Source: Diacronema lutheri (taxonomy: Eukaryota; Haptophyta; Pavlovophyceae; Pavlovales; Pavlovaceae). Taken from it: 64,000 nt of DNA. The notes below the pieces were generated by a model. It was not told the DNA's origin. It saw only the letters and a program-made list of their open reading frames with translations, and searched no databases. The position numbers were made by a program, and so were the translations under genes. Position 1 is the stretch's first letter. The number at the start of each line of letters is the position of its first letter. Where the stretch lies: positions 498,574-562,573 of the forward strand of contig JAGTXO010000024.1 in the NCBI GenBank assembly GCA_019448385.1. The letters run 5' to 3'. This document shows, piece by piece, positions 1 to 64,000 of this stretch.

Positions 1-771
1 ACGTGCGCCGCGCCGCGCGCGTCGAGCTCCGCCCATCTGCCGCCGTCGCGCGCGGGCGGATCGGCGGAAGGCGGCGCGAGGCGCGGGTCAGCGGGCGGCG
101 GCGAGGGCGGCGGGCGGCGGCGCGGCAGCAGCGCCTGCAGCAGCTCGAAGCCGCCGACGAGGCGCAGCGCGCGCCACTCGCGCGCGGCGGTCGCCACGGA
201 GCCGAGCGGCAGCGCACGCAGCCGGAACGCGCCGCTCTCGCGGCCGGCGAGCAGCGCGTTCGCGGCGGCGCTCTGCTGGATGGCGAGCTCGGCCCAGCTC
301 TCGCGCGTGCTCGCGCGCGCGCCGCGCACCGCCGGCCGCAGCACCAGCGCGAGCACGCCGCCGCCGCCCGCGCCGCATGTGCCCGCGCGCGCAGCCGGCA
401 GCGCACAGAGCACGCGCTGGTAACCGCTCGATCGGCGGCGCGGGTCGAGCGCGGCGCCGAGGCCGTCGGGCACGGCCGTGGCGGCAGCGGCGGCGGACGC
501 GGCGGCGCTGTCCGCGCCGCCCATTGCGTCGCCGCCCGTCTGGCCGTAGCCCGGGCGCAGCCGCTTGCGCCGCGGGTCGACGGGCGGGGCGCTGGCGGGC
601 GCATCGGCGCGCGCGCACGCCGGTCGGTGGCGCGGGTCGGCGAGCGGCGCCATCGTGTCCGACGCGAGCTCGCCCTCCTCGCTCCCCTCGTCCGCGTCGG
701 CCGCCGCGTCGCCGGCCGCGCGTCGTGCCAGCGGCGGCGGCGACGGCGGCGGCGGCGACGGCGGCGGCGGC

Positions 772-809
<38 letters not shown>

Positions 810-1493
810 GCGCTCCGCGAAGTCGGCGCGCGCCGACCAGCTGGCCTCGCCCATGACCGGCGGCGCGTGCGGGTCCGGCACGAGCAGCAGCAGCTCGTCG
901 CGCGCCCAGTCGGCCGCGGCCATGGCCGCCCGCGGCCCGCCAGCGCCGCCCGTGCGCGCGTCGCGCGCGCGTCCGTTGCGGCCGAGCGGCGCGTCGCCGA
1001 CAGAGTGCGCGTCCGGACGCACCTGCAGCAGCAGCTCCCGCGCCGCGCCTCCCGTATTCACCGAGCCAACGACCGTCGAGACGCCGAGCGCGTTGCGCGC
1101 GCGCGCGTCGCGCAGCCGCGCGCGCACGTCCTCGAAGAGCTCGCACAGCAGCGGCGCGGAGAAGGCAGCAACGTACTCCTCCATCTGCTCGAAGCGGTCG
1201 GGCAGCGGCGCGAGTGTCTCCGCCTCGGGCGCGCCGCGCAGCCCCGCGTGCGCGTCGGGTTGCCAGCTGAGGAGCGCGCAGCGCAGCGCCGCGTCGACGG
1301 ACGCGGCGTCCGACGCGTGCGCGTCGTCGGCGCCGGCGGCCTGCCACTCGAGCTCGTCATGCGCGCGGCGCGCGGGCGGCGCACCGGGTGGCCGCGCCGA
1401 GAGCAGCCGCTGCCCCGCGCGGATGAGCGGCCGCTGCGCCGGCTGTGGCGCCGCCGCTAGCGGCTCGTGCAACGACGCGTCCAGCGCGCTCAT
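1..1493 (-). CDS. SEN1/senataxin-like helicase, N-terminal part (runs off window)
   Basis: The minus-strand frame from the ATG at 1493 stays open for about 497 codons to the window edge, where the helicase motor would follow. Early in the protein a segment containing RFEQMEEYVAAF and LLCELFEDVRARL resembles the conserved start of SEN1-type superfamily 1 helicases. About 400 residues on, AREWRALRLVGGFELLQALL matches the segment that precedes the P-loop in that family. Between them lies a Pro/Gly-rich low-complexity linker (about 690-815). Known members unwind RNA:DNA hybrids and act in transcription termination and R-loop removal in the nucleus. The Walker motifs lie outside the window, so the assignment rests on the N-terminal signatures only. 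It could instead be another SEN1/UPF1-clade helicase. Confidence 0.55.
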
Positions 1494-1619
1494 GGGCGCA
1501 CCCCAGATTTTTAAAAACGGGCCCCATGGTGTTCGCTCCGACGCCCAAACCAAGCGGAGCATAGCCGGCTTGTGCGAGTCGTAACCGGAAGAGCAGGCCG
1601 GCGGCAGCAGCGCGGGCGG
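1494..1619. promoter_or_regulatory. Probable bidirectional promoter
   Basis: This 126-bp gap separates the start codons of two divergent genes (minus at 1493, plus at 1620). It has an AT-richer patch (TTTTTAAAAA near 1509) in an otherwise GC-rich stretch. No other element is recognised. Confidence 0.3.
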
Positions 1620-4289
1620 ATGCTGTTCGCTGACAAGCAGCAGCTGCAGTACCAGCTGGAGGTGGACCTGCTCGCGCTCCGGCAGAAGGAGCTCGACCAC
1701 TTCACCACCTGCTGCCTCACGCTCGCGTCGCCCGCCGCGCTGATCGCCGGGTTTGCTTACTCGGGCATCGCGGAGGTCTCGATCCCGGAGGACGTGCACT
1801 GGGCGACGGAGGGGCTGTACTACGTAATGACCGTCTTGGCGATGCTCTTTCAGGTCGCGGCGACCGTCCGCGCCTCGCTCGTCGCGCTGATGGGCCCGGC
1901 GCTCGCGCTGCGCGGCAAGGCGGGCTCGATGCACCGCTCGGTCGAGGCGATGGAGCCGTGCTTCCGCGGCGCGTGGCGGCTCTTCCTCGCGGGAATGTTC
2001 TGCATCATGATGTCGACGTTGATCAACGTCTTCCAGCAGTCGCAGTACTGGGCCTCCGCCACCTTTGTCGGCGTGGGCATCTGCCTGGCGACGATCGAAA
2101 TCTACCGCGACATCCGCTACGTCTCGAAGCGCTTCAACCTGCCGCCGTCGATGGTCGAGCGGGGCGCCTTCACGCGCGACGAGGTGACGAGCATGTTTCG
2201 CGGGCGGCGCGGGCTCGACAGGCGCCGCCAGCGCCCGTCCACCCGATCGGCCACCACGACCATCCTTATCCAAGCGGCCGAGGGCGTGCCGACGACGCGC
2301 TTTGCGCGCGCGCACTCGCGCGACGTGGACAGCGAGGCGAGCGCGGGCGGCAGGTCGGGCGGCGGGCTCTCGTCCTATTTGGCGTCGCGCGCGCACTCGG
2401 CCAGGTCCACCTCGCCGCCGGCGCAGCCGCCGCGCGACCCTGTCGACGTGCGCACACGCGACGACGGCGCGCCGGGCGCGCCCACGCCCGCGCGACGCGC
2501 GCGCGTCACCTTCTCATCGGCCAACCCGCTGCGCGTCGTCGGCCGGGCGGCCGCGCCCGCGGACGACGCGACCGGCGGTGTGCCGCCCGCCCCGCCCGTC
2601 CACCGGCGCGGCTCGGCGCCGCCGCTCGGCGCGGTCGCCGTGCTGCCGCCGCGCGACGCACGCACTGAGGGGCAAGCGGGTGCTGCGATGCGCTGGGCGG
2701 GCGGATCGCCGCCCGCGGCGCCGCCGAGCGATGATCCGGTGCACGTCGTGCTCACCGCGCGCGACGGCAAGCGTTTGAGGTGCGCCGCGCGCGCCGCGCC
2801 GCGAGGCGAGGCGAGGCGAGGCGGGTGCCGACGCCGCCTCCCGTCATCACCGCCGCCTGCTCCCGCCATGCCCGCCTGATCTCACTCCCCCGCTGCTCCC
2901 GCCATGCCCGCCTGATCCCACTCCCCCGCTGCTCCCGCCATGCCCGCCTGATCCCACTCCCCCGCTGCTCCCGCCATGCCCGCCTGATCCCACTCCCCCG
3001 CTGCTCCCGCCATGCCCGCCTGATCCCACTCCCCCGCTGCTCCCGCCATGCCCGCCTGATCCCACTCCCCCGCTGCTCCCGCCATGCCCGCCTGATCCCA
3101 CTCCCCCGCTGCTCCCGCCATGCCCGCCTGATCCCACTCCCCCGCTGCTCCCGCCATGCCCGCGTGATCCCACTCCCCCGCTGCTCCCGCCATGCCCGCC
3201 TGGTCCCACTCCCCCGCTGATCCCGCCCTGGCCGCCTGGTCCCACTCCCCCGCTGCTCCCGCCATGCCCGCCTGATCCCACTCCCCCGCTGCTCCCGCCA
3301 TACCCGCCTGATCCCACTCCCCCGCTGATCCTGCCCTGCCCGCCTGATCCCACTCCCCCGCTGCTCCCGCCATGCCCGCCTGATCCCACTCCCCCGCCTG
3401 CTCCCGCCATGCCCGCCTGATCCCACTCCCCCGCTGATCCCGCCATGCCCGCCTGATCCCACTCCCCCGCTGCTCCCGCCATGCCCGCCTGATCCCACTC
3501 CCCCGCTGCTCCCGCCATGCCCGCCTGATCCCACTCCCCCGCTGATCCCGCCATGCCCGCCTGATCCCACTCCCCCGCTGCTCCCGCCATGCCCGCCTGA
3601 TCCCACTCCCCCTCTGCTCCCGCCATGCCCGCCTGATCCCACTCCCCCGCTGCTCCCGCCATGCCCGCCTGGTCCCACTCACCCGCTGATCCTGCCCTGG
3701 CCGCTGATCCCGCCCCTGGCCGCCTGCGTGGTGCGTCGCAGGTGGCAGGTGCCCGCGCGCACGACAATCACAGAGCTGCAGTCGCAGGCGGAGGGCTATT
3801 TTCACACGGTCCGTGCAGCCCCCCCTTCCCCCCCCCCCCCCCCCCCCCCCCCCCGCTCTGCCCACCGCCCCGCGCTTGCCCCTGTCCCCGCCCTCCGCTC
3901 ACCACCCCGCGCCTGCCCCTGTCCTCGCCCTCCGCTCACCACCCCGCGCCTGCCCCTGTCCTCGCCCTCCGCTCACCACCCCGCGCCTGCCCCTGTCCCC
4001 GCCCTCTGCTCACCACCCCGCGCCTGCCCCTGTCCCCGCCCTCCGCTCACCGCCACGCGCTCGCCGCGCGCGATGCGCTGCGCCACGCGCCTCGCGCTCG
4101 CAGGAGGTCGAGACGCTGCTTGACGCGCACGACGCGGCCTTTGCCAACCCGGCGGCAGAGCAGGTTGGTCGGCACACGCGCACGATGGGCGGCGGCGAGC
4201 GCGTCGCCTTCTTCGGCGTCGTGCCAAAGGTGGTCGCGCAGAGCTCCTTCCCGCGCATGCTGTGGTCCAACTTTCTCGTCCGGATGTGA
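1620..4289 (+). CDS. Orai-like four-helix membrane protein, 3 exons
   Basis: Exons are 1620-2779, 3742-3808 and 4104-4289. The first junction is phase 2, the second phase 0, and all introns are GT-AG; the joined frame encodes about 470 residues. Residues 1-200 carry four hydrophobic segments. The first reads AALIAGFAYSGIAEV, which aligns without gaps to the pore helix of Orai calcium channels, including the GFA hinge and the glutamate at the selectivity-filter position. TM2 is long, and TM3-TM4 are followed by a cytosolic tail, as in Orai. The middle (about 210-385) is Ala/Pro/Arg-rich. The C-terminus (GGGERVAFFGVVPK...) looks ordered. Known Orai proteins are store-operated plasma-membrane calcium channels; function here is inferred from topology and one motif. 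The ATG at 1620 precedes the conserved N-terminal helix. Confidence 0.5.
2857..3705. repeat. 36-bp minisatellite filling an intron
   Basis: About 23 head-to-tail copies of a 36-bp unit containing CTGCTCCCGCCATGCCCGCC fill most of the first intron (2780-3741) of the Orai-like gene. Copies differ by single bases (CCTGAT versus CCTGGT, GCTGCT versus GCTGAT). The unit length is a multiple of three and lacks stops on either strand, which creates false long frames of 146-327 codons. Confidence 0.9.
3828..4051. repeat. Poly-C tract and 37-bp repeats in intron 2
   Basis: Intron 2 (3809-4103) begins with a run of 27 C (3828-3854). Roughly five copies of a 37-bp C-rich unit (core CCCCTGTCCTCGCCCTCCGC) follow. 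The intron ends in CTCGCAG before the exon at 4104. Confidence 0.85.
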
Positions 4290-4350
4290 CCGCGCAAGGC
4301 AAACGTTGGTCGACCCCTCCAGTGTGGGGAGAGACTAAAGAAGCAACCCC

Positions 4351-4513
4351 TCCTGCGGAGACTTAGGCAATCTCGTCACAATCGCTGCCCTCGTCGTGGC
4401 TGGAGGAGGCGCTGCCCATCGCATCAACCTTCCTGCGGAGACTTAGGCAATCTCGTCACAATCGCTGCCCTCGTCGTGGCTGGAGGAGGCGCTGCCCATC
4501 GCATCAACCTTCC
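4351..4513. repeat. 80-bp tandem duplication across a stop codon
   Basis: Bases 4351-4430 are repeated exactly at 4431-4510. The proximal copy encodes the last residues and TAA stop of the minus-strand SET gene (stop 4443-4445); the distal copy lies in its 3' region and carries a second, unused copy of the same end. Confidence 0.9.
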
Positions 4514-5069
4514 AGTCGGCGAGGAAGCCGACGCCGTAGTCGAGGAGCAGCTCGGCACCAGCCTCGACCGTGCGCGTCGTGAAGATGCCGATGCGCACCT
4601 CGCCGTGCTCGCACGCGCGGAGCACGCGCGCGACCACGTTGGGCTCTGCGGCGACGCCGGTGAAGTCGTTGATCATCCGCGCCTCCGAGCCGACGAGCGC
4701 CGCGTCGACGTCGAGGAAGAGCTCCGAGCGCGGCTCGGCCGCCAGCTCCATCAAGTAGCACGACCTATCCGACCTGCACACGCGCCGCACCGCCGCGCAC
4801 ACGACGCATGGGGTCAGCCGCGCGGTGGTGGTGCATGGCGCCGCGCGTGCTGCAGGTTGTGCTCGGATTGCCCCCTGAGGGCCACCCGGACGCGTTGGTG
4901 CATGGCGCCGCGCGGCGCGGACGGCGCGGATGGCGCCGTCGCCGCCGCTGCGCCTCGCCTCTTCTGCCGCTTGACCGTGCCGCCGTAGTCGCACACCCAC
5001 AGCCCCGCGGGCAGCGCCGCGACGGCGAAGAGGCCGTGCGCGCAGCGCGGCGCGGCGGCGGGCGCTGCT

Positions 5070-5100
<31 letters not shown>

Positions 5101-8100
5101 CGGCGGCGCTGTCGGCGGCCAGCCGCGCGGCGCGCGCGCGGCGCTCCTCCGCCTCCTCCGCGAGCGCATCGGCGAGCGCCACCGCCGCCGGGTGGGTGGC
5201 GCCCACGGCGTGGATTGCGACGAGCGGCGCGGGCTGCGCGCGCGAGAGCCGCGAGCGGAGTGCCTCGCCGCGCGAGCCGGTCGACCATTCGAGGCCCGGC
5301 TGGTAGCGCACGTCGGCGGGCCAGCCGCGCGGCAGCACGTCGCCGCAGTCGCGCGCCTCGATCTCGAGCAGCTCGGCGAGGGAGTCGGCGATGCGGTAGA
5401 GCGGCACAGGGAGCCACGCGCACAACGGCGGGGCCGGCGGCGGCGGCGGCGGCGGCGGGGACGGCGCGCGGCGTGGGGCGGCCTTTGGCCTGCGCGCCGC
5501 GCCGTTGGCCGGAGCACCCGCCGCACGGGCAACGGGCGGCAGCTGCAGCGCGCGCCACGCCCATGCGCCCGCGCCGCTCGCAACGGCCTCGCCCCAGAGG
5601 AACGCGGCGACGGCGCGCGGCTCGTCGATACGCCACGGCGGCTCCCACGATGGGGCGGGCGCCCCGCGGCCCGCCCAGCGCACGAGGAACTGCTGCTGCT
5701 GCTGCTGGGGCGCGCCCTCGTCGCCGCCATCCTCGCGCTCGCCCTTCGCGGGTGGTGACTCGGACGGTGGCGCGGGCCCCGGCGCGAGCCTGAGGGCGAG
5801 CACGCCGCCCACCTGCCACGCGCCGTGCCGCCGAGGCTGCGCGCGGCCGACGGGCGGGCCGCTGCCGTCGCGTGCGGGCGGATGCGCCCAACGGTTCTCG
5901 GATGAGGCACGCAAGAGGCGGGGGTCGCCGTGCGAGCTGCTGTCCGCCGCCTGATGCCCTCCGCCGTCGGCGATGTCGACCGCGCAGCCGACCATTGGCT
6001 GTGCAGCGTTGGCTGCCGCGTCCGCCATCGCGCCAGTCGGCTGGGCAGTCGGCTGGGCAATCGGCTGGGCAATCGGCTGGGCAATCGGCTGGGCAATCGG
6101 CTCGGACCAGCAGCGGTCGCGCTGCGACTGCTGCCGCTCGTCGTGGTGGTAGTCGTGCTGGTAGTCGTCGTGCTCCCCGCGCGCGAGCCGTGCCGCCCTG
6201 CGCGCCGCGCCCGCCCGCTCGGCAAGCAGCGCGCACGCGCGCACCGCCGCCTCTACACCCGCGCGCAGCCCACCGCACGCGCCGCCGCCCGCCCACGGCC
6301 CGGCCGCCGCGACAACGCCGCCGCCCGCCGCGGCGCGCGCGGCCGCGGGCTCGACGGCGAGCGCCACGGCGAGGGCGAGTTGCGCCTCGCGCACGCACCG
6401 CTCGAGCGCGCGCACCGCGCCGTCGCCGCGCGCGCCGCGCACGAGGCGGGCGGCGCGTGCGGCGACGGCACCGACGTGCCTCCTCCGCTGCGCGCTGGCC
6501 AAGGGCGCGCGTCGATCGGCGCAGCACGCGCTGCCCTTGGCGCTGCCCAATGCGCCGCCGCGACCGCCACCGCCGCCGCCGCCGCGCGTGTCGCCCTTGC
6601 CCTCGCCCTTGCCCTCGCCCTTGTGCTTGCGCTTGCGCGAGGGCGGCGCGGAGGCGGCGGTGGCGGCGGTCGCCGCGGTGGCGGCGGCGGTAACCGCAGT
6701 GCGCGCGCCGTTGCCGCCGCTGGCGCGCTCGGCGTGCACACCGCCGAGCGCGTGCTCGAGCGCGCGCAGGCCACCGCCATCGACGGCCATGCTGATGCCG
6801 CCGTAACCTCCGCCGCCACCGCCTCCGCCCGCGCGCGCGCACGCGAGCACGGGCGCACGTGCGGGCGCGCGCGCCGCGCCACCGGCGGCGGTGGCGCGAG
6901 GCGGCGACGGACGCGCCGGCGCGCCGAGCGCGCGCGGCGCAACCGTCGTCGTCGCCGTCGTCGTCGTCGTCGTCGTTGGCGGCGGCGGCGGGCAGCGGAG
7001 CGGCGGCGATGGCGGCGTGTCGGAGAGCACCGCTGCATGCGCGTCGCGGCACACGGTGCGCAGCGCGGGCGAGACGCCGCCATCGTGCGCGAGCGCGCCG
7101 AGGGCACAGAGCGCGCCGGCGGCGCGCAGCGCGGCGCGCATGGGCGCGTATCGCATCGCCAGGTTGAGCGCGCAGCGCGCGGCGCCCCCGCCCACCCGCG
7201 CGCCGCGGATGTGCGTGCGCTCGCCGCTGAGCAACCAGCGCGCGCTCGGCACGTTGATGCGCGCGCTCGCTGGCACGAGCAGCGCGCGCAGCGCGGGCGC
7301 GAGGGCGGTCAGCTCGCCGCCCCAGCCGTTGGCCGCTGCGTCACCCGACTCGGCCGCGCCGGCCGCGCCGTGTGTCGGGGCGTCGGCGGCTCGATCGAGC
7401 GCACGCGCGCCGACGGGCGGCGGCGGCGGCGCGGCGGGCGGCAGCTCGGCACCGCCGCGCGCGGCGCAGCACGCATACGACTCGGCGTGCGGCGGCAGGG
7501 AGCACGTGTCGCCTCGCGCCATGGGCAGCGGCAGGTAGCAGCCAAGCGTCGCAATGGCCGCGGCGCACGCGTACGCAACGCCGAGCAGTCCGGCGGCACG
7601 GTCGGGCGGCTCGGCGGTACGGGCGGCGGCGGCGGCGACGCCGAGCTCGAGACCGTCGAGCGCCGCGCCGAGCGCACCGCCGCGCGCCAGCGCTTGCGCG
7701 CAGGACGCGTGCCGCGCGAGCGCGCCGAGCGCGCACGCCGCGTACTGGCAGCCGAGCAGCGCCTCCTCGCTGGGCGGGTGGACGGAGAGGGCGGCGGCGA
7801 GCTCGGGCAGCGCGCCCGCGTCGATCAGCTCGGCCGCCAACTCCGCGTCCGACGCGAGCACCGCCAGCCGGAAGAGGCCCTTGGCGCGCGCGCGCGCGCA
7901 CGGCGCGCGCGCGGACGCGACGGCCGCGGCGACGAGCGGCCAGCGCTCGTCGGGCGCGGCGACGAGGATGTCGCGGACGGCGCGCGCGGAGGGTTTGAGT
8001 GCGTCCACCTCCTCCGCCGAGAGCGCGCCCATCGCCTCGCGCAGCGGCGGCGCCGCCGTGCCCACCTGCTCGGCGAGGCTAAGCGGCCGGATCGTCGGCG

Positions 8101-8113
8101 GGACAGCGGCCAT
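4443..8113 (-). CDS. Chromodomain-SET lysine methyltransferase with repeat-rich N-terminus
   Basis: Exons are 8113-4959 and 4773-4443 (about 1,161 residues). Residues 1-380 are Ala/Leu-rich helical repeats of armadillo type. A Gly/Thr/Ala-rich region with a basic RKRKHKGEGKGEGKG patch follows. Near 805-825 a short chromodomain-like block (FLVRWAGRGAPAPSWEP) follows six glutamines. The SET domain starts near 1023 (CAHGLFAVAALPAGLWVCDYGG) and finishes in exon 2 with YLMEL, ARMINDF and a C-terminal LLLDYGVGFL. SET enzymes transfer methyl groups from S-adenosylmethionine to lysines, usually on histones; a chromodomain would help target chromatin. The intron (4774-4958) needs a GC donor (AG|GCGAGG) with a CAG acceptor, joined in phase 2. 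That is inference, but it restores a contiguous SET core. An 80-bp duplication covers the stop. The first in-frame ATG is at 8113. Confidence 0.7.
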
Positions 8114-8205
8114 CGATGCCTCCCTCACCGATCGATCGGTTTTCACTTTTTGTGGCGTGCGCGCCCTCCACCGACGCGAAGGCGCCGGCGGGAGTCGAGC
8201 AGCGA
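8114..8205. promoter_or_regulatory. Very short divergent promoter, SET / Tubby-like pair
   Basis: The SET gene ATG (8113, minus) and an upstream in-frame ATG of the Tubby-like gene (8116, plus) overlap in the palindromic context CATCGATG. An AT-rich stretch (GGTTTTCACTTTTTG) lies at 8138-8152. Using the Tubby-like ATG at 8206 leaves about 92 bp for two promoters. Confidence 0.3.
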
Positions 8206-10373
8206 ATGCAGGCGTCGGACGACTCGGACGACGAGCCGCTCGGCGCGAAGCCGTCGGGCGTCGGCTCGCCGGTCAGACCCGGCCGCTTCTCCGCCTCGCG
8301 CCCCGCCACCTCCGCCTCGTCCAACTCGATGGGCCTAGCGCCGCGCGCCGGCGGCGCCAGCGCCTCGTCGCTCGGCGCCGGCGGCCCGCCGAGGCCAAAG
8401 TGTAACGGCGACGTGCTCGGCGGCGGTGGTGGCGACGATGGAGGCGATGAGACGCGCGCCGGCGCTGCCGACGGCTACGCCCACGCCGCCACCTGCGGCG
8501 GCGGCGGCGGCGGCGGCGGCGGCTCGGCGCGGCCACAGTCGGCGGCGCTCAACCGCGCGCGCGACATCCAGCTGCGCAAGCGGTCGGAGCGGCTTGCGAT
8601 GATGGGGATGGCCGTGGCGAACAGGGATGGGCCGTTGCACGCCGAGCCGCGCCCCGCCCTCCCCGCCGCCGCCGCGGACGCTGCCGCCGCCGACGACGCG
8701 GCGGCGCGCGCATCGGCCGCGTCCGAGGCGCCGCGCGGCGCCGCCGCCGGCGTGCCGGTGGGCGGCTCGCTCGCGCAGCCGCCGGCGGTGCCGCGCTTCT
8801 CCGCCGCGCCCCCGCCTGCGTACGACGAGGGCGACGCCACGCCGCGCGCCGCCTTTGAATCCGCCGTGCAGCCCCTCGACGGCGTCGCGGACGTGGACGA
8901 CGACGACGACGACGGGCGCGGGCGCGGGCGTGGGTGTGGAGGCAGCGGCGAGAGCGGCGGCGACGGTGGCAGCAGCGGCCGTGGCGGCGGGGCGACGGTC
9001 GCACGCGCCGCCGCCGCATCCGTTGGCTGCGCGCGTGCGGAGGCGGACTCTGATGGCGCAGCGAGCCACCCGTCCGCCCCCGAGCCCACCGCGCAGCAGC
9101 CGCCGTTTGCGCAGTCCCGCGCGGGCGGCGGCGCCGTGCCGAGGCCCGTCGCCGCGCGGCCGGCGGGCGCGGCCGTGCGCGCGCGCGCTGCCCTCGACCT
9201 GAGCGACATCCGCCGCTTTTTAATGCGGCCTGCCCCCGAGGGCTCTCTGGTGCAATGCCACATCAGCCGTTCCAAGGCGGGCTTCCTCTCGTCCTACCCC
9301 AAGTACACCATGTTCCTCAAGCAGCCCGGCACCGCTGACCTGCCCCTTCTCGCTGCGCGCAAGCGGGGCCAATCAAAGTGCGCGCAAGGGGGGGGGGGGG
9401 GTGGTGGTGATTTGTGTGCTTTGCTGTGCTTTCTGGTACCGCCGTCGCCTCACCGTCGCTTCGCCGCCCAGCTGCGCCGTGCCTGTCCCCTCCCGCCCCC
9501 TCCCACCTCCCCAAAAGGTCGTCCAACTACTTGATCTCGCTCGATGCGGACGACATGCAGCGAGCGAGCGGCGCCTATTTTGGAAAGCTGCGCTCAAACT
9601 TTATCGGCACCGAATTTGTGCTCTACGACAACGGCATCTCGCCCGACAAGGCGGACACGGACAGCAAGGCGGATGCCGTGCGCACGGAGCTGTGTGCGGT
9701 GTTGTACAAGCAGAACGTGCTCTACACGCGCGGGCCAAGGCGCATGACGGTGCTCGCCCCCGCGCTCACGGCGGACGGCGAGCGGACCGTCCTCCGCCCG
9801 TCAAAGTCCAACGACGAGTCTTCCATCCTCGAGAAGTGCGCCGCCCTAGCTTCCCCTCCCCCCCCCCCCCCCACTTCTCCTCCCCCCTTCCCTAACCCTT
9901 CCCCCATCGCGTGTGCGCTCAGCCGAGCCGCGAGCCGCGTGCGCCCCGCGCGGCGCTGCGCAGGCACAAGGCCGACGAGCGCGACGCCGACCTGACCGTG
10001 CTCAAGAACAAGAGCCCCAAGTGGAACGACGTGGCCAACGCGTACGTGCTCAACTTCAACGGGCGCGTCACGCAGCCGTCGGTCAAGAACTTTCAGATTG
10101 TGCGCGCAGCGCGGCGCAGGGGCCGTGCGCCGCCCGCGAGGTGAGCGCGCGCAGTGCGGCGCGCCGACGGCGGAGCGGCCTGCGCCCCCCCCCCCCCCCC
10201 CTGGGTCGTAACGGCTTCAGGTGGACGAGAAGGACTCGGAGGAGGTGGTGATCATGCAGTTTGGCCGCGTGGGCGACAACGACTTCACGTGCGACTTCCA
10301 GTACCCGCTCTCGCCGCTGCAGGCCTTTGGCATCGCGCTCTCGTCCTTTGACTACAAGATCGCGTGCGAATGA
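8206..10373 (+). CDS. Tubby-like protein, 4 exons
   Basis: Exons are 8206-9377, 9518-9835, 9964-10099 and 10221-10373, which join to about 592 residues. Introns are GT-AG, and three donors begin GTGCGC. The first 330 residues are low complexity (Ala, Gly, acidic run). The C-terminal Tubby barrel is complete: [86 protein letters not shown], and the terminal [18 protein letters not shown]. The domain binds phosphoinositides; animal family members move membrane proteins into cilia. Each splice junction falls where the family alignment demands it, so the exon model is strong. A longer N-terminus from the ATG at 8116 is possible. Introns contain poly-G (9388-9401) or poly-C (9858-9872, 10185-10201) runs. 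Confidence 0.92.
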
Positions 10374-10427
10374 CGCGCCTGCGTTGGCAAGCTTGCCTTT
10401 TTCAAATTGCGCTTCTCCTGCTTCTAC

Positions 10428-10452
10428 GGCCCCTGCTGCGGGGGCAGGGGCC
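10428..10452 (+). terminator. 3' hairpin after the Tubby-like gene
   Basis: A perfect 9-bp inverted repeat (GGCCCCTGC / GCAGGGGCC, 7-nt loop) begins 55 nt after the stop codon. Similar hairpins follow other genes here, so it may mark the 3' end. Its role is inferred. A TGACAG triplet repeat follows at about 10531-10552. Confidence 0.35.
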
Positions 10453-10611
10453 GATTCGTCAACCCCCGGGCGAGGAACCGCTCAGCCGCCGCCGACTCGG
10501 CCCCGGCCCCCGCTGCCCCGCAGCAGACGATTGACAGTGACAGTGACAGTGACGAAGCCCTAGATAGCTAATGAGGGATGATTGGTTTTGCGCGTCGCCC
10601 GCTGCCTCGCC

Positions 10612-12616
10612 ATGCGCCACCGGCTGGCTCGGCTGCCGAGCTTCGCGTCGCGCACGCCGCCGAGGCTGCGCGCCGCGACGTCGGTGGCGGCGGGCGCGAA
10701 AATGGGCGTGCTCTCGTGGTTTGGGCTGAGCGGCAGCGCGTCCGCGCCCATCGACCCGGCGGCCATCACGTTCCTCTCGATGACGCCGCGCCCGACGCTC
10801 GCAAGCCGGCTGTGGCAGTGGCTCGGCTCCAAGCGCGCGCTCGGCGCGCTGGGCAACGGTGGGCTGCCGACGCTGGTGGCGGAGGTGATCCTCGTCGTCG
10901 CGACACTCTCGCTCTTCCAGCTGCTCATCCGCTTCGTCCGGCAGGTCGTCGCGCTCCTCAAGGAGGTGCGCAGGCGCAACGCGGCCGACGACGACGGCGC
11001 AGACGCGGGCTACTTGCACGGCCCGACGGGCTCGCCGCGCGGCCCGCTCGCGCCGCCACCGCGCGGGCTGCCCGCGCTGCCGCTCCTCGGCCTCGTCGTC
11101 TCCGTGCTCGGCGCGTCGGCGCTCGACTCCTTCGCCGCATCCGGGCTGCTGCGCACGGGTGCGGCGAGCGCGTGGGTGCGCTGGATCATTGGTCTACGGC
11201 TGGGCTGCGACCTGCTCCTCGAGGTGGCGCTCGCGGCGGTGGCGCTGCACCTGCTCGACGTGCTGCGCAGCCGCATTGTCTCGGAGGAGACCGCCGTCCT
11301 CGGCCAGAAGATCATGGGCGGATCGTCGCCGCTGCAGGCGGGGCGCGGGCTGGCGCGGCCACGCACGCTCGACCGGCGCGCGTCGATCAACGAGGCGCGG
11401 TTGAACACGCTCGTGCAGACGCTCTCGGCGGCGGTGTGGGTGCTCACGGCCTTTGCGCTCCTCGACACTGTCGGCGTCAAGTTCCAGGCGCGCGCGTGCG
11501 CGCCGCGCCGTGCGCGCGCGTCCGGGGCCGCGTCCGGGGCCGCGTCCGGGGCCGCGTCCGGGGCCGCGTCCGGGGCCGCGTCCGGGGCCGCGTCCGGGGC
11601 CGCGTCCGGGGCCGCGTCCGGGGCCGCGTCCGGGGCCGCGTCCGGGGCCGCGTCCGGGGCCGCGTCCGGGGCCGCGTCCGGGGCCGCGTCCGGGGCCGCG
11701 TCCGGGGCCGCGTCCGGGGCCGCGTCCGGGGCCGCGTCCGGGGCCGCGTCCGGGGCCACGCATCCGAACGGCGCGCGCGGACGCCCCCCCCCCCCCCCCC
11801 CCCCCCTCTACCCGGCGGCTGCGCAGGCGCTGCTGACGCTGGGCGGCGTCTCGTCGGTGCTGCTCGGCTTCGTCGGGCGCGACATCCTCTCCAACCTGAT
11901 GGGCGCGACGGTGCTGTACGCGGCGCAACCCTTCACCAAGGGCGACTGGATCCAGTCGATCAAGGAGGCGTCGGACGGGCGGCGCGAGATCGACGGGTGG
12001 GTTGAGAAGATCGGCTGGTACTACACGGTGATCAACACGTGGGACAAGCGGCCGTTACATCTGCCGAATTCCAAACTGGCAACGATGGAGGTGATCAACG
12101 CCAGTCGCATGACCAACCGGCGCATCCTGTGGCAGCCAAAGGTGCGGCTCGCGGACATGGCGGTGATGCCGCAGATCGTGTCGGAGATGCGCGAGGCGCT
12201 GCTCGCAAACCCCGAGCTCGACCCGGAGCAGCACCGCTTTGTCTTCCTGCGCTCGGTGAGCGAGTTGTCGCTCGACCTGTGGATCTCGTGCCACACGCGC
12301 TCCGTCTTCCTCGAGGACTTCTTGCGCATCAACCAGGGCATCATCTTCACCTTCTCGCAGATCCTGCGCAGGCACGGCGCGCGCTTCGCCGACCGCAACC
12401 AGCGCGAGGCGCGGATTCTGCGCGCAGACTCCGTCGCGCCGCCCGCGCCGCGCGTGCGCCAGCGGCGCATGCAGCCCGCCGGCGTGGCGGCGCGCGGCGC
12501 GGCGGGCGCGGCGCAGGGGCCGCGCGGGCCGCCGTCCGCGTACGCGCCGCGCTACGGCGGCGCGCCGCCGGCGCGGGCGACGGACGCGCCGTTCGCCGCC
12601 ACGCCGGGCGGCGCCT

Positions 12617-12656
<40 letters not shown>

Positions 12657-12658
12657 TG

Positions 12659-12691
<33 letters not shown>

Positions 12692-12817
12692 AGGGCGTGG
12701 GCGCGGCCGCGCGCCTGGCCGAGGCGGACGAGGCGGAAGAGGCGTTGCGCGCGCAGCTGGCGCGCATGGCGGCCGGCGACGACGACGGCGACGACGACGA
12801 CGAGGCGCGCGCGCGAC

Positions 12818-12849
<32 letters not shown>

Positions 12850-13964
12850 CGCGTGCTCTCCGGCGGGCTCGGGCAGGTGTGGCGGCGGCCGCGCATCGCC
12901 ATCGACGTGGACGCGCAGGAGGCGGCGGACGAGGGCGCGGACGACGGGCAGGCCGTGAGCGCAGCGGGCGGCCCGCCCGCCGCTGAGCGCGACATGCGCA
13001 CACTTCTCGCCTACCAGGCGGAGCTCGAGGCGGCGTTGCGCGCGCGCCTCGACGAGATGGCCGCGCGCGAGGCGGGCCTCGCCCGGCAGCAGCAGGTGGC
13101 CGAGTCGGCGTGGGAGCGGCGCTTCGCGCAGGCGATCTCGACGGTCGCCGCGCGCGAGCGCGCGCTCGATGCCGCCGCGTCGCTGCTCGAGTTGCGCGAG
13201 CGCGCGCTCAGCGCGAAGGAGCTCGCCGCGCAGCTGCGCGCGCGCGCGCTCGCCGCCGCGGCGTCGGCCGCCGGCCCCGACGTGGTGGCGGAGGCGGCGG
13301 CGGCGGCGGCGGAGGCGGAGGCAGCGGCGGCCGACGCGCGCGCCGCGCGCGCCGAGCGGGCGACGGGCATGGGCACGCTCGACGCGCAGTGCGGAGCGGC
13401 GGCGACGGCCGGCGCGGGCACGCCCATCCCCGACGCGGTCGTCGAGGCGGCCGTCGCCGCTGCCGCAGCCGCCGCCGGCGGCGCGAGCGGGGGCCAGCTG
13501 CCGCCGCCGGACCTGCACGCGGCGGCGGCGGCGGCGGCGGCGGTGGCCGACGGCGACGACACGGGCGGGGAGGCGGCGGCGGAGGAGGCGGGGGGCTTGG
13601 CCAGCGCCGGAGTCGGCGGCGCGCCGCTCGGCGACGCGGGCGTGCGGGCGGGAGCGGGCGCGAACGGCGTCACGTCCGAGGCGCCCGCGCAGTCACCCGC
13701 CGCGCTTGCCGACGACTGGGACGAGTCCGTCGAGGCGGAGTGGGACAGGGCGGTGAGTGCAGAGGGCGCGCGCAGGCCGCAGCGCCCGCCGCTCGATGCG
13801 CCCGAGCGCGAGATGGCACAGGCGGCGGCGCAGGCCGCCGCCGCCGCGCAGGCCGCCGCCACCGCCGCTGCCGCCGCCGCGCAGGCCGCCGAGCCGGCCG
13901 CCGCCGCCACCGCCGCCTCCTTCGTGCAGCCACCGCCCGCTGCGGCCGGCGCCCAGCCGACGCT

Positions 13965-14005
<41 letters not shown>

Positions 14006-14253
14006 AAGCCGCGCCGGTGGCGAGCGCGCAGGCCACCGCCGCGCCGCGCGATGCGGCCGCGGCCACCACGGAGCTCACGCCGTCCGCCGCCGAGCCGCGG
14101 CCCGTGGGCGCGCCGCCGCCCGCCACGGCCGACGCGCCGCCCGCGCCCGACGCGCCGGCCGCGGCCGACGCGGACGGCAGCGGCAAGGCGGGCGGCAAGG
14201 AGGGCGCTGGGCGCACGGACAACGACATCCCGCTGACGCAGATGGGCGAGTAG
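10612..14253 (+). CDS. MscS-family mechanosensitive channel, organelle-type
   Basis: Exons are 10612-11487 and 11827-14253 (about 1,100 residues). The first 30 residues are Arg/Ser/Ala-rich without acids, like an organelle transit peptide. Hydrophobic segments follow near residues 85-115, 145-170, 180-210 and 270-295. The pore helix and beta domain are typical MscS: GGVSSVLLGFVGRDILSNLM, then QPFTKGDWI, HLPNSKLATMEVIN and a C-terminal alpha/beta part. MscS channels open under membrane tension and release solutes; eukaryotic forms sit in plastid, mitochondrial or plasma membranes. After about residue 500 the protein is low complexity: poly-Ala, an Asp run, Pro run and coiled coil. The intron 11488-11826 is 339 nt, in frame and open, with GC donor (CAG|GCGCGC) and GCGCAG acceptor. 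Its repeats and poly-C, which would interrupt the fold, argue that it is spliced out. Confidence 0.82.
11521..11757. repeat. 12-bp tandem array in the MscS-gene intron
   Basis: About 20 nearly perfect copies of GCGTCCGGGGCC are followed by 23 C (11784-11806). The unit is a multiple of three, so it reads through as Ala-Ser-Gly-Ala on one strand and Pro-Asp-Ala-Ala on the other. Confidence 0.92.
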
Positions 14254-14267
14254 CGGCGACGGGCCGC

Positions 14268-14269
<2 letters not shown>

Positions 14270-14303
<34 letters not shown>
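14270..14303. repeat. Poly-G tract (34 G)
   Basis: An uninterrupted G run starts 17 nt after the stop of the MscS-family gene. The rest of 14254-14442 shows no gene; it contains a repeated CGGCTCATC pair near 14422-14444. Confidence 0.9.
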
Positions 14304-14442
14304 CGGATGGTCGCGTCGACGGGCGCGGTGTGTCGCACGGGCGTGGGCAGCCATGAGACCAGACACTGGCCGAGGACGACAGTCATGAGGGCCAGGCAAA
14401 GGGCCTTGGCAGTCGTAATCACGGCTCATCGATCACGGCTCA

Positions 14443-15552
14443 TCAGCAAACGTTGCGCACGCGCTCTGCGAGTGGCGGGCATGGGAGCCCTTCCTCCCGC
14501 GCGCCACTCGTGCCGCGCGGCGCGCGGAACGGGCTCGCCGCGCGCGCGCGCGCGAGGTCGCGCTGGTACACCGCCGCCGCCGCCGCGTTGTGCTCGCCCC
14601 ACAGCGCGATCAGCGCCGCGGCGGCGCGCGGCGCGCGCGCCGCGTCCGGCTCGCAGCGGCCGGCGGCGGCGCGTCGCCTGCGCACGACGGTGGACCAGGC
14701 GTGCAGCGCGAGCGCGACGGACCGGCGATGGACAAATTCGGACGGCGGCGCCGCGAGCAGCGCGCCGTTGAGCATCTGCGCGAGCGCGCGCGGCAGCTCG
14801 GCCAGCGGGCGCTGCCGGTCGGCGTACTCGGCGGCGACGAAGGCGCAGTTCCACGATGCGTAGAGCGAGAGCCAGGCGGTGGCGAGCGGTGGGTGGACGT
14901 GCACGGTGGCGCGCGCGTCGGCGCCCACCGATGCGGGCGCGCAGAGCACAGGCCGCGCGCCGCCGTGCACGCGGGCGTACGTCCGCGCCCGCCCGCCGTT
15001 CGGCCGCGCGGCCGCTAGCGCGCAGCCGGCGCGCGCGTTGGGCACGCGGCCACCGAGCGCGTCGGCGAGGGTAGCCTCGAGGATGTTGGCGGGCAGTCCG
15101 ATGTGCGCGAACTCGGGCTCGATGGCGCGCGCCTCCCTCGCGCGTGCGAGCCGGCCGAGCGCGAGCGAGATCGTATCGAGCTTGGCGCCCTCGAACGGCG
15201 ACAGTAGCCGCCGCCAGTCGCGCCCGACAGCGTCGCTGCGCGCGAGGCGGGCGAGGTGGTCCGCAAGCTGGCGCGTTGCGCTCTGGTCGCCCGCGTCCAC
15301 CACGCAGCGCGTCGCGCGCTGCAGAAAGAGCGCGTACGTGAGCCCGTCGACGACAGACGCGGCGCGCGCGCGCTCGGCCGCTGTCGCACCCGCGGCGCTG
15401 GCGGGTGGCGCGGCGCCGATGAGACCACGGGCGTGCGCCACGTCGAGGAAGCGCACGAGCGTGGGCGAGCGCGCCGCGACGGATCTACCGAGCGCGCCGA
15501 CGAGCGCGGGCCACGTCGCCTCGTCGCGCTCGAGCGCGCCAAGCCGCGCCAT
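14443..15552 (-). CDS. Unrecognised protein, about 369 residues
   Basis: An open frame from the ATG at 15552 to TGA at 14443 (the frame extends to 15732 without an ATG). The composition is globular rather than repetitive, for example ALERDEATWPALVGALG, LLSPFEGAKLDTISLALG, FAHIGLPANILEATLADALG, LATAWLSLYASWNCAFVAAEY and a C-terminal EHNAAAAVYQRD. It has alternating hydrophobic helices but no signal peptide or clear membrane span. I do not recognise the family. Helical LVRFLDVAHARGL-like segments vaguely recall FAST-kinase/RAP-type organellar RNA proteins, which is only an impression. An alternative ATG in another frame near 15700 could supply an N-terminal exon. It is divergent from the coiled-coil gene at 15809. 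Confidence 0.5.
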   Translation of the reverse strand: MARLGALERDEATWPALVGALGRSVAARSPTLVRFLDVAHARGLIGAAPPASAAGATAAERARAASVVDGLTYALFLQRATRCVVDAGDQSATRQLADHLARLARSDAVGRDWRRLLSPFEGAKLDTISLALGRLARAREARAIEPEFAHIGLPANILEATLADALGGRVPNARAGCALAAARPNGGRARTYARVHGGARPVLCAPASVGADARATVHVHPPLATAWLSLYASWNCAFVAAEYADRQRPLAELPRALAQMLNGALLAAPPSEFVHRRSVALALHAWSTVVRRRRAAAGRCEPDAARAPRAAAALIALWGEHNAAAAAVYQRDLARARAASPFRAPRGTSGAREEGLPCPPLAERVRNVC

Positions 15553-15808
15553 GCACGGCAGCGCGCCGAGGCGCAGGTCAGCGCCGAGCGCGGTGACGGC
15601 GGCGGCGGAAGGTCGCGGGGGCCCGCGATCGCGATGGCGTGCAGCAGCGTGGCCTGCAGGTGCGCGAGACCTGGCGCGTGCGCGCGCGCGAGAAGCATGT
15701 CGCCCGTCGGACGGCCAAGACCCCGGCTGCACTCTAATTTGCGCGGTAAATGCGTCCGGAGGCGCGAGTCCGGCGTCGAGGGCGCCTCTCGACGGGCGCG
15801 TTCAAAAA
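15553..15808. promoter_or_regulatory. Divergent intergenic region
   Basis: 256 bp between two divergent starts. It may include 5' coding sequence or an exon of the minus gene, because that frame stays open to 15732. A CTCTAATTTGCGCGGTAAAT stretch at 15731-15750 is the only AT-rich patch. Confidence 0.25.
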
Positions 15809-17796
15809 ATGTCGCCCCGACGGGGAGCGCCGGCGGAAGGGCCGTGCGCGCTCGAGCCGGCGCGGCTTGGCGAGCCGAGCAAGGCGTCGCTCCCGCCGCT
15901 GCACCGCCGCGGATATAGCGGCCGCGGCGCGGACGGCCCGTCGCCTCCGCGGCCACCGCGCTCGCCCGAGGGCGAGCGGCTCTCGCGCAGCCCGCATAGC
16001 CGCTCGCCGCCACTCTCGATGGCGGCGCCGGCGGTGCAGGGCGGCGCGCGCGTTGCCGGCGCGCGTGCCGCGTCCTGGCCACGTGCTGACGAGCGCGGTG
16101 CGCCCCTGCTGTCCGAGCGCTGGCCGCCGGACGGCGGCGGAGCGCGAAGCGGGCCGGCCGCGACGCCGCGCGCTGCGGCCGCGGCTGCGGCGGCAGCGGC
16201 GGCGGCAGCCTTGGCGGCTGGAGGCGCGGCGCAGCACGCGCTGGTGACGAGTGGTAGCGTCTGTGACCGGCGCGCGCGTGCGCCGAGCTGGGCTGACGCA
16301 AGCTCGGCCGACGACGGCCGGGCGGAGGCGGACGCTGTGCGCGACGGGGGCGCGGCCGCGAGCTGGGGCCCTGCCGCGCGCCCCGCTGCCGAGCGCAGCC
16401 GGCGCGCGCTGCTCTTCGAGACGCGCGAGCGCGACGAGGGCGAGGGCTGGCGCGAGCCCACGCGCGGCGCGGGGCACGCGCCATCGTGGAGTTGCGCCCA
16501 CGCCCGAGGCGGCGCGGGGGAGGCCGCGGGGACTGCGCGTGGCGGGAGCGGGAGGGCTGGCGCCGCGCTGCGCGAGCTCGACGAGCTGGAGGCGAGAGCG
16601 GAGGCCGAGCTGCGCGAGCTGCGCGTCGTGCACGCGCGCCGCGCTGCGTTGGCCGGGAGGGGCGGCGGCGGCGGCGGCGGCGGCGGCGGCAGCGGCAGCA
16701 TGCAGCCGACGCGCGTGTGGGAGGAAGCGCGCGCGGCGGCCGGGGGCGAGGCCGGGGGCGAGGCCGGCGGCGAGGAGCTGCGGCTCGTGCGAGCGCGAGA
16801 GGCCGCGTCCGCGCGCGAGGCGGCGCTGCGCGTGCAGCTGCGCGATGTGTGCGCGTCGGTCGGCGCCGCGCAGCTGCGCGCACTGCGTGCGCTGCTCGTG
16901 CTCTTCGCGATGCTCAGCCGGCAGCTGAGGGCGCGCGCATTCCTCGCGCTGCGGCTGCACGTCGCCGCGCAGAGGCTCGGCCGAGCGGCGCGCGCCGCCG
17001 CGCCGCTCCTCGAGCAGCGCGCGCCGCTCGGCGGCGGCGGCGGCGGCGAGGGCGGCCCGCGCGGCGCGCCGTCGCCGCCCGTCCCGCTGCTCCCGCCCGT
17101 GCCGCCGCCGCTGCCCCTCCCGTACGGCGCGGTGCGCGCCGAGGCGGAGGCGGACCGGGCGAGCGAGCAGCTGCGCGCCGAGGTGGACGAGCTGCGCCAG
17201 GCGCTCGGCAGGGAGCGCGCGCGCAGCCGCGCCGACGCGCGCCGCGCCGACGCCTCGGCCGACGCGGCGGCGAAAGCGCTCGACGCGGCGCGCGCCGAGG
17301 CGGCCACGCTCGCGCGCAGGGCGACGCTGCTCGCGCGCACGGCCGTCGTGCGCGAGGGCGAGGTGGTGAGGCTCAAGGCGGCGGCAGCGGCGGCGGCCAA
17401 GGGCGCACAACCCGCCGCCGCGTCCGCGCTGCCCGCGCAGGCGACCGCCGCCGTCGTCGGCGCCAGCGGCCGCGCGGCGCGCGCGCCCGCACCGCCGCCG
17501 CCGCTCGGCGCGGTGCCCGCGTCGGTGGCCGCGCAGCTCGCGGCGTGCGCCGCGGCCAACGCCGAGCTGCGCGGCCGATGCGAGCAGCTCGCGCGCCGCG
17601 CGGAGGCGGCCGAGGCCGCCGCCGCCGCCGCGACACGCGCGAGCGGCGTGTGCTCTGCAGCCGCGTGCGCGCCGTCGGCTCCGCCATACGCGCGGCTGCT
17701 CCAGCCGTCGCCCACGCGCGCGGCTGCAGCGGCGGCCGCAGCGGCCGCCGCCGCCGCGGCCGCTGCGCGCGGCGCGCGCGGGCCGGCGCACGCCGT

Positions 17797-17827
<31 letters not shown>

Positions 17828-18436
17828 TCGCTCGCCACCGCCGCCGCGCAGCTCGAGTTGGAGCTGCGCGCGGCGCGCGACGAGATGGCGGCGGCATCGC
17901 AGGTCGCGGCCTCGCCGTGTGCGCCCGAGGCGGCGGCGGCGCGCGCGGCGGCCGACGCGCCTGCGTCCGGCGCCGCGCTGCTCGAGCGCGACGCGGCGCT
18001 CGACCGGCTGCAAGCGGACGCGCGCGCAGCCGACGCGCGCGCGGCCGACGCCGAGGCGCGCGCCGCGCGCGCTGCGGAGGCGGAGGCGCGCGCGGCGCGC
18101 TCGGCCGACGAGGCGGACGCGCGCGCCGCCGCCGCGGAGGCGCGCGCGGTGCGCGCGGCCGAGGCGGCGGAGGCGCGCGTGGCGGCGGCCGAGCGAGCGC
18201 GCGGGGCGACGGCACACAGCGGCGCCGACGCCGACGCGACGGCCGTGCGCGAGGCGGAGGCGGCGGCGGCGGTGTCGGCGCGCGCGCGCGCCGCTGCGGC
18301 CGAGCGGCGCGCGGACGGCGCGGACGCGGCGCGGCTCGCGGCGGAGGAGCGCGGCTTCGCGCTCGAGCGGCGGCTCGACGCGGCCGAGCGGCGGCTGGGC
18401 GCGGCGGAAGCGGAGGCGCGCGCGCGCGCGCAGGGC

Positions 18437-18494
<58 letters not shown>

Positions 18495-19411
18495 TGCGCG
18501 ACCGCGCGGCCGCGGCCGAGGCGGCGCGCGACGCGCTGCACGCGCGGCTCGACGCGCACGAAGCGCACGCGCGCGAGAGTGCCGACGCGCTGCGCGCCGC
18601 GCGAGCGGCCGCCGAGCGCGCGAACGCGGCCGAGGCGCGCCACGCCGCGGGCGAAAGCGCGGCCGTCGACGCCGAGCGGCGCCGCGCGGCTGCGGCCGAG
18701 GCGCGTGCCGACGCGGCGACGCGCCGTGCGGAGGCAGCGGAGGAAGCTGCCGCGCGCGCTAGCGAGCGCGCGGCGGCGGTGGCTGTTGCCGCCGCCGCCG
18801 CCGCCGCCGCCGGCGCGCGCGCTGCTTCGCCCGCGCGGCCCGCCGCCGCCAGGTCCGCTGCCGCCGAGCGGCCCGTCTCGCCTGCCGCCGCCGCGCTCGG
18901 CGAGGCCGAGGCTCGGATGGCGCGGATGCGCGCGCGCACCGACGCGTCGACCGGCGGCGTTGGCGTTGGCGGCGGGCGAGAAGGCGCGCGCTCGCCGCCG
19001 GCCACGCCATCGCGCGCCGAGGCGGCGCGCGCGTCGGCGGACGCCGAGGCGCGGCTCGCGCGGCTGCTCGCGCGCAACGGGCAGCAGCAACGGCCGTCGA
19101 GCGCCGAGCCCGCGCCGCGCGCGCCGAGTGCGCCCGCGTCAGCGCCCGCGCAGCCGTTGCCCGCCACGCAGCCGCTCGCGTCGAGCCTCGCGTCTGCCGA
19201 GGAGAAGCTGCAACGGCTGCGCGGCCGAGCGGGTGGACCTGGCCAGGGCGTTGGCGCCCTGCCGCCCGCCGCGCACGGCGCGGTCATCGCGCTGCCGCTC
19301 GTCGCGGGCGGCGCGGAGGTCGGTGGCTCCGCCGCGCGCGCAGCCGAGGACAAGCTGCGGCAGATCCGCGAGCGGCAGGCGGCGCGCGCAGCTCGCGTCT
19401 CCGCCGCGTAG
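15809..19411 (+). CDS. Long Ala-rich coiled-coil protein with poly-Gln
   Basis: One open frame of about 1,200 residues from an ATG in a good context (AAAAAATGTCG). The N-terminal 200 residues are Ser/Pro/Arg-rich and disordered. The rest alternates Gly/Ala/Pro linkers with heptad-rich coiled coil (LRELDELEARAEAELRELR, EADRASEQLRAEVDELRQAL and about 450 residues of AEARAA-type repeats), interrupted by 18 consecutive Gln near residue 885. The C-terminal 170 residues carry four spaced copies of a helix: AEARMARMRAR, AEARLARLLAR, AEEKLQRLRGR, AEDKLRQIRER. Such proteins are usually cytoskeletal, centrosomal or vesicle-tethering, but the sequence does not show which. The Ala bias may reflect GC pressure. 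No catalytic motif is seen. Confidence 0.7.
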
Positions 19412-19542
19412 GCGCTCGCATGCAGATCGCCGAGCCTTCGGAATCGGTGGGTGTGCGAGTGCCACACCGGCGCTGGTCAGGACTCAGGACTCTATCACAT
19501 GGCATGCTCTGTCACCAGCTGCGCGCGTAGGACGATCGGCAC

Positions 19543-19989
19543 TCAGATGCAGAGCGAGAGGCTCATCTCCTTCAGCCGCTCGAGCTCGCGCAAACGCGCC
19601 GCCGCGTCCGCGCCCTGCGCCGCTTCGAGCGCAGACGCCACCGCGTCAAGCAGCGCGACGCGCTCGGCGAGCGGCAAGCAGTCGGCGGGACCATTGGAAT
19701 CGGCCTCACCAGCACGCGCATCCAGATCATCCGCGCTGCGGTAGACCGCCCGCTCGCGCAACGTGTGCGCGTCGGCGAGCGCGCCGACGTCGGCTTGCTT
19801 GCGCTTCGCGCCGGCGCTCGCCACGTTGTAGCCGAGCTGGTGCGCGAGGGAGACGAGGTGCGTGCGCTCGGCGTGCGTCTGCGCGCTGAGCAGCGCGTGC
19901 GTGCTGAGCAGCGCGCTGATCATCGCCTGCTGCTGCTCCAGTCTGTGGCGCAAACGCTCCTCCTCCTCGTCCCCGCCCTCCGCCGCCAT
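19543..19989 (-). CDS. Small coiled-coil protein, 148 residues
   Basis: Open from the ATG at 19989 to TGA at 19543. The sequence starts with an acidic stretch (MAAEGGDEEEE), then a helix RLRHRLEQQQAMISALLSTH and a conserved-looking THLVSLAHQLGYNVAS, and ends in a leucine-heptad helix (AARLRELERLKEMSLSLCI). No known domain is recognised. It lies head-to-head with RPS2 (94-bp gap) and tail-to-tail with the long coiled-coil gene; their 3' ends are 131 bp apart. Codon use matches the neighbours, and the frame is balanced in composition, unlike the opposite-strand shadow. Confidence 0.6.
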   Translation of the reverse strand: MAAEGGDEEEERLRHRLEQQQAMISALLSTHALLSAQTHAERTHLVSLAHQLGYNVASAGAKRKQADVGALADAHTLRERAVYRSADDLDARAGEADSNGPADCLPLAERVALLDAVASALEAAQGADAAARLRELERLKEMSLSLCI

Positions 19990-20083
19990 CGTGCGCTCCG
20001 GCGGAGGGAGCCAGAGTCCGGCGGAGGGAGCCAGAGTCCGGCACGGAGACGTGCTCGCACGTGCCCTCCTGCGAGAGTACCAC
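19990..20083. promoter_or_regulatory. Divergent promoter of RPS2 with a 20-bp tandem repeat
   Basis: 94 bp between divergent ATGs. It contains two adjacent copies of CGGCGGAGGGAGCCAGAGTC (about 19999-20038), possible shared regulatory sites for the ribosomal-protein gene and its neighbour. Confidence 0.4.
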
Positions 20084-21045
20084 ATGGCTGACGCACCGCG
20101 TGGTCGTGGCGGCTTTGGCCGCGGCTTTGGCGGCGATCGCGGGCGTGGCGACCGCGGGCGCGGTGGGCGTGGCGATCGCCGCGGCCCGCGCCGTGGCCGT
20201 GACGGCGACGAGAAGGTGTGCGGCCCTCCGCGCGCGGCGCGCGCCGACGGCGCGCGCGGGCGCAGCGCGGAGTGCGGCGGCACCGAGCCGACGGTCGTGG
20301 CTGGCGCGGGCACGCCCGCTCGCACGCTTCGCGCCTTGGCGCCGCGCAGGAGTGGGTGCCGTGCACGAAGCTTGGCCGCCTCGTCAAGGACGGCAAGATC
20401 AAGTCGATCGAGCAGATCTACCTCTTCTCGCTCACCATCAAGGAGTATCAGATTGTCGACATTTTCCTCGGCACCAAGCTCAAGGACGAGGTGATGAAGA
20501 TCATGCCCGTGCAGAAGCAGACGAGCGCTGGCCAGCGCACGCGCTTCAAGGCGTTCGTCGCCGTCGGCGACAACGACGGGCACGTCGGGCTGGGCGTCAA
20601 GGCGTCCAAGGAGGTTGCGACGGCGATCCGCGGCGCGCTGATCAACGCCAAGACCAACGTGATCCCCGTGCGCCGCGGCTACTGGGGCAACAAGATTGGC
20701 CAGCCGCACACTATCCCCACCAAGCTCACGGGCAAGTGTGGCTCCGTCCGCTGCCGCCTTGTGCCGGCGCCGCGCGGCACGGGCATCGTCGCCGCACCGG
20801 GCTCGAAGAAGATGCTCACGATGGCCGGGCTGCAGGACTGCTACACGTCGTCAACCGGCCACACGAAGACGCTTGGCAACTTCATCAAGGCCGTCTTCGA
20901 CGCGCTGAGCAAGTCGTACTCGTTCCTCGCGCCCGAGCTGTGGAAGGAGACGCGCTTCTCGATGCCGCCCGCGCAGGAGTTTACCGACTACCTTGCAAAG
21001 GTGCACAAGCCGGGCGCGTACGCGCAGAAGCAGGTCGGCGCATAG
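20084..21045 (+). CDS. RPS2: 40S ribosomal protein S2 (uS5)
   Basis: Exons are 20084-20215 and 20350-21045, joined in phase 0 (GTGTGC...GCGCAG), giving 275 residues. The N-terminus is the usual RGG-rich tail ([22 protein letters not shown]). The core is unmistakable: [101 protein letters not shown] and [18 protein letters not shown]. It sits at the mRNA entry side of the small cytosolic ribosomal subunit and affects decoding accuracy. Its cytosolic type shows the window is eukaryotic nuclear DNA. Confidence 0.97.
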
Positions 21046-21334
21046 AGGTGTCCTGAGCCGGCGTTGAGTGACTCTCGCGTGCCACACGCTGGGGTGCGCG
21101 ACCGTGCCCCACAGTAAAGAAGCAGCCGAGAATGGCAAACCTCTCAGGCGCAGGCGACGTGGTCATCACCCGCTCGCTCGGCCGCACCCCAGGCACTTTC
21201 ACACATGGTCATCGCGCGCGCGGCGTAAACACCGGCGCGAGGCGCGCAGCGCCCGCGAATGGCCGGGCGGGCGCCGGCAGGTGCGCGCCGACCGCGTGCG
21301 CCGGCGATGACGAGCTCTGGGCTCGCGCCGACCG
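21046..21334. other. Gap between convergent RPS2 and bL21 genes
   Basis: 289 bp between two 3' ends. A small hairpin (GCGTG-CCA-CACGC, 21077-21089) lies 32 nt after the RPS2 stop, and another inverted repeat (CGAGC/GCTCG, about 21311-21325) adjoins the bL21 stop. No gene is seen. Confidence 0.4.
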
Positions 21335-21811
21335 CTAGCCGTTGAGCTGCGCCGCGTCAATGTTGACGACGCGCACAATTGTCACCTTTTGTCGGTGCCC
21401 CCGCCAGCGCCTGTACCCCTTTCGCCTCTTCTTCTTGAAGACGACGACCTTGTCGAGCTGGTTGTGCTCCTCCACGCGCACGACCACGCTCGCGCCCGCG
21501 ATGAGCGGAGAGCCGATGACGGTCCGGCGGCTCGACCCGGCGAGCAGCACGCGGTCGAGTGTGAGCGTCGAGCCGACGGGCGCGTTCAGCGACTGCGTGC
21601 AGAGCACGCAGTCAGGCGTCACCTTGTACTGCCTGCCGCTTAGCTCGACGATGGCAAAATGGTCGGCCGGCGGCGGCAGCACCGGCGCGTGCGTGAGTGC
21701 GGTGCGCGCCCATGCGGGCGAGGGGCCGAGCGGCGAAAAGAGCGCTCGCCGGCCGAGCACCATGCCCGCGCGCCACGCGCAACCCAGCCCGGCGAGCCGC
21801 CCGCGGAGCAT
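21335..21811 (-). CDS. Organellar ribosomal protein bL21
   Basis: 158 residues from the ATG at 21811 to TAG. The first 50 residues are Arg/Ala/Leu-rich and acid-poor (MLRGRLAGLGCAWRAG), typical of a mitochondrial or plastid targeting peptide. The mature part is a complete bL21: FAIVELSGRQYKVTPDC, VLLAGSSRRTVIGSPLI, VEEHNQLDKVVVFKKKRRK and the hallmark GYRRWRGHRQKVTIVRV. bL21 binds 23S-type rRNA in the bacterial-style large subunit. The presequence suggests mitochondrial rather than cytosolic use; plastid is possible. Confidence 0.9.
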   Translation of the reverse strand: MLRGRLAGLGCAWRAGMVLGRRALFSPLGPSPAWARTALTHAPVLPPPADHFAIVELSGRQYKVTPDCVLCTQSLNAPVGSTLTLDRVLLAGSSRRTVIGSPLIAGASVVVRVEEHNQLDKVVVFKKKRRKGYRRWRGHRQKVTIVRVVNIDAAQLNG

Positions 21812-21997
21812 GTCGCACTCGCGCTCGAGCACGCGGCACGTGCGTTTGCAAGTTCGCCCAACTCACGGCTTGATCCGGGTGTTGTACTGACTGTGACGAC
21901 CTGAGAGGAAAGCCCAGTCCAGAGTTGCCTCACGGGACACGAGTCACACGACGGCGTCAGCGCGAGCCGGCTCGCCGGGGGTCGAGTGCAGTGGCCA

Positions 21998-22055
21998 ATG
22001 CTGCCCCTCGTGTCGACATGCGCGTTGGCATCACCATTGACACGAGGGACAGCAT
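21998..22055 (-). terminator. 17-bp inverted repeat after the DDX10-like gene
   Basis: Arms 21998-22014 and 22039-22055 (ATGCTGCCCCTCGTGTC) pair with one mismatch around a 24-nt loop. They start 57 nt past the DDX10-like stop. It may be a 3'-end or mRNA-stability hairpin. Confidence 0.4.
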
Positions 22056-22111
22056 GGCTTGTCCATCAAAATTGGAGGGAACAGGCGCTTCCACCTCGCT
22101 CGTTTCGCCCC

Positions 22112-24817
22112 TCAGCGCGCGCTGAGCATGCGCAGCGCCTCCGCCTCGAGGTCGGCGATCGATGGCTCGCGCCGCGCGCGTGCGCCACCCGCCGCCGCCT
22201 TTGCGCGCTTGGTTGCGCGGCCGGGCTCCTCCGTCGCGCCGGCGGCGACAGTGTCGTCCGCCGGCGCGCTCCGCCGCTTGCGCGCGCGGGCCGGCCGCGC
22301 GGGCTCGCCGTCGTCGCTGCCAGCGTCGGCGCCGTCCGCGCCGCCGCCGGCCTCGCCGATCTCCTCGTCATCATCACCGCCGCCGTCGCGTTCACGCACG
22401 AGGAGCTGCGCGCCGCCCGTGTCGTCGGCGTCGTCGCCGCCGCCTTCGCGCGCCTTGGCCTTCGCCCGCTCGAGCCTGTGCTTCTCACGCACGCGCTCGC
22501 GCTCGGCGGCGCGATCGGCGGGCGCCGACGCGGCGAGTCGCCTACGGAGCGCGGAGACGACCGCGTCACGCGCGCCGGCGACGGCCGCGCCGGGTGGCTG
22601 CGGCGCGTCGCAGTCGGCCTGCAGGTGGTCGGGCGGGGCAAGCGGGTTGCCGTCCTCGTCGAAGGCCAGCTTGGTCGAGAGTGCCGCCGCAAGCTTGAGC
22701 GGCAGCTTGCCCTTGCGCAGGCCGCGCAGGAGCCGCGCTCCCGGCGCGTCGCGCTCGCGCAGCACCTCGTCGATGCCCGCGGCAGCGCCCGCACCTTCGC
22801 CTCCGCCCTCGTCGATGCCCGCGTGCGGGAGGACGCGCTTGACGACGAGCAGCTCGTCGTCGTCGGCGCCGTCGCGCCCCTCAACCGTCTCGCCGCCGCG
22901 CGCGTCGCCGCGCTTGGCCGCCTTGGCCTCGCGCTGCTGGTCGAGGAGGCGGAGCAGCTTGTTGCGCGAGCGGAACTTGCGCGCCCTGCCGCCGCCCAGG
23001 CCGTCGCTGCCATCGCTGCCGTCACTGACGTCACTGACGTCGCCGACGTTGGCGCCGACGCCGGTGTTGGCGTCGCCCTCGTCGGTGCTGCCACTACCGC
23101 CGTCACCACCGCGGGAGGGGTTACCGTCACCACCGCCGTCACCGTCACCACCGCCGTCGGCGCCGGCTGCGGCTGCGGCGGCTGCGGCGCCCCAGTTGGT
23201 GCCGCGCTTCGACGCGCGCAGGAAGCGGACGCGCGGCACGCCCGGCAGGCCAAGCGACGCGGCGAGCGCATCGATGGGCAGCGCACGCACGTCGAAGACC
23301 TCCTTGTCCGCCTGCAACATCACCGAGCGCGTGTACGAGACGAGCGCCTTGTGCGCAAGCTGCCGCAGCTCCGGCCGCTCGGCGAGTAGCGTCTGCAGCT
23401 TGGCGCCGACAGCGCTCAGCTTGGCCGGGTTCTGCACGAGGCGGCGCAGCTCAACGCGCGCGGCGCGCAGCCGCTCGACGAGCGCGAGCTCGGACGGGAG
23501 CAGCAGCAGCAGCGCCTTGCCACTTGCGCGGAAGCGAGCGGTGCGGCCGGTGCGGTGGATGTACGTCGGCGCGTCCTCGGGCGCGTCGAGCTGCACGACC
23601 CAGTCGACGGCGGGGAAGTCGAGGCCGCGCGCGGCAATGTCCGTGGCGAAGAGCACCGCGCGCTTCGCGCCGCCAAACTGCGCAAAGGTGCCCAGCCGTT
23701 TCATCTGCTTTTGGCGGCCGTGCAGCGCCATGAGCGGCACGCCCGGCCGCAGCGCGGAGAACGCCTCGTGCAAGAAGCGTACCTGCTTGCACGACGAGGC
23801 GAAGACGATCGTCTTGGCGTGAAGGTGCGCCTTCAAGAAGGACCAGAGCGTGTCGAGCTTCGCGCCGAGCTGCACGACCATGAAGTGGTGCGACAGCCGG
23901 TCCGGCGTCGCGCTCGCCGCGCGCTCGTGCACGGCGACGTACTGCGGCCGGTCGAGCGAGAGCGCGGCGAGGTCGCGCACCGAGCGCGTCTGCGTCGCCG
24001 AGAAGAGGAGCGTCTGCCGGCTCGCGGGCAGCGCGCGCACGATCGCGGAGAGCGTGCGGTCGAAGCCAAGGTCGAGCAGCCGGTCAGCCTCGTCGAGCAC
24101 GAGCAGCTGCAGCCGCGTGAGCTCGAAACCGACGGTCTGGTCCATGTGCTGCAGCACGCGGCCGGGCGTGCCGACGAGGATGTTCATGAGCACAATACGA
24201 CTCGCCTCGGCCGCGTAGTCCTTGCCGCCGATGATCATGCCCGCCGACAGGTCGTGCCGGCAGCCGGCGGCGCGCAGCACGTCGAAGATCTGCAGCGCGA
24301 GCTCGCGCGTCGGCGAGATGACGAGCGCGCCGCACCCGTCCAAACGGCCCCAGCGCAGCCGCCAGAGCTTTTCGAGCAGCGGCACGAGGAAGGCGAGCGT
24401 CTTGCCCGAGCCCGTCTTGGCCGCGCCCAGCACGTCGCGCCCGGCGAGCGCGTGCGGGATCGCCGCGCGCTGGATGTCGGTGAGGCGGGTGAAGCCGGCG
24501 TGCGCGAGCGCATCGAGCGTGCGGCGCGAGATGGGCAGCTCACCAAACCGCCGCGCCCAGCGCGGCGCGCCCGCGCGCGCGCCGCCGGCGGCGGCGTCGC
24601 CGCGCGCATCATCGTTGCCGCCGCCGTCGTCGCCGTCGCCGACGCTGCCGCCGCCGCCGCCGCCGCCCATACCGTCGCGCGCGGCGAGCGGCGTGGCGCC
24701 GAGGGGCGGCGCCTCGTCGACGACACGGCGCTCAAGCTCCGCGATCTCCTCCAGCTCCTGCGCGAGCCGCCCGCCCTTGCGCTTCTGGCCGCCGTCCTTG
24801 CCCTTCGCCGACGCCAT
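22112..24817 (-). CDS. DEAD-box RNA helicase, DDX10/Dbp4 type
   Basis: 901 residues without an intron; ATG at 24817, TGA at 22112. All helicase motifs are present: Q-motif region FTRLTDIQRAAIPHAL, motif I AAKTGSGKT (about 133-141), PTRELA, TPGR, DEAD (about 241), SAT (about 272), ARGLDFPAVDWV and HRTGRTAR (about 418). The N-terminal KGGRLAQELEEIAELERR and the post-helicase KALVSYTRSV...KEVFDVRALPIDALAASLGLPGVPRVRFL are typical of DDX10/Dbp4. That ATPase works on U14 snoRNA release during 18S rRNA maturation in the nucleolus. The C-terminal third is acidic/basic low complexity, as in other members. It is transcribed in the same direction as the bL21 gene, 300 bp upstream of it. Confidence 0.93.
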   Translation of the reverse strand: MASAKGKDGGQKRKGGRLAQELEEIAELERRVVDEAPPLGATPLAARDGMGGGGGGGSVGDGDDGGGNDDARGDAAAGGARAGAPRWARRFGELPISRRTLDALAHAGFTRLTDIQRAAIPHALAGRDVLGAAKTGSGKTLAFLVPLLEKLWRLRWGRLDGCGALVISPTRELALQIFDVLRAAGCRHDLSAGMIIGGKDYAAEASRIVLMNILVGTPGRVLQHMDQTVGFELTRLQLLVLDEADRLLDLGFDRTLSAIVRALPASRQTLLFSATQTRSVRDLAALSLDRPQYVAVHERAASATPDRLSHHFMVVQLGAKLDTLWSFLKAHLHAKTIVFASSCKQVRFLHEAFSALRPGVPLMALHGRQKQMKRLGTFAQFGGAKRAVLFATDIAARGLDFPAVDWVVQLDAPEDAPTYIHRTGRTARFRASGKALLLLLPSELALVERLRAARVELRRLVQNPAKLSAVGAKLQTLLAERPELRQLAHKALVSYTRSVMLQADKEVFDVRALPIDALAASLGLPGVPRVRFLRASKRGTNWGAAAAAAAAGADGGGDGDGGGDGNPSRGGDGGSGSTDEGDANTGVGANVGDVSDVSDGSDGSDGLGGGRARKFRSRNKLLRLLDQQREAKAAKRGDARGGETVEGRDGADDDELLVVKRVLPHAGIDEGGGEGAGAAAGIDEVLRERDAPGARLLRGLRKGKLPLKLAAALSTKLAFDEDGNPLAPPDHLQADCDAPQPPGAAVAGARDAVVSALRRRLAASAPADRAAERERVREKHRLERAKAKAREGGGDDADDTGGAQLLVRERDGGGDDDEEIGEAGGGADGADAGSDDGEPARPARARKRRSAPADDTVAAGATEEPGRATKRAKAAAGGARARREPSIADLEAEALRMLSAR

Positions 24818-25045
24818 CGCGCCACGAGGCCTGCCTGAGTTGGGCACTCCAGTCTCCAGAGTCTTCAGACAGTCTGGTCGTTCAGTCTCATCACTCTGTG
24901 CGACTGTGCCTACCCGCCCTGCGCCCATCGGTCGGCGGTCGCGCGGCACATGCTGCCCGCGCCCACCACCGCCCTCAGCTTCCCGCGCTGTCCACGCGCG
25001 AGCGGCCGCTTTTGACCGGCGCAGTTCCGCAAGCGGAGACCAGTG

Positions 25046-25078
25046 CGGGCGTCCGGAGTTCCGGAATCCGGACGCCCG
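25046..25078 (-). terminator. Perfect 12-bp hairpin after a stop codon
   Basis: CGGGCGTCCGGA pairs perfectly with TCCGGACGCCCG around a 9-nt loop. It begins 8 nt downstream of the stop at 25086 on the minus strand and could mark the 3' end. Confidence 0.45.
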
Positions 25079-25085
25079 TGCGGCG

Positions 25086-25742
25086 TCACCCCGCGCGCGC
25101 GCCGTCGCCGCGCAGCACGATTCTTCCGACCAGCGCCGCCGCCGCAAAGGCGAGCGCGAGAACCGGCGGCGCGGCGGCGAGCGCCGCGCGCTCCGCGGCG
25201 CTGAGCCCACCGACGAGTGCAAGCGCCTGCGGCAGGAGCGGGAAGGCGAGGACAAGGGCAGGGAGGAGGAAGATGGGCGTGCCGAAGAAGGCGAGCGCCG
25301 GCCACAGTGCGCGCGCGGCCTCGCCGAGCGACGCGCGCTCGAAGCCGGCTGCAGTGAGCGCGCCGACCGTCGCGGTGTCCGCGTCAGTGCCGATCCACCA
25401 CAGGCGCTTGCCGACGGGCAGCCGCGCCACGGCCTGCGCGGCGAGCGTGCGCAGCGCCTGTTCATCGTCTGCCTCGAGCTGCGCGAGCTCAAGCTCGTCC
25501 GCAAGGAAGAGGAAGCCGGCGCCTATCGACGCGCTCTGGAGCGAGCCGCGCAGCGCGCCGCCATCCTCACACACGAGGAGATCGCTCGGCCGGACGAGGC
25601 TGAGCGGCGAGCGGCAGCGCGGCAGCACCTCAGCGCGCGTGCCGCGTCGCACCACCAGCCGCGCGCCGCTCCCCTCGGCGACGAGCAGCGCGAGCGCGAG
25701 CGCGCTGGCTCCCCATCTCCGAGGCCGCGACGAGGGTGCCAT
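25086..25742 (-). CDS. Small secretory-pathway membrane protein, unknown
   Basis: 218 residues from the ATG at 25742. An N-terminal signal peptide (basic start, then ALALALLVAEGSG) is followed by a lumenal domain of about 125 residues (LLVCEDGGALRGSL, LFLADELELAQLEADDEQ, LPVGKRLWWIGTDADTATV) and two C-terminal membrane spans (FFGTPIFLLPALVLAFPLL and VLALAFAAAALVGRIVL). The layout suggests a type I/hairpin protein of the ER or a secondary-plastid envelope. I do not recognise the family, and no catalytic motif is seen. It lies in tandem between the DDX10-like and USP genes. Confidence 0.6.
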   Translation of the reverse strand: MAPSSRPRRWGASALALALLVAEGSGARLVVRRGTRAEVLPRCRSPLSLVRPSDLLVCEDGGALRGSLQSASIGAGFLFLADELELAQLEADDEQALRTLAAQAVARLPVGKRLWWIGTDADTATVGALTAAGFERASLGEAARALWPALAFFGTPIFLLPALVLAFPLLPQALALVGGLSAAERAALAAAPPVLALAFAAAALVGRIVLRGDGARAG

Positions 25743-25812
25743 CGTTGCTGTCAGTCTGAGTTGACCAACTGAGTCTGGATGACTCTCCCGTTGGCCGTTG
25801 CCGGCGTTGGCG

Positions 25813-25830
25813 GGCCCGGGGCCCCGGGCC
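25813..25830 (-). terminator. 18-bp perfect palindrome after the USP stop
   Basis: GGCCCGGGGCCCCGGGCC starts 27 nt past the stop of the USP gene (25857). It is another GC-rich inverted repeat in a 3' flank. Confidence 0.35.
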
Positions 25831-25856
25831 GACTTGGCAATGGGCACAGTCTCGGC

Positions 25857-27959
25857 TCATCTGCCGGCGGCGACGGCGTTGGTGCATGTGTCAGCGTCTT
25901 CGTCGGCGCCGGCATCACCGTTGCTGGCGGCGACGGTGTGCGCGGCGTCGTAAAAGAGCAAGAAGGCCTGGCTGTCCAGCACCTCGCGCTCAGTCGCCGC
26001 GACGACGCGTGTGTCCGAGATGTGAAACCAGCCGCTTGCGCCGCCGCGCACATAGGCCGTGTAGTGCCCTCCGCGCATCGAGCCCTGATGCACGACGACC
26101 GCACTCAGCTCGTACCCGTACCCGTATTGGCGGTATTGCCCGTACCCCCCGCGCGCCGTCGCGCCGTCGACGAGGGGCGGCGCGCGCAGCTGGTCCAGGT
26201 GCGTGGGTGGCGGGCCGGCGGCGGCGCAGAAGGGTCCAAGCTCGAGGCGGAGCGGGAAGTCGACGTGCGCGCTCACCTTGACGCACCGGCCGCGCTGCGC
26301 CGCGAACCGCTTCAGGTGCAGCGTGAGCGTGCGCGGCAGTCGCGAGAGCGCGTACCAGCGCACGGCTGGCTGGCGCGGCTTTGGTGACGGCTCGCCCGCG
26401 GGTGCGAGGCGCGCGACGCGCGCCGTGCACGCATCGCAGTCGTAGCCCGATCGGATCACCTCCTCGGACAAGAATGCCCACACGCACGCGCGCACACACA
26501 GACCCTTCGCCTCCGCCTCCGGCCACTTCGCCTCCACCTCCGCATCGAGCGCGCCTGGCGCACTGTCGTCGGCGGCGGCGGCCGAGTTGGCCGTCGGCGT
26601 CTGCGTGTGCGGCATCGTCGGCAGTCGGCTGTTGCGCACGGCGGCGAGCGCGACATCAAGCGGGATGGCCGGCTCGAAGGGAGGCTCGGCCTCGGCGGCG
26701 GGCGCGGCGGCGGGCGCGGCGGCGGGCGCGGCGGCGGGCGCGGCGGCGGGCGCGGCGGCGGGCGCGGCAGCGAGCGCGGCAGCGGGCGCGTCCACGAGCT
26801 GGAGCGCGTGCAATGCGGCCACCAGCTCGACGGCGGGCGCAGCGGTGAGCGGCGCGGCGGCCGGCGGCGAGGCGCGCGCGTGCACGGCCAAGCGTGCGGC
26901 GGCGGCCTTGCGCGCGCTGCGCAGATTTTCGCGCCGCGCCGCCTCCTTGCGCGCTTTGGCCGAGCCGCCGCGCGGCTCGCTCGGCGGGCGCGGCGAATCT
27001 TCGGCGGGCGCCGCCGTCGCCGCCGCTGCCGCGCGCGCGCCGATGCTCGGCGGCGCGCGGCGCGGCAGAGCGCGCACGGTCGCGCCGGTCGGGGTGCTCG
27101 GCGCTGCGCCGTGCGCCGGCAGCGGCGGCTGGAGAAGGTCGGGCGGCAGCTGCAGGGACAAGTCGAGGAATGGCTCGGCGCGGCAGCTCACACAGCCGCA
27201 GCTTAGGCAGAGAGTGTGCGCGCGCAGCTCGCCGCCGAAGACGAGGTCGACGAGCGTCAGCGGTGGCGGCCCGGCGGGCGCGCAGGCCGCCGGCGCGCTG
27301 GCCGCGGTGCGCGCGTCATCGTCGCCGCCGCTGCCGTCGCCACTGGCGTCACTGCTACTGTCATCTTCCACGTCAAGCGCGAACGGCACGCGCCGCGCCA
27401 CCGTCGGTCGCGCCGCCCGCTCGGAGCGGGCGGGCGGGCGCGGCGCGCGCGGCAGCAGCTCGGCGTGCAGCGCGCCGAGCAGCGCGCGGAGCAGGTCGTG
27501 CGAATCCTGCTGCTCGCGGCCGCCAAAGCGGCGATCGTTGGTGGCGACGGCGCGGAGCACGTCCGCCGGCGTGCCCACCGCCCGCCCGCCGCCGCGCGCG
27601 CTTGCGCCGCGCGCCGCGCCGCCCGCGCCGGCCGCCGCCGCCGCCGCCTGCTCGCTGAGGAGCGCGCGCAGCGCTGCAGTGACACGGCCGGGCCTCGCAG
27701 CGTTGTGCATGGCAAGCGCATCCGGCAGGTGCCGCCCCGACGCGAGCGCCTGCAGCAGTGCGTTCGCGTAGCACGAGTTGCCGATGTTTGCGAGCCCTCG
27801 CGGCGACGATCGCAGAATGGCGGCCGGCGCGGACGGCGTGGCGGCGGCATGCGCAGCTGAGCGCGTGCTGAGCACAACAGTCGCCTCGCTCGCCTCCTCT
27901 TCCTCCTCCGCGCGGGCGGCCACCGACGCACGCCGGCTGCCGCCTCGTGAGCGCCCCAT
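25857..27959 (-). CDS. Ubiquitin-specific protease (USP family)
   Basis: 700 residues from the ATG at 27959 to TGA. The catalytic Cys box is GLANIGNSCYANALLQAL (Cys about 63). A helix with REQQDSHDLLRALL (QQD..E-type), the finger-like segment HTLCLSCGCVSCRAEPFLDLSL, the LPRTLTLHLKRF strand and the His box GSMRGGHYTAYV (His about 632) follow, ending with WFHISDTRV and AFLLFYD. All catalytic residues are present. The order resembles USP16/USP45-type deubiquitinases, which remove ubiquitin from proteins such as histone H2A. An insert of about 250 residues between the halves is low complexity, including a 12-bp repeat coding PAAA (about 26700-26770). It is head-to-head with the IQ protein gene. 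Confidence 0.92.
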   Translation of the reverse strand: MGRSRGGSRRASVAARAEEEEEASEATVVLSTRSAAHAAATPSAPAAILRSSPRGLANIGNSCYANALLQALASGRHLPDALAMHNAARPGRVTAALRALLSEQAAAAAAGAGGAARGASARGGGRAVGTPADVLRAVATNDRRFGGREQQDSHDLLRALLGALHAELLPRAPRPPARSERAARPTVARRVPFALDVEDDSSSDASGDGSGGDDDARTAASAPAACAPAGPPPLTLVDLVFGGELRAHTLCLSCGCVSCRAEPFLDLSLQLPPDLLQPPLPAHGAAPSTPTGATVRALPRRAPPSIGARAAAAATAAPAEDSPRPPSEPRGGSAKARKEAARRENLRSARKAAAARLAVHARASPPAAAPLTAAPAVELVAALHALQLVDAPAAALAAAPAAAPAAAPAAAPAAAPAAAPAAEAEPPFEPAIPLDVALAAVRNSRLPTMPHTQTPTANSAAAADDSAPGALDAEVEAKWPEAEAKGLCVRACVWAFLSEEVIRSGYDCDACTARVARLAPAGEPSPKPRQPAVRWYALSRLPRTLTLHLKRFAAQRGRCVKVSAHVDFPLRLELGPFCAAAGPPPTHLDQLRAPPLVDGATARGGYGQYRQYGYGYELSAVVVHQGSMRGGHYTAYVRGGASGWFHISDTRVVAATEREVLDSQAFLLFYDAAHTVAASNGDAGADEDADTCTNAVAAGR

Positions 27960-28249
27960 GTTGGCGCGCCTGGCTTGAGGGGCACAATGATGGCGGCGTA
28001 CCGAGTTGACAGAGGGCCTGAGAGGGGGGCTGGACTTGGGAACTTGGGGTGGGGTGATGGGTCCACGACGCGCGCCCAGGATGGCACGGCGGCGGTCTGC
28101 GAGCCCCGCCGCCCCTGCGCGCGCCTCGTTACGCGTCCCCGCGCTGGTCGCCGGGCGCCCGCTTGGAAGCAACGGCCAGGCGGCGACCGTTGCTCATCGC
28201 GCAGTATGTACGCGCTTCCCAACTGGACGCAAATCAGCTCTTGATCAAC
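27960..28249. promoter_or_regulatory. Divergent promoter region, USP / IQ protein
   Basis: 290 bp between divergent ATGs. AT-richer sequence with CAAATCAGCTCTTGATCAAC lies just before the plus-strand start. No coding signature is seen. Confidence 0.3.
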
Positions 28250-29785
28250 ATGGAACCCTCCAAAATAATTAATGAATGGATTCAAAGGAAACCTGCTGTT
28301 GGCAAGATGGCCGACTCGCCGGCGGCACCGCCGGCGTCAACGGCGCGCCGGGCGCGGCGCGACGCCAAGAAGCAGGCGCAGGCGCGCACGGCGGCATCCG
28401 TCAAGATCCAATCCGTGTGGCGCGGCAAGCAGGCGCGCGCCGACGGCAACTCGGCGCGCAGTGATGGCGCGCCGCGCGTGGACAACGCTGCGCGTGCCGG
28501 CGGCGCGGCGCGCGCCGACGGCACGGCGCCGGCCGCCGTCGTGATCGACGTAGACGGCGAAGGCGCGACGAGGACGCGCGCGATGCCGCCGTTGCGTAAT
28601 GATGAGGCTGCGCCCGCCGGCGCCGCCGCTGAGGGTGAGCTGCGGCGACGGACGCCGCAGCAGCGCGCCGAGGCGTACGTGCTCGCCGTCGCCGAGGCCG
28701 CGCCCGTTGGCGCGCGCGAGCGGCTGCGCGGCGCCGCGCCATGCGTCGCGACATGCTGGGTGGGGTGCGTGGTCGCGTGCGCACGGGTCGCGACGAGCGT
28801 CGGCGCGCTCCACCGCGCGCTGCATTCCGCGCCCGCCAAGCTCGTCTCGGTGGCGTACGGCGCGCTGCTCTGCTTCTTCGGCGGGCCGTTCGCCGTCTCC
28901 TTCGCCGCGATCGAGGCGTTTAACGCGATGGGGTGCGCCGCACGTGGCGTCCTCGTCCACTTTGCCCGTCGCCCTGCCGCGCGCGCCCCCACCGCGCCCG
29001 ACCGGCCGTGCGCCCGCCGCGCCGGCGCCGCCCCGCGCGCGGCCAGGTGCGCGCGGCTGGTCGTCGAGGCGCGGGTCCTGCAGCGCGCGTGGGCCGAGGC
29101 GGAGGCGGCGGACGCGGTGGACAACGCGCTCGACGCGGATGGCGACGGCGCGGCTGACGTGGACGCGCTACCGCCGCGCGAACTGCTCGCGCGCAAGGCG
29201 GCGCTGCTGCTCGCCGCCGTCTCCGAGCCGCGGCGCGTGCAGCAGGCGGCGGGCGCGCTGCTCTCGGCGTGGCTCGGCGCTCTCGCCGTGCTGCAGCTGC
29301 GCTTTGCGCGCGCCGTTGCGCTCGCGCTTGGTGTTGCGCGAATGGCCACGCCGCCGCTTCTCTGGCTGCTCGGCGCGCCGCTCGGCCGTGCGCTCGGCCC
29401 GCGGCACGCGCACTGGGCGCCGGTGCTGCTCGAGACGCTCGCGCAGGCCGTCGCGACGTCGCTCGCGTGGCCGCTCGAGCGCGGCGTGTCCGCATGGTAC
29501 TCGGCGATGCATGGCGGGCTGCTCGCCGCTCGCTCGCTCATGGAGCTCTGCGCGCAGCTCGGCTCGTCGGAGCGCGCGCCCGCACCGCTTCGCGCGGCCG
29601 CCGCGCGCGTCGGCTCGCCCGACGGGACGCGTGCGGACGAGGCGGTCGGGTACGCGCTCTTCGTGGGCGGCTTCTCGTGCCAGCTCGCGTCGGGCTTTGA
29701 GCTGAGCTTCCCGCTGTCGGTGCTGCTGCTGCCGCTGCTGCTCATCGAGTGGGGCCTGACGTGGCAGCTGACGTGGCTCACGTAA
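28250..29785 (+). CDS. IQ-motif multi-span membrane protein
   Basis: 511 residues from the ATG at 28250 (a later in-frame ATG is at 28307). An IQ motif (SVKIQSVWRGKQAR, about residues 49-62) should bind calmodulin or an EF-hand light chain. A disordered Ala/Arg linker follows, then several hydrophobic segments: CVATCWVGCVVACA, VAYGALLCFFGGPFAVSFAA, LLSAWLGALAVLQL, VGYALFVGGFSCQLASGF and VLLLPLLLIEWGL. The YGALLCFFGG segment resembles a membrane motif I associate with uncharacterised algal and protist proteins; that is an impression, not a search result. The function may link calcium signalling to a membrane. The terminal TWQLTWLT is unusual. It has one exon. Confidence 0.68.
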   Translation: MEPSKIINEWIQRKPAVGKMADSPAAPPASTARRARRDAKKQAQARTAASVKIQSVWRGKQARADGNSARSDGAPRVDNAARAGGAARADGTAPAAVVIDVDGEGATRTRAMPPLRNDEAAPAGAAAEGELRRRTPQQRAEAYVLAVAEAAPVGARERLRGAAPCVATCWVGCVVACARVATSVGALHRALHSAPAKLVSVAYGALLCFFGGPFAVSFAAIEAFNAMGCAARGVLVHFARRPAARAPTAPDRPCARRAGAAPRAARCARLVVEARVLQRAWAEAEAADAVDNALDADGDGAADVDALPPRELLARKAALLLAAVSEPRRVQQAAGALLSAWLGALAVLQLRFARAVALALGVARMATPPLLWLLGAPLGRALGPRHAHWAPVLLETLAQAVATSLAWPLERGVSAWYSAMHGGLLAARSLMELCAQLGSSERAPAPLRAAAARVGSPDGTRADEAVGYALFVGGFSCQLASGFELSFPLSVLLLPLLLIEWGLTWQLTWLT

Positions 29786-30211
29786 TTTTTTTTCACACAG
29801 CCTCGTATAGATGGTCAAGCCAAATCCGATCAGGGGCACGATCGAGCGCCCCGAGTGCAGCGCGGGCCATTCGGAAGGACGTCCTTGTGAGGGAGCTCTT
29901 CGCGTTTGGCGAGCGGGGGAGCACGACGCGCAGCGTTGCTGCGGCGGCGTGCGGGCGGCGAGCAGCGGTCGGGCTGCTCGCGACGAGGCCGGAGCAGACG
30001 GCGCCGTGGCCGCCGGCGCAGGTGACGCGCGCCGACGAGCCGTAGCGAGCGTCCGTGATCCGCACGGCGGTTGGAGCGGGCCGGCTGGTGCGGCGCGCTC
30101 GGCCACGGGTGGCGGCGTGCACGGGCGTGCCGAATGCGGTACGCGTCGCCAGCCGCGCGCGACCTGGGCAGAGCCCGCAAAGCGTCGACCGCTGCGCGGC
30201 TCGGCCGTGCG
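29786..30211 (-). other. 3' flank of the Fanzor-like gene; candidate guide-RNA region
   Basis: 426 bp between the IQ-protein stop and the stop of the Fanzor-like frame. It holds an inverted repeat (CGAGCAG 29959-29965 / CTGCTCG 29974-29980). In known TnpB and Fanzor loci the guide (omega) RNA is encoded at or just beyond the 3' end of the nuclease gene, so this is where one would sit. No conserved RNA structure was recognised by eye. Confidence 0.25.
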
Positions 30212-33200
30212 TCAACGCCGGCCGCGCTTCGGCCCGCGCGCGCTGCCGCCGCCGGCACTGGCGCTGGCAGCTCCGCGGGCGGGGGTGCGGGCGCGAGCGC
30301 CGCCGCCGCCACCGCCGCCGCGCCCGCCGCCGTCGTCGCCACCGCCGTCGCCGCCGCCGCCTCCCCCGCCGTCATCGTCGTCGTCGCCGCCGCCGCCTCC
30401 GTCGCCGTCGCCGTCGCCGTCGCCCTCGCCGCCGCCGCCGTCGCCGCTGGCGTCGTCGTCGTCGTCGTCGTCGCCCTCGTCGTCGCCCTCGTCGCCGCCG
30501 TCGCCCTCGTCGTCGCAGTCGTCGCCCTCGCCGTGCACCATGCGCTCCTCACGCTCCCACACCTCGCCGCGCGCCCACCAGGCGAGCACGAGGGCAAAGC
30601 GCTCAGGCGTCGACGTGGTGTCGCGCCCGGCCGCGCGCGCCGCAATGTCGTGCACGTCGTAGAAGATGTTGCGCGCGGCGTTGTAGTCGCGGTGCACGGG
30701 CTTCTTGCCGCCGTTGCACGCCGGGCAGATGACGAGCGCGTGCACCGTGCGCGTGCCGCCCTTTGCCACGGGCAGGCGCGGGTTCTGCGCGAGCTCCGCG
30801 CCGCAGCGCTGCAGCCTGCCGCCCTTGGCGAGCCGCGGCATCGAGCAGTGCATCGACGTGTACGGCTCGGGTACGAAGACGGCCGCGACGCCGCGCCGCC
30901 GCAGCTCGCGCAGCAGCCCCACCTGGAAGGCGGGCGGCGCGCCCTTGGGCTGCGCGCCCTTGTGGTCGTGCAGCCACTTGCCCACGCACACGAGCAGCCG
31001 GTCGCGCGTCACGCCGTCGACGCAGTGCGCCGCGATGAGCGCCTCGGCGACGCGCGCCGCGTTGGACCGCCCGCCGCTGTCGCGCCGCCAGCGCTCCTTG
31101 CGGCGCGCCGGCGCGTCGTACACGTGCTCGGCGGCGCGCTCGCGCACCCGCGCGCTCTCGCGGTGGAAGGCGATGTATTTGCCCGCGTCGAGCACCTTGG
31201 CGCTGTGCGCCTCGCCAAGCCGCGCCTCGTCCGCCTCCACGCTGAACTCCTCGCCGCGCCCGTCGGTGCGCACGCGCCGCCGCGCCGCGTTGGTCTTGGC
31301 CGTCTCGCGCGCAAAGCCCGCGGCGCACGCGCGCGCGCGCTGCGTGAACTGCCGCCAGACGGCCGCCCGCCCGACGTGCGCAGAGTAGGTGGTGATGTTG
31401 CCCATGTTCGGGTCGGCCGCGACGACGACCGCCTCCTCGATGTCGATCGCCCGCCGCAGCTCGGAGCCGAGCGCGACGGCGATGCGCCCGTCCGGCCGGC
31501 GCCAGCGGTGCAGGACGCTCGAGCTGCCGGCCGGCGCCTGCGCCTTCGGCACGAGGACGGTCGCGACGGCGTGCACGGCGACGCCATCCGTCACCACCGA
31601 CGTGACGGGCTGCCGGCCCGGGAGCGGCACGCGCGGCAGCGGCGCGAGGCCCACCCACGAGCGCCGCGCGTGCCACGGCAGATCGGCCGGCGGCCGCTCG
31701 CGCCCGGCGTAGTCGAAGACGCGGTTGGAGATGTCGAAGCGCGTCGCGAAGACCGCGTACCTGACGCGCACGTCGGACATTGGCGGGACAAACGAGCCGC
31801 CTTGAGCGGTCCACTTGATCGGCTCGCCATCGTGGTCGCGCAGGTCCAGCGCCTTGAGCCGCGCGCGCAGCTCCTTGCGCTCGTCGTCCGGGAGCGTCTC
31901 CCAGATGGCGTTCGCGGTGAGGCGCACGTTGCGCGGCACCTGCGCGCAGCGCGCGGCGCGCGAGCGCGCGGGCGCGTGACCAACCTGGCCGCGGGGCGGC
32001 GCGCACGGCGGCGGCGCGCGCGCTTGGGCGCTCGGCGGCGGTAGCGGCAGCCGCGCCTCGCGCGCACATTGTGCGTGCGCAGCGGCGCCACATTATACCG
32101 CGGCGGCCGGTCGGTGAGCTGCGTGTACAGGCGCGCGAGCCGGCAGAGCAGCGCCTGCCCCTTGGCCACGTGCTGCAGGTTGCGGATCTGCACGAGGAAG
32201 TAGCGCGTCGTGTGCCGGTCGTAGTTCCACCTTTTCGTGGGCGCGCACTCGTAGTTGATCTTGTGGAGGACCATGTCGGGCAGGTGGCGGTCGAGCGCGG
32301 CGGGGCAGCCGACGCGCGCGCCCTCCACGTCGCCGCGCAGCAGCCGCTCGCACAGCTCGCGCACGCGCGCGTTTCGCTGCATCTCGGGCAGCGCGACGAG
32401 CGCCTCGTCGCGCTCGACTGCCGCGCGGACGACGTCGCGGAGCAGCCCGTTCACGACGCGCGATGGGTGCATCAGGCACGCGGTGGACACCTGCGTCGCC
32501 TCCGCCTCGAGGATCTCCGTGAGGCCCACCGCGCAGACGGGCTGGACGCCCTCGGCCATCTCGCCGACGGCGCGCGCCGTCGCCGCCTTGGTCTGCGCGG
32601 CGGCTTGCTCGGCGGGCTTGCCTCGGGCCGCTGCACCGTACGTGCTCACGTCCTTGTGCCAGCCGATCGCCGAGAAGATCGCACGGACGGTTCCCTTGTC
32701 CATCGTGGTCGACGTGTGCACGCTTGTCGACGGGCCGCCCGACGCCGCGCCGACGGCCTGCGCGCTCGCCACCGCAGCCTCGTCGCGCACCACCTTGTTG
32801 ATGACGCGGTACGCCTGTGTCGTGAGCCTGTGCACGGCCGCCGCGATGCGCCGCAGCTCCTTCCGCGCACCGGGCTGCGCCGTCACCGCCTGCGGCCCCG
32901 CGTTGAGCGTCGAGCGCTTGACCACGAAGCCCGGGAGCACGCTGCCGCGCGTGCGCGCCGTCGCGCCGCCGGCGGCGCGCGCGCTCGGCGCAGCGGGTTC
33001 GTCCACGCGCGCGCGCTCGACGCCGCGCGCGCGGGGAACGCTCGGCGCGCGCGCGCCCGCGGCGTCGCGCGCGCTCGCGGCAGCACCCGCCGCGGCGCGC
33101 TTGCCCGCGGCGCCCGACACGCCGTGCGCGCGAAGCGGCGCCGACGCCAATGCCGACGCCGCGCCCGCGCCGCCGCTGCCGCTGCCCGATCCGCCCGCGC

Positions 33201-36200
33201 GCCGCTTCTGCTCGTCGCGCGTCTTGCGGAACTGGGCGACGAGGTCGCTGCTCACGTTGGCCTCAGGCTCCCACGTGTCGGCGCTCTCGTCGTAGCCCCG
33301 CCACCTGATCCGGAACTCGAACGTCAACTTCTTGCCCGCCTTGCGGCGCTCGTCGACGACCGCCTCGACCTCGTACGTGCGCGCCTCCTCGTCGACGCTC
33401 GCGCCCGCCGCGCTCGCGCCCGTGTCCGGCCACCCAGCGACCGTGCCGCCCAGCCTCTCGGCGGCCGCGCGCAGCTGCCGCTCGCGCTGGGCGGCCGCGG
33501 CGCCTCGCGCGACCAGCGCGGGCAGCATGCCCGCGCCGCCCGCGAGGCCGTGCGCGCCGACGCTGGCGGTCATCAGCGCGTCGAGGCACGCGAACGTTGC
33601 GAGCGCACGCGCGCCATCGTCGCCGCCGCGCGGCTGCGAGCGCACGACGGGCGATGGCCGCGGCTCCCCCTCGGCCGCGAGCAGCGGCCAGATCGCACTG
33701 GCCAGCGCGACGGCATGCGCGCCGACCGCGACGGCCACGTCCGCGTCGAGCGGCGCAAAGTCGTAGCGCACGAGCGCGGCCGGGCGCGAGTCGTCCGTCG
33801 GCCGGTCGGCGACGAGCAGCCCGACCGGGCGCGGCGGCTCGCCGGACGGCGCGGCGACGGGCACGCAGAGGAGCACGACGAGCAGGCGCGGCGTGCCGCC
33901 GAGCAGCGCGCGCGCGGCATCCGCCCCGTCGGCTCCGCCGCGCGCGGCCGCGGCGAGCAGCTCGGCCGCGCGCGTCGGGCCCAGCGCCGTGCGCGCGTCC
34001 TTGCGCGCGCGTGCGCGCGCCGTGTACGCGGCGCAGGCGTCGTCGAGCGCCGCCGCGCTGGGCGCGGTGCCAGTCGTCGCCCACGCGCGCAGCGCGTCGC
34101 GCACCCGCGTGACGATCGCCTGGTCGACTGCCGCCTCGCCGGCAGCGTGCGCCGGCGCGCACGCCGGCGGTGCGGCGGCAGGCGCGAGCGCGGGCGCGCC
34201 GTCGGCGCCGTCAACGCCGACGGCGCCGTCGGCGCGCCGCCACGCGAGCTTCGCCTCGATCTGCTGCCGGACGGCGTGGCAGTGCCGGTCGATGCCGCGC
34301 GCGTCGTCGAGCGCGGCCAGCGCGTCCTCAGCGGCGGGACGGCCGCTCGCGTCCGCGACGGCCTGCAGGCAGAGCAGCGCGGCCGCACGCGCGTTGCACG
34401 CGCTCTGCGGCTCGGGCGCGAGCGCGAGCTCGAGCTCGAGCGGCGACGCGCCTCGCGCCGCGGCGATCGCGTCCATCAGCACGTCCAACCGCTGCACCAG
34501 CGCCCTGTGCGCGTCGCGCGACGCGCCCGTCGACGGCGCGCGCGAGCGCGTCGCCACGAGCCCGAGCGCGCGCGCCGGCGCGCCCGCCGGCGTGTGCAGC
34601 ACGAGCAGCGCCGCGCCCGCCAAGCTCGCGTTGCGCGTGACGAGCGCGAAGATGCGCGTCGCCTCGTGCGCGCCCACCGACGCCCAGATCGCAGCGCGAT
34701 CGGCGTCCGTCTGCGCGTCGCACAGGTCGCGCACGTCGTCCGGCGCGAGCAGCGCGCCGCCGCCGGCGGAGCGCGCGACGATCGCCCGCGCCTCCGCCAC
34801 GAAGACGGCCTGCGGCAGGTCGGCGTGGCGCGCGTCGACGATGGCGCGCGTCGCGTGCACGCCGAGCTCCACGCCGCGGTAGAAGGCGCGCGCGTTGGCC
34901 GCGCGCGCGTGCGCCGGCCGTCCGTCCGCGTTGCGCCTCGCGCGCGCCTGCTTGCTCGTGCGCGCGAGGCCGTCGCGTGGCGGTGGCGGCAGCGTGGCGA
35001 GGAAGCGCGCGGCGGGCGGCGGCGCGCGCACGCCGCGCTGCCGCCGTGCGATGGCCGCGAGCCGCCGGCCCGCCGCGCTGCCGCCCGCGCCGACGTGCTG
35101 CCGGCGGCCGAGCGCCGCCGGTGGCGGCGGCGGCGGCGGCGCGGCGGCGGGCGGCGGCGCGACGGCGGGCGGCGGCGCGGCGGCGGGCGGCGGCGCGGCG
35201 GTGGGCGGCGGCGCGGCGGCGGGCGGCAGCGGCGGCGGCGCGCCGGCGACGGCAGCACCAGTCGGCTTGTCCGCCCACGCACCCGAGACGCTGTCCCAGG
35301 CCTTGCCCGGTGGCGCGCGCCCACGCGGCCGCGGGTGGCGGGCTCGAGCGGCGGGGGGCGGGCGGCCGGCGCGCCAGTCGAAGACAGGTGCAACCGTGGC
35401 GGCAGGCGCCGAGTGCCGCGCGTCGGTCACAGAGCGCGTGGTGCGCGCGGCGACCGTCGCGCGCATGGCGGGCGGGCGGTGAGCAGCGCCCGCCGGCGCG
35501 CCGGCGGGCGCGGCAGCCGGCGCGCCGGCGGGCGCGGCCGCCTCGAGCCCGGCGGAGGCGCCGCGCTTGCGCTTGCGCGTGCCGCCGCGCGTGCGCCTGC
35601 GCGCGCGCCCGCCGCGCGCCCGTTCGGCCTGCGCGTCGCCAGCCGCGTCGCCGGCCGCGTCGCCGCGCCGCACGTAGACGACCGCGAACGCCTCCTCGCC
35701 GGTCCCGTCGACGCCGCCGCGCGCGCGGCGCAGGACCGACCGCCACTGCAGCCGCCGCGCGCGGCCGGGCTCGCACGCAAACCAGCGCCCACCGCGCCTG
35801 ACGACGGCCACAAAGTCGTCGTCGCGCCGCCCGCGCCGGCGCGTGCGCAGCAGCACGCACTGCACGTCGAGCCAGCCCTCGTGCCAGTCGGCCGTGCTGG
35901 GGGCGACGCGAATCGACTGCGGGAGCTCGACGCCAAAGCCGGCGAGCCGCACGATGTGCGCGACGATGACGCTCGAAATGGCGGGGGCGCTCGACGGGTC
36001 GCCCGCTGCAGCGAGCACCGCCCCGCCCCAGTGCTCACGCGTGACGCAATCCGCGTCCTCGACGTGCACGTGCGCCACGCTCGCGCCGAGCTGGTGCAGC
36101 AACGCGCAGATGTCGGCGTCGACCGTCCTCTCCTCCTCGGCCGCCTCGGCCGTGCCGCGGGCGGCGGCGTCGCCTGCCGGCTGCCCGAGGTACGCGATCG

Positions 36201-39200
36201 CCCGCTCGACGGCCGCGCGCTCCGCACGCGCTGCGCTGTCGATCGCCGCATTGCCGACGGGCGCGCGCAGCGCCGCGATCGCGTCTTGCAACGCCGTCGC
36301 GTCGCCCGTCGCCGCCGTCGCCGCCACCGCCGCCGCGCTCGCGGTGCCGTGCGCGACGGCGTGCAGCGCGGCGGCGCGCGCGGCGGGGATGCGCCCGTCC
36401 AGCGCGAGCACGAGCGGCGGCCCGGCCGGCGTCTGCTGCCGCCGGTGCCGCCGGCTCGCAGCCGGGTGGTCGGCGCGCGCGCGCTCGAGCCGCGCGCGCC
36501 GCTCGACGACGCGCGCCCAGAAGGCCTGCACCCTCGGCTGCGCGAATGCAAGCCAGCCGGCGCCGCGCGTCACGACGTGCACGACGATCCGGTCCTCGTG
36601 CCTGAGGTACTGCACGTAGAGCGCTTTGCGCACGCCGAGGACGTGCATGCCGAGCTGCAGCTGATCGCGGTGCGGCTGCGGCGGCCCGTCCTCGTGCGCC
36701 TTGGCGTCCGCCTTGGTGAGCGTCTTCACCTCGACGAGGACCTGCTCGTTGTCTTCGGGGAGGATGGCGAGCCCGTCCGGCGAGAAGGCGAACGGCGCGC
36801 TCTTGTCGTGCGGGTCCGCACGCACCATCGGCAGGTTGCACACGACGGTGATGCCGTACGCGGCCGCCAGCTTGCGCAGCGCGACGGCCTCGCCGAGGAT
36901 GCCCGCGGTCGTCGCCTTGGTCCGCACCTCGCGCCGCCGCCGGTGCACGTACTCGTCGGTGAGCGTCTCGTGCGCGACGCCGGCGTTGTCGTTCACGACG
37001 TCGCCAACCTTGCTGCCCGTGACCTCCTCCCATCGCTCGTCGTGCCAGCGCGGGCTGCGCTGCGCGGGCGCGCCCGCGCCGACGGCGTCGAGCACGCGGC
37101 GCAGCGCTGTGCCGTCGGGCGCAGCAGGCACGCGCGCGCGGTCCTGGGCCTCGCGAGCGTCGAGGACGCAGCCCGTAGTGGAATCTTGGGGTGGGTCGAG
37201 CTTGCTCGCCTCGCCGTAGCGGCTCTCCAGCTGGCGCGGTGCGTCGGCAGGGCCGCCGTCCGTGCGCGCACCCGACGCGCCCGCCAGTGCACGGGGCGCA
37301 GCGTCCGAGGCGCCCGCCGCGCCCGCGCCGCCGCCAATCGCGCCAGCGCACGCGCGCGCCGCGACCTGCGGACGGCCAGCCGCAGGGACCTCGTCCGCTC
37401 GGCCGGCCGCTGCGTCGGCCGTCCGCTTGGCCACCTCGCGCGCGTCTCCGAGCGCGAGCGTGGCTGGCGCCGTCGAGCTCCCGTGGCGTTTGTTCCAAAA
37501 CTCGAGCAGCCCGCCAAGGAAGGGCGTGCCCGTCGGGCGGTCCTCGGGCACCTCCGCCAGGATCGCGTCGACGCGCAGCGCGGCCGCCACATCGCAAAAC
37601 GCGCGCGCGGCGCGCGCCATCCGCTCGGCGCGCGCGCCGCCGTCGTCCGCCGCGCGGCGGATGGCGTGGCTCACGTGCGCGACGCGGAGCGAGACGACGG
37701 CGTGCGCCGGCGCGTCGGCGCCCGTGCCGAGCGTGTGCCGCCGGATGGCCAGCTGCCCATCGCCCATGCGCGGCGGGAGCGACGCGCACGCCGCGACGGT
37801 CGTCTTGCCGGCCGCGCTGTCGCACAGCCAGCTCGCCTCGCCGCCGCCCGCAAACTCAAAGGTCGCGAAGCCCTCGCGGCCGAAAAGCGCGACGAAGTGG
37901 TCGAGCACCGCCTTGTTGATCGCGCGCGCCGCCGGCCGCGTCGATGCGCCGCGGGCAGCGCCACCCGCCGCGCCGCGCGCATCGCTGCACGTCGCAGGGC
38001 AGGTGCAGCCGGACGCGCGCACGCCGTCCGACCGCGTCCGCGGCAGCTCGAGCTCGCGCACCTTGGGGCAGAACCAGAGCGGGTTGGACGCCTCGAGGCA
38101 CAGCACGACGAGCCGCCCGTCCGTGCCGGCCAGCGCGCGCGCGTCGCGCAGCAGCTCGACGGCGAGCTCGGACGTCGCCGCGTGCACCGCCGGCTCGCCC
38201 GTCGCGCGGTCGGGCGGGAAGAGGCCGCCGCCGACGAGCGGGCTGGGGCAGCGGCCGAGCATCACGAGCAGCGGCGGCGGCGGCGTCTGCGGCGCCTGCT
38301 GCCCGACCGCAGCCGCCGTCAGCCCGGCCAGGTCGGAGCTCGTGCGGAGGGCCTTGAGCGCGACGCGCGAGCCGGTGCCCGCCTGCTCGGAAAACGTGGC
38401 GAGCATGGCGCACGTGCTCGCCCTCGCGCCGCACTGCCAGCTGACGCGCGCGAGGAGGCCTTCCAGCGTGTCGTTTTCGCGCGGCCGCGTGACCGCGTCG
38501 AGCGCCGCCGAGTCGAGCTGGAGGCTGCCGGGCGTGACGCACAGCACCGCCTCGTGGTAGGCGCGCAGCAGCTCCCTCGGCAGCTGCTCGGCGGGCGTCG
38601 CCGCCTGCCCGCCCACCCACCGTGCACCGTGGCCGCCGTCGCCCGCGCCCGCGAGCCGCACCGCCGGCCCGCCCGTGATCGCCGAGGTCGGTGGCGTGCC
38701 GAGCGCGTCGACGAGCGCGCGCACGGGCGCGACACGCCTGCGCGCAGCGTCCGCGCCGACGGCGAGCGCGGCGATCCGAGCGCCCTCCCATGCGCGCTCC
38801 CTCGCGTCGTCCCGCGCGGCCGCCGGCGCGGCGCCCGGCCGCGCGCCGGGCGGCACCGCGCACGCCGCCGCGACGACCTCCGCGCGCGCGCCGGCGGCGT
38901 CGGGCGCGTGCAGCTGCGCGAGCGCGCCAGAGAGCGCGGCGGCCGAGCGGTAGCGGCCGTGCGCCGCGACGAGCGCGTAGAGCACGCGCAGCGCGGCCAC
39001 GCCCGCCTGGTCGGGCGCGTCGTCAGCGATGCGCTCGACCTCCCACGTGCGCGTGGGCGGCGGGCTGCCGTCGGCCGGGTCCGGACGCAGCGCCCACGCG
39101 CGCTCGACGATCGCGTTGAACACGCCGTGCGCGGCGCCCTCGTCAAACTCGGCGGCGCCCGCCGCGTGCGCGCACCACCCGTGCACGCGCGACGTGGGCG

Positions 39201-40756
39201 CGTCCACGGCGCGCTGCACGACGAGCACCGCCGGCCGGTCGACGCAGCCGAGGCTCACCGCCGCGTGCTTGCCCTCGAGCAGCGCCGCCGCCGCAGCCTC
39301 GACCAAGGCGTCACCAGGCGCGTCGCCGACGACGACGGCACAGCCGTCGCCGTACTCGGCCTGCATCGCGGCGACGCACGACGCGACAAAGTCGCCGCCC
39401 GCGGCCGCCGCGTGTCGCGCCGCCAGCATCCGGCGCGCGATGGCAAGCCAGACGTACTCGGCCGGCGCGCGCGCGGCGCGCGCGCGAGGCGCGCCGGCCG
39501 CGCCGCGTGCGCCAGCGCGTGCGCCTCCAGCGGCCGCAACGGCCGAGGCAGCTGGAGCGGCGGTGAGCGTGCGCCGCGCGCGCTTCGCCGGCCGCGTGAT
39601 GGGCGATGCACCCGCCGTCGCCCCGCCCGCAGCAGCCGGTGCGGCCGCCACAGCGCCCGCCGCAACGCCACTCGTCACGACGCCCGTGGCGGGCGGCGCG
39701 GCGGCGGACGCGGCCGCCTCGACGGGCGTCGCGCAACTACCGCCAGCGGTCGCGGACGCGCCCGGCGACGCGTCGGCGAGGAGGTGGCGCAGCACGCCGC
39801 GCGCGAGCGCGACTCGCACGGCGAGCGTCAGCGCGCGCAGGCGGTCGGAAGGCGAGGCGTCGCGCTCGGCGTCGGCGGACGTGGCGGCAGCAGGCGAGGC
39901 GGCGGGCGGCGCGGCGGCGGGCTGGGCGGCCGCCGGCGCAACCTCGTCGGCCTTGGCCAGCCAGACGAGCCCGGCGACTGCGAGCACGACGCTGTACGCG
40001 CCGACATCGTCACCCGCAACGCGCGCCAGCCGGGCGTGGGCGTCGGCCTCGGACACGGCGACGCGGAAGAGCACGTCGTCGCGGGCAGCTTGCTCGGCAA
40101 ACTGACGCAGCTGCTTGGCCATCGTCACGCCGGCGACGGACGCCTCGCCCGCCTCTGCCTCGACCTGCTCGTCCTGGCCGATGGCGGACGCGCCGGCCTC
40201 GGCGCCAGCGTCGAGTGTCCGGCGGCGCTCGAGGGCGAAGCCACGCACACAGACGCTCTGGAGGCCGCCGAGCGCGCCCGCCTTCTCGTGCAGCGCGCAC
40301 GACAGCTCGACCACCGAGTCCACGCGCCTCGCGGCGGCGCCCCCCCGCTCGCCGCGCGTGGCCGCGCGCACGACGAACACCGTGAATTGCGCGCGCTTTG
40401 CCGCGCGCGCCGACGCGCACGCGTGCTTCAGGAGCCGGCAAAGCGCGGGCCTTTGCGCCGCTGCGCCCCGCGTGCACAGCAGCAGTTGGCCGCGCTCGTC
40501 GCCCAGCTCCTGCTCGATGGCGGCCTCGAGCGCGTCGTCCGTCAAATCGCCGTGCTCCGTCGAGGCGAGCGCGCGCGCAGCCGCGAGCGCCAGCTCGCCT
40601 GCGCCCGCGCGCCGCCGGCGGCGCGCACCGGCGGGCGCGTGCGGCGCCGACGCGTGTGACGACGCCGCCGCGTCCGCGCGCGCACACGCGGCGCGCAACG
40701 CCTCACGCGCCGAGGCGGCCGCGCGCGCCCTGGGCGCGAGCTTCAAGAACGTGCGC

Positions 40757-40804
<48 letters not shown>

Positions 40805-43800
40805 TCGTCCTCGTCGCCGGCCGGCGGCGGCGGTGGCGGCGGTGGCGGCGCGGCCACGGCGGCGGCAGCAGCGGCGGCGGCGGCGGTGGCGGCGGCGGTG
40901 ACGCCAGCGGCGGCCTTGGCGCCGCGCGTCTGCGGCGGCGTTTCGGCGCGATCGGGGCTGCCCCCGCCACGCACCGCGCTCGTGACCGCGCAGACGCCGC
41001 CCGGCGCACGATCGCTGGCCGCGCCGGTCAGCGCGACGCGGAGGCGCTCGCCGACAGCGTACATGTCCGCCACGCTGAACGTGCGCGGCGCGGACGAGCA
41101 GCCCGCCGCGGCGAGCGCGTCGTTGAGCGCGCCCACTATCGCGAGGCCGCACGTCGCGCCACGCTGCGCCGCCTCGTTGAGCAGCAGCGCGCGGCGCACG
41201 CGCGAAATGTCGAGACCCGCCGCGTGCAGCGTGGCAGTTATCGCCTTGGCGAGCATGAGCGCCTGCCTGCAGGGCGACGCGAGCGTGTCGACGAGCACCG
41301 CGTCGTAGCGATGCTCGCCCGCGCGCGCGACGCGCACAAGGCGCAACGCGGTGAAATGGCCGGAGGCGAGCTGCGCGCCGTCGTCACCGCCCGCGCCGCC
41401 GCGCTCGTCCGACGGGCTCCACACGCCGATGACAGCCTGCGTTGTCGCCTCGCTGCGCAGGCGGTGCAGCAGCGCGGCGCGCTCGGCGCCGTCCTGGAAC
41501 ACCGCGGGTTGCGCGGCGAGCGGCACGTGGCAGACATGCCCGCCGCCGGCCTGCCCGTGCACGCGCAGCACGACCTCGCAGCACGCGTCGACGGTTGAGG
41601 CGAGCATGTCGCCGCTGGCGATGCGCTCCACCTCTGCCTGCGGGAGGCCGGCGCTCGCGGCGGCGGAGGCCAGCCGGCGCGCAGCCGCGTCGCCCGCCCA
41701 CGCAAGCAGCGCCGAGTTGGCGGGTTGGAGGGGAAGCTCAAGGGCGGCTGGTTCGGTGGCGGTAGCCTCGTTGGCAACGGGCACGTTGGCGGTGCGCACG
41801 TTGGCGGCGGGCGCGGCGGCGATGGCTGGTGGGGCGGAAGACACGCCCGCGGCGGCAGGCGCGGACGCGACAGCGGCAGCGACTAGTGGGGCGGGGAAAA
41901 TGCCGTCGGTGGCTGGCGCGGAGGCGAGTGCAGGAGCAACTAGTGGGGCGGGAAAATCGGCGGCAGGCGCGAAGGCGGATGCAGCAGCGGCTAGTGCGGC
42001 GGGGAAAACACCGTCGGCGGCAGGCGCGAAGGCGGATGCAGGAGCGCCCAGCGGGGCGCAGAAAACACCGTCGGCGGCAGGCGCGAAGGCGACAGCAGCA
42101 GTGGCCAGTGGAGCGGAGGCGCAGGGCCACGCGCGCGCCAGCCGTGCAAGCCCAAGCCGCGCGCGAGCGACGCACGCGCCGATGGCCGAGGCGGCGGCGC
42201 AGGCCACGACGTGGCCTGGCACCGGTGTGGCCAGCCGCTCGCGGGTGTGCACGTCGAGCCGCGCCCCACGCCAAGAGCGGCGGCGCGCTGAACGGAGGCG
42301 CGCGACCCCGATCGATCCGCCCGCGCACGCGCGCGCCGGCTCAGTGTGGCCAACGCGCGCCGCTATGCAAGGCGCGCGCGCGATAACGGCGGCTGTCGGC
42401 CGTGGCGTGCGCGTGGCGGCGCCGCGGCGACGGGCGCGGCACACGAGCCGCTCGGGCGCGCCGCCGCCGCGCGGCACGATGTCGAGCAGCACGGTCACGC
42501 CGCGCGCGCGCGCGACCGCCGTGCACGCGAGCCGCACGGGCAGCGGCGGCCCGTCCGGGCGCGCGAGCGCCGCCACCTCGGCGTCGGTGAGGCTGTGCAG
42601 CTCGCGGCGCGCGCGCGCGAACGCGGCGATGTCCGCGCGCAGCTCCGCGTCCGTGCCGAGCGCGGCACGCGCGTGCACGGGGAGCGACGCGCGCAGCGCG
42701 TGGAGCACGCCGCCGCGCGCGCCGCGCGGCGCCGGCGCGCGATCGCGCTCAGCGCGCGCGGCGCGCGTGAGCTCGCGCACCGCGCGCGCGAGATTGCGCC
42801 GCGCGGCCGCGACGGGAGGGCTAGGTGCGCGCGCGCGCCGGTTGTAGCGCGGCCGCGCCGAGTCGAGGGGCGGCGGACGCGGTGCGTACGCCGCGGCGCG
42901 GCCCGCGCGCCAAAAGGCCGGCGGCGGGCGCAGCTCCGTCGCGTCGACCGCGGCCGCGAGCGCGCCGAGCGCGGCGTCGCTGTCGCCCGCCGCGTCGGCC
43001 GCGTCGACGAGCACGAAGAGCGCGCCGAGCGCGCGCGACGCGGCCGCCTGCGCGGCGGTGGGGCGGGCGCAGGCAGCGACGCATGCGGCCGCCATGCCGC
43101 GCGCCGCGGCGAACGCCGGTGACGTGACGGCCGCGCCGATGGCAACGGCGGCGGCGGCGACGGTCGAGGCGGCAGCGCCGGCGATGGAGGTGGCAGCGGC
43201 GGCGGCGCTTGCCATCGCGCGGCGCGCGAGACGCGAGGCGCCACCGACCGCCGCCGCCGCAGCGCGCGCTGCGCGCGCGCCGGTGGCGCGCATCGTCGCC
43301 GCGCCAGGCGCCGCCGCGCCGACGCCGCCGGCGCCCGCGCCGTCGCCGCTCTCGGCCGTGCAGGGCTCCGATGGCGAACCCGGCGTGCGCTGGCGCGTGA
43401 TGCGCGCGCCGAGGCGCGCGCTCCGCGCCGCGCGGCCGGCGACGTCGAGGAAGCGCCGTGCGCGCGCCGCGCGTAGGCCACGCGCGCGCGGCGGCGCACC
43501 GACAGGCGCCGAGCGCCGCGGCGCGCACGCCGGCGCGTCGCTGTCGGGTTGCGCAGCGCGCGCGCGGGAACTCGGCGCGGCGTGTGCGGGCGGCGGGCGC
43601 GCGCCCGCGCGGCGCAGAGGCGCGAGGCGCCGGCCGCAGACGAGGCGTGTGCGCAACCAGGACGGCGAGGGCCGCAGGGCGCCGTCGACGTCGCGCATCG
43701 GCGGGCCGCGAGCCCGCCGCGCAGCCGTGCGGCGCGCGCGAGGCGCTCGGCGGCGCGCGCGCCGCACGGCGCGCGCGGCGGCGCGCACGCCAGCGACGGC

Positions 43801-46800
43801 TGCGGCCACGCCGCGCGCCAACACGACCGCGGCGTGCGCCATCGCACCGAGCACGGCGCGTGGCGCGCCGAGCAAGCGCAGCAAGCGCGACGCCGTCGCG
43901 CGCGCCGGCGCACCGTGTGCAGGGGCCTCGCCAGCGCCAGCACCGACGCCGCCATCGCCGCAGCCGCAGGTGGCGTCGCCGCCGCCGCAGGCGTCGCGAC
44001 GGACGCCGCCGCCGCCGAAACAATCGCCGCACACGTCGCCGCCGACGTTGCCACCCCAGCCGCCGTTGCGTGCGCAGGTGGCTGCGGCGCGTGCGTGCGG
44101 GAGGCGTGCCGTGCGGCGCGCATCACACGGGCTGCGCGACGCGAGCGACGCCGCCGGGGTCCCCGCTGCGCCAGGCGCGCCGTGCGCGCCAGCCTCGCCG
44201 GCCTCGCCGGCGCGCGGTCGCGCGCTCGCCTCGACGTGGCCGCCTCCGCCGCCATCGCCGCCGTCGAACCGGGCGGCGGAGGGCTGCCGCTCGAACCGCT
44301 CGTCGGCGTCGGCCGCCACCGCCGCCTCGCGCTCCGCCGCCGCGGCGGCCGCCGTACGCGCGTGGCGGAGCGCGCGGCCGCCGTCCGCTGCGCGGCGTGG
44401 CGGCGCGGGCGCCGCCTTCGGCGCGCGCGGCCCCTCGGCGCGCTCGCGGAGCACGGCGAGCGGCGTGCCCGTGGCGACGCTCGTGCAGACGCGCCGCAAG
44501 GCGGCGCTTACGCACGCGTGGACGACGCGCGCCGTCCGCTTGTCGGCGGCGCGCGCGGCGCGGCGCGCGGCCTTGGCGGCGGCCTTTTTGGCGCGCCTCT
44601 GCTCCGCCTGCTCCGACAGCGCGCGCGCCTGGCGCTCGGCTGCGAGCGCGTCCTCGGGCGAAACGGTCGGCCTCGGCGGCCGCGCGCGCGCGCTGCGACG
44701 CTGCGCGCTGCGGCGGTCGGACGGCGGCTGCCGCGGCGGCGAGGACGGCGAGCGCGAGCTCGGCGTGGGCGACCAATCGCCGCTGACGGTTGCGAGCGGC
44801 GCAAACGGGTTGTCGTCCCCGCGCCCCGCGGCGTGCGACAGTGCACGCGGCGTCGGGCGCCGGCCGACCGCTGGCGGGCCCCACTCGGACGGCGGCTCCG
44901 AGGGCGAGCGCGCCGTCGGCGCCACGCGTTGCGCGGCCGGCGGCGCCTCCCGGTCCAGCGCCGCCTGCTCTCTCGCCGCGGCCTGCTCGTCACCCTCCGG
45001 CACGCCACGCGGCGCGAGCACCGCGGTGGCGCAGCGCGTCGCGTTGAGCAACGCCGCCTCCATCTGCCGCACGCTGGCCTTGGCGCACGCCACACCCTGT
45101 CTCGCCCGGCGCAGCGCCTCGTGCGCGCGGCGCACATCCGCGTCGGCATCTTCGCGCATGCCAAAGTGCGCCTGTTGCAGCCGCAGGTCCGCAGGGCGCC
45201 CCTGCGCGCGAGGGGCACGGGCGCGGCGGCGCGCGGGTGACGGAGCTGGCGCGCCGTTCTGCGCTGCGCGCACGCCAATCGACGGGCGCGCGCGCGGCGG
45301 GGCGCGCGCGCGCGCGCGCGCGCGCGCTGCCTACCCAGCCGCCGGCCGGCTCGCGCGAGCGCGCCAGCTGCTCCGCCGCCTCGGCGTCGAGCACGCGCTG
45401 CTGCGCCTCCTCCTCGCCCAGTGCAGCGAGGTGCAGCCGGCGGGCTGCCTTGCGGCAGTTGCCCTCCGCCTTGCCCACGGCCTTGCGCGCCGCGTCGACG
45501 GGGTCGTCGTTGGCTCTGGCGCGCCTGCGCTTGCCCTTGTCGGCGGGCGGCGGCTCGGCGCGCTGCGGCGCGCCGAGCGCGTCGTCGGCTCCGCGCGCGG
45601 CCGCCCGCGGGCGGCGGGCCCCAAAGAGCGCACCGGTCGCCGTGCGCGCCGCGCAAGCAACGACCAGCGCTGACACGCCGGCGAAGACCGCACCGCCCAG
45701 CGCCACGGTTGCCACGATGCGCAGCGTCCCGTGCGCAGGCCGCGCTGCCTCCGCCGCCGCTTTGGCGGCCTCGCGCGCGCGCGCATCGGCGGCTCTCATC
45801 TCGTGCAGCAGCCCGGCCGCGCCGCTCGCGCCGTCGCGGCCGCGCGCGAGCTCGCACAGCACCGCCGCCGCGCGCCGCGTGGGCTCGCGCGCGAGCAGCT
45901 GCGCGCCGCCGTCGGGGCGCAGCTTCTCAACGAACTCGGCAAACGTCGCGTCGCGCCAGATGGACATGCGGAAGGCCCTGTGCACCGCCCCCTCTTGCTC
46001 GCGCATCCGCCGTGCCGCCCGCCTGCCGTCGCGCGCGTGCGCGTGCGCGGCCGCGTCGAATCCCGCGACGCCGCGCTGCGCGTCGCGCGCGTCCGACGAC
46101 GGCGCCGCCGCGCTGCCCGCCAAGGGCGCCGCAGCGGCGACGCGCGCGTGCGGAGCGACGGGATCGCCGGCGGCCGGCGGCTCGGCGCGCTGCGGCGTGC
46201 CGTTTGCTCCGCGCGCGGCCGTCCCGGGGGAGATGGCCGCGATGGCGCCGCCAGCCGCGCCGTGCGCCAGCCACGCGCATAGGCTGCCGACGAGCTCGCC
46301 GAAACCCCCGACGGTCGCCGCGGCGGCGAGTGCGCCGGGCTTGCCGGCCGACAGCGGCTCGCGAGCGTCGTCGTCGCAGCCGCCGGCACCCGTCTTGGCG
46401 AGTGCGTCGCGCTCGCCCTCGACGCCCGCCACGACCGCCGCCCCTCCGTCGTCCGCCGCGCCGGCCGCGCGCGCGGCCGGGCGCAGAGGAGGCGTGCCGG
46501 TGCAGCCGTCGCCGCTCGTCTTCGCCGTTTCCTCCACCTTGATCGCTTCGTCGCCACCTGCGCCATCTCCGACGCCGGGGCCCTTGGTCACGCTTGCCGC
46601 CATGCGCGCCGTGCCCGCCGGCCAGCCCGCCGACTGCTCGAGCGCGGCGGCGAGCGGCGCGACGCGCGCCGACTCGGGCGCGCTCTCGTCATCGGGCTCG
46701 GGCGCGTTGTGCAGGCGCGCGAGCGCGCGCTCGACGGCCGCGGCGCCACTGCCGGGGGCGCGGCTCGCCGCGCGCACCGCGCGCCGCCAGGCCGGCGCGA

Positions 46801-49012
46801 ACATGAGCGCCGACTCGAGCGCCGCGAGCGCGCGCGCCTCGCGCGCGTCGCTCGCGCCGAGGCGCGGCGGCACGCGCGCGGCGCCGCGCGGCGCGGTGCC
46901 TCGGAAGCGTGGGCTCAGCGTGTAGGCGAGGTGCTGCGGCACGCCGCGCGCCTCCGCGCGCGCGCGTCCGTCCTCGACCTCGCGCCGCGCCTTCGCGATC
47001 GCCGGCGTGGCGCGCGCGAGCCAGTCGGGGTCGGCGGGCAGGTGGATCACGACGAGAATCGGCGCCCAGTCCAGCCGCGGGTTCTTGTGACGGTCGGGCA
47101 CGACCCACACGAGCAGCACCGTGCCCTCCGCGCCGCACGCCGCCTCGTAGATCCTGGGCTGCGAGCGCCAATCGGGCCTGACGCGCAGCGCCCGCGCGTG
47201 GTCGATGGCGGCGGCGCGGTCGCCATTGAAGTGAACCGTCGTCACCTCGCCGTTGACGGACCGGCCGGACCGCCAGCAGAACACCGCGTCCGCCGACCCG
47301 CCGGCGATGGCCGCGAGCGATTCGGGCGCGGCGAGCCGCGGCAAGCCCTCGAAGGCGGCAAAGTCCTCGTGCGCATTGTACACGCCGCCCCAGCCGTCGT
47401 GCGCGTACGCGCGCGCGGCCGCTCGTACCGCGCGCGGCTGGTTCTCCACGCCCGACGTCATGTGCCGTGTCGTCCCCGCGAAGCCGGGCTCGCCCAGCTC
47501 GGCCCGCACGACGGTACCGTACCCCGCGCCCTGCGTCGGGGCGGCGAGGTGGTGCATGCCCGCGCCGGTCACGCCCTCCGTGCGCTGCCGCGTGACGATC
47601 GTGCCCGTCGCGTGCGCGAAAAGCGTGTCGACCACGGCGGGCGCGCGCCCGCTGTTCGCCCGCAGCCGCGCCCTACCCGCTTTTAGCTGCTCGGGGTCCT
47701 TGGCGTCGTACACGCGCGCGTCCGCGTCGCCCTCATCAGGCGCAGTGTAGACGCAGCGGCGTTCGAGCGGCGCCGAGCCACCGCCGTCCGCCGCCGCCGG
47801 CGAGGTTGGCGCCGCGCCCGCCGCCACCGCGCTCGTCGCCGCCGTGCCCGTCGCCACCGCCGCAGCCGCCGCGCCCGCGAGGTCGTCGTCCCCGTCCTCC
47901 GCGCCCTCCCCGTCGTCAGCGGTGGTGGCGTCGCCATCGTCCCCGTCGCCCTCGCCCCCGCCGAGGAGGCTGAATGGTCGGGGCCCCCACGCCGAGGCGG
48001 CGCGCCGCTGCGGCGCACGCGGCGGTGGCGCTCGCGACGGCGGCCTTGGCGCCGCCGCGCCGCGCGGCCTGGCCGCCGTCGACAGCGCGCGGCCTGCAGC
48101 GCCCGTGAGCGCGTCGAGCGCGGCCGTGCGTGCGATGCGGTCGTCGGGCGCGCGCAGCGCCGCCTCGACGGCCTGCAGCAGCCCGTCGGGCGCGGATCCG
48201 CCGACACTGGCATCGCACGCCTCGGCGAGCCGCGCGGCCTCGGCGAGCCGCGCGGCCTCGCGGGTGAACGGGCCGAAGCGCCTGGCGCGGTCGCCGAGCA
48301 GAGCGCCGATGGCGGCGCGGAGCGTGCGCGCGCGGGTCTCCTCGTACGCGGCCGTCGTGAGGCGCGCGAGGCGCGCGTCCAAAGCCTTCTTGATGTCGAC
48401 AAGGACATTCGCGCGGCGGCCGTAGAGCGTCGATGCGCTCGCCACGACCTCGGCCGCGACTGTTGCCGCGGCGAAGCAACACGCGGCCCCACTCTGCGGG
48501 GGCGCCTTGAAGGCATCGATGGGCGGCGCTGTTCTGCCGATGCGCTGCGCAAGCTTCTTGATGAGCACGCCGGCCGCCGTGGCGTACGCCGATTCGCCGT
48601 TGCCCAAGGTGCGCGAATCGGCGAGCAGGGCGAGCGCGGCGCCGGGCGGCGCGCCGCGCTGCGCGGGCGGCGCGAGGAGCAGGTACGCCGCCGTCCAGTG
48701 CGCGAGGCCGCTGGACGCGCGGAGGCAGAACGGTAGCACGACCACGAGCACCTGCCCAAACCGGTCCGCATCCGCGCATGCTTTGCCCAGGTTGCGCAGC
48801 GCCACCTTGAGCGCATGCTGCGAGCACCCCGTGTCGCCCACCCTAACCCTGCTCGTGCCGAAATCCGCGTAACGCAGCAGGGCGATGAGGCAAGTGGATG
48901 GGACCACGTGGGGGTGGGTATCTCCCGGCGACAGAATGGTGCTGAGGGCCAGCGAGAAACTGTCCGAGCCGCCCCGCCCGCCGGGCAAAGCGTCCTTCAC
49001 GGAGTCCTCCAT
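30212..49012 (-). CDS. Giant mobile-element polyprotein: Ulp1-like x2, YqaJ, chromodomain, Fanzor
   Basis: Proposed exons are 49012-45335, 45201-32068 and 31939-30212; both introns are GT-AG and phase 0, giving about 6,179 residues. Intron 1 (donor TGG|GTAGGC, acceptor CGCGCAG) joins a helical region split between two frames. Intron 2 (donor AAT|GTGCGC, acceptor GCGCAG) sits inside the nuclease. Domains: Ulp1-like protease (about 50-190), a hydrophobic segment near 1100, coiled coil (1170-1260), long Ala/Arg-rich linkers, second Ulp1-like protease (about 2500-2580), YqaJ exonuclease (about 3936-4124), Pro/Ala linkers, chromodomain (about 5164-5224), and a TnpB/Fanzor-like nuclease (about 5310-6095) with a Gly/Asp tail. 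The whole frame lacks stops, but parts may be separate genes in the same frame, and undetected introns are likely. The start is the only ATG near 49012 in frame. Its job is inferred: mobilisation, with proteolytic self-processing possible. Confidence 0.55.
30400..32950 (-). other. Domain: TnpB/Fanzor-like RuvC nuclease
   Basis: Begins near VLPGFVVKRSTLNAGP and is crossed by the 31940-32067 intron. Catalytic blocks are RuvC-I VVVAADPNMGNITT (Asp about 5780), RuvC-II VFVPEPYTSMHCS (Glu about 5962) and RuvC-III HRDYNAARNIFYD (Asp about 6022). Between II and III there is a Cys set (MHC, QRCGAEL, CPAC) as in the TnpB zinc ribbon. The spacing (182 and 60 residues) fits Fanzor proteins, eukaryotic RNA-guided DNA endonucleases related to TnpB and Cas12. 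All three acidic residues are intact. Confidence 0.72.
33210..33390 (-). other. Domain: chromodomain before the nuclease
   Basis: TYEVEAVVDERRKAGKK and FEFRIRWRGYDESADTWEPE give the aromatic cage and WRGY..S..TWEPE signature of chromodomains, which bind methylated histone tails. In LTR retrotransposons such a module directs integration to chromatin. Confidence 0.8.
36510..37075 (-). other. Domain: YqaJ/lambda-type exonuclease
   Basis: Reads as a full YqaJ-like recombinase nuclease: RSPRWHDERWEEVTGSKVGD, KATTAGILGEAVALRKLA (Glu), FSPDGLAILPEDNEQ (Asp), LVEVKTLTK (Glu-x-Lys), then HRDQLQLGMHVLGVRKALYV. These supply the metal-binding PD-(D/E)xK core. Family members degrade one DNA strand from ends to promote strand annealing, as in phages and some eukaryotic transposons. 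Confidence 0.75.
41120..41400 (-). other. Domain: Ulp1-like protease, second copy
   Basis: The same residue pattern recurs: SGHFTALRL (His), 23 residues later VLVDTL (Asp), then AAQRGATCGLAIVGAL (Gln-x4-Cys-Gly). The His is followed by Phe instead of Trp. Spacing fits C48 proteases. No fold prediction was possible. Confidence 0.45.
41770..42125 (-). repeat. Degenerate in-frame repeats in the giant frame
   Basis: Five or six diverged copies of a roughly 60-bp unit encode variants of SAFAPAADGVFPAPL. Copies differ by substitutions and short deletions, all preserving frame, which suggests this linker is translated or recently was. Confidence 0.55.
48440..48760 (-). other. Domain: Ulp1/SENP-like (C48) protease, first copy
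   Basis: The residues follow the C48 order: His-Trp (GLAHWTAAYLLL, His about 105), Asp-Ser (ALLADSRTLG), then Gln-x4-Cys (PPQSGAACCF, Cys about 178). The His-Trp pair is typical of Ulp1 enzymes, which cleave SUMO-type fusions; mobile elements often carry them. Confidence 0.5.
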
Positions 49013-49534
49013 CTGCAGACTGTGGGCACGTCAGTGTCCGGATGGCGGCCCGGATGATACTTGGGAGAATTTACATGATGCCCTGGAGAATGCCCCGCTC
49101 TCCCACAACCAGGACCCGCCAGCGCGCCGAGCCTACTCGTTTGCCCGCGCCGCCTCTCTTTGCGCGCCCGAGCGCGGCCTCCGAGCGCGGCCAACGTCCT
49201 CCGGGGGCGTGCATCGTGGCTGCTCGGAGGGGCTGCGACGCGGCGAAAGCTCGCTGCGCGGCCGCAACGTGAGCGCGCGCGCGCGGCCGCGCGCCGGCCT
49301 GCGCTGCTCTGCACGGCCGCGCGCCGGCCTGCGCAGCCTCGTCGCGCAGCGTGAGCGCGAGCGCGCGCGCGGTGAGCTCGGCGGATGGGTGCGCGGCGGC
49401 GTTGGCGGCGGGTGCGGCGGCAGGCTGGGCGGCGGGTTTGGACGGAGAGTGTCGGGGAAGAACGGGGCGCATCCTGGTTGGGAGTTGGACGGCGCCCACC
49501 ACGCGCTGGCGGATCCTGGTTGCCACCACCACCA

Positions 49535-49536
<2 letters not shown>
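49013..49536. other. 5' flank of the giant gene, non-coding
   Basis: 524 bp with no supported gene. It contains a repeated CGGCCGCGCGCCGGCCTGCG pair near 49290-49340. It probably includes the promoter or left end of the element. Frames here are shadows. Confidence 0.35.

Positions 49537-49606
<70 letters not shown>
49537..49606. repeat. Poly-C tract (70 C)
   Basis: The longest homopolymer in the window: an unbroken run of 70 C ending before GGAGACGAGG. Its exact length is probably unreliable in any assembly. Confidence 0.85.
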
Positions 49607-49608
<2 letters not shown>

Positions 49609-50970
49609 AGACGAGGACCAGGGGCATGGCCGACTCGCTGCGCCGCACAGCGCGCGGCGCGCGGCATGCTGCGCGACCTCAGGCACATCCAGCCGCGCTC
49701 CGCGCACGCAACGCGCGCAATGCCGCGTTGCACTGCAGATGTGCACGTGCGGCTCTCACGCGCACTGTGTTGCACGAACGGCATCACGCCACCGAGCTGC
49801 GTCCGGACCACGCGCCGCGCGCAGGCGACCACACAGGGGCGCGCCGCGCCGCGCGTGCGCGCCCTCGCAACCGTTGCAGCACGCTCTGCCTTGCACTGCG
49901 CCGAGCCGCCGCGCGCTGTGCGCGTGCATGCAGGGCGCACGCGTGCGACGAAGCGCGCGCGCGGCGAGGCGCGCGGGCGGCTCGCTGCGCGGGCGGCAAC
50001 GCGCCAAGCTGCGCCCAGACCAGGCGCGCGCCCGCGAGTGCCACCGGGACGCACTGCCCCCGCCGGGGTCGCCGCGCGCTCTGTGTGTGCGCTCGCGCGC
50101 TGCGAGCGCGGCGGAACGTTCGTGCATGGCGCGAAGAGCGCGGCACCCGAAGACGGCTGCCCCGAGCCCGCGCCGGGTGGCAGCGAGCGGCGGCACCTCC
50201 TCGGCGAGCCCGCCCCGCGCCTTCCCCTCCACGTGGCGTTTTGAGGCAGACGGACACGCGCCCACACTGCGACTGGGCACGCTGCTCGAGGCAGACACGC
50301 ACCCAACGCGCGCGCACCACGCGCCCGCGTCGGCGGGCCGGTGTGAACGAGCGAGAGCTCGGTGTCGCCAACGGGGGCACGGGCGCGAGTTCGGTCCGCC
50401 TCTCGACGGACGCAGGCGACGCTGCCGGGAACTTCCCCGACGCCTGCACATCCAGGGCTTCGAGGTACAGAGCTGGGCAACAGTGCCGCTCGTCACCGAT
50501 GAGGCGGCCAAGCTTGCTATCCTTGCTGCCCTCGGCTCCACCAAACAGCCGGGCGACCCAACGGTTCGTGATCGCCTGGCCGCCAGGTGCGAACCGCGTT
50601 CATGCAGGCGCTTCGCCCGCATTCTCCGCCCCGCTGCGGACGTCCGCCTGCCGGCCGCGAACACGGCCGGTGCGCGCTGCCGCCTGGCCCAACACGAAAA
50701 CGCGCCCGCCCCCGAGGCCGCAGGTCCTACCTGCCCAAGCGCAGCCCAACGGCACGCAGACAGCCCGCCTTGGCAACCGACTCGTGCGCGAGCGCTCCGC
50801 CCTCCACAAGAGCCTGCCCCACGCCACCGCCGACGCGGAGCCAGCGCAGCCGACGCCCCTCCGCGACGCACGCGCCGCAAGGCGCAAGGGCCCCGGCGAG
50901 ACGGCGTCAACCAAGCCCGCCGCTGGCACAGCGCCGGCACCCGGAGCCCACCCCAAGCCCGCACGCCTCG

Positions 50971-51001
<31 letters not shown>

Positions 51002-51480
51002 ATCGGCGGACCGATTGCGTTTTGGTGCGCCAGGCTCAAAGCGCCATCGCAGTGGCGGGCCCGCAGACGCAGACGCTGACATGCCCAACGCTGGGCACTG
51101 AGGCCGCAGGCCGGCCCTCCTGGACCTGGCGGGCGAGCTGCCCGCGCAGCGGCCACGCGAGCCTCGCACTGACCGTGGCGGTCGCTGCCACCGTGATAGC
51201 TGCGGGTGCGGCGGCCTTGGCCCCAACCCCATCATCCGTCTTCATCCCCGCCCTGCTCGCGCTCGCGGCCTACGTCGGCAATCCCTGCACCGGGATCCGC
51301 CCCGCGAAGTCCACACAAGACTTATCCGTGCTGCACGCCAGCCGCGCGCGCCGACGCGCGCCGCTCCCACACGCTCACCTCCGTTTCCGCGGGCGGCCCA
51401 ACGCGCCCCCCCCCCCCCCCCCCCCACCCCCCACCCCCCCCCCCCCCCCCCCCCGGCAGGCGGCCATCGAGCCGCATTAG
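49607..51480 (+). other. Degenerate element-derived DNA, no intact gene
   Basis: No complete gene is supported. A protein-like stretch (GFEVQSWATVPLVTDEAAKL) at about 50457-50590 ends without continuation. Poly-C runs at 50971-51000, 51406-51425 and 51434-51454 resemble those in introns elsewhere here, so a decayed or unrecognised plus-strand gene is possible. Confidence 0.3.
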
Positions 51481-51489
51481 CACACCCGC

Positions 51490-51860
51490 CCGGGGCCTCC
51501 CGCCGCACCCGCAGCGGCTCGGCGCCTTGAATCCTCCCGTCCCCTGGGGTGAGGCCTTCAACCCGGGCCCAGCGCGCTCCGACTGCCTCACGCGCGCCAG
51601 CGCCAACCTCTGCGGCATGGTAGGCCCCGAGCGAAAAGCCGCACTTCTCGCCGTCCTCGTCAGGCGCAAGTACGTTATCCTGCTCCTACTGCCGACGCGG
51701 TTCCCGCGCGCGCGGACTACTACGCCGGGCAGATCGCCGCAGACGCACGTAAGTGCACACGTGCGGACAAGGCGCACACGCTCGACGTCCAGTTAGCGCG
51801 CCACTGGTCACATTTAAGCGTCCGTGCTCGCCCACAGCGTCGCCATCCACAAGATGCGCG
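51490..51860 (+). pseudogene. Possible LINE endonuclease remnant
   Basis: The frame reads WGEAFNPGP, then ASANLCGMVGPERKAALLAVL and KYVILLLL, resembling the NPGP...N..G....K...L..lL....DILLLQET start of non-LTR retrotransposon APE endonucleases. Coding character then moves to another frame (ADYYAGQIAADARKCTRADK), indicating a frameshift. The match is short and the call weak. Confidence 0.3.
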
Positions 51861-51993
51861 CTGGAGCCATCCAAGCAGGGCTCTGCCTGCTCGGCTTCCG
51901 CAAGGCAATTTGGGCCGCGGACAGCGGGCAGCGGACGGCGTGCGCGTGCGAGGTGCGAAAGGAGGAAGAAGGTAGGGAGAGTGGTGTGTGTGT

Positions 51994-52024
<31 letters not shown>
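51994..52024. repeat. Poly-G tract (31 G)
   Basis: On the minus strand this is a poly-C run about 45 nt inside a possible intron that starts with GTGAGTGCG (near 52071), as the 3' part of the USP-like gene would require. Confidence 0.75.
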
Positions 52025-52029
<5 letters not shown>

Positions 52030-52071
52030 CGGCCGCCGGAGACGAGGACGCACTCACCGCTGTTGGCAATG

Positions 52072-53460
52072 CGCGCGTCACGGAGACAACTTGGCGGGCC
52101 TCGCGCGCAGCTGGGCCGATCGCCGCCGTAGAGATGTCTGCAGCCGTCTCCGCGATGCCGATCGTCGCATCTGTTGGCACCGCTGCCATCTGCCGCACCC
52201 GCGGCCAGGCTGCCGGCAAGGTCGGCGCGTCGGGCTCCGAGCTCGGCCACGCAGGCGATGCGGCCGACGGCGGTGACGCTGAGCCCGGCGCCGGGTCCAA
52301 CGGCTCCACGTCGAGCCGGCTGTGAACGAGCATGCTCGCACCACTTGCCCACGCCAGCGCGTCGGACTCAGGCACGTTGTAGATCTGCGCGGGCAACGCG
52401 CGTGCGTGCGGCAGGCGCGCGCGCGAGCTTTCAGGCCACGCGCGCGTGCCGCGCGGGAGGACGGGGCGGTTGCGGCTGCGCTCGACCGCCGGTCGCGGCA
52501 CCGAGCGACCGTGCGCGCCGCCGCACGTTGTAGTCGTCGCACGGAAGCCAAGCCTCGTTGCGGAGCACGATGGCGACAAGGTGCCCGCTCATCGGCCCCT
52601 CGCCCACGTGCACCACGCCGGCGACGAGGAGGTGGTCGCGCCCGCCGAGTAGCAGCCGCGGCGCGCACACGAGCGCGCGGTTGTTCTTGCACTGCGGGCC
52701 ATTGCCGCGCGTCGTGCGCGGCGCCTCGACAGCGATGCTGGCTGGCGTGAGCACGCCCGAGTGGCCCGCGTTCGTGTGGCGATCCCGCGGCGGCCCAGCG
52801 GCGCACCCCAGAGCGTGTGCAAGCGCGCGCGCCGCATCGCCGCCGACGCTGACGAGTACGGCGATGCCCTCGCCGGACTCTGAAGGCACGGCGATCTGCT
52901 CGAGCACTGGCCCGACGCGTGTGTCGGCTCCGAAGGCCGCAGCGAGCCCGGGCACTCGGCCGAGTAGCAACCGGAAGAACTCAGCGGCATCCTGCGGCGT
53001 CCTTCGCGCGCCACGGCCCGAGATGACGTCGATGACGGACACAAGACACAGCCGTGTCGGCGCCTTGGTGTCCTCGATCAGCGTGCCAAAGTCCCGAAAA
53101 CGCGCCCTCTCGACGCTGTTGGCACGGCGCGAAGCGGAGCGAAGCATCGCACGGAGCACGTTCAGGGCGAAGAGCGATTGCATAAGGACGTCGTGTAGCA
53201 CGCGTTGCCCTCGTTCTTCGCGCCTGCGCCGCGCCGCGCAGCGCCGGGTGTGCGGGGTGCGCACGCACGGTTTGCGGCGGGGTGGAGGGAGGCTGGCTGG
53301 GCGCGCGCCGAGCCCGGCAAGCCGTGCAGGCGCTCACCACGCGGCACGCCGGGCACTCTCACCGGCCACATCGGGCCGTCAAACGCGTCTTCCACAGGCT
53401 GCCGACCGACGACGTAAAACTTGCTCAAGGCGCTGCGCCGTGCGCGCGCCATGCGCGCGC
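52072..53460 (-). pseudogene. USP-like cysteine protease, Cys box frameshifted
   Basis: The order of motifs is that of a ubiquitin-specific protease: GAKNEGNACYTTSL then MQSLFALNVLRAML, TPQDAAEFFRLLL, the His box GPMSGHLVAIVLRNEAWLPCDDYN, and a terminal ALAWASGASMLVHSRL. An intron (52385-52526, donor AAC|GTGCGG, acceptor CGCGCAG, phase 0) cleanly joins the last two. Between CYTTSL and MQSLF, however, the frame changes where the family has no gap (about 53184-53190), so one base appears lost. It is either a pseudogene, a sequencing error, or programmed shifting. It may have been an accessory gene of the nearby mobile element. Upstream exon limits are uncertain. Confidence 0.5.
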
Positions 53461-54735
53461 TGTTGCGGGCTGCGCAGCAGGGACGACGGGGGAATTGGCG
53501 AGCGAGGGTTGGGCGCAGATCAGCGTGGTGGCGCGGCAAGACGAGCGCGCGCCGGGCGCCTGGCGCGGAGGCGCCCCGCGCGAGGACGCGAGCCGCTTCT
53601 CGCACCGGACGGGCGCCCACGCGCAAGCCGGCTTTCGAGGGCTGGTGGATGGTGGCAGATGCCGAAACGGACACATGGAATGATGCGTCGGCGGCGCGAG
53701 CGCGGGACGATCTTGCCCGGGCAATTGTGCGCACGCTGCCAGCGCGCGTATGCGTGCGCATGCAGCGGGCGGCGCGCACGTTGCGCGTGACGGGGCGCCG
53801 AGCGGCACACCGGCGGGGACGCGCTCGCCGCTGCCGTGGCATCGTACGCTGCCTGCGTGCTGGCCCGCACGCACGTTGCCGGCGCGAGGGGACGGCGAGT
53901 GCGCCTCGGCCGAACAGGCGCGAACGTTACGCCCGAGCGCGTGGCCGGGCCCCGCCGACTGCACGCAGCGCCGGCCCAGGCGCGCACCCGCCCGACGCGG
54001 ATTTGGACGACGCATCGACCGGCACGCCGAGCGTCTGCGCCCGCCTCGCGGCCGGTCGCGCCGGCCCCTCTTCGGCCCGAGGCCGCACGTGCGCCGCGCG
54101 CCGCTTCGGCGCGCGGCGCGGCGCTCCCGGAACGCGCATGGCACACGCGCGGTGCGCGGGCACGCCCGCAGCGCGCCATTCCAGCGCGAGCAGTTCGGCA
54201 AGCTTGCAGCGCGCGAGCAGCCGGGCATGTGCCGCGGACACACAGTTCGCTGTGTGCGCCGGCCGCGACGACACGGCGTAGCGGCGCGAGGCTGGCCGCC
54301 GGGGCCACGGGCGTCATCGTGGCGCGACGCCATGGCATGAGTAACAAATCCATGCCGAACGCGCTGTACGGCCACGGCGTGTCGGATCCGCCCCGCAGCC
54401 AGGACCGCATTTTCGCCCGGCCGCGCAGCGGACCACGGCGCGTTGTGCGCGCCCGGCGCGAGTGGTGCGAGTGGCGGGCCAAGCCGCGTCGCCCACGGAG
54501 CCCGCCCCCGGCTCGGCGGCACCGCTACCGCTTGCTCGCCGGGCCACGCACCGCCGTCGCCGCCGCTGCGCGCTTGCCCAGCTTGCCGGCAGGCGGCGGC
54601 GGCGGCGGCGGCTGCGGTTGCGGCAGCGGCGCGAGCGCGACGCCGGACGGCGGCAGCGCCGACGGCACGCGCGCGGCGGCGACCCACGCGGCGGCGGGCA
54701 GCGCGCCGGCTTGAGGCCCCTGCGCGCCCTAGAAG
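53461..54735. other. No supportable gene
   Basis: Very GC-rich DNA with overlapping Ala/Arg-rich frames on both strands and no motif. It probably holds decayed mobile-element sequence downstream of the PIF1 fragments. Confidence 0.4.
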
Positions 54736-54739
54736 GGCG

Positions 54740-56640
54740 CGCAGGTACGCGGGCCAGTCGCGCGGCGCGCGGTGTTGGCGAGCACCCGCCGGCTGCGCGT
54801 CGGCCGCGAGCGGCGCGACGGGCGTCGCGCCGGCGGGTGCTGGGCAGCACCGCGCGCCGGCGTCGCGCCCGCCGCCAGCGCGCCGCCCGCCGCCGGCGCC
54901 GCGCGCGCCGTCCGAGCCGCGCCCGCCGCGCCCGCCGCCACCGCGCGCCGCCGCCGCGCATTCGCGCGCGGCGGCGACGGCGGCCGCGGCGAATGCCGCC
55001 GCCGCCGCCGCCGCCTCGCCACCGCTGACCGCGCGGAGCACCTCTTTGAAGACGACGGTGCGCGTCACATGGTCCGGGCCAAGCGCAAAGCGGATGCGCG
55101 ACGCGTGCCCGACGCGCGAAGCGGCCACGTAGAGCTGGCCGTGCGTGAAGCACGGCTCGGCGAGCCACACGCCCGCGCACCCGAGCGCTTGACCCTGCGC
55201 CTTGTTACGCCGGCCGCACCGGGAACTGGCGGTGCAGCCATGCAAACGCGAACGTGCCCTCGTCGGGCGAGTGGTGGTCGATGCGCGCGATGAGCACGGT
55301 GCTGTCGCGCCCGGCGGCCGCGCCGGGTCGCGCGCACTCGAGCAGCCGGCCGCCGGCGCGCACGCCGCGCACGACCAGCCGCGTGCCGCTGCACAGCCCC
55401 TCGCCGAGCGAGAGGAGGCGAGTGGCTACGAGCTCCGCCGGGTAGGCCGAGACGCCTCGGGCAGCTGCACGGGATCGAGCGGGAATGCGCCGGGCATGGC
55501 CCCCGCAGGCGGCACCGCCGCGGGAAAGGCGCCGTCGCCGAGGCTGCGCGGCAGCTTCGCCCACTCGCCCGCGCCGAGCGCGTCGCCCGTGTCGCGCGCC
55601 GCGTTCGAGGCGCGAGAGTTCTCGACCAAGGCGTACGGCCGATCGTGCTGCCACGATGCCGAGGACTCGAGGCAGGAGCGCACGATCTGCGCGCGCGAGC
55701 CGCGCCGCACCACCGGCAAGCACTGGCAAAAGTCGCCGGCGAGCAGCAACGTCTTGCCGCCGAAGCGCTCGTCGACGCCCGTCACGTCGCGCAAACACCG
55801 ATCGAGCGAGTCGAGGCGGCCCCGCTTCTGCATCGGCGCCTCGTCCCCCACGATCATTCGCCGCGGCGGCCACGGAGCGCCCGCGCTCGGAGCGCGGCAC
55901 GCCATTGAACGGCTTGCCCGTCCGAGTCGGCGCCGACGGGCACCTTGAAGGTCGAGTGGAAGGTGCGGCCGTCGGGCAGCAGCGTGGCGGCGACGCCCGA
56001 GGACGCGCACACGACGACCGCGTGCCCATCCGCGCGCACGGCGGCGATGATGGCGCGCTCGACGGACGTCTTGCCCGTGCCGCCCGGCGCGTCGCAAAAG
56101 TGCAGCCGGTCGCCCACGCCGCGCAGCGCCGAGTCGACGACCGCGCCGTGGAGCGCGCGCTGCTGGCCGGTCTCGGCCATCGCCGCGCGCGCCGCCGCCG
56201 CGCTCGCAGCCTGCTCGGCGCGATCGTAGCCCTGCGCGCGCGCGAGCTCGCGCCCGCCCGGCCCGGCCGGCGCGCGCGCCGTGCGCAGACCGGCCACCGC
56301 CGCGAGCGCCGCCGCGCGCTCGCGCTCGTCGGGCACGTACAGCCCCGTGGAGTCGAACGTGTCGGCCCAGGCGGCCACGCTGTACGAGGCGAAGGCGTCC
56401 GAGCCGGGCTGCGGCCGCTGCTCGGCGCGCTTCGGGAGCATGACCCCGCACACGTTCCACTTGGTGCCAAACATCGAGCCCGTGAGCCCCGTGTAGACGC
56501 AGTCGAGCTGCGTGGCGATGGCGCAGACGTCCTCGTGCCGGATCTCGTCGACCGGTTCGCCATCCGTGGCGTCCAGGATGGCGACTGCGCCCGGGCCGTG
56601 ACGCCGCGGCGTCGTTCGGCTGCGTCACGGAGGAGCGCCA
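54740..56640 (-). pseudogene. PIF1-like helicase, broken by frameshifts and deletions
   Basis: Successive minus-strand frames spell a PIF1 helicase in order. Frame one (about 56578-55910) has MFGTKWNVCGVMLPK, P-loop FCDAPGGTGKTSVERAI, ASSGVAATLL and FHSTFKVPVG. Frame two (about 55915-55440) has MIVGDEAPMQKRG, FGGKTLLLAGDFCQCLPV and LVENSR. Frame three (about 55460-55205) has ATRLLSLGEGLCSGTRL and WLHRQFPVRPA. Frame four (from 55203) has NKAQGQALGCAGVWLAEP, THGQLYVAASRVG and VFKEVL, then an Ala-rich tail. The joins lack room for introns. About 200 residues before GLCSGTRL and a few before NKAQGQ are missing. PIF1 proteins unwind DNA 5' to 3'; many Helitrons and large transposons encode them. 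No Rep nuclease was found, so a Helitron origin is unproven. Confidence 0.75.
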
Positions 56641-56738
56641 TCCGTGCGCCACGGAGGAGCGGCAGGACCACGACGCGGCGTGACGCTGGACGACGCCATG
56701 CTGTCGAGGCGCCATGCTGTCGAGCCGCCATGCTCCGA

Positions 56739-57062
56739 GGCGCCGCCGCTTTCTAAAAGGGTGTAGGGTGTAGGGTGTAGGATGCAAACCAAGCCCTCCC
56801 CACATTTGGGCCCGACGTCACTCCTTCTTCCGTCACAGCGTCATTCCTTCTCCCCCTATGGGACTTTCATAACCGTACTTATCCTACACCCTACACTATG
56901 TAAATACTTAGAGAATAGATCCATCCTACACTAAGTAAAAGTACTCGTATGTGAGTAACGTCACGGCTTCGAAGAAGGAATGACGTCGGGCCCAAATGTG
57001 GGGAGGGCTTGTTTTGCATCCGACACCCTACACCCTACACCCTTTTGAAAAGCGGCGCCGAA
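56739..57062. mobile_element. Palindromic MITE-like element with GGGTGTA repeats
   Basis: Two arms of about 90 bp (56739-56830 and 56972-57062) are near-perfect inverted copies, including three GGGTGTA units, GATGCAAA, AAGCCCTCCCC and ATTTGGGCCCGACGTCA. The 140-bp centre is AT-rich (ACTATGTAAATACTTAGAG), unlike all flanking DNA, and repeats the CCTACAC motif. Such structure is typical of non-autonomous terminal-inverted-repeat transposons. No clear target-site duplication was found. A telomere-like origin of the GGGTGTA repeats is conceivable. Confidence 0.75.
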
Positions 57063-57474
57063 GGTGGGAGGAAGCCACCCGTATGCGCGCGTTTGAACGT
57101 GCGCGGACGGCCGTTGGCTTCGCGCCCTTTCGCCCACGGTTTGCGCGCCAACGGACCAGTCCTCCGCAGGCGCCGCGCATCGTCTCAGAGGCGGTCGGTG
57201 TGGTATGCCGCGCGCATCGTCAGCGCCGCGGCGTCGAGCTCGGCGGGCGAGGGCGCGTACGTGACGCCGCTCAGCACCTCGTCCGCGCCCGCCCTCGTCG
57301 CGCTCGCCGCCTCCGCAGTGCGCGCAGGCGGCTTCGTGACGGCACGCGAGGCCACGCCGCGCGCTGCAGGTGCCTTCGCGCGCTGCATCGTCTGTCTGCC
57401 GGTCCGACGCGCTCTGCTCTGAACGAACGGACGGCACGCCCGACGAGATCTCGTCGCGTGCTCGCTCGCACAAC

Positions 57475-58375
57475 ATGTACCCCCAGAACGTCTCCGAGCT
57501 GCTGCCCGACGAGATCTTCGGCGACGAGCTGCTCGTCGACCGGCACTACCGCGTGCGCATCCTTCAGCGCGTCGCCCGCCGCCGCGATGCGGCCGAGGCC
57601 AACTTTTGGCTCGACGGCGGGCCCGCCGACTCGGTCGTCGGCGCGTGCATGTGCGGCCGAATCTACGCGCTCAAGTGCATGGGCCGGCTCGTCCGCGGCG
57701 CCCGGATCCTCGCGCTGCTGCGCAAGAACGTCGCGCTCGCCACGTGCCGCGCGCACCTCATGGGCCACATGCTCCAGCGCATCGTCGGCGACAGCGGCGT
57801 CGCGCGGCTGCTGCAGCTGGTTGCAGCTCGTTCGCGTGGATCACGACACGCTCAACGCCGAGCACCAGGCCTTGGAAGCACAGCATGACACCGGCCAAAT
57901 CATGCGACGGCATGTGCGCGCGCGCCGACGCGCTCTCCAAGGACCTCGCACGGGCGCACGAGCACGCTCACAAGCTCGATGGCTATCTGGTGTAATGCAG
58001 CGAGCGCCTCCGTGAGAGTGACTCTTTCAACGGAGCGCTCAAGAACCTGATCACGCGGTGCAGCATGAGATGTGCTGGCTCCACGCCGAGATGTCGTCGC
58101 TCGTTGCGAGTTCGCCCGAGGCTTACGCGAACGACAGCGAGGCCACCGACTTCGAGGACCACGGCGTGTGCGTCGAGTTCGATGTCTTCAACCGCGACGG
58201 GGTCGAGGGCGCGCCCGTGCCCGCGACCGCGCCCACGAAGGCAGAGCCGGGCATCGAGTCCGAGTGCATCGCGCCCGCACAGGCAGAGCCGGGCAGCGAG
58301 TCCGAAGCGTCGCGCCCGCGCCCGCGCACGCGCCCGCGCCGGCAGAGCCGCGCACCGCGCACCGAGCCCAAGTGA
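57475..58375 (+). pseudogene. Degenerate coiled-coil gene of unknown family
   Basis: From the ATG at 57475 the frame reads MYPQNVSELLPDEIFGDELL, then FWLDGGPADSVVGACMCGR and MLQRIVGDSGVARLLQLV. A 10-bp near-duplication (GCAGCTGGTT/GCAGCTCGTT, about 57817) then shifts frame. Coiled-coil sequence goes on in other frames (DHDTLNAEHQALEAQHDTG, ADALSKDLARAHEHAHKL, LRESDSFNGALKNLI), and a last frame ends at 58375 with two copies of an AEPG.ESE unit. No known domain is seen. It is best read as a decayed gene, perhaps carried by a mobile element. Confidence 0.4.
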
Positions 58376-58860
58376 GCCAACATGCTGTCGAGGCGCTGGT
58401 TCCGGCCACCGGCGCATCGAGGCGCTGGCTGCGCAGCACGGCCGTGCGCGACACCCGCAGCTCGGCCAACGGCAAGTAGCGCGCCGGCGCAGCGCACGGT
58501 ATGCCGCGGCGAGCTCAGTCGCGAAGAGTGTCCGACTGGCCGCGCCCTCCACGGGGTGCACGCGCACTCGGCGCGGTCCGGTCAGTCAGAGGGCCTCAGC
58601 TTGCGCGATGCCAGTTGCGATCCCCCCCGGAATCCGCCATTCTATTCTACTCTGCGTCAATCACCCAAGCCCTTCCGGTCGCCCGCATTCCGGGGTCGGT
58701 AACTCCGTCGGCCCGGCTCGGGCCCTCCGTCCGCCGCGCCCGCTCGACCCCGAATTCTACTCAAAATCGGCCGGTCAGGAGGGGGGTCTCGGTCCTAGGC
58801 TCGTCCTAAGCATCGCTCCGACCCCTCGAGCGCTCATTGCCTGGCTTTTAACCCTTGATT
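58376..58860. other. Non-coding gap
   Basis: 485 bp with no supported gene. The base composition becomes less GC-biased after 58620. No RNA gene was recognised. Confidence 0.4.
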
Positions 58861-58925
58861 GTACGACCCGGGTCGTACTCTCAGCCTTACACTGGCCGGA
58901 CCAGCCCGGACCGCGCCCTATATAG
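58861..58925 (+). promoter_or_regulatory. 18-bp palindrome with downstream TATA-like box
   Basis: GTACGACCCGGGTCGTAC (58861-58878) is perfectly self-complementary. CCCTATATAGCC follows at 58915-58926, and then a poly-C tract (58926-58960, one G at 58944). The spacing looks like a promoter, but no plus-strand gene starts after it; it may be a relic or serve an unrecognised transcript. Confidence 0.35.
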
Positions 58926-58971
58926 CCCCCCCCCCCCCCCCCCGCCCCCCCCCCCCCCCCTCCCCCCGCTC

Positions 58972-60378
58972 TTAGCACCCCGCCGGCGCTCCAGAGGTTG
59001 GCCTCGGCGCTGGCCAGCGGCGAATCGACGCGTAGAGCTCGCGCACGAGGGCCGGAAGCTCCGTCTCGCAGAGGTCCCACTTGTGCCAGATTGCTGCGGA
59101 ACTGATGTGCCCGTCGTCAACAAAGCTCGGGCACGCGTGCCGCGCGCAGCGCAGCGCGGCGAGCGCGCCGTCGCACGCATGCGAGCGCGCCACGCCGCGT
59201 GTGTTGCGAAAGATCTCCACGGCGCCGAGCTCGGCGTGCGCGTGCGCGCCTTTGCCGCTGATGCCCATGCGCCAGAGCATGACGTTGAGGATCGGCTGGT
59301 CGTTCTCGTGGCACATGGCCTCGGCGTGAGCGCTGGCGTTCGCGAACTGCACCTGCAGGTGGGAAATCAGCCGCCGCATGGCTGCACCGGTACCAAAGAT
59401 GGTGCCGCCGCTCACGTGCGGCCGGTGCTGCACGTTCCACCGCCACATCTCTTCAGCCGACAGGCGCATGCACGTGGTCACGCGCATGTTTGCAAACGGC
59501 GTCATCTTCGCCAGGTCCTCGAAGAAGGCCAAATCCGTGCGCGGCATCAGCAGCGCGCCCGCCGAGTCGATGAACGGGTGCGCAGTGAAGACGACGTCGC
59601 GCTGGTCGAGCAGCCATACGCGCGTCACGTTGTACTCACGTGTCCAGTGCGCGTAGTAGGTGTATCGCCGTTGGTTCAGGTCGCCAAGCCAGCGCCCAGG
59701 CCGGCGCTTGAGCCGGAGCGTCGACGCCTCGCACGGTCCGACGTGCCCCGTGAGGCCAAACTCGCGCGCGAGCGCATCGAGTGACGTACTCGACGACGCC
59801 GGCATCCCGAGGTGCACGGCGCCGCCGTATCCCACGCCGCGCAGCGAGCCTGCAAAGACGCGGAGGGAGTTGGGCATCATGCGGCAAGCCATGCCGAATA
59901 CTGCCCAGCCGTCGCTCCCCAGAACTACCACGCGCGCCTCGCACCTCGACCCAAGCACCGCCGCGGCTGCGCGCTCGGGCGCGAGCGCAGCTAGCCCAGC
60001 AGCGGCGGCGACTCCCACGAACATCCATGGCATAACTAGCAACTCAGTAACCGACGTGGTGAGCGCGACGCGCGTGCGCGCGGCCGCGCCGCCGGCCGGC
60101 GGCTTCGGGCCGATGATGTTGCTTGCGACAACGGCGTCCTCGCGCTCTAGCGACCGCGCTCCGCGCGCTTCGCCGCCCCTGCCCATCGACTGCGCCGGCA
60201 CCACGAAACACACACATTTCGCCGCCGTCGACGGGTTTGGGAGCGGCGGGGCGCGCGGGCGCGGCTGCACGGGCGGCGGCGGCGTGGTCTGCTCGACGAC
60301 GACTTCTTCTTCTATCGCGACGGCTGCGTCCTCGTGCTCTGGCGACCGCGCTCCGCGCGCTTCGCCGCCCCTGCCCAT
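58972..60378 (-). CDS. Putative type II membrane glycosyltransferase
   Basis: 468 residues from the ATG at 60378; an alternative in-frame ATG at 60186 would skip one repeat. A Pro/Arg-rich tail is followed by one hydrophobic anchor (LLVMPWMFVGVAAAAGLAAL) and a globular domain. Central features are VTRVWLLDQRDVVFTAHPF, a DxRD-type sugar-nucleotide/metal motif of GT-A glycosyltransferases, then VSGGTIFGTGAAM, CHENDQPILNVML and FVDDGHISSAAIWHKWDLC. Proteins of this layout sit in the Golgi membrane and extend glycans; the donor and acceptor cannot be read. Tandemly duplicated N-terminal sequence gives two copies of CVCFVVPAQSMGRGGEARGA. The copia LTR ends about 120 bp upstream, so the insertion may have replaced its promoter. 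Confidence 0.6.
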   Translation of the reverse strand: MGRGGEARGARSPEHEDAAVAIEEEVVVEQTTPPPPVQPRPRAPPLPNPSTAAKCVCFVVPAQSMGRGGEARGARSLEREDAVVASNIIGPKPPAGGAAARTRVALTTSVTELLVMPWMFVGVAAAAGLAALAPERAAAAVLGSRCEARVVVLGSDGWAVFGMACRMMPNSLRVFAGSLRGVGYGGAVHLGMPASSSTSLDALAREFGLTGHVGPCEASTLRLKRRPGRWLGDLNQRRYTYYAHWTREYNVTRVWLLDQRDVVFTAHPFIDSAGALLMPRTDLAFFEDLAKMTPFANMRVTTCMRLSAEEMWRWNVQHRPHVSGGTIFGTGAAMRRLISHLQVQFANASAHAEAMCHENDQPILNVMLWRMGISGKGAHAHAELGAVEIFRNTRGVARSHACDGALAALRCARHACPSFVDDGHISSAAIWHKWDLCETELPALVRELYASIRRWPAPRPTSGAPAGC

Positions 60379-60480
60379 CGACTGCGCCGGCACCACGAAA
60401 CACACACATTTCGCCGCCGTCGATGGGTTTGGGAGCGGCGGGGCGCGCGGGCGCGGCTGCACGGTCGGCGGCGGCGTGGT
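60128..60480. repeat. Two direct repeats of about 160 bp, period about 190
   Basis: Near-identical copies (about 60128-60290 and 60324-60480) differ at a few bases. They encode the duplicated N-terminal tail of the glycosyltransferase-like protein, in frame. Confidence 0.8.
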
Positions 60481-60500
60481 GCTAGACTTCCCGATCAACT

Positions 60501-60739
60501 TGTCGACGCAGTAGCTCACTCCGACTCCCTGTCCCCGATGGGCGGACCAGGCGAGTCGAGCGCCACCTAGTGCTCGGCCTGGCCGAGCGCGGTCTTCGTT
60601 TCTTTTCGTCTTCGTTCAGACACCGAATCGCCCAAAAGGCGCGAGCGAAACGTTTCGCTGGCCACCAGTGGGATCCGTCGTGTGTGTCACACGGACATGC
60701 TGTCACACTCACACATGCAGCACAGACACAATGCCAACA
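60501..60739 (-). repeat. Probable 3' LTR of the copia element
   Basis: On the minus strand a purine tract (GAGGGGGGG, 60740-60748) is followed by TGTTGGCATTG, the common copia LTR start. The 239-bp stretch ends in GTCGACA, giving TGT...ACA ends. The partner 5' LTR lies outside the window, so limits are inferred. Confidence 0.5.
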
Positions 60740-60790
60740 CCCCCCCTCGACGCGCACCGTGCATGCAGCGCGCGCGCGCGCAGAACGCAC

Positions 60791-63700
60791 TCAGCGGCGG
60801 GCAACCATGAAGCTCGTAACGTGGCGAGCGAACGTGGCGTTGTCTGTGGCCTTCGTCATGATGTCGGCGTGGTTGAGCGAGGTGTGCACCTTGCTCACAA
60901 CGATCCGACCCTTCTCCTGCGCGTCGCGCACGTAGTGGTACTTGACCTCGACGTGCTTCGTGCGCCGGTGGTGCACCGGGTTGTTGACGAGATCGATCGT
61001 CCCCTGGTTGTCTTCAAAGATCTCCGTCGGCGACTCCGACGGCTGGTGGAGGAAGTCGATGATGCTCCGGAGGTAGTCGACCTCTCGGCAGCACTCGCTC
61101 AATGCGACATACTCCGCCTCGCAGCTGCTGAGCGAGATCGTGCTCTGCAAGCCGCTGTGCCACGAGATCGGCGCACCGTTGAAAAACACGATGTAGCCGG
61201 TCGTGGACTTGCGCTGCACGGGGTCGTTGGCCCAGTCCGCGTCGGCGAACGCGCGCAGCGTCGCGCACTCGGCGTCCTCGTCGTACTTGAAGAGCAAGCC
61301 GAGCTGCTCGGTGCCGCGCAGGTACTGCAGCACACGACGTGCGGCGCGCAGGTCGACGGCCCTCGGCCTCGACATCCGCCGCGCCAGCATGTTCACCGCG
61401 TGCGCAAGATCGGGCCGGCACGTCACCATCGCGAACATCAGCCCTCCCGTGATGGACTGGTACATGAGCTTGTCCTCCGTCGAGAGCAGCTCGTCGTCGT
61501 CGTCGTCTGACGACACGAGCGATCGCGCCTCGACCTCCGGCGTCGGCGCCGGTTGTCCTGTCGTCGCTCCGAAGCGCTCGAGCAGCCCGGTGACGTACGG
61601 TCCGAGGTGCATGTAAATGCCGTCCGACCACGTCTCAAAGATGGCGCCGAGGAACTTGTCGAGCCTCGCCGACAGCTTGATCTCGTAGTGCGGCCGCAGG
61701 CTCGCGGCCAGCTCCTCGATCGCGCGCGCCGAGCGCGTCAGGTTGAGGAAGATGAGGTCGTCCACGAACCCTCCTGCGATGAGGTACTCGCCCGGTGCCG
61801 TCTCCTTGACGTAGATGCACGGGGCAGACGGCGCCTCGGCGAAGCCGAGCGCCAGCAGCGACGATCGGTGCAGCCGATGCCACGCGCGCCCTGACTGCCG
61901 AAGGCCTGGGTGCGCCTTGAGACTCCGCCCGACCACCTTGTAGCCGGACGGCGCGACCGTCTTGGTCACGTATCCTTGGGGCAAACTGTGCAGCGGCCGC
62001 TCGTCCTCGTTGAGCGACGAGTTGAGGTACGCGTCCTTGACATCGCCCTTGGTGATGACGGAGAACGAGCCGATGGTGGCGTCCTCGATGCGCTGCGCCT
62101 TGTCCTTTTGCATCTTGGCCCCGAGCGCGATGAGCAGACGAACTTGCTCGGGCCGGATCGTCGGCGAGAAGACCTCCTGGAAGTCCACGCCGGGCCTCTG
62201 GAAGTTGCCCATCAGGACCGAGCGCGCCTTGAAGCGCTCGACCTTGCCGTCCGAGCCGACCTTGAGGGAAAAGACCCACTGGCTCGGGAGCGCCCACGTG
62301 CCGAGCGGCACGAGCTCTTCCTCAAAGGTGCCGAGCTGCTCATGCCCGGCGAGGTGCTCCTGGACGGCGGCTTGCCACTGCTCCGCCTGCTGCGAGCGCA
62401 TCGCCTGCTTGTAGTTCTTCGGGATGACGACGTCCTGCGCCTTCCAGACAGCGAGGCAGGTCGCAGCCAGGACGCGAGGGAACAGCTGCGGGTTGGACCG
62501 AGAAGTGCGATCACGGCGGTCCACGTCGTGCGACAGGTCGAGCAGCTGCTGCGACTCGTCCAGCACGTCATAGTTGGCGCCCGACTCGTCGCCCGACACG
62601 TCCTCGTGCGGCTTCGCGATCGGACTGAGCACGGGGTAAGCAACGCCCGCCTCGTCGCGCGGCAGCGCGCGACCACTTTGGGGTGAGGTCACGTCCGCGC
62701 CCTGCGCGTGACCATCAGGTGAGGTCACGCCGTCGTCGTCATCCGCGCCGATCAGGCCGGAAGGCGACTCGTACGGCAGCTCGCGCGTCGGCGAAGTCCC
62801 GTACCACGGCAGCTCGCGCGTCGGCGCAGCCGCACTCTCGGGCAGCTCGCGCGTCTGCGCAGCCGCACTCTCGGGCAGCTCGCGCGTCTGCGCAGCCGCT
62901 CTCTCGGGCACCCCGCGCCTCGGCAAGGCCCCGAACCACGGCAGCCCGAGCATCGGCGCAGCCGCAATCCCCGGTGGCTCGCGCGTCGGCGCAGCTCCGG
63001 TGCTCAGCGATGGCCTCTCGGAAGCGTCGAAGTCGACGTCCTCATCCCCGCTCGCACTGTCGGGCGTGTCGGCCCTGTCGTGCTCCTCGTGCGATGGCCT
63101 CTCGGAAGCGTCGAAGTCGACGTCCTCATCCTCGCGCGCACTGTCGGGCGTGTCGGCCCAGTCGTGCTCCTCGTCGGCAGGCAGCCGCCCATCGGGCGCC
63201 TCCTCCGGCAGCGAATCGTGCTGGCGCGTGCGGCGCGCAGCATCGCTCGTCCCCACGCCAGCCCGCTGCGGTGCGGCGCCAAGCGATGAGAACCCCCCCT
63301 CGACGATGTCCGTCTCGTCGACCCACACATCGCGTGAGTACAAAAGGGTACCGTCGTCGCAGCGGACGACATAGCCGAGGACGTAACGAAACACGCCTCG
63401 GACCTGCAGGCCGTGCCCACCCCAGAGGTAGACGCGCCCGAGCACGGCGCGCTGTCGGAGCGTGCCCAGCGCCTGCGCGCGAGCCCCGACCAACAGCACC
63501 CGGCACCTGGCCCCGAAGGCCACGTGGTGCTTGAACGTAGCCGGCACGCCGAAGAAGAGCTCCTCCGGCGACCGCCACTCGGCGCGCTCACCCGCCTGCG
63601 CGATACGTTGCGAGGCGAGCCTGTTGCGCGATGCCATTGCATGCCACGCCGCAAAGTGCCAGTCGTGCATGGGTATGCCGCCCGCGCGCGTCATGAGCGC

Positions 63701-64000
63701 GCGCAGACGGACCTTGAGCGAACGAATCGCGCGCTCCGCCACCCCATTCGAACTCGGCGAGTCGGGTGCGGAGGTAACCGTCGAAGAGAAGCCGAGCTGC
63801 GCCAGCGCGCGCTCGACCGATGCGGCCATCAACGAAGTGCCGCCATCCGTGTGGATGCTGCGTCGCCCGAACGACGACCCGAGGATCCAGTGGGAGATGT
63901 GCATCGCCCCCGTCCCCAACAGCTGCGCGTACCACTGCAGCGCGAGCGCGATCTCGCTCTCCGCCAGCGTGCGCAGCGCGTACACTTGCCACCGACGCGA
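60791..64000 (-). mobile_element. Ty1/copia retrotransposon polyprotein (3' part)
   Basis: An intact frame of about 1,070 codons runs off the right edge, ending at TGA 60791. From the N-terminal side it holds the integrase core end (HTDGGTSLM, then SPSSNGVAERAIRSLKVRL with the catalytic Glu), then a linker rich in acidic and Ser/Pro repeats with tandem ELP/AAQTREL units. The reverse transcriptase follows (WVFSLKVGSDGKVERFKARS, KGDVKDAYLNSSL, GLRQSGRAWH, active site GGFVDDLIFL), then RNase H (FADADWANDPVQRKSTTGY, SWHSGLQSTISLSSCEAEY, KHVEVKYHYVRD). The order integrase-RT-RNase H defines Ty1/copia. The frame has no stops, so the copy may be young. Gag and protease are outside the window. Confidence 0.95.

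Follow-up and report, generated by a model that had tools for sequence, protein, structure and literature searches.

A giant Fanzor-bearing reading frame at the core of a recently spread DNA transposon in the haptophyte Diacronema lutheri

We have analyzed a stretch of 64,000 nucleotides from the haptophyte alga Diacronema lutheri (hereafter the window; C74:498574-562573) that carries a predicted gene of 6,179 codons. The gene forms the core of a DNA transposon that has amplified recently and has fixed ends; about 200 copies are present, belonging to several recurring size classes. Judged by sequence matches, one frame encodes a RecE/YqaJ exonuclease, a chromodomain and a Fanzor nuclease, and a PIF1-type helicase lies upstream of it. 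The genome searched comprises 43,492,796 bases in 103 contigs; copies are labelled by the contigs of this same genome (C1-C103), and fetched loci carry L-numbers. The available part of the genome paper for strain NIVA-4/92 reports an assembly of 43,502,671 bp in 103 contigs with 73.25% GC and 22.9% repeats, LTR and LINE elements making up 36.5% of the masked bases (PMC8379373); neither "transpos" nor "helitron" occurs in that paper.

Structure of the giant gene

The original prediction of three stop-free minus-strand segments (44990-49030, 31591-45330 and 30212-32092) joined by two phase-0 GT-AG introns was confirmed at the same positions. From the methionine at 49012 to the stop at 30212, the three inferred exons encode 1226 + 4378 + 575 = 6,179 residues:

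45335..49012, minus strand: exon 1 of the giant gene, 1226 residues, start methionine at 49012
45202..45334, minus strand: predicted intron 1, 133 nt, GT..AG, phase 0; ends and length the same in the window, C4 and C10
32068..45201, minus strand: exon 2 of the giant gene, 4,378 codons; evidence from the open frame, codon use and the copies
31940..32067, minus strand: predicted intron 2, 128 nt, GT..AG, phase 0; ends and length the same in 8 of 8 copies
30212..31939, minus strand: exon 3, the Fanzor's C-terminal half with RuvC and C4 zinc finger, and a tail rich in Gly and Asp; evidence from PF07282 and alignment

The GC content at codon positions 1, 2 and 3 is 0.79, 0.64 and 0.90 in exon 1, 0.81, 0.66 and 0.91 in exon 2, and 0.78, 0.57 and 0.95 in exon 3. 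A codon score, which was trained on exon 2 and is hence circular within that exon, switches frame at both introns as predicted. This change of frame, together with a GC content of 0.90-0.95 at third positions as against 0.57-0.66 at second positions, indicates that the segments are coding sequence. We infer that both introns are spliced.

A protein-database search with a cut-out of exon 1 found no match. The YqaJ cut-out matched the EukProt "Pavlova lutheri" entry P0007 at 99% over 25% of the query; 425 residues of this entry agree with exon 2 at 99.3%, in the frame predicted here. The protein query P0003 gave three database matches, of which the real ones are P0004 (94%) and P0005 (44%, BLASTP; its source tag, lgn, presumably denotes Logan). 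The other, the named D. lutheri protein P0006, looks like a low-complexity match. Locus L024 was considered as a second Fanzor architecture and rejected, since its match to exon 1 is a 90%-identical DNA fragment of the element described here.

Domains of the predicted protein

Four stretches of exons 1 and 2 were assigned a domain or a motif:

48478..48700, minus strand: first protease-like motif (H..D..Q..C), in exon 1; motif order only
41151..41358, minus strand: second protease-like motif (H..D..Q..C), in exon 2; motif order only
36496..37071, minus strand: YqaJ / RecE-like PD-(D/E)XK exonuclease domain; phrog_434, TIGR03033 and genome search
33223..33375, minus strand: chromodomain; PF00385, E=5.5e-12, and solved chromodomains, best E=3.6e-9

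The YqaJ exonuclease, which had been predicted, is supported by the RecE-like PHROG family phrog_434 (E=3.3e-16), with additional matches to TIGR03033 of NCBIfam (E=8.3e-6) and to Pfam (E=0.018) that both fall under the cut-offs of the models. Its translation contains SPDG and EVK, which we take to be the catalytic E, D and E-x-K motifs of the YqaJ/lambda-exonuclease type. The predicted chromodomain holds on the strength of its Pfam match.

The TNB profile PF07282 matches the Fanzor part at E=2.3e-6 (28.1 bits, cut-off 26.3), and the guided_TnpB model of NCBI reaches only 13.7 bits there, against a cut-off of 100. The Fanzor/TnpB motif, given in the available part of its source as D-X(125-275)-[TS][TS]XX-[C4 zinc finger]-X(5-50)-RD (PMC3627910), is found here as D227, 184 residues, T412-S413-M414-H415, C416/C430/C456/C459, 8 residues and R468-D469. 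D227, T412-S413, the four cysteines, R468-D469 and E409 are invariant in all three aligned sequences, one of which is a relative of 49% identity; this relative lacks the N of the D-x-N motif. The RuvC acidic residues D227, E409 and D469 are present, and profile and alignment thus support the earlier proposal of a Fanzor-like nuclease at the end of the frame with its three acidic residues intact. The metal-binding D383, N385, E541 and D606 of SpuFz1, as given in the available part of Saito 2023 (PMC10432273), correspond to D227, N229, E409 and D469. Unlike SpuFz1, the Fanzor described here ends a giant frame, and RNA guiding is predicted only.

Two Ulp1 proteases had also been proposed, and these were not confirmed: both stretches have the order H..D..Q..C, and Pfam C48 gave no match to the cut-outs at E<=10 (the HMMER filters drop most matches above 0.1). 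A genome search with Peptidase_C48 gave nine matches, none of them in the window, and a PDB sequence search with the protease-like cut-outs found no protease. AlphaFold models built without an alignment had pLDDT values of 42.5 and 43.7 for the first and second stretch, too low for either fold to be judged, and a Foldseek search with the second model returned nothing at E<=0.001.

Helicase and ubiquitin hydrolase-like stretch

Two further features were identified upstream of the giant gene:

55122..56165, minus strand: PIF1-type helicase, in three frames in the window copy; PF05970, E=1.2e-17 and 9.7e-24 in two of the frames
52515..53212, minus strand: ubiquitin-hydrolase (UCH/USP)-like stretch between the helicase and the giant gene; PF00443

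Further PIF1 motifs are found in the third helicase frame of the window copy. In the window, C4 and C10 alike, 242 nt separate the Walker-A motif from DEAPM, with a shift of one base between their frames, and the frame changes at the same spot in all three copies read (for example at L029 8719-8961), which may reflect either a programmed frameshift or shared decay. In a genome search with the PIF1 model (150 scored of 414 candidates), 148 of the 150 scored matches cover the model partly and two cover most of it in one frame; one of these two lies at the distance from a YqaJ match that is seen in the copies. About 300 codons with a strong coding score and no profile match stand before the helicase in C4; we guess them to be a viral SSB-like domain. 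The window copy lacks most of the N-terminal part of the helicase gene, and the size classes of 21.5 and 29 kb have a PIF1 match of the window's kind (a frame of 463 codons). The UCH-like stretch matches PF00443 at E=4.3e-5 (23.7 bits, cut-off 23.9) and contains what we take to be Cys-box-like and His-box-like motifs, in different frames.

Ends, copy number and size classes of the element

A search of the genome for other copies, proposed at the outset as a means of finding the termini, located them at 29,805 (3') and 58,925 (5') of the window. The original prediction of a mobile element stands, as the sequence is repeated and has fixed ends; the 18.8 kb allotted to it was too small, and the PIF1-type helicase and the UCH-like stretch had been missed. 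The element as a whole comprises the following:

29805..58925, minus strand: whole mobile element, 29.1-kb size class; ends common to other copies
58857..58925, minus strand: 5' terminus, starting CTATATA-GGCGCGGTCC; an 18-bp perfect palindrome lies about 47 nt inside
29805..29874, minus strand: 3' terminus, ending ...GACCATCTATAC; a GC-rich imperfect palindrome lies about 28 nt inside
57340..57885, plus strand: opposite-strand open frame of 182 codons; no match to Pfam or PHROG

The fixed ends read CTATATA-GGCGCGG ... CCATCTATAC. The same 3' end is found in C4, C10, C13, C30, C5, C39 and C3 and in the contig-end copies C1 and C12; variants read CTATAA in C6 and CTAAC in C9, and C36 ends 12 nt early. 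Nine of the 11 fetched 3' ends fall within 29,804-29,817; the other two lie at 29,818 and 29,997. The 5' start is common to the six copies compared (the window, C4, C3, C5, C9 and C39). A prediction of where the 5' end of C30 would lie (L052) did not hold, the C30 terminus being some 600 bases away.

Exact termini number 202 at the 3' end and 190 at the 5' end, the latter being exact matches to a 28-nt core; reversed-pattern controls gave 0. When the first 100 listed places of each terminus type were used for pairing, 66 of the 3' ends had a same-strand 5' end no more than 40 kb away. These 66 pairs measure 31.0 kb (28), 21.5 kb (13), 29.0-29.5 kb (8), 26.0-27.0 kb (8) and other sizes (9), so that the element spans 29.1 kb in the window copy and about 31 kb in the commonest class. 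The other 34 of the 100 lacked a partner, which may reflect truncation, an altered terminus or a contig end. About 200 copies with a mean of about 28 kb, taken from the 66 pairs, would amount to some 12% of the genome, a rough estimate that is probably on the high side because of these 34 unpaired ends.

The main alignments of the fetched copies to the window are 96-99% identical, with some 5' pieces at 87-96%. With the TNB profile, 150 of 306 candidates were scored and 148 matched; an identical E-value (7.1e-6) is shared by 109 of these, and the copies fetched from this group match the window. When 700 bases from the N-terminal part of the C10 helicase gene were used as the query, all 40 places scored (of 204 candidates, and counting the origin of the query) matched at 100% over 699-700 bases, which indicates that the spread was recent.

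Other Fanzor-type families are found at L009-L028 on other contigs; 13 of these loci (L010-L022) share an identical TNB score of 43.9 bits, above that of the family in the window. The 5' part of the element contains a fold-back with two 90-base arms of 93% identity (window 56741-57060), and some 870 bases at L029 6268-7139 are nearly their own reverse complement (91.8%). Folding of both element ends as single-stranded DNA was no better than for shuffles, and RNA folding of the last 200 nt gave a modest signal (z -2.14).

Conservation of the reading frame among copies

Three copies (the window, C4 and C10) were compared along the entire gene and five (C1, C6, C12, C26 and C29) along its last 9.6 kb. 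None of the eight has an in-frame stop, against an expectation of 3.89 nonsense changes from 321 differing alleles. Nine of the 12 distinct exon indels are of whole codons, and neighbouring indels of 29 and 4 nt add up to 33; a single 1-nt deletion, near the C-terminus of the giant gene, occurs in the C12 copy only. The introns keep their GT..AG ends and their length in all copies compared (three for intron 1, eight for intron 2) and have no indels, and thus offer no contrast with the indels of the exons. The dN/dS ratio between copies is 0.71-1.38, and 0.92-0.95 over the whole gene. With a ratio of about 0.9, selection after insertion looks weak, and the open frame therefore mainly reflects descent from working copies.

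In the YqaJ genome search (110 scored of 225 candidates), all 110 matches are free of stops; 80 of them, the window's included, lie in frames of at least 4,000 codons and 95 in frames of at least 3,000. A TNB match follows on the same strand, 5-7 kb downstream, in 65 of the 110. The 45 without such a match are divided between C70-C103 (31) and C1-C69 (14); on C70-C103 no match at the family's usual TNB score is found among the matches listed (150 scored of 306 candidates).

Insertion sites and genome setting

Both flanks were read for a small sample of five copies (the window, C4, C5, C9 and C39), and none of the five shows, by eye, an abutting target-site duplication of 2 bases or more. The C3 copy lies within a known repeat and is consistent with clean insertion, judged from one 3' base. 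The flanks of C39 (L059 and L060) have a similar motif of about 20 nt on both sides, about 10 and 30-50 bases away from the element, which may be a local repeat or the relic of a longer duplication. Copies of the element also lie in or near members of a short repeat family ending GCCGTTAGTAT (L058, L047, L023, L033 and L011).

Beyond the element, the window contains frames with ordinary domains: an MscS-type channel, a SET domain, a DEAD-box helicase and a ubiquitin hydrolase. Tandem arrays of 36- and 37-base units occupy 2707-3871 and 3828-4086, in a C-skewed stretch. The repeats at 60134-60481 and 60769-61318 are 97.7% and 98.2% identical to parts of L011 and L024, two loci that also contain other Fanzor matches. 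Contigs C1, C3, C5, C6, C8, C12 and C14 start or stop at the 3' end of the element, which indicates that the element limits the contiguity of the assembly. An association with telomeres, considered for the copies at contig starts, was dropped because the contigs break precisely at the 3' end of the element, as assemblies do at repeats.

Mode of transposition

Our preferred reading, which we consider reasonably probable, is that of a giant Fanzor-bearing DNA transposon moving by a Helitron-like rolling-circle or replicative route. This route is suggested by the PIF1 helicase and by the lack of abutting target-site duplications in the copies read. The HUH nuclease for it would either have escaped recognition or be provided in trans. 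Histone-methylated chromatin would be the target to which the chromodomain directs the protein, the protease-like modules may cut the polyprotein, and single strands would be produced and processed by the exonuclease and helicase. A guide RNA for the Fanzor could come from the 407 bases between the stop codon and the 3' end of the element. The Fanzor would then cleave sites without the element, and repair would copy the element back into them; such cutting of empty sites, with restoration by repair, has been proposed for TnpB. Action on empty sites, processing by the proteases and targeting to chromatin are suggested by analogy with the respective families.

A PIF1-type helicase is expected of a Helitron and is present here (PF05970), but in split frames. 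PF14214 (Helitron_like_N, the HUH Rep) has one match in the genome, elsewhere, and none fused to the helicase of the element. This lone match (L050; C63:34500-37500) is read in more than one frame, and its locus has no similarity to four pieces of one complete copy (best E 0.5). Helitron1 ends are 5'-TC...CTRR-3'. Helitron2 ends are asymmetric inverted repeats, according to the available part of PMC3627910. The element, with CTATATA...CTATAC, has neither kind, asymmetric repeats having been sought by eye. As to a subterminal hairpin at the 3' end, the element has an imperfect palindrome about 28 nt inside this end, with folding not above that of shuffles. As the Rep and the canonical ends were not found, we do not file the element as a Helitron; it resembles Helitrons in its helicase and its clean insertion. 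Several other observations count against a Helitron-like reading: the termini show no strong 3' bias (202 versus 190), and the helicase is in split frames in 3 of 3 copies and partial in 148 of 150 PIF1 matches. The C39 flank motif, the dN/dS of about 0.9, the non-significant DNA folding of the ends and the modest RNA folding also weigh against it.

No transposase family was found in the frames scanned with Pfam, and exonuclease, PIF1-type helicase and Fanzor occur together in one element, whose giant gene stays open while the PIF1 matches are mostly partial. These observations would fit an element moved by recombination without a transposase of its own, in which the Fanzor breaks a site, YqaJ/RecE resects it and a helper with PIF1 drives break-induced copying. 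We regard this as unlikely: the flanks of the insertions do not resemble one another, a fact for which homology-directed copying offers no explanation; a transposase could be hidden in the long polyprotein stretches without an assigned domain, the scan having covered part of the frames; and the domain that precedes the helicase matches no profile. It is likewise doubtful, indeed quite improbable, that an element without a transposase has spread by RNA-guided cutting and recombination through a single giant protein with a chromodomain to target chromatin, a Fanzor to make the cut and a RecE-type exonuclease to resect the strands; in that case DNA repair, perhaps as PIF1-driven break-induced copying, would insert the new copies.

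The split frames of the helicase in all three copies read, the loss of its N-terminal part from the window copy, the similar PIF1 matches of the 21.5- and 29-kb classes and the single Helitron_like_N match elsewhere could also point to a non-autonomous passenger, moved in trans by another Helitron or a recombinase of the genome. It is hard to see, however, why a passenger should retain an open frame of 6,179 codons, and two of the 150 PIF1 matches cover the model in one frame, one of them spaced from YqaJ like the copies; the lone Helitron_like_N locus is itself in more than one frame, with introns possible. We give this origin, too, only a small chance.

Fanzor genes also occur in large DNA viruses, according to the available part of PMC3627910, and YqaJ is mentioned in the available parts of giant-virus papers. 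Yet the remnant of an integrated large DNA virus is a very improbable source for this element: the frames scanned contain no capsid, packaging or DNA polymerase family, the ends are fixed and the sizes recur, and no relative turned up in three scans of viral contigs, a method that depends on short exact peptide matches. Finally, despite an opposite-strand frame of 2,912 codons in the same window, chance open frames in very GC-rich DNA can be rejected, as can a host gene, on the grounds of codon-position GC, domain matches, conservation of the frame across copies, copy number and fixed ends.

Comparison with known elements

The closest likeness is to CRe-1, CRe-2 and CRe-3 of Chlamydomonas reinhardtii, Helitron2 elements that bear Fanzor1 (Bao and Jurka 2013, PMC3627910). 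According to the available part of that paper, they share with the present element an intron-split Fanzor gene in an algal mobile element and palindromic stretches near both ends, and their copies with complete 5' ends have no target-site duplications, as none were seen here. Unlike in CRe-1/2/3, the Fanzor here closes a frame of 6,179 codons that also encodes an exonuclease and a chromodomain, the ends differ and no link to a Rep-helicase was found; the CRe Fanzor Helitrons are described there as 5'-truncated, whereas we see no strong bias towards 5' truncation. The words "Ulp1", "protease", "chromodomain" and "YqaJ" are absent from the text of that paper.

Large Helitrons reach up to 39 kb in maize and, in the available part of the source (PMC6431247), share with the present element a PIF1-type helicase (Hel) and large size; some carry accessory cysteine proteases (OTU), which we count as a likeness. 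YqaJ, chromodomain and Fanzor are not named among their accessory domains in that part. In contrast to these Helitrons, no Rep was found here, the helicase is in split frames and the ends are non-canonical.

Our literature search found no paper naming both Fanzor and YqaJ. The available parts of PMC6338049 and PMC11071296 describe no Fanzor fusion of this kind, and "Ulp1", "chromodomain", "YqaJ" and "haptophy" are absent from PMC10711439 and PMC10432273. The suggestion that the element represents a new class is unproven, as it depends on the transposition enzyme, which was not found in the frames scanned. We regard the element as a variant, since Fanzors in algal elements of the Helitron type are already known (PMC3627910, available part).

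Implications

To our knowledge, what Fanzors do for the elements that carry them is still an open question. Here a cultured alga harbours about 200 very similar copies of an element whose Fanzor is encoded in one open frame together with an exonuclease and a chromodomain. This family makes it testable whether the Fanzor is needed for spread or for retention of the element, and whether it is released from the polyprotein.
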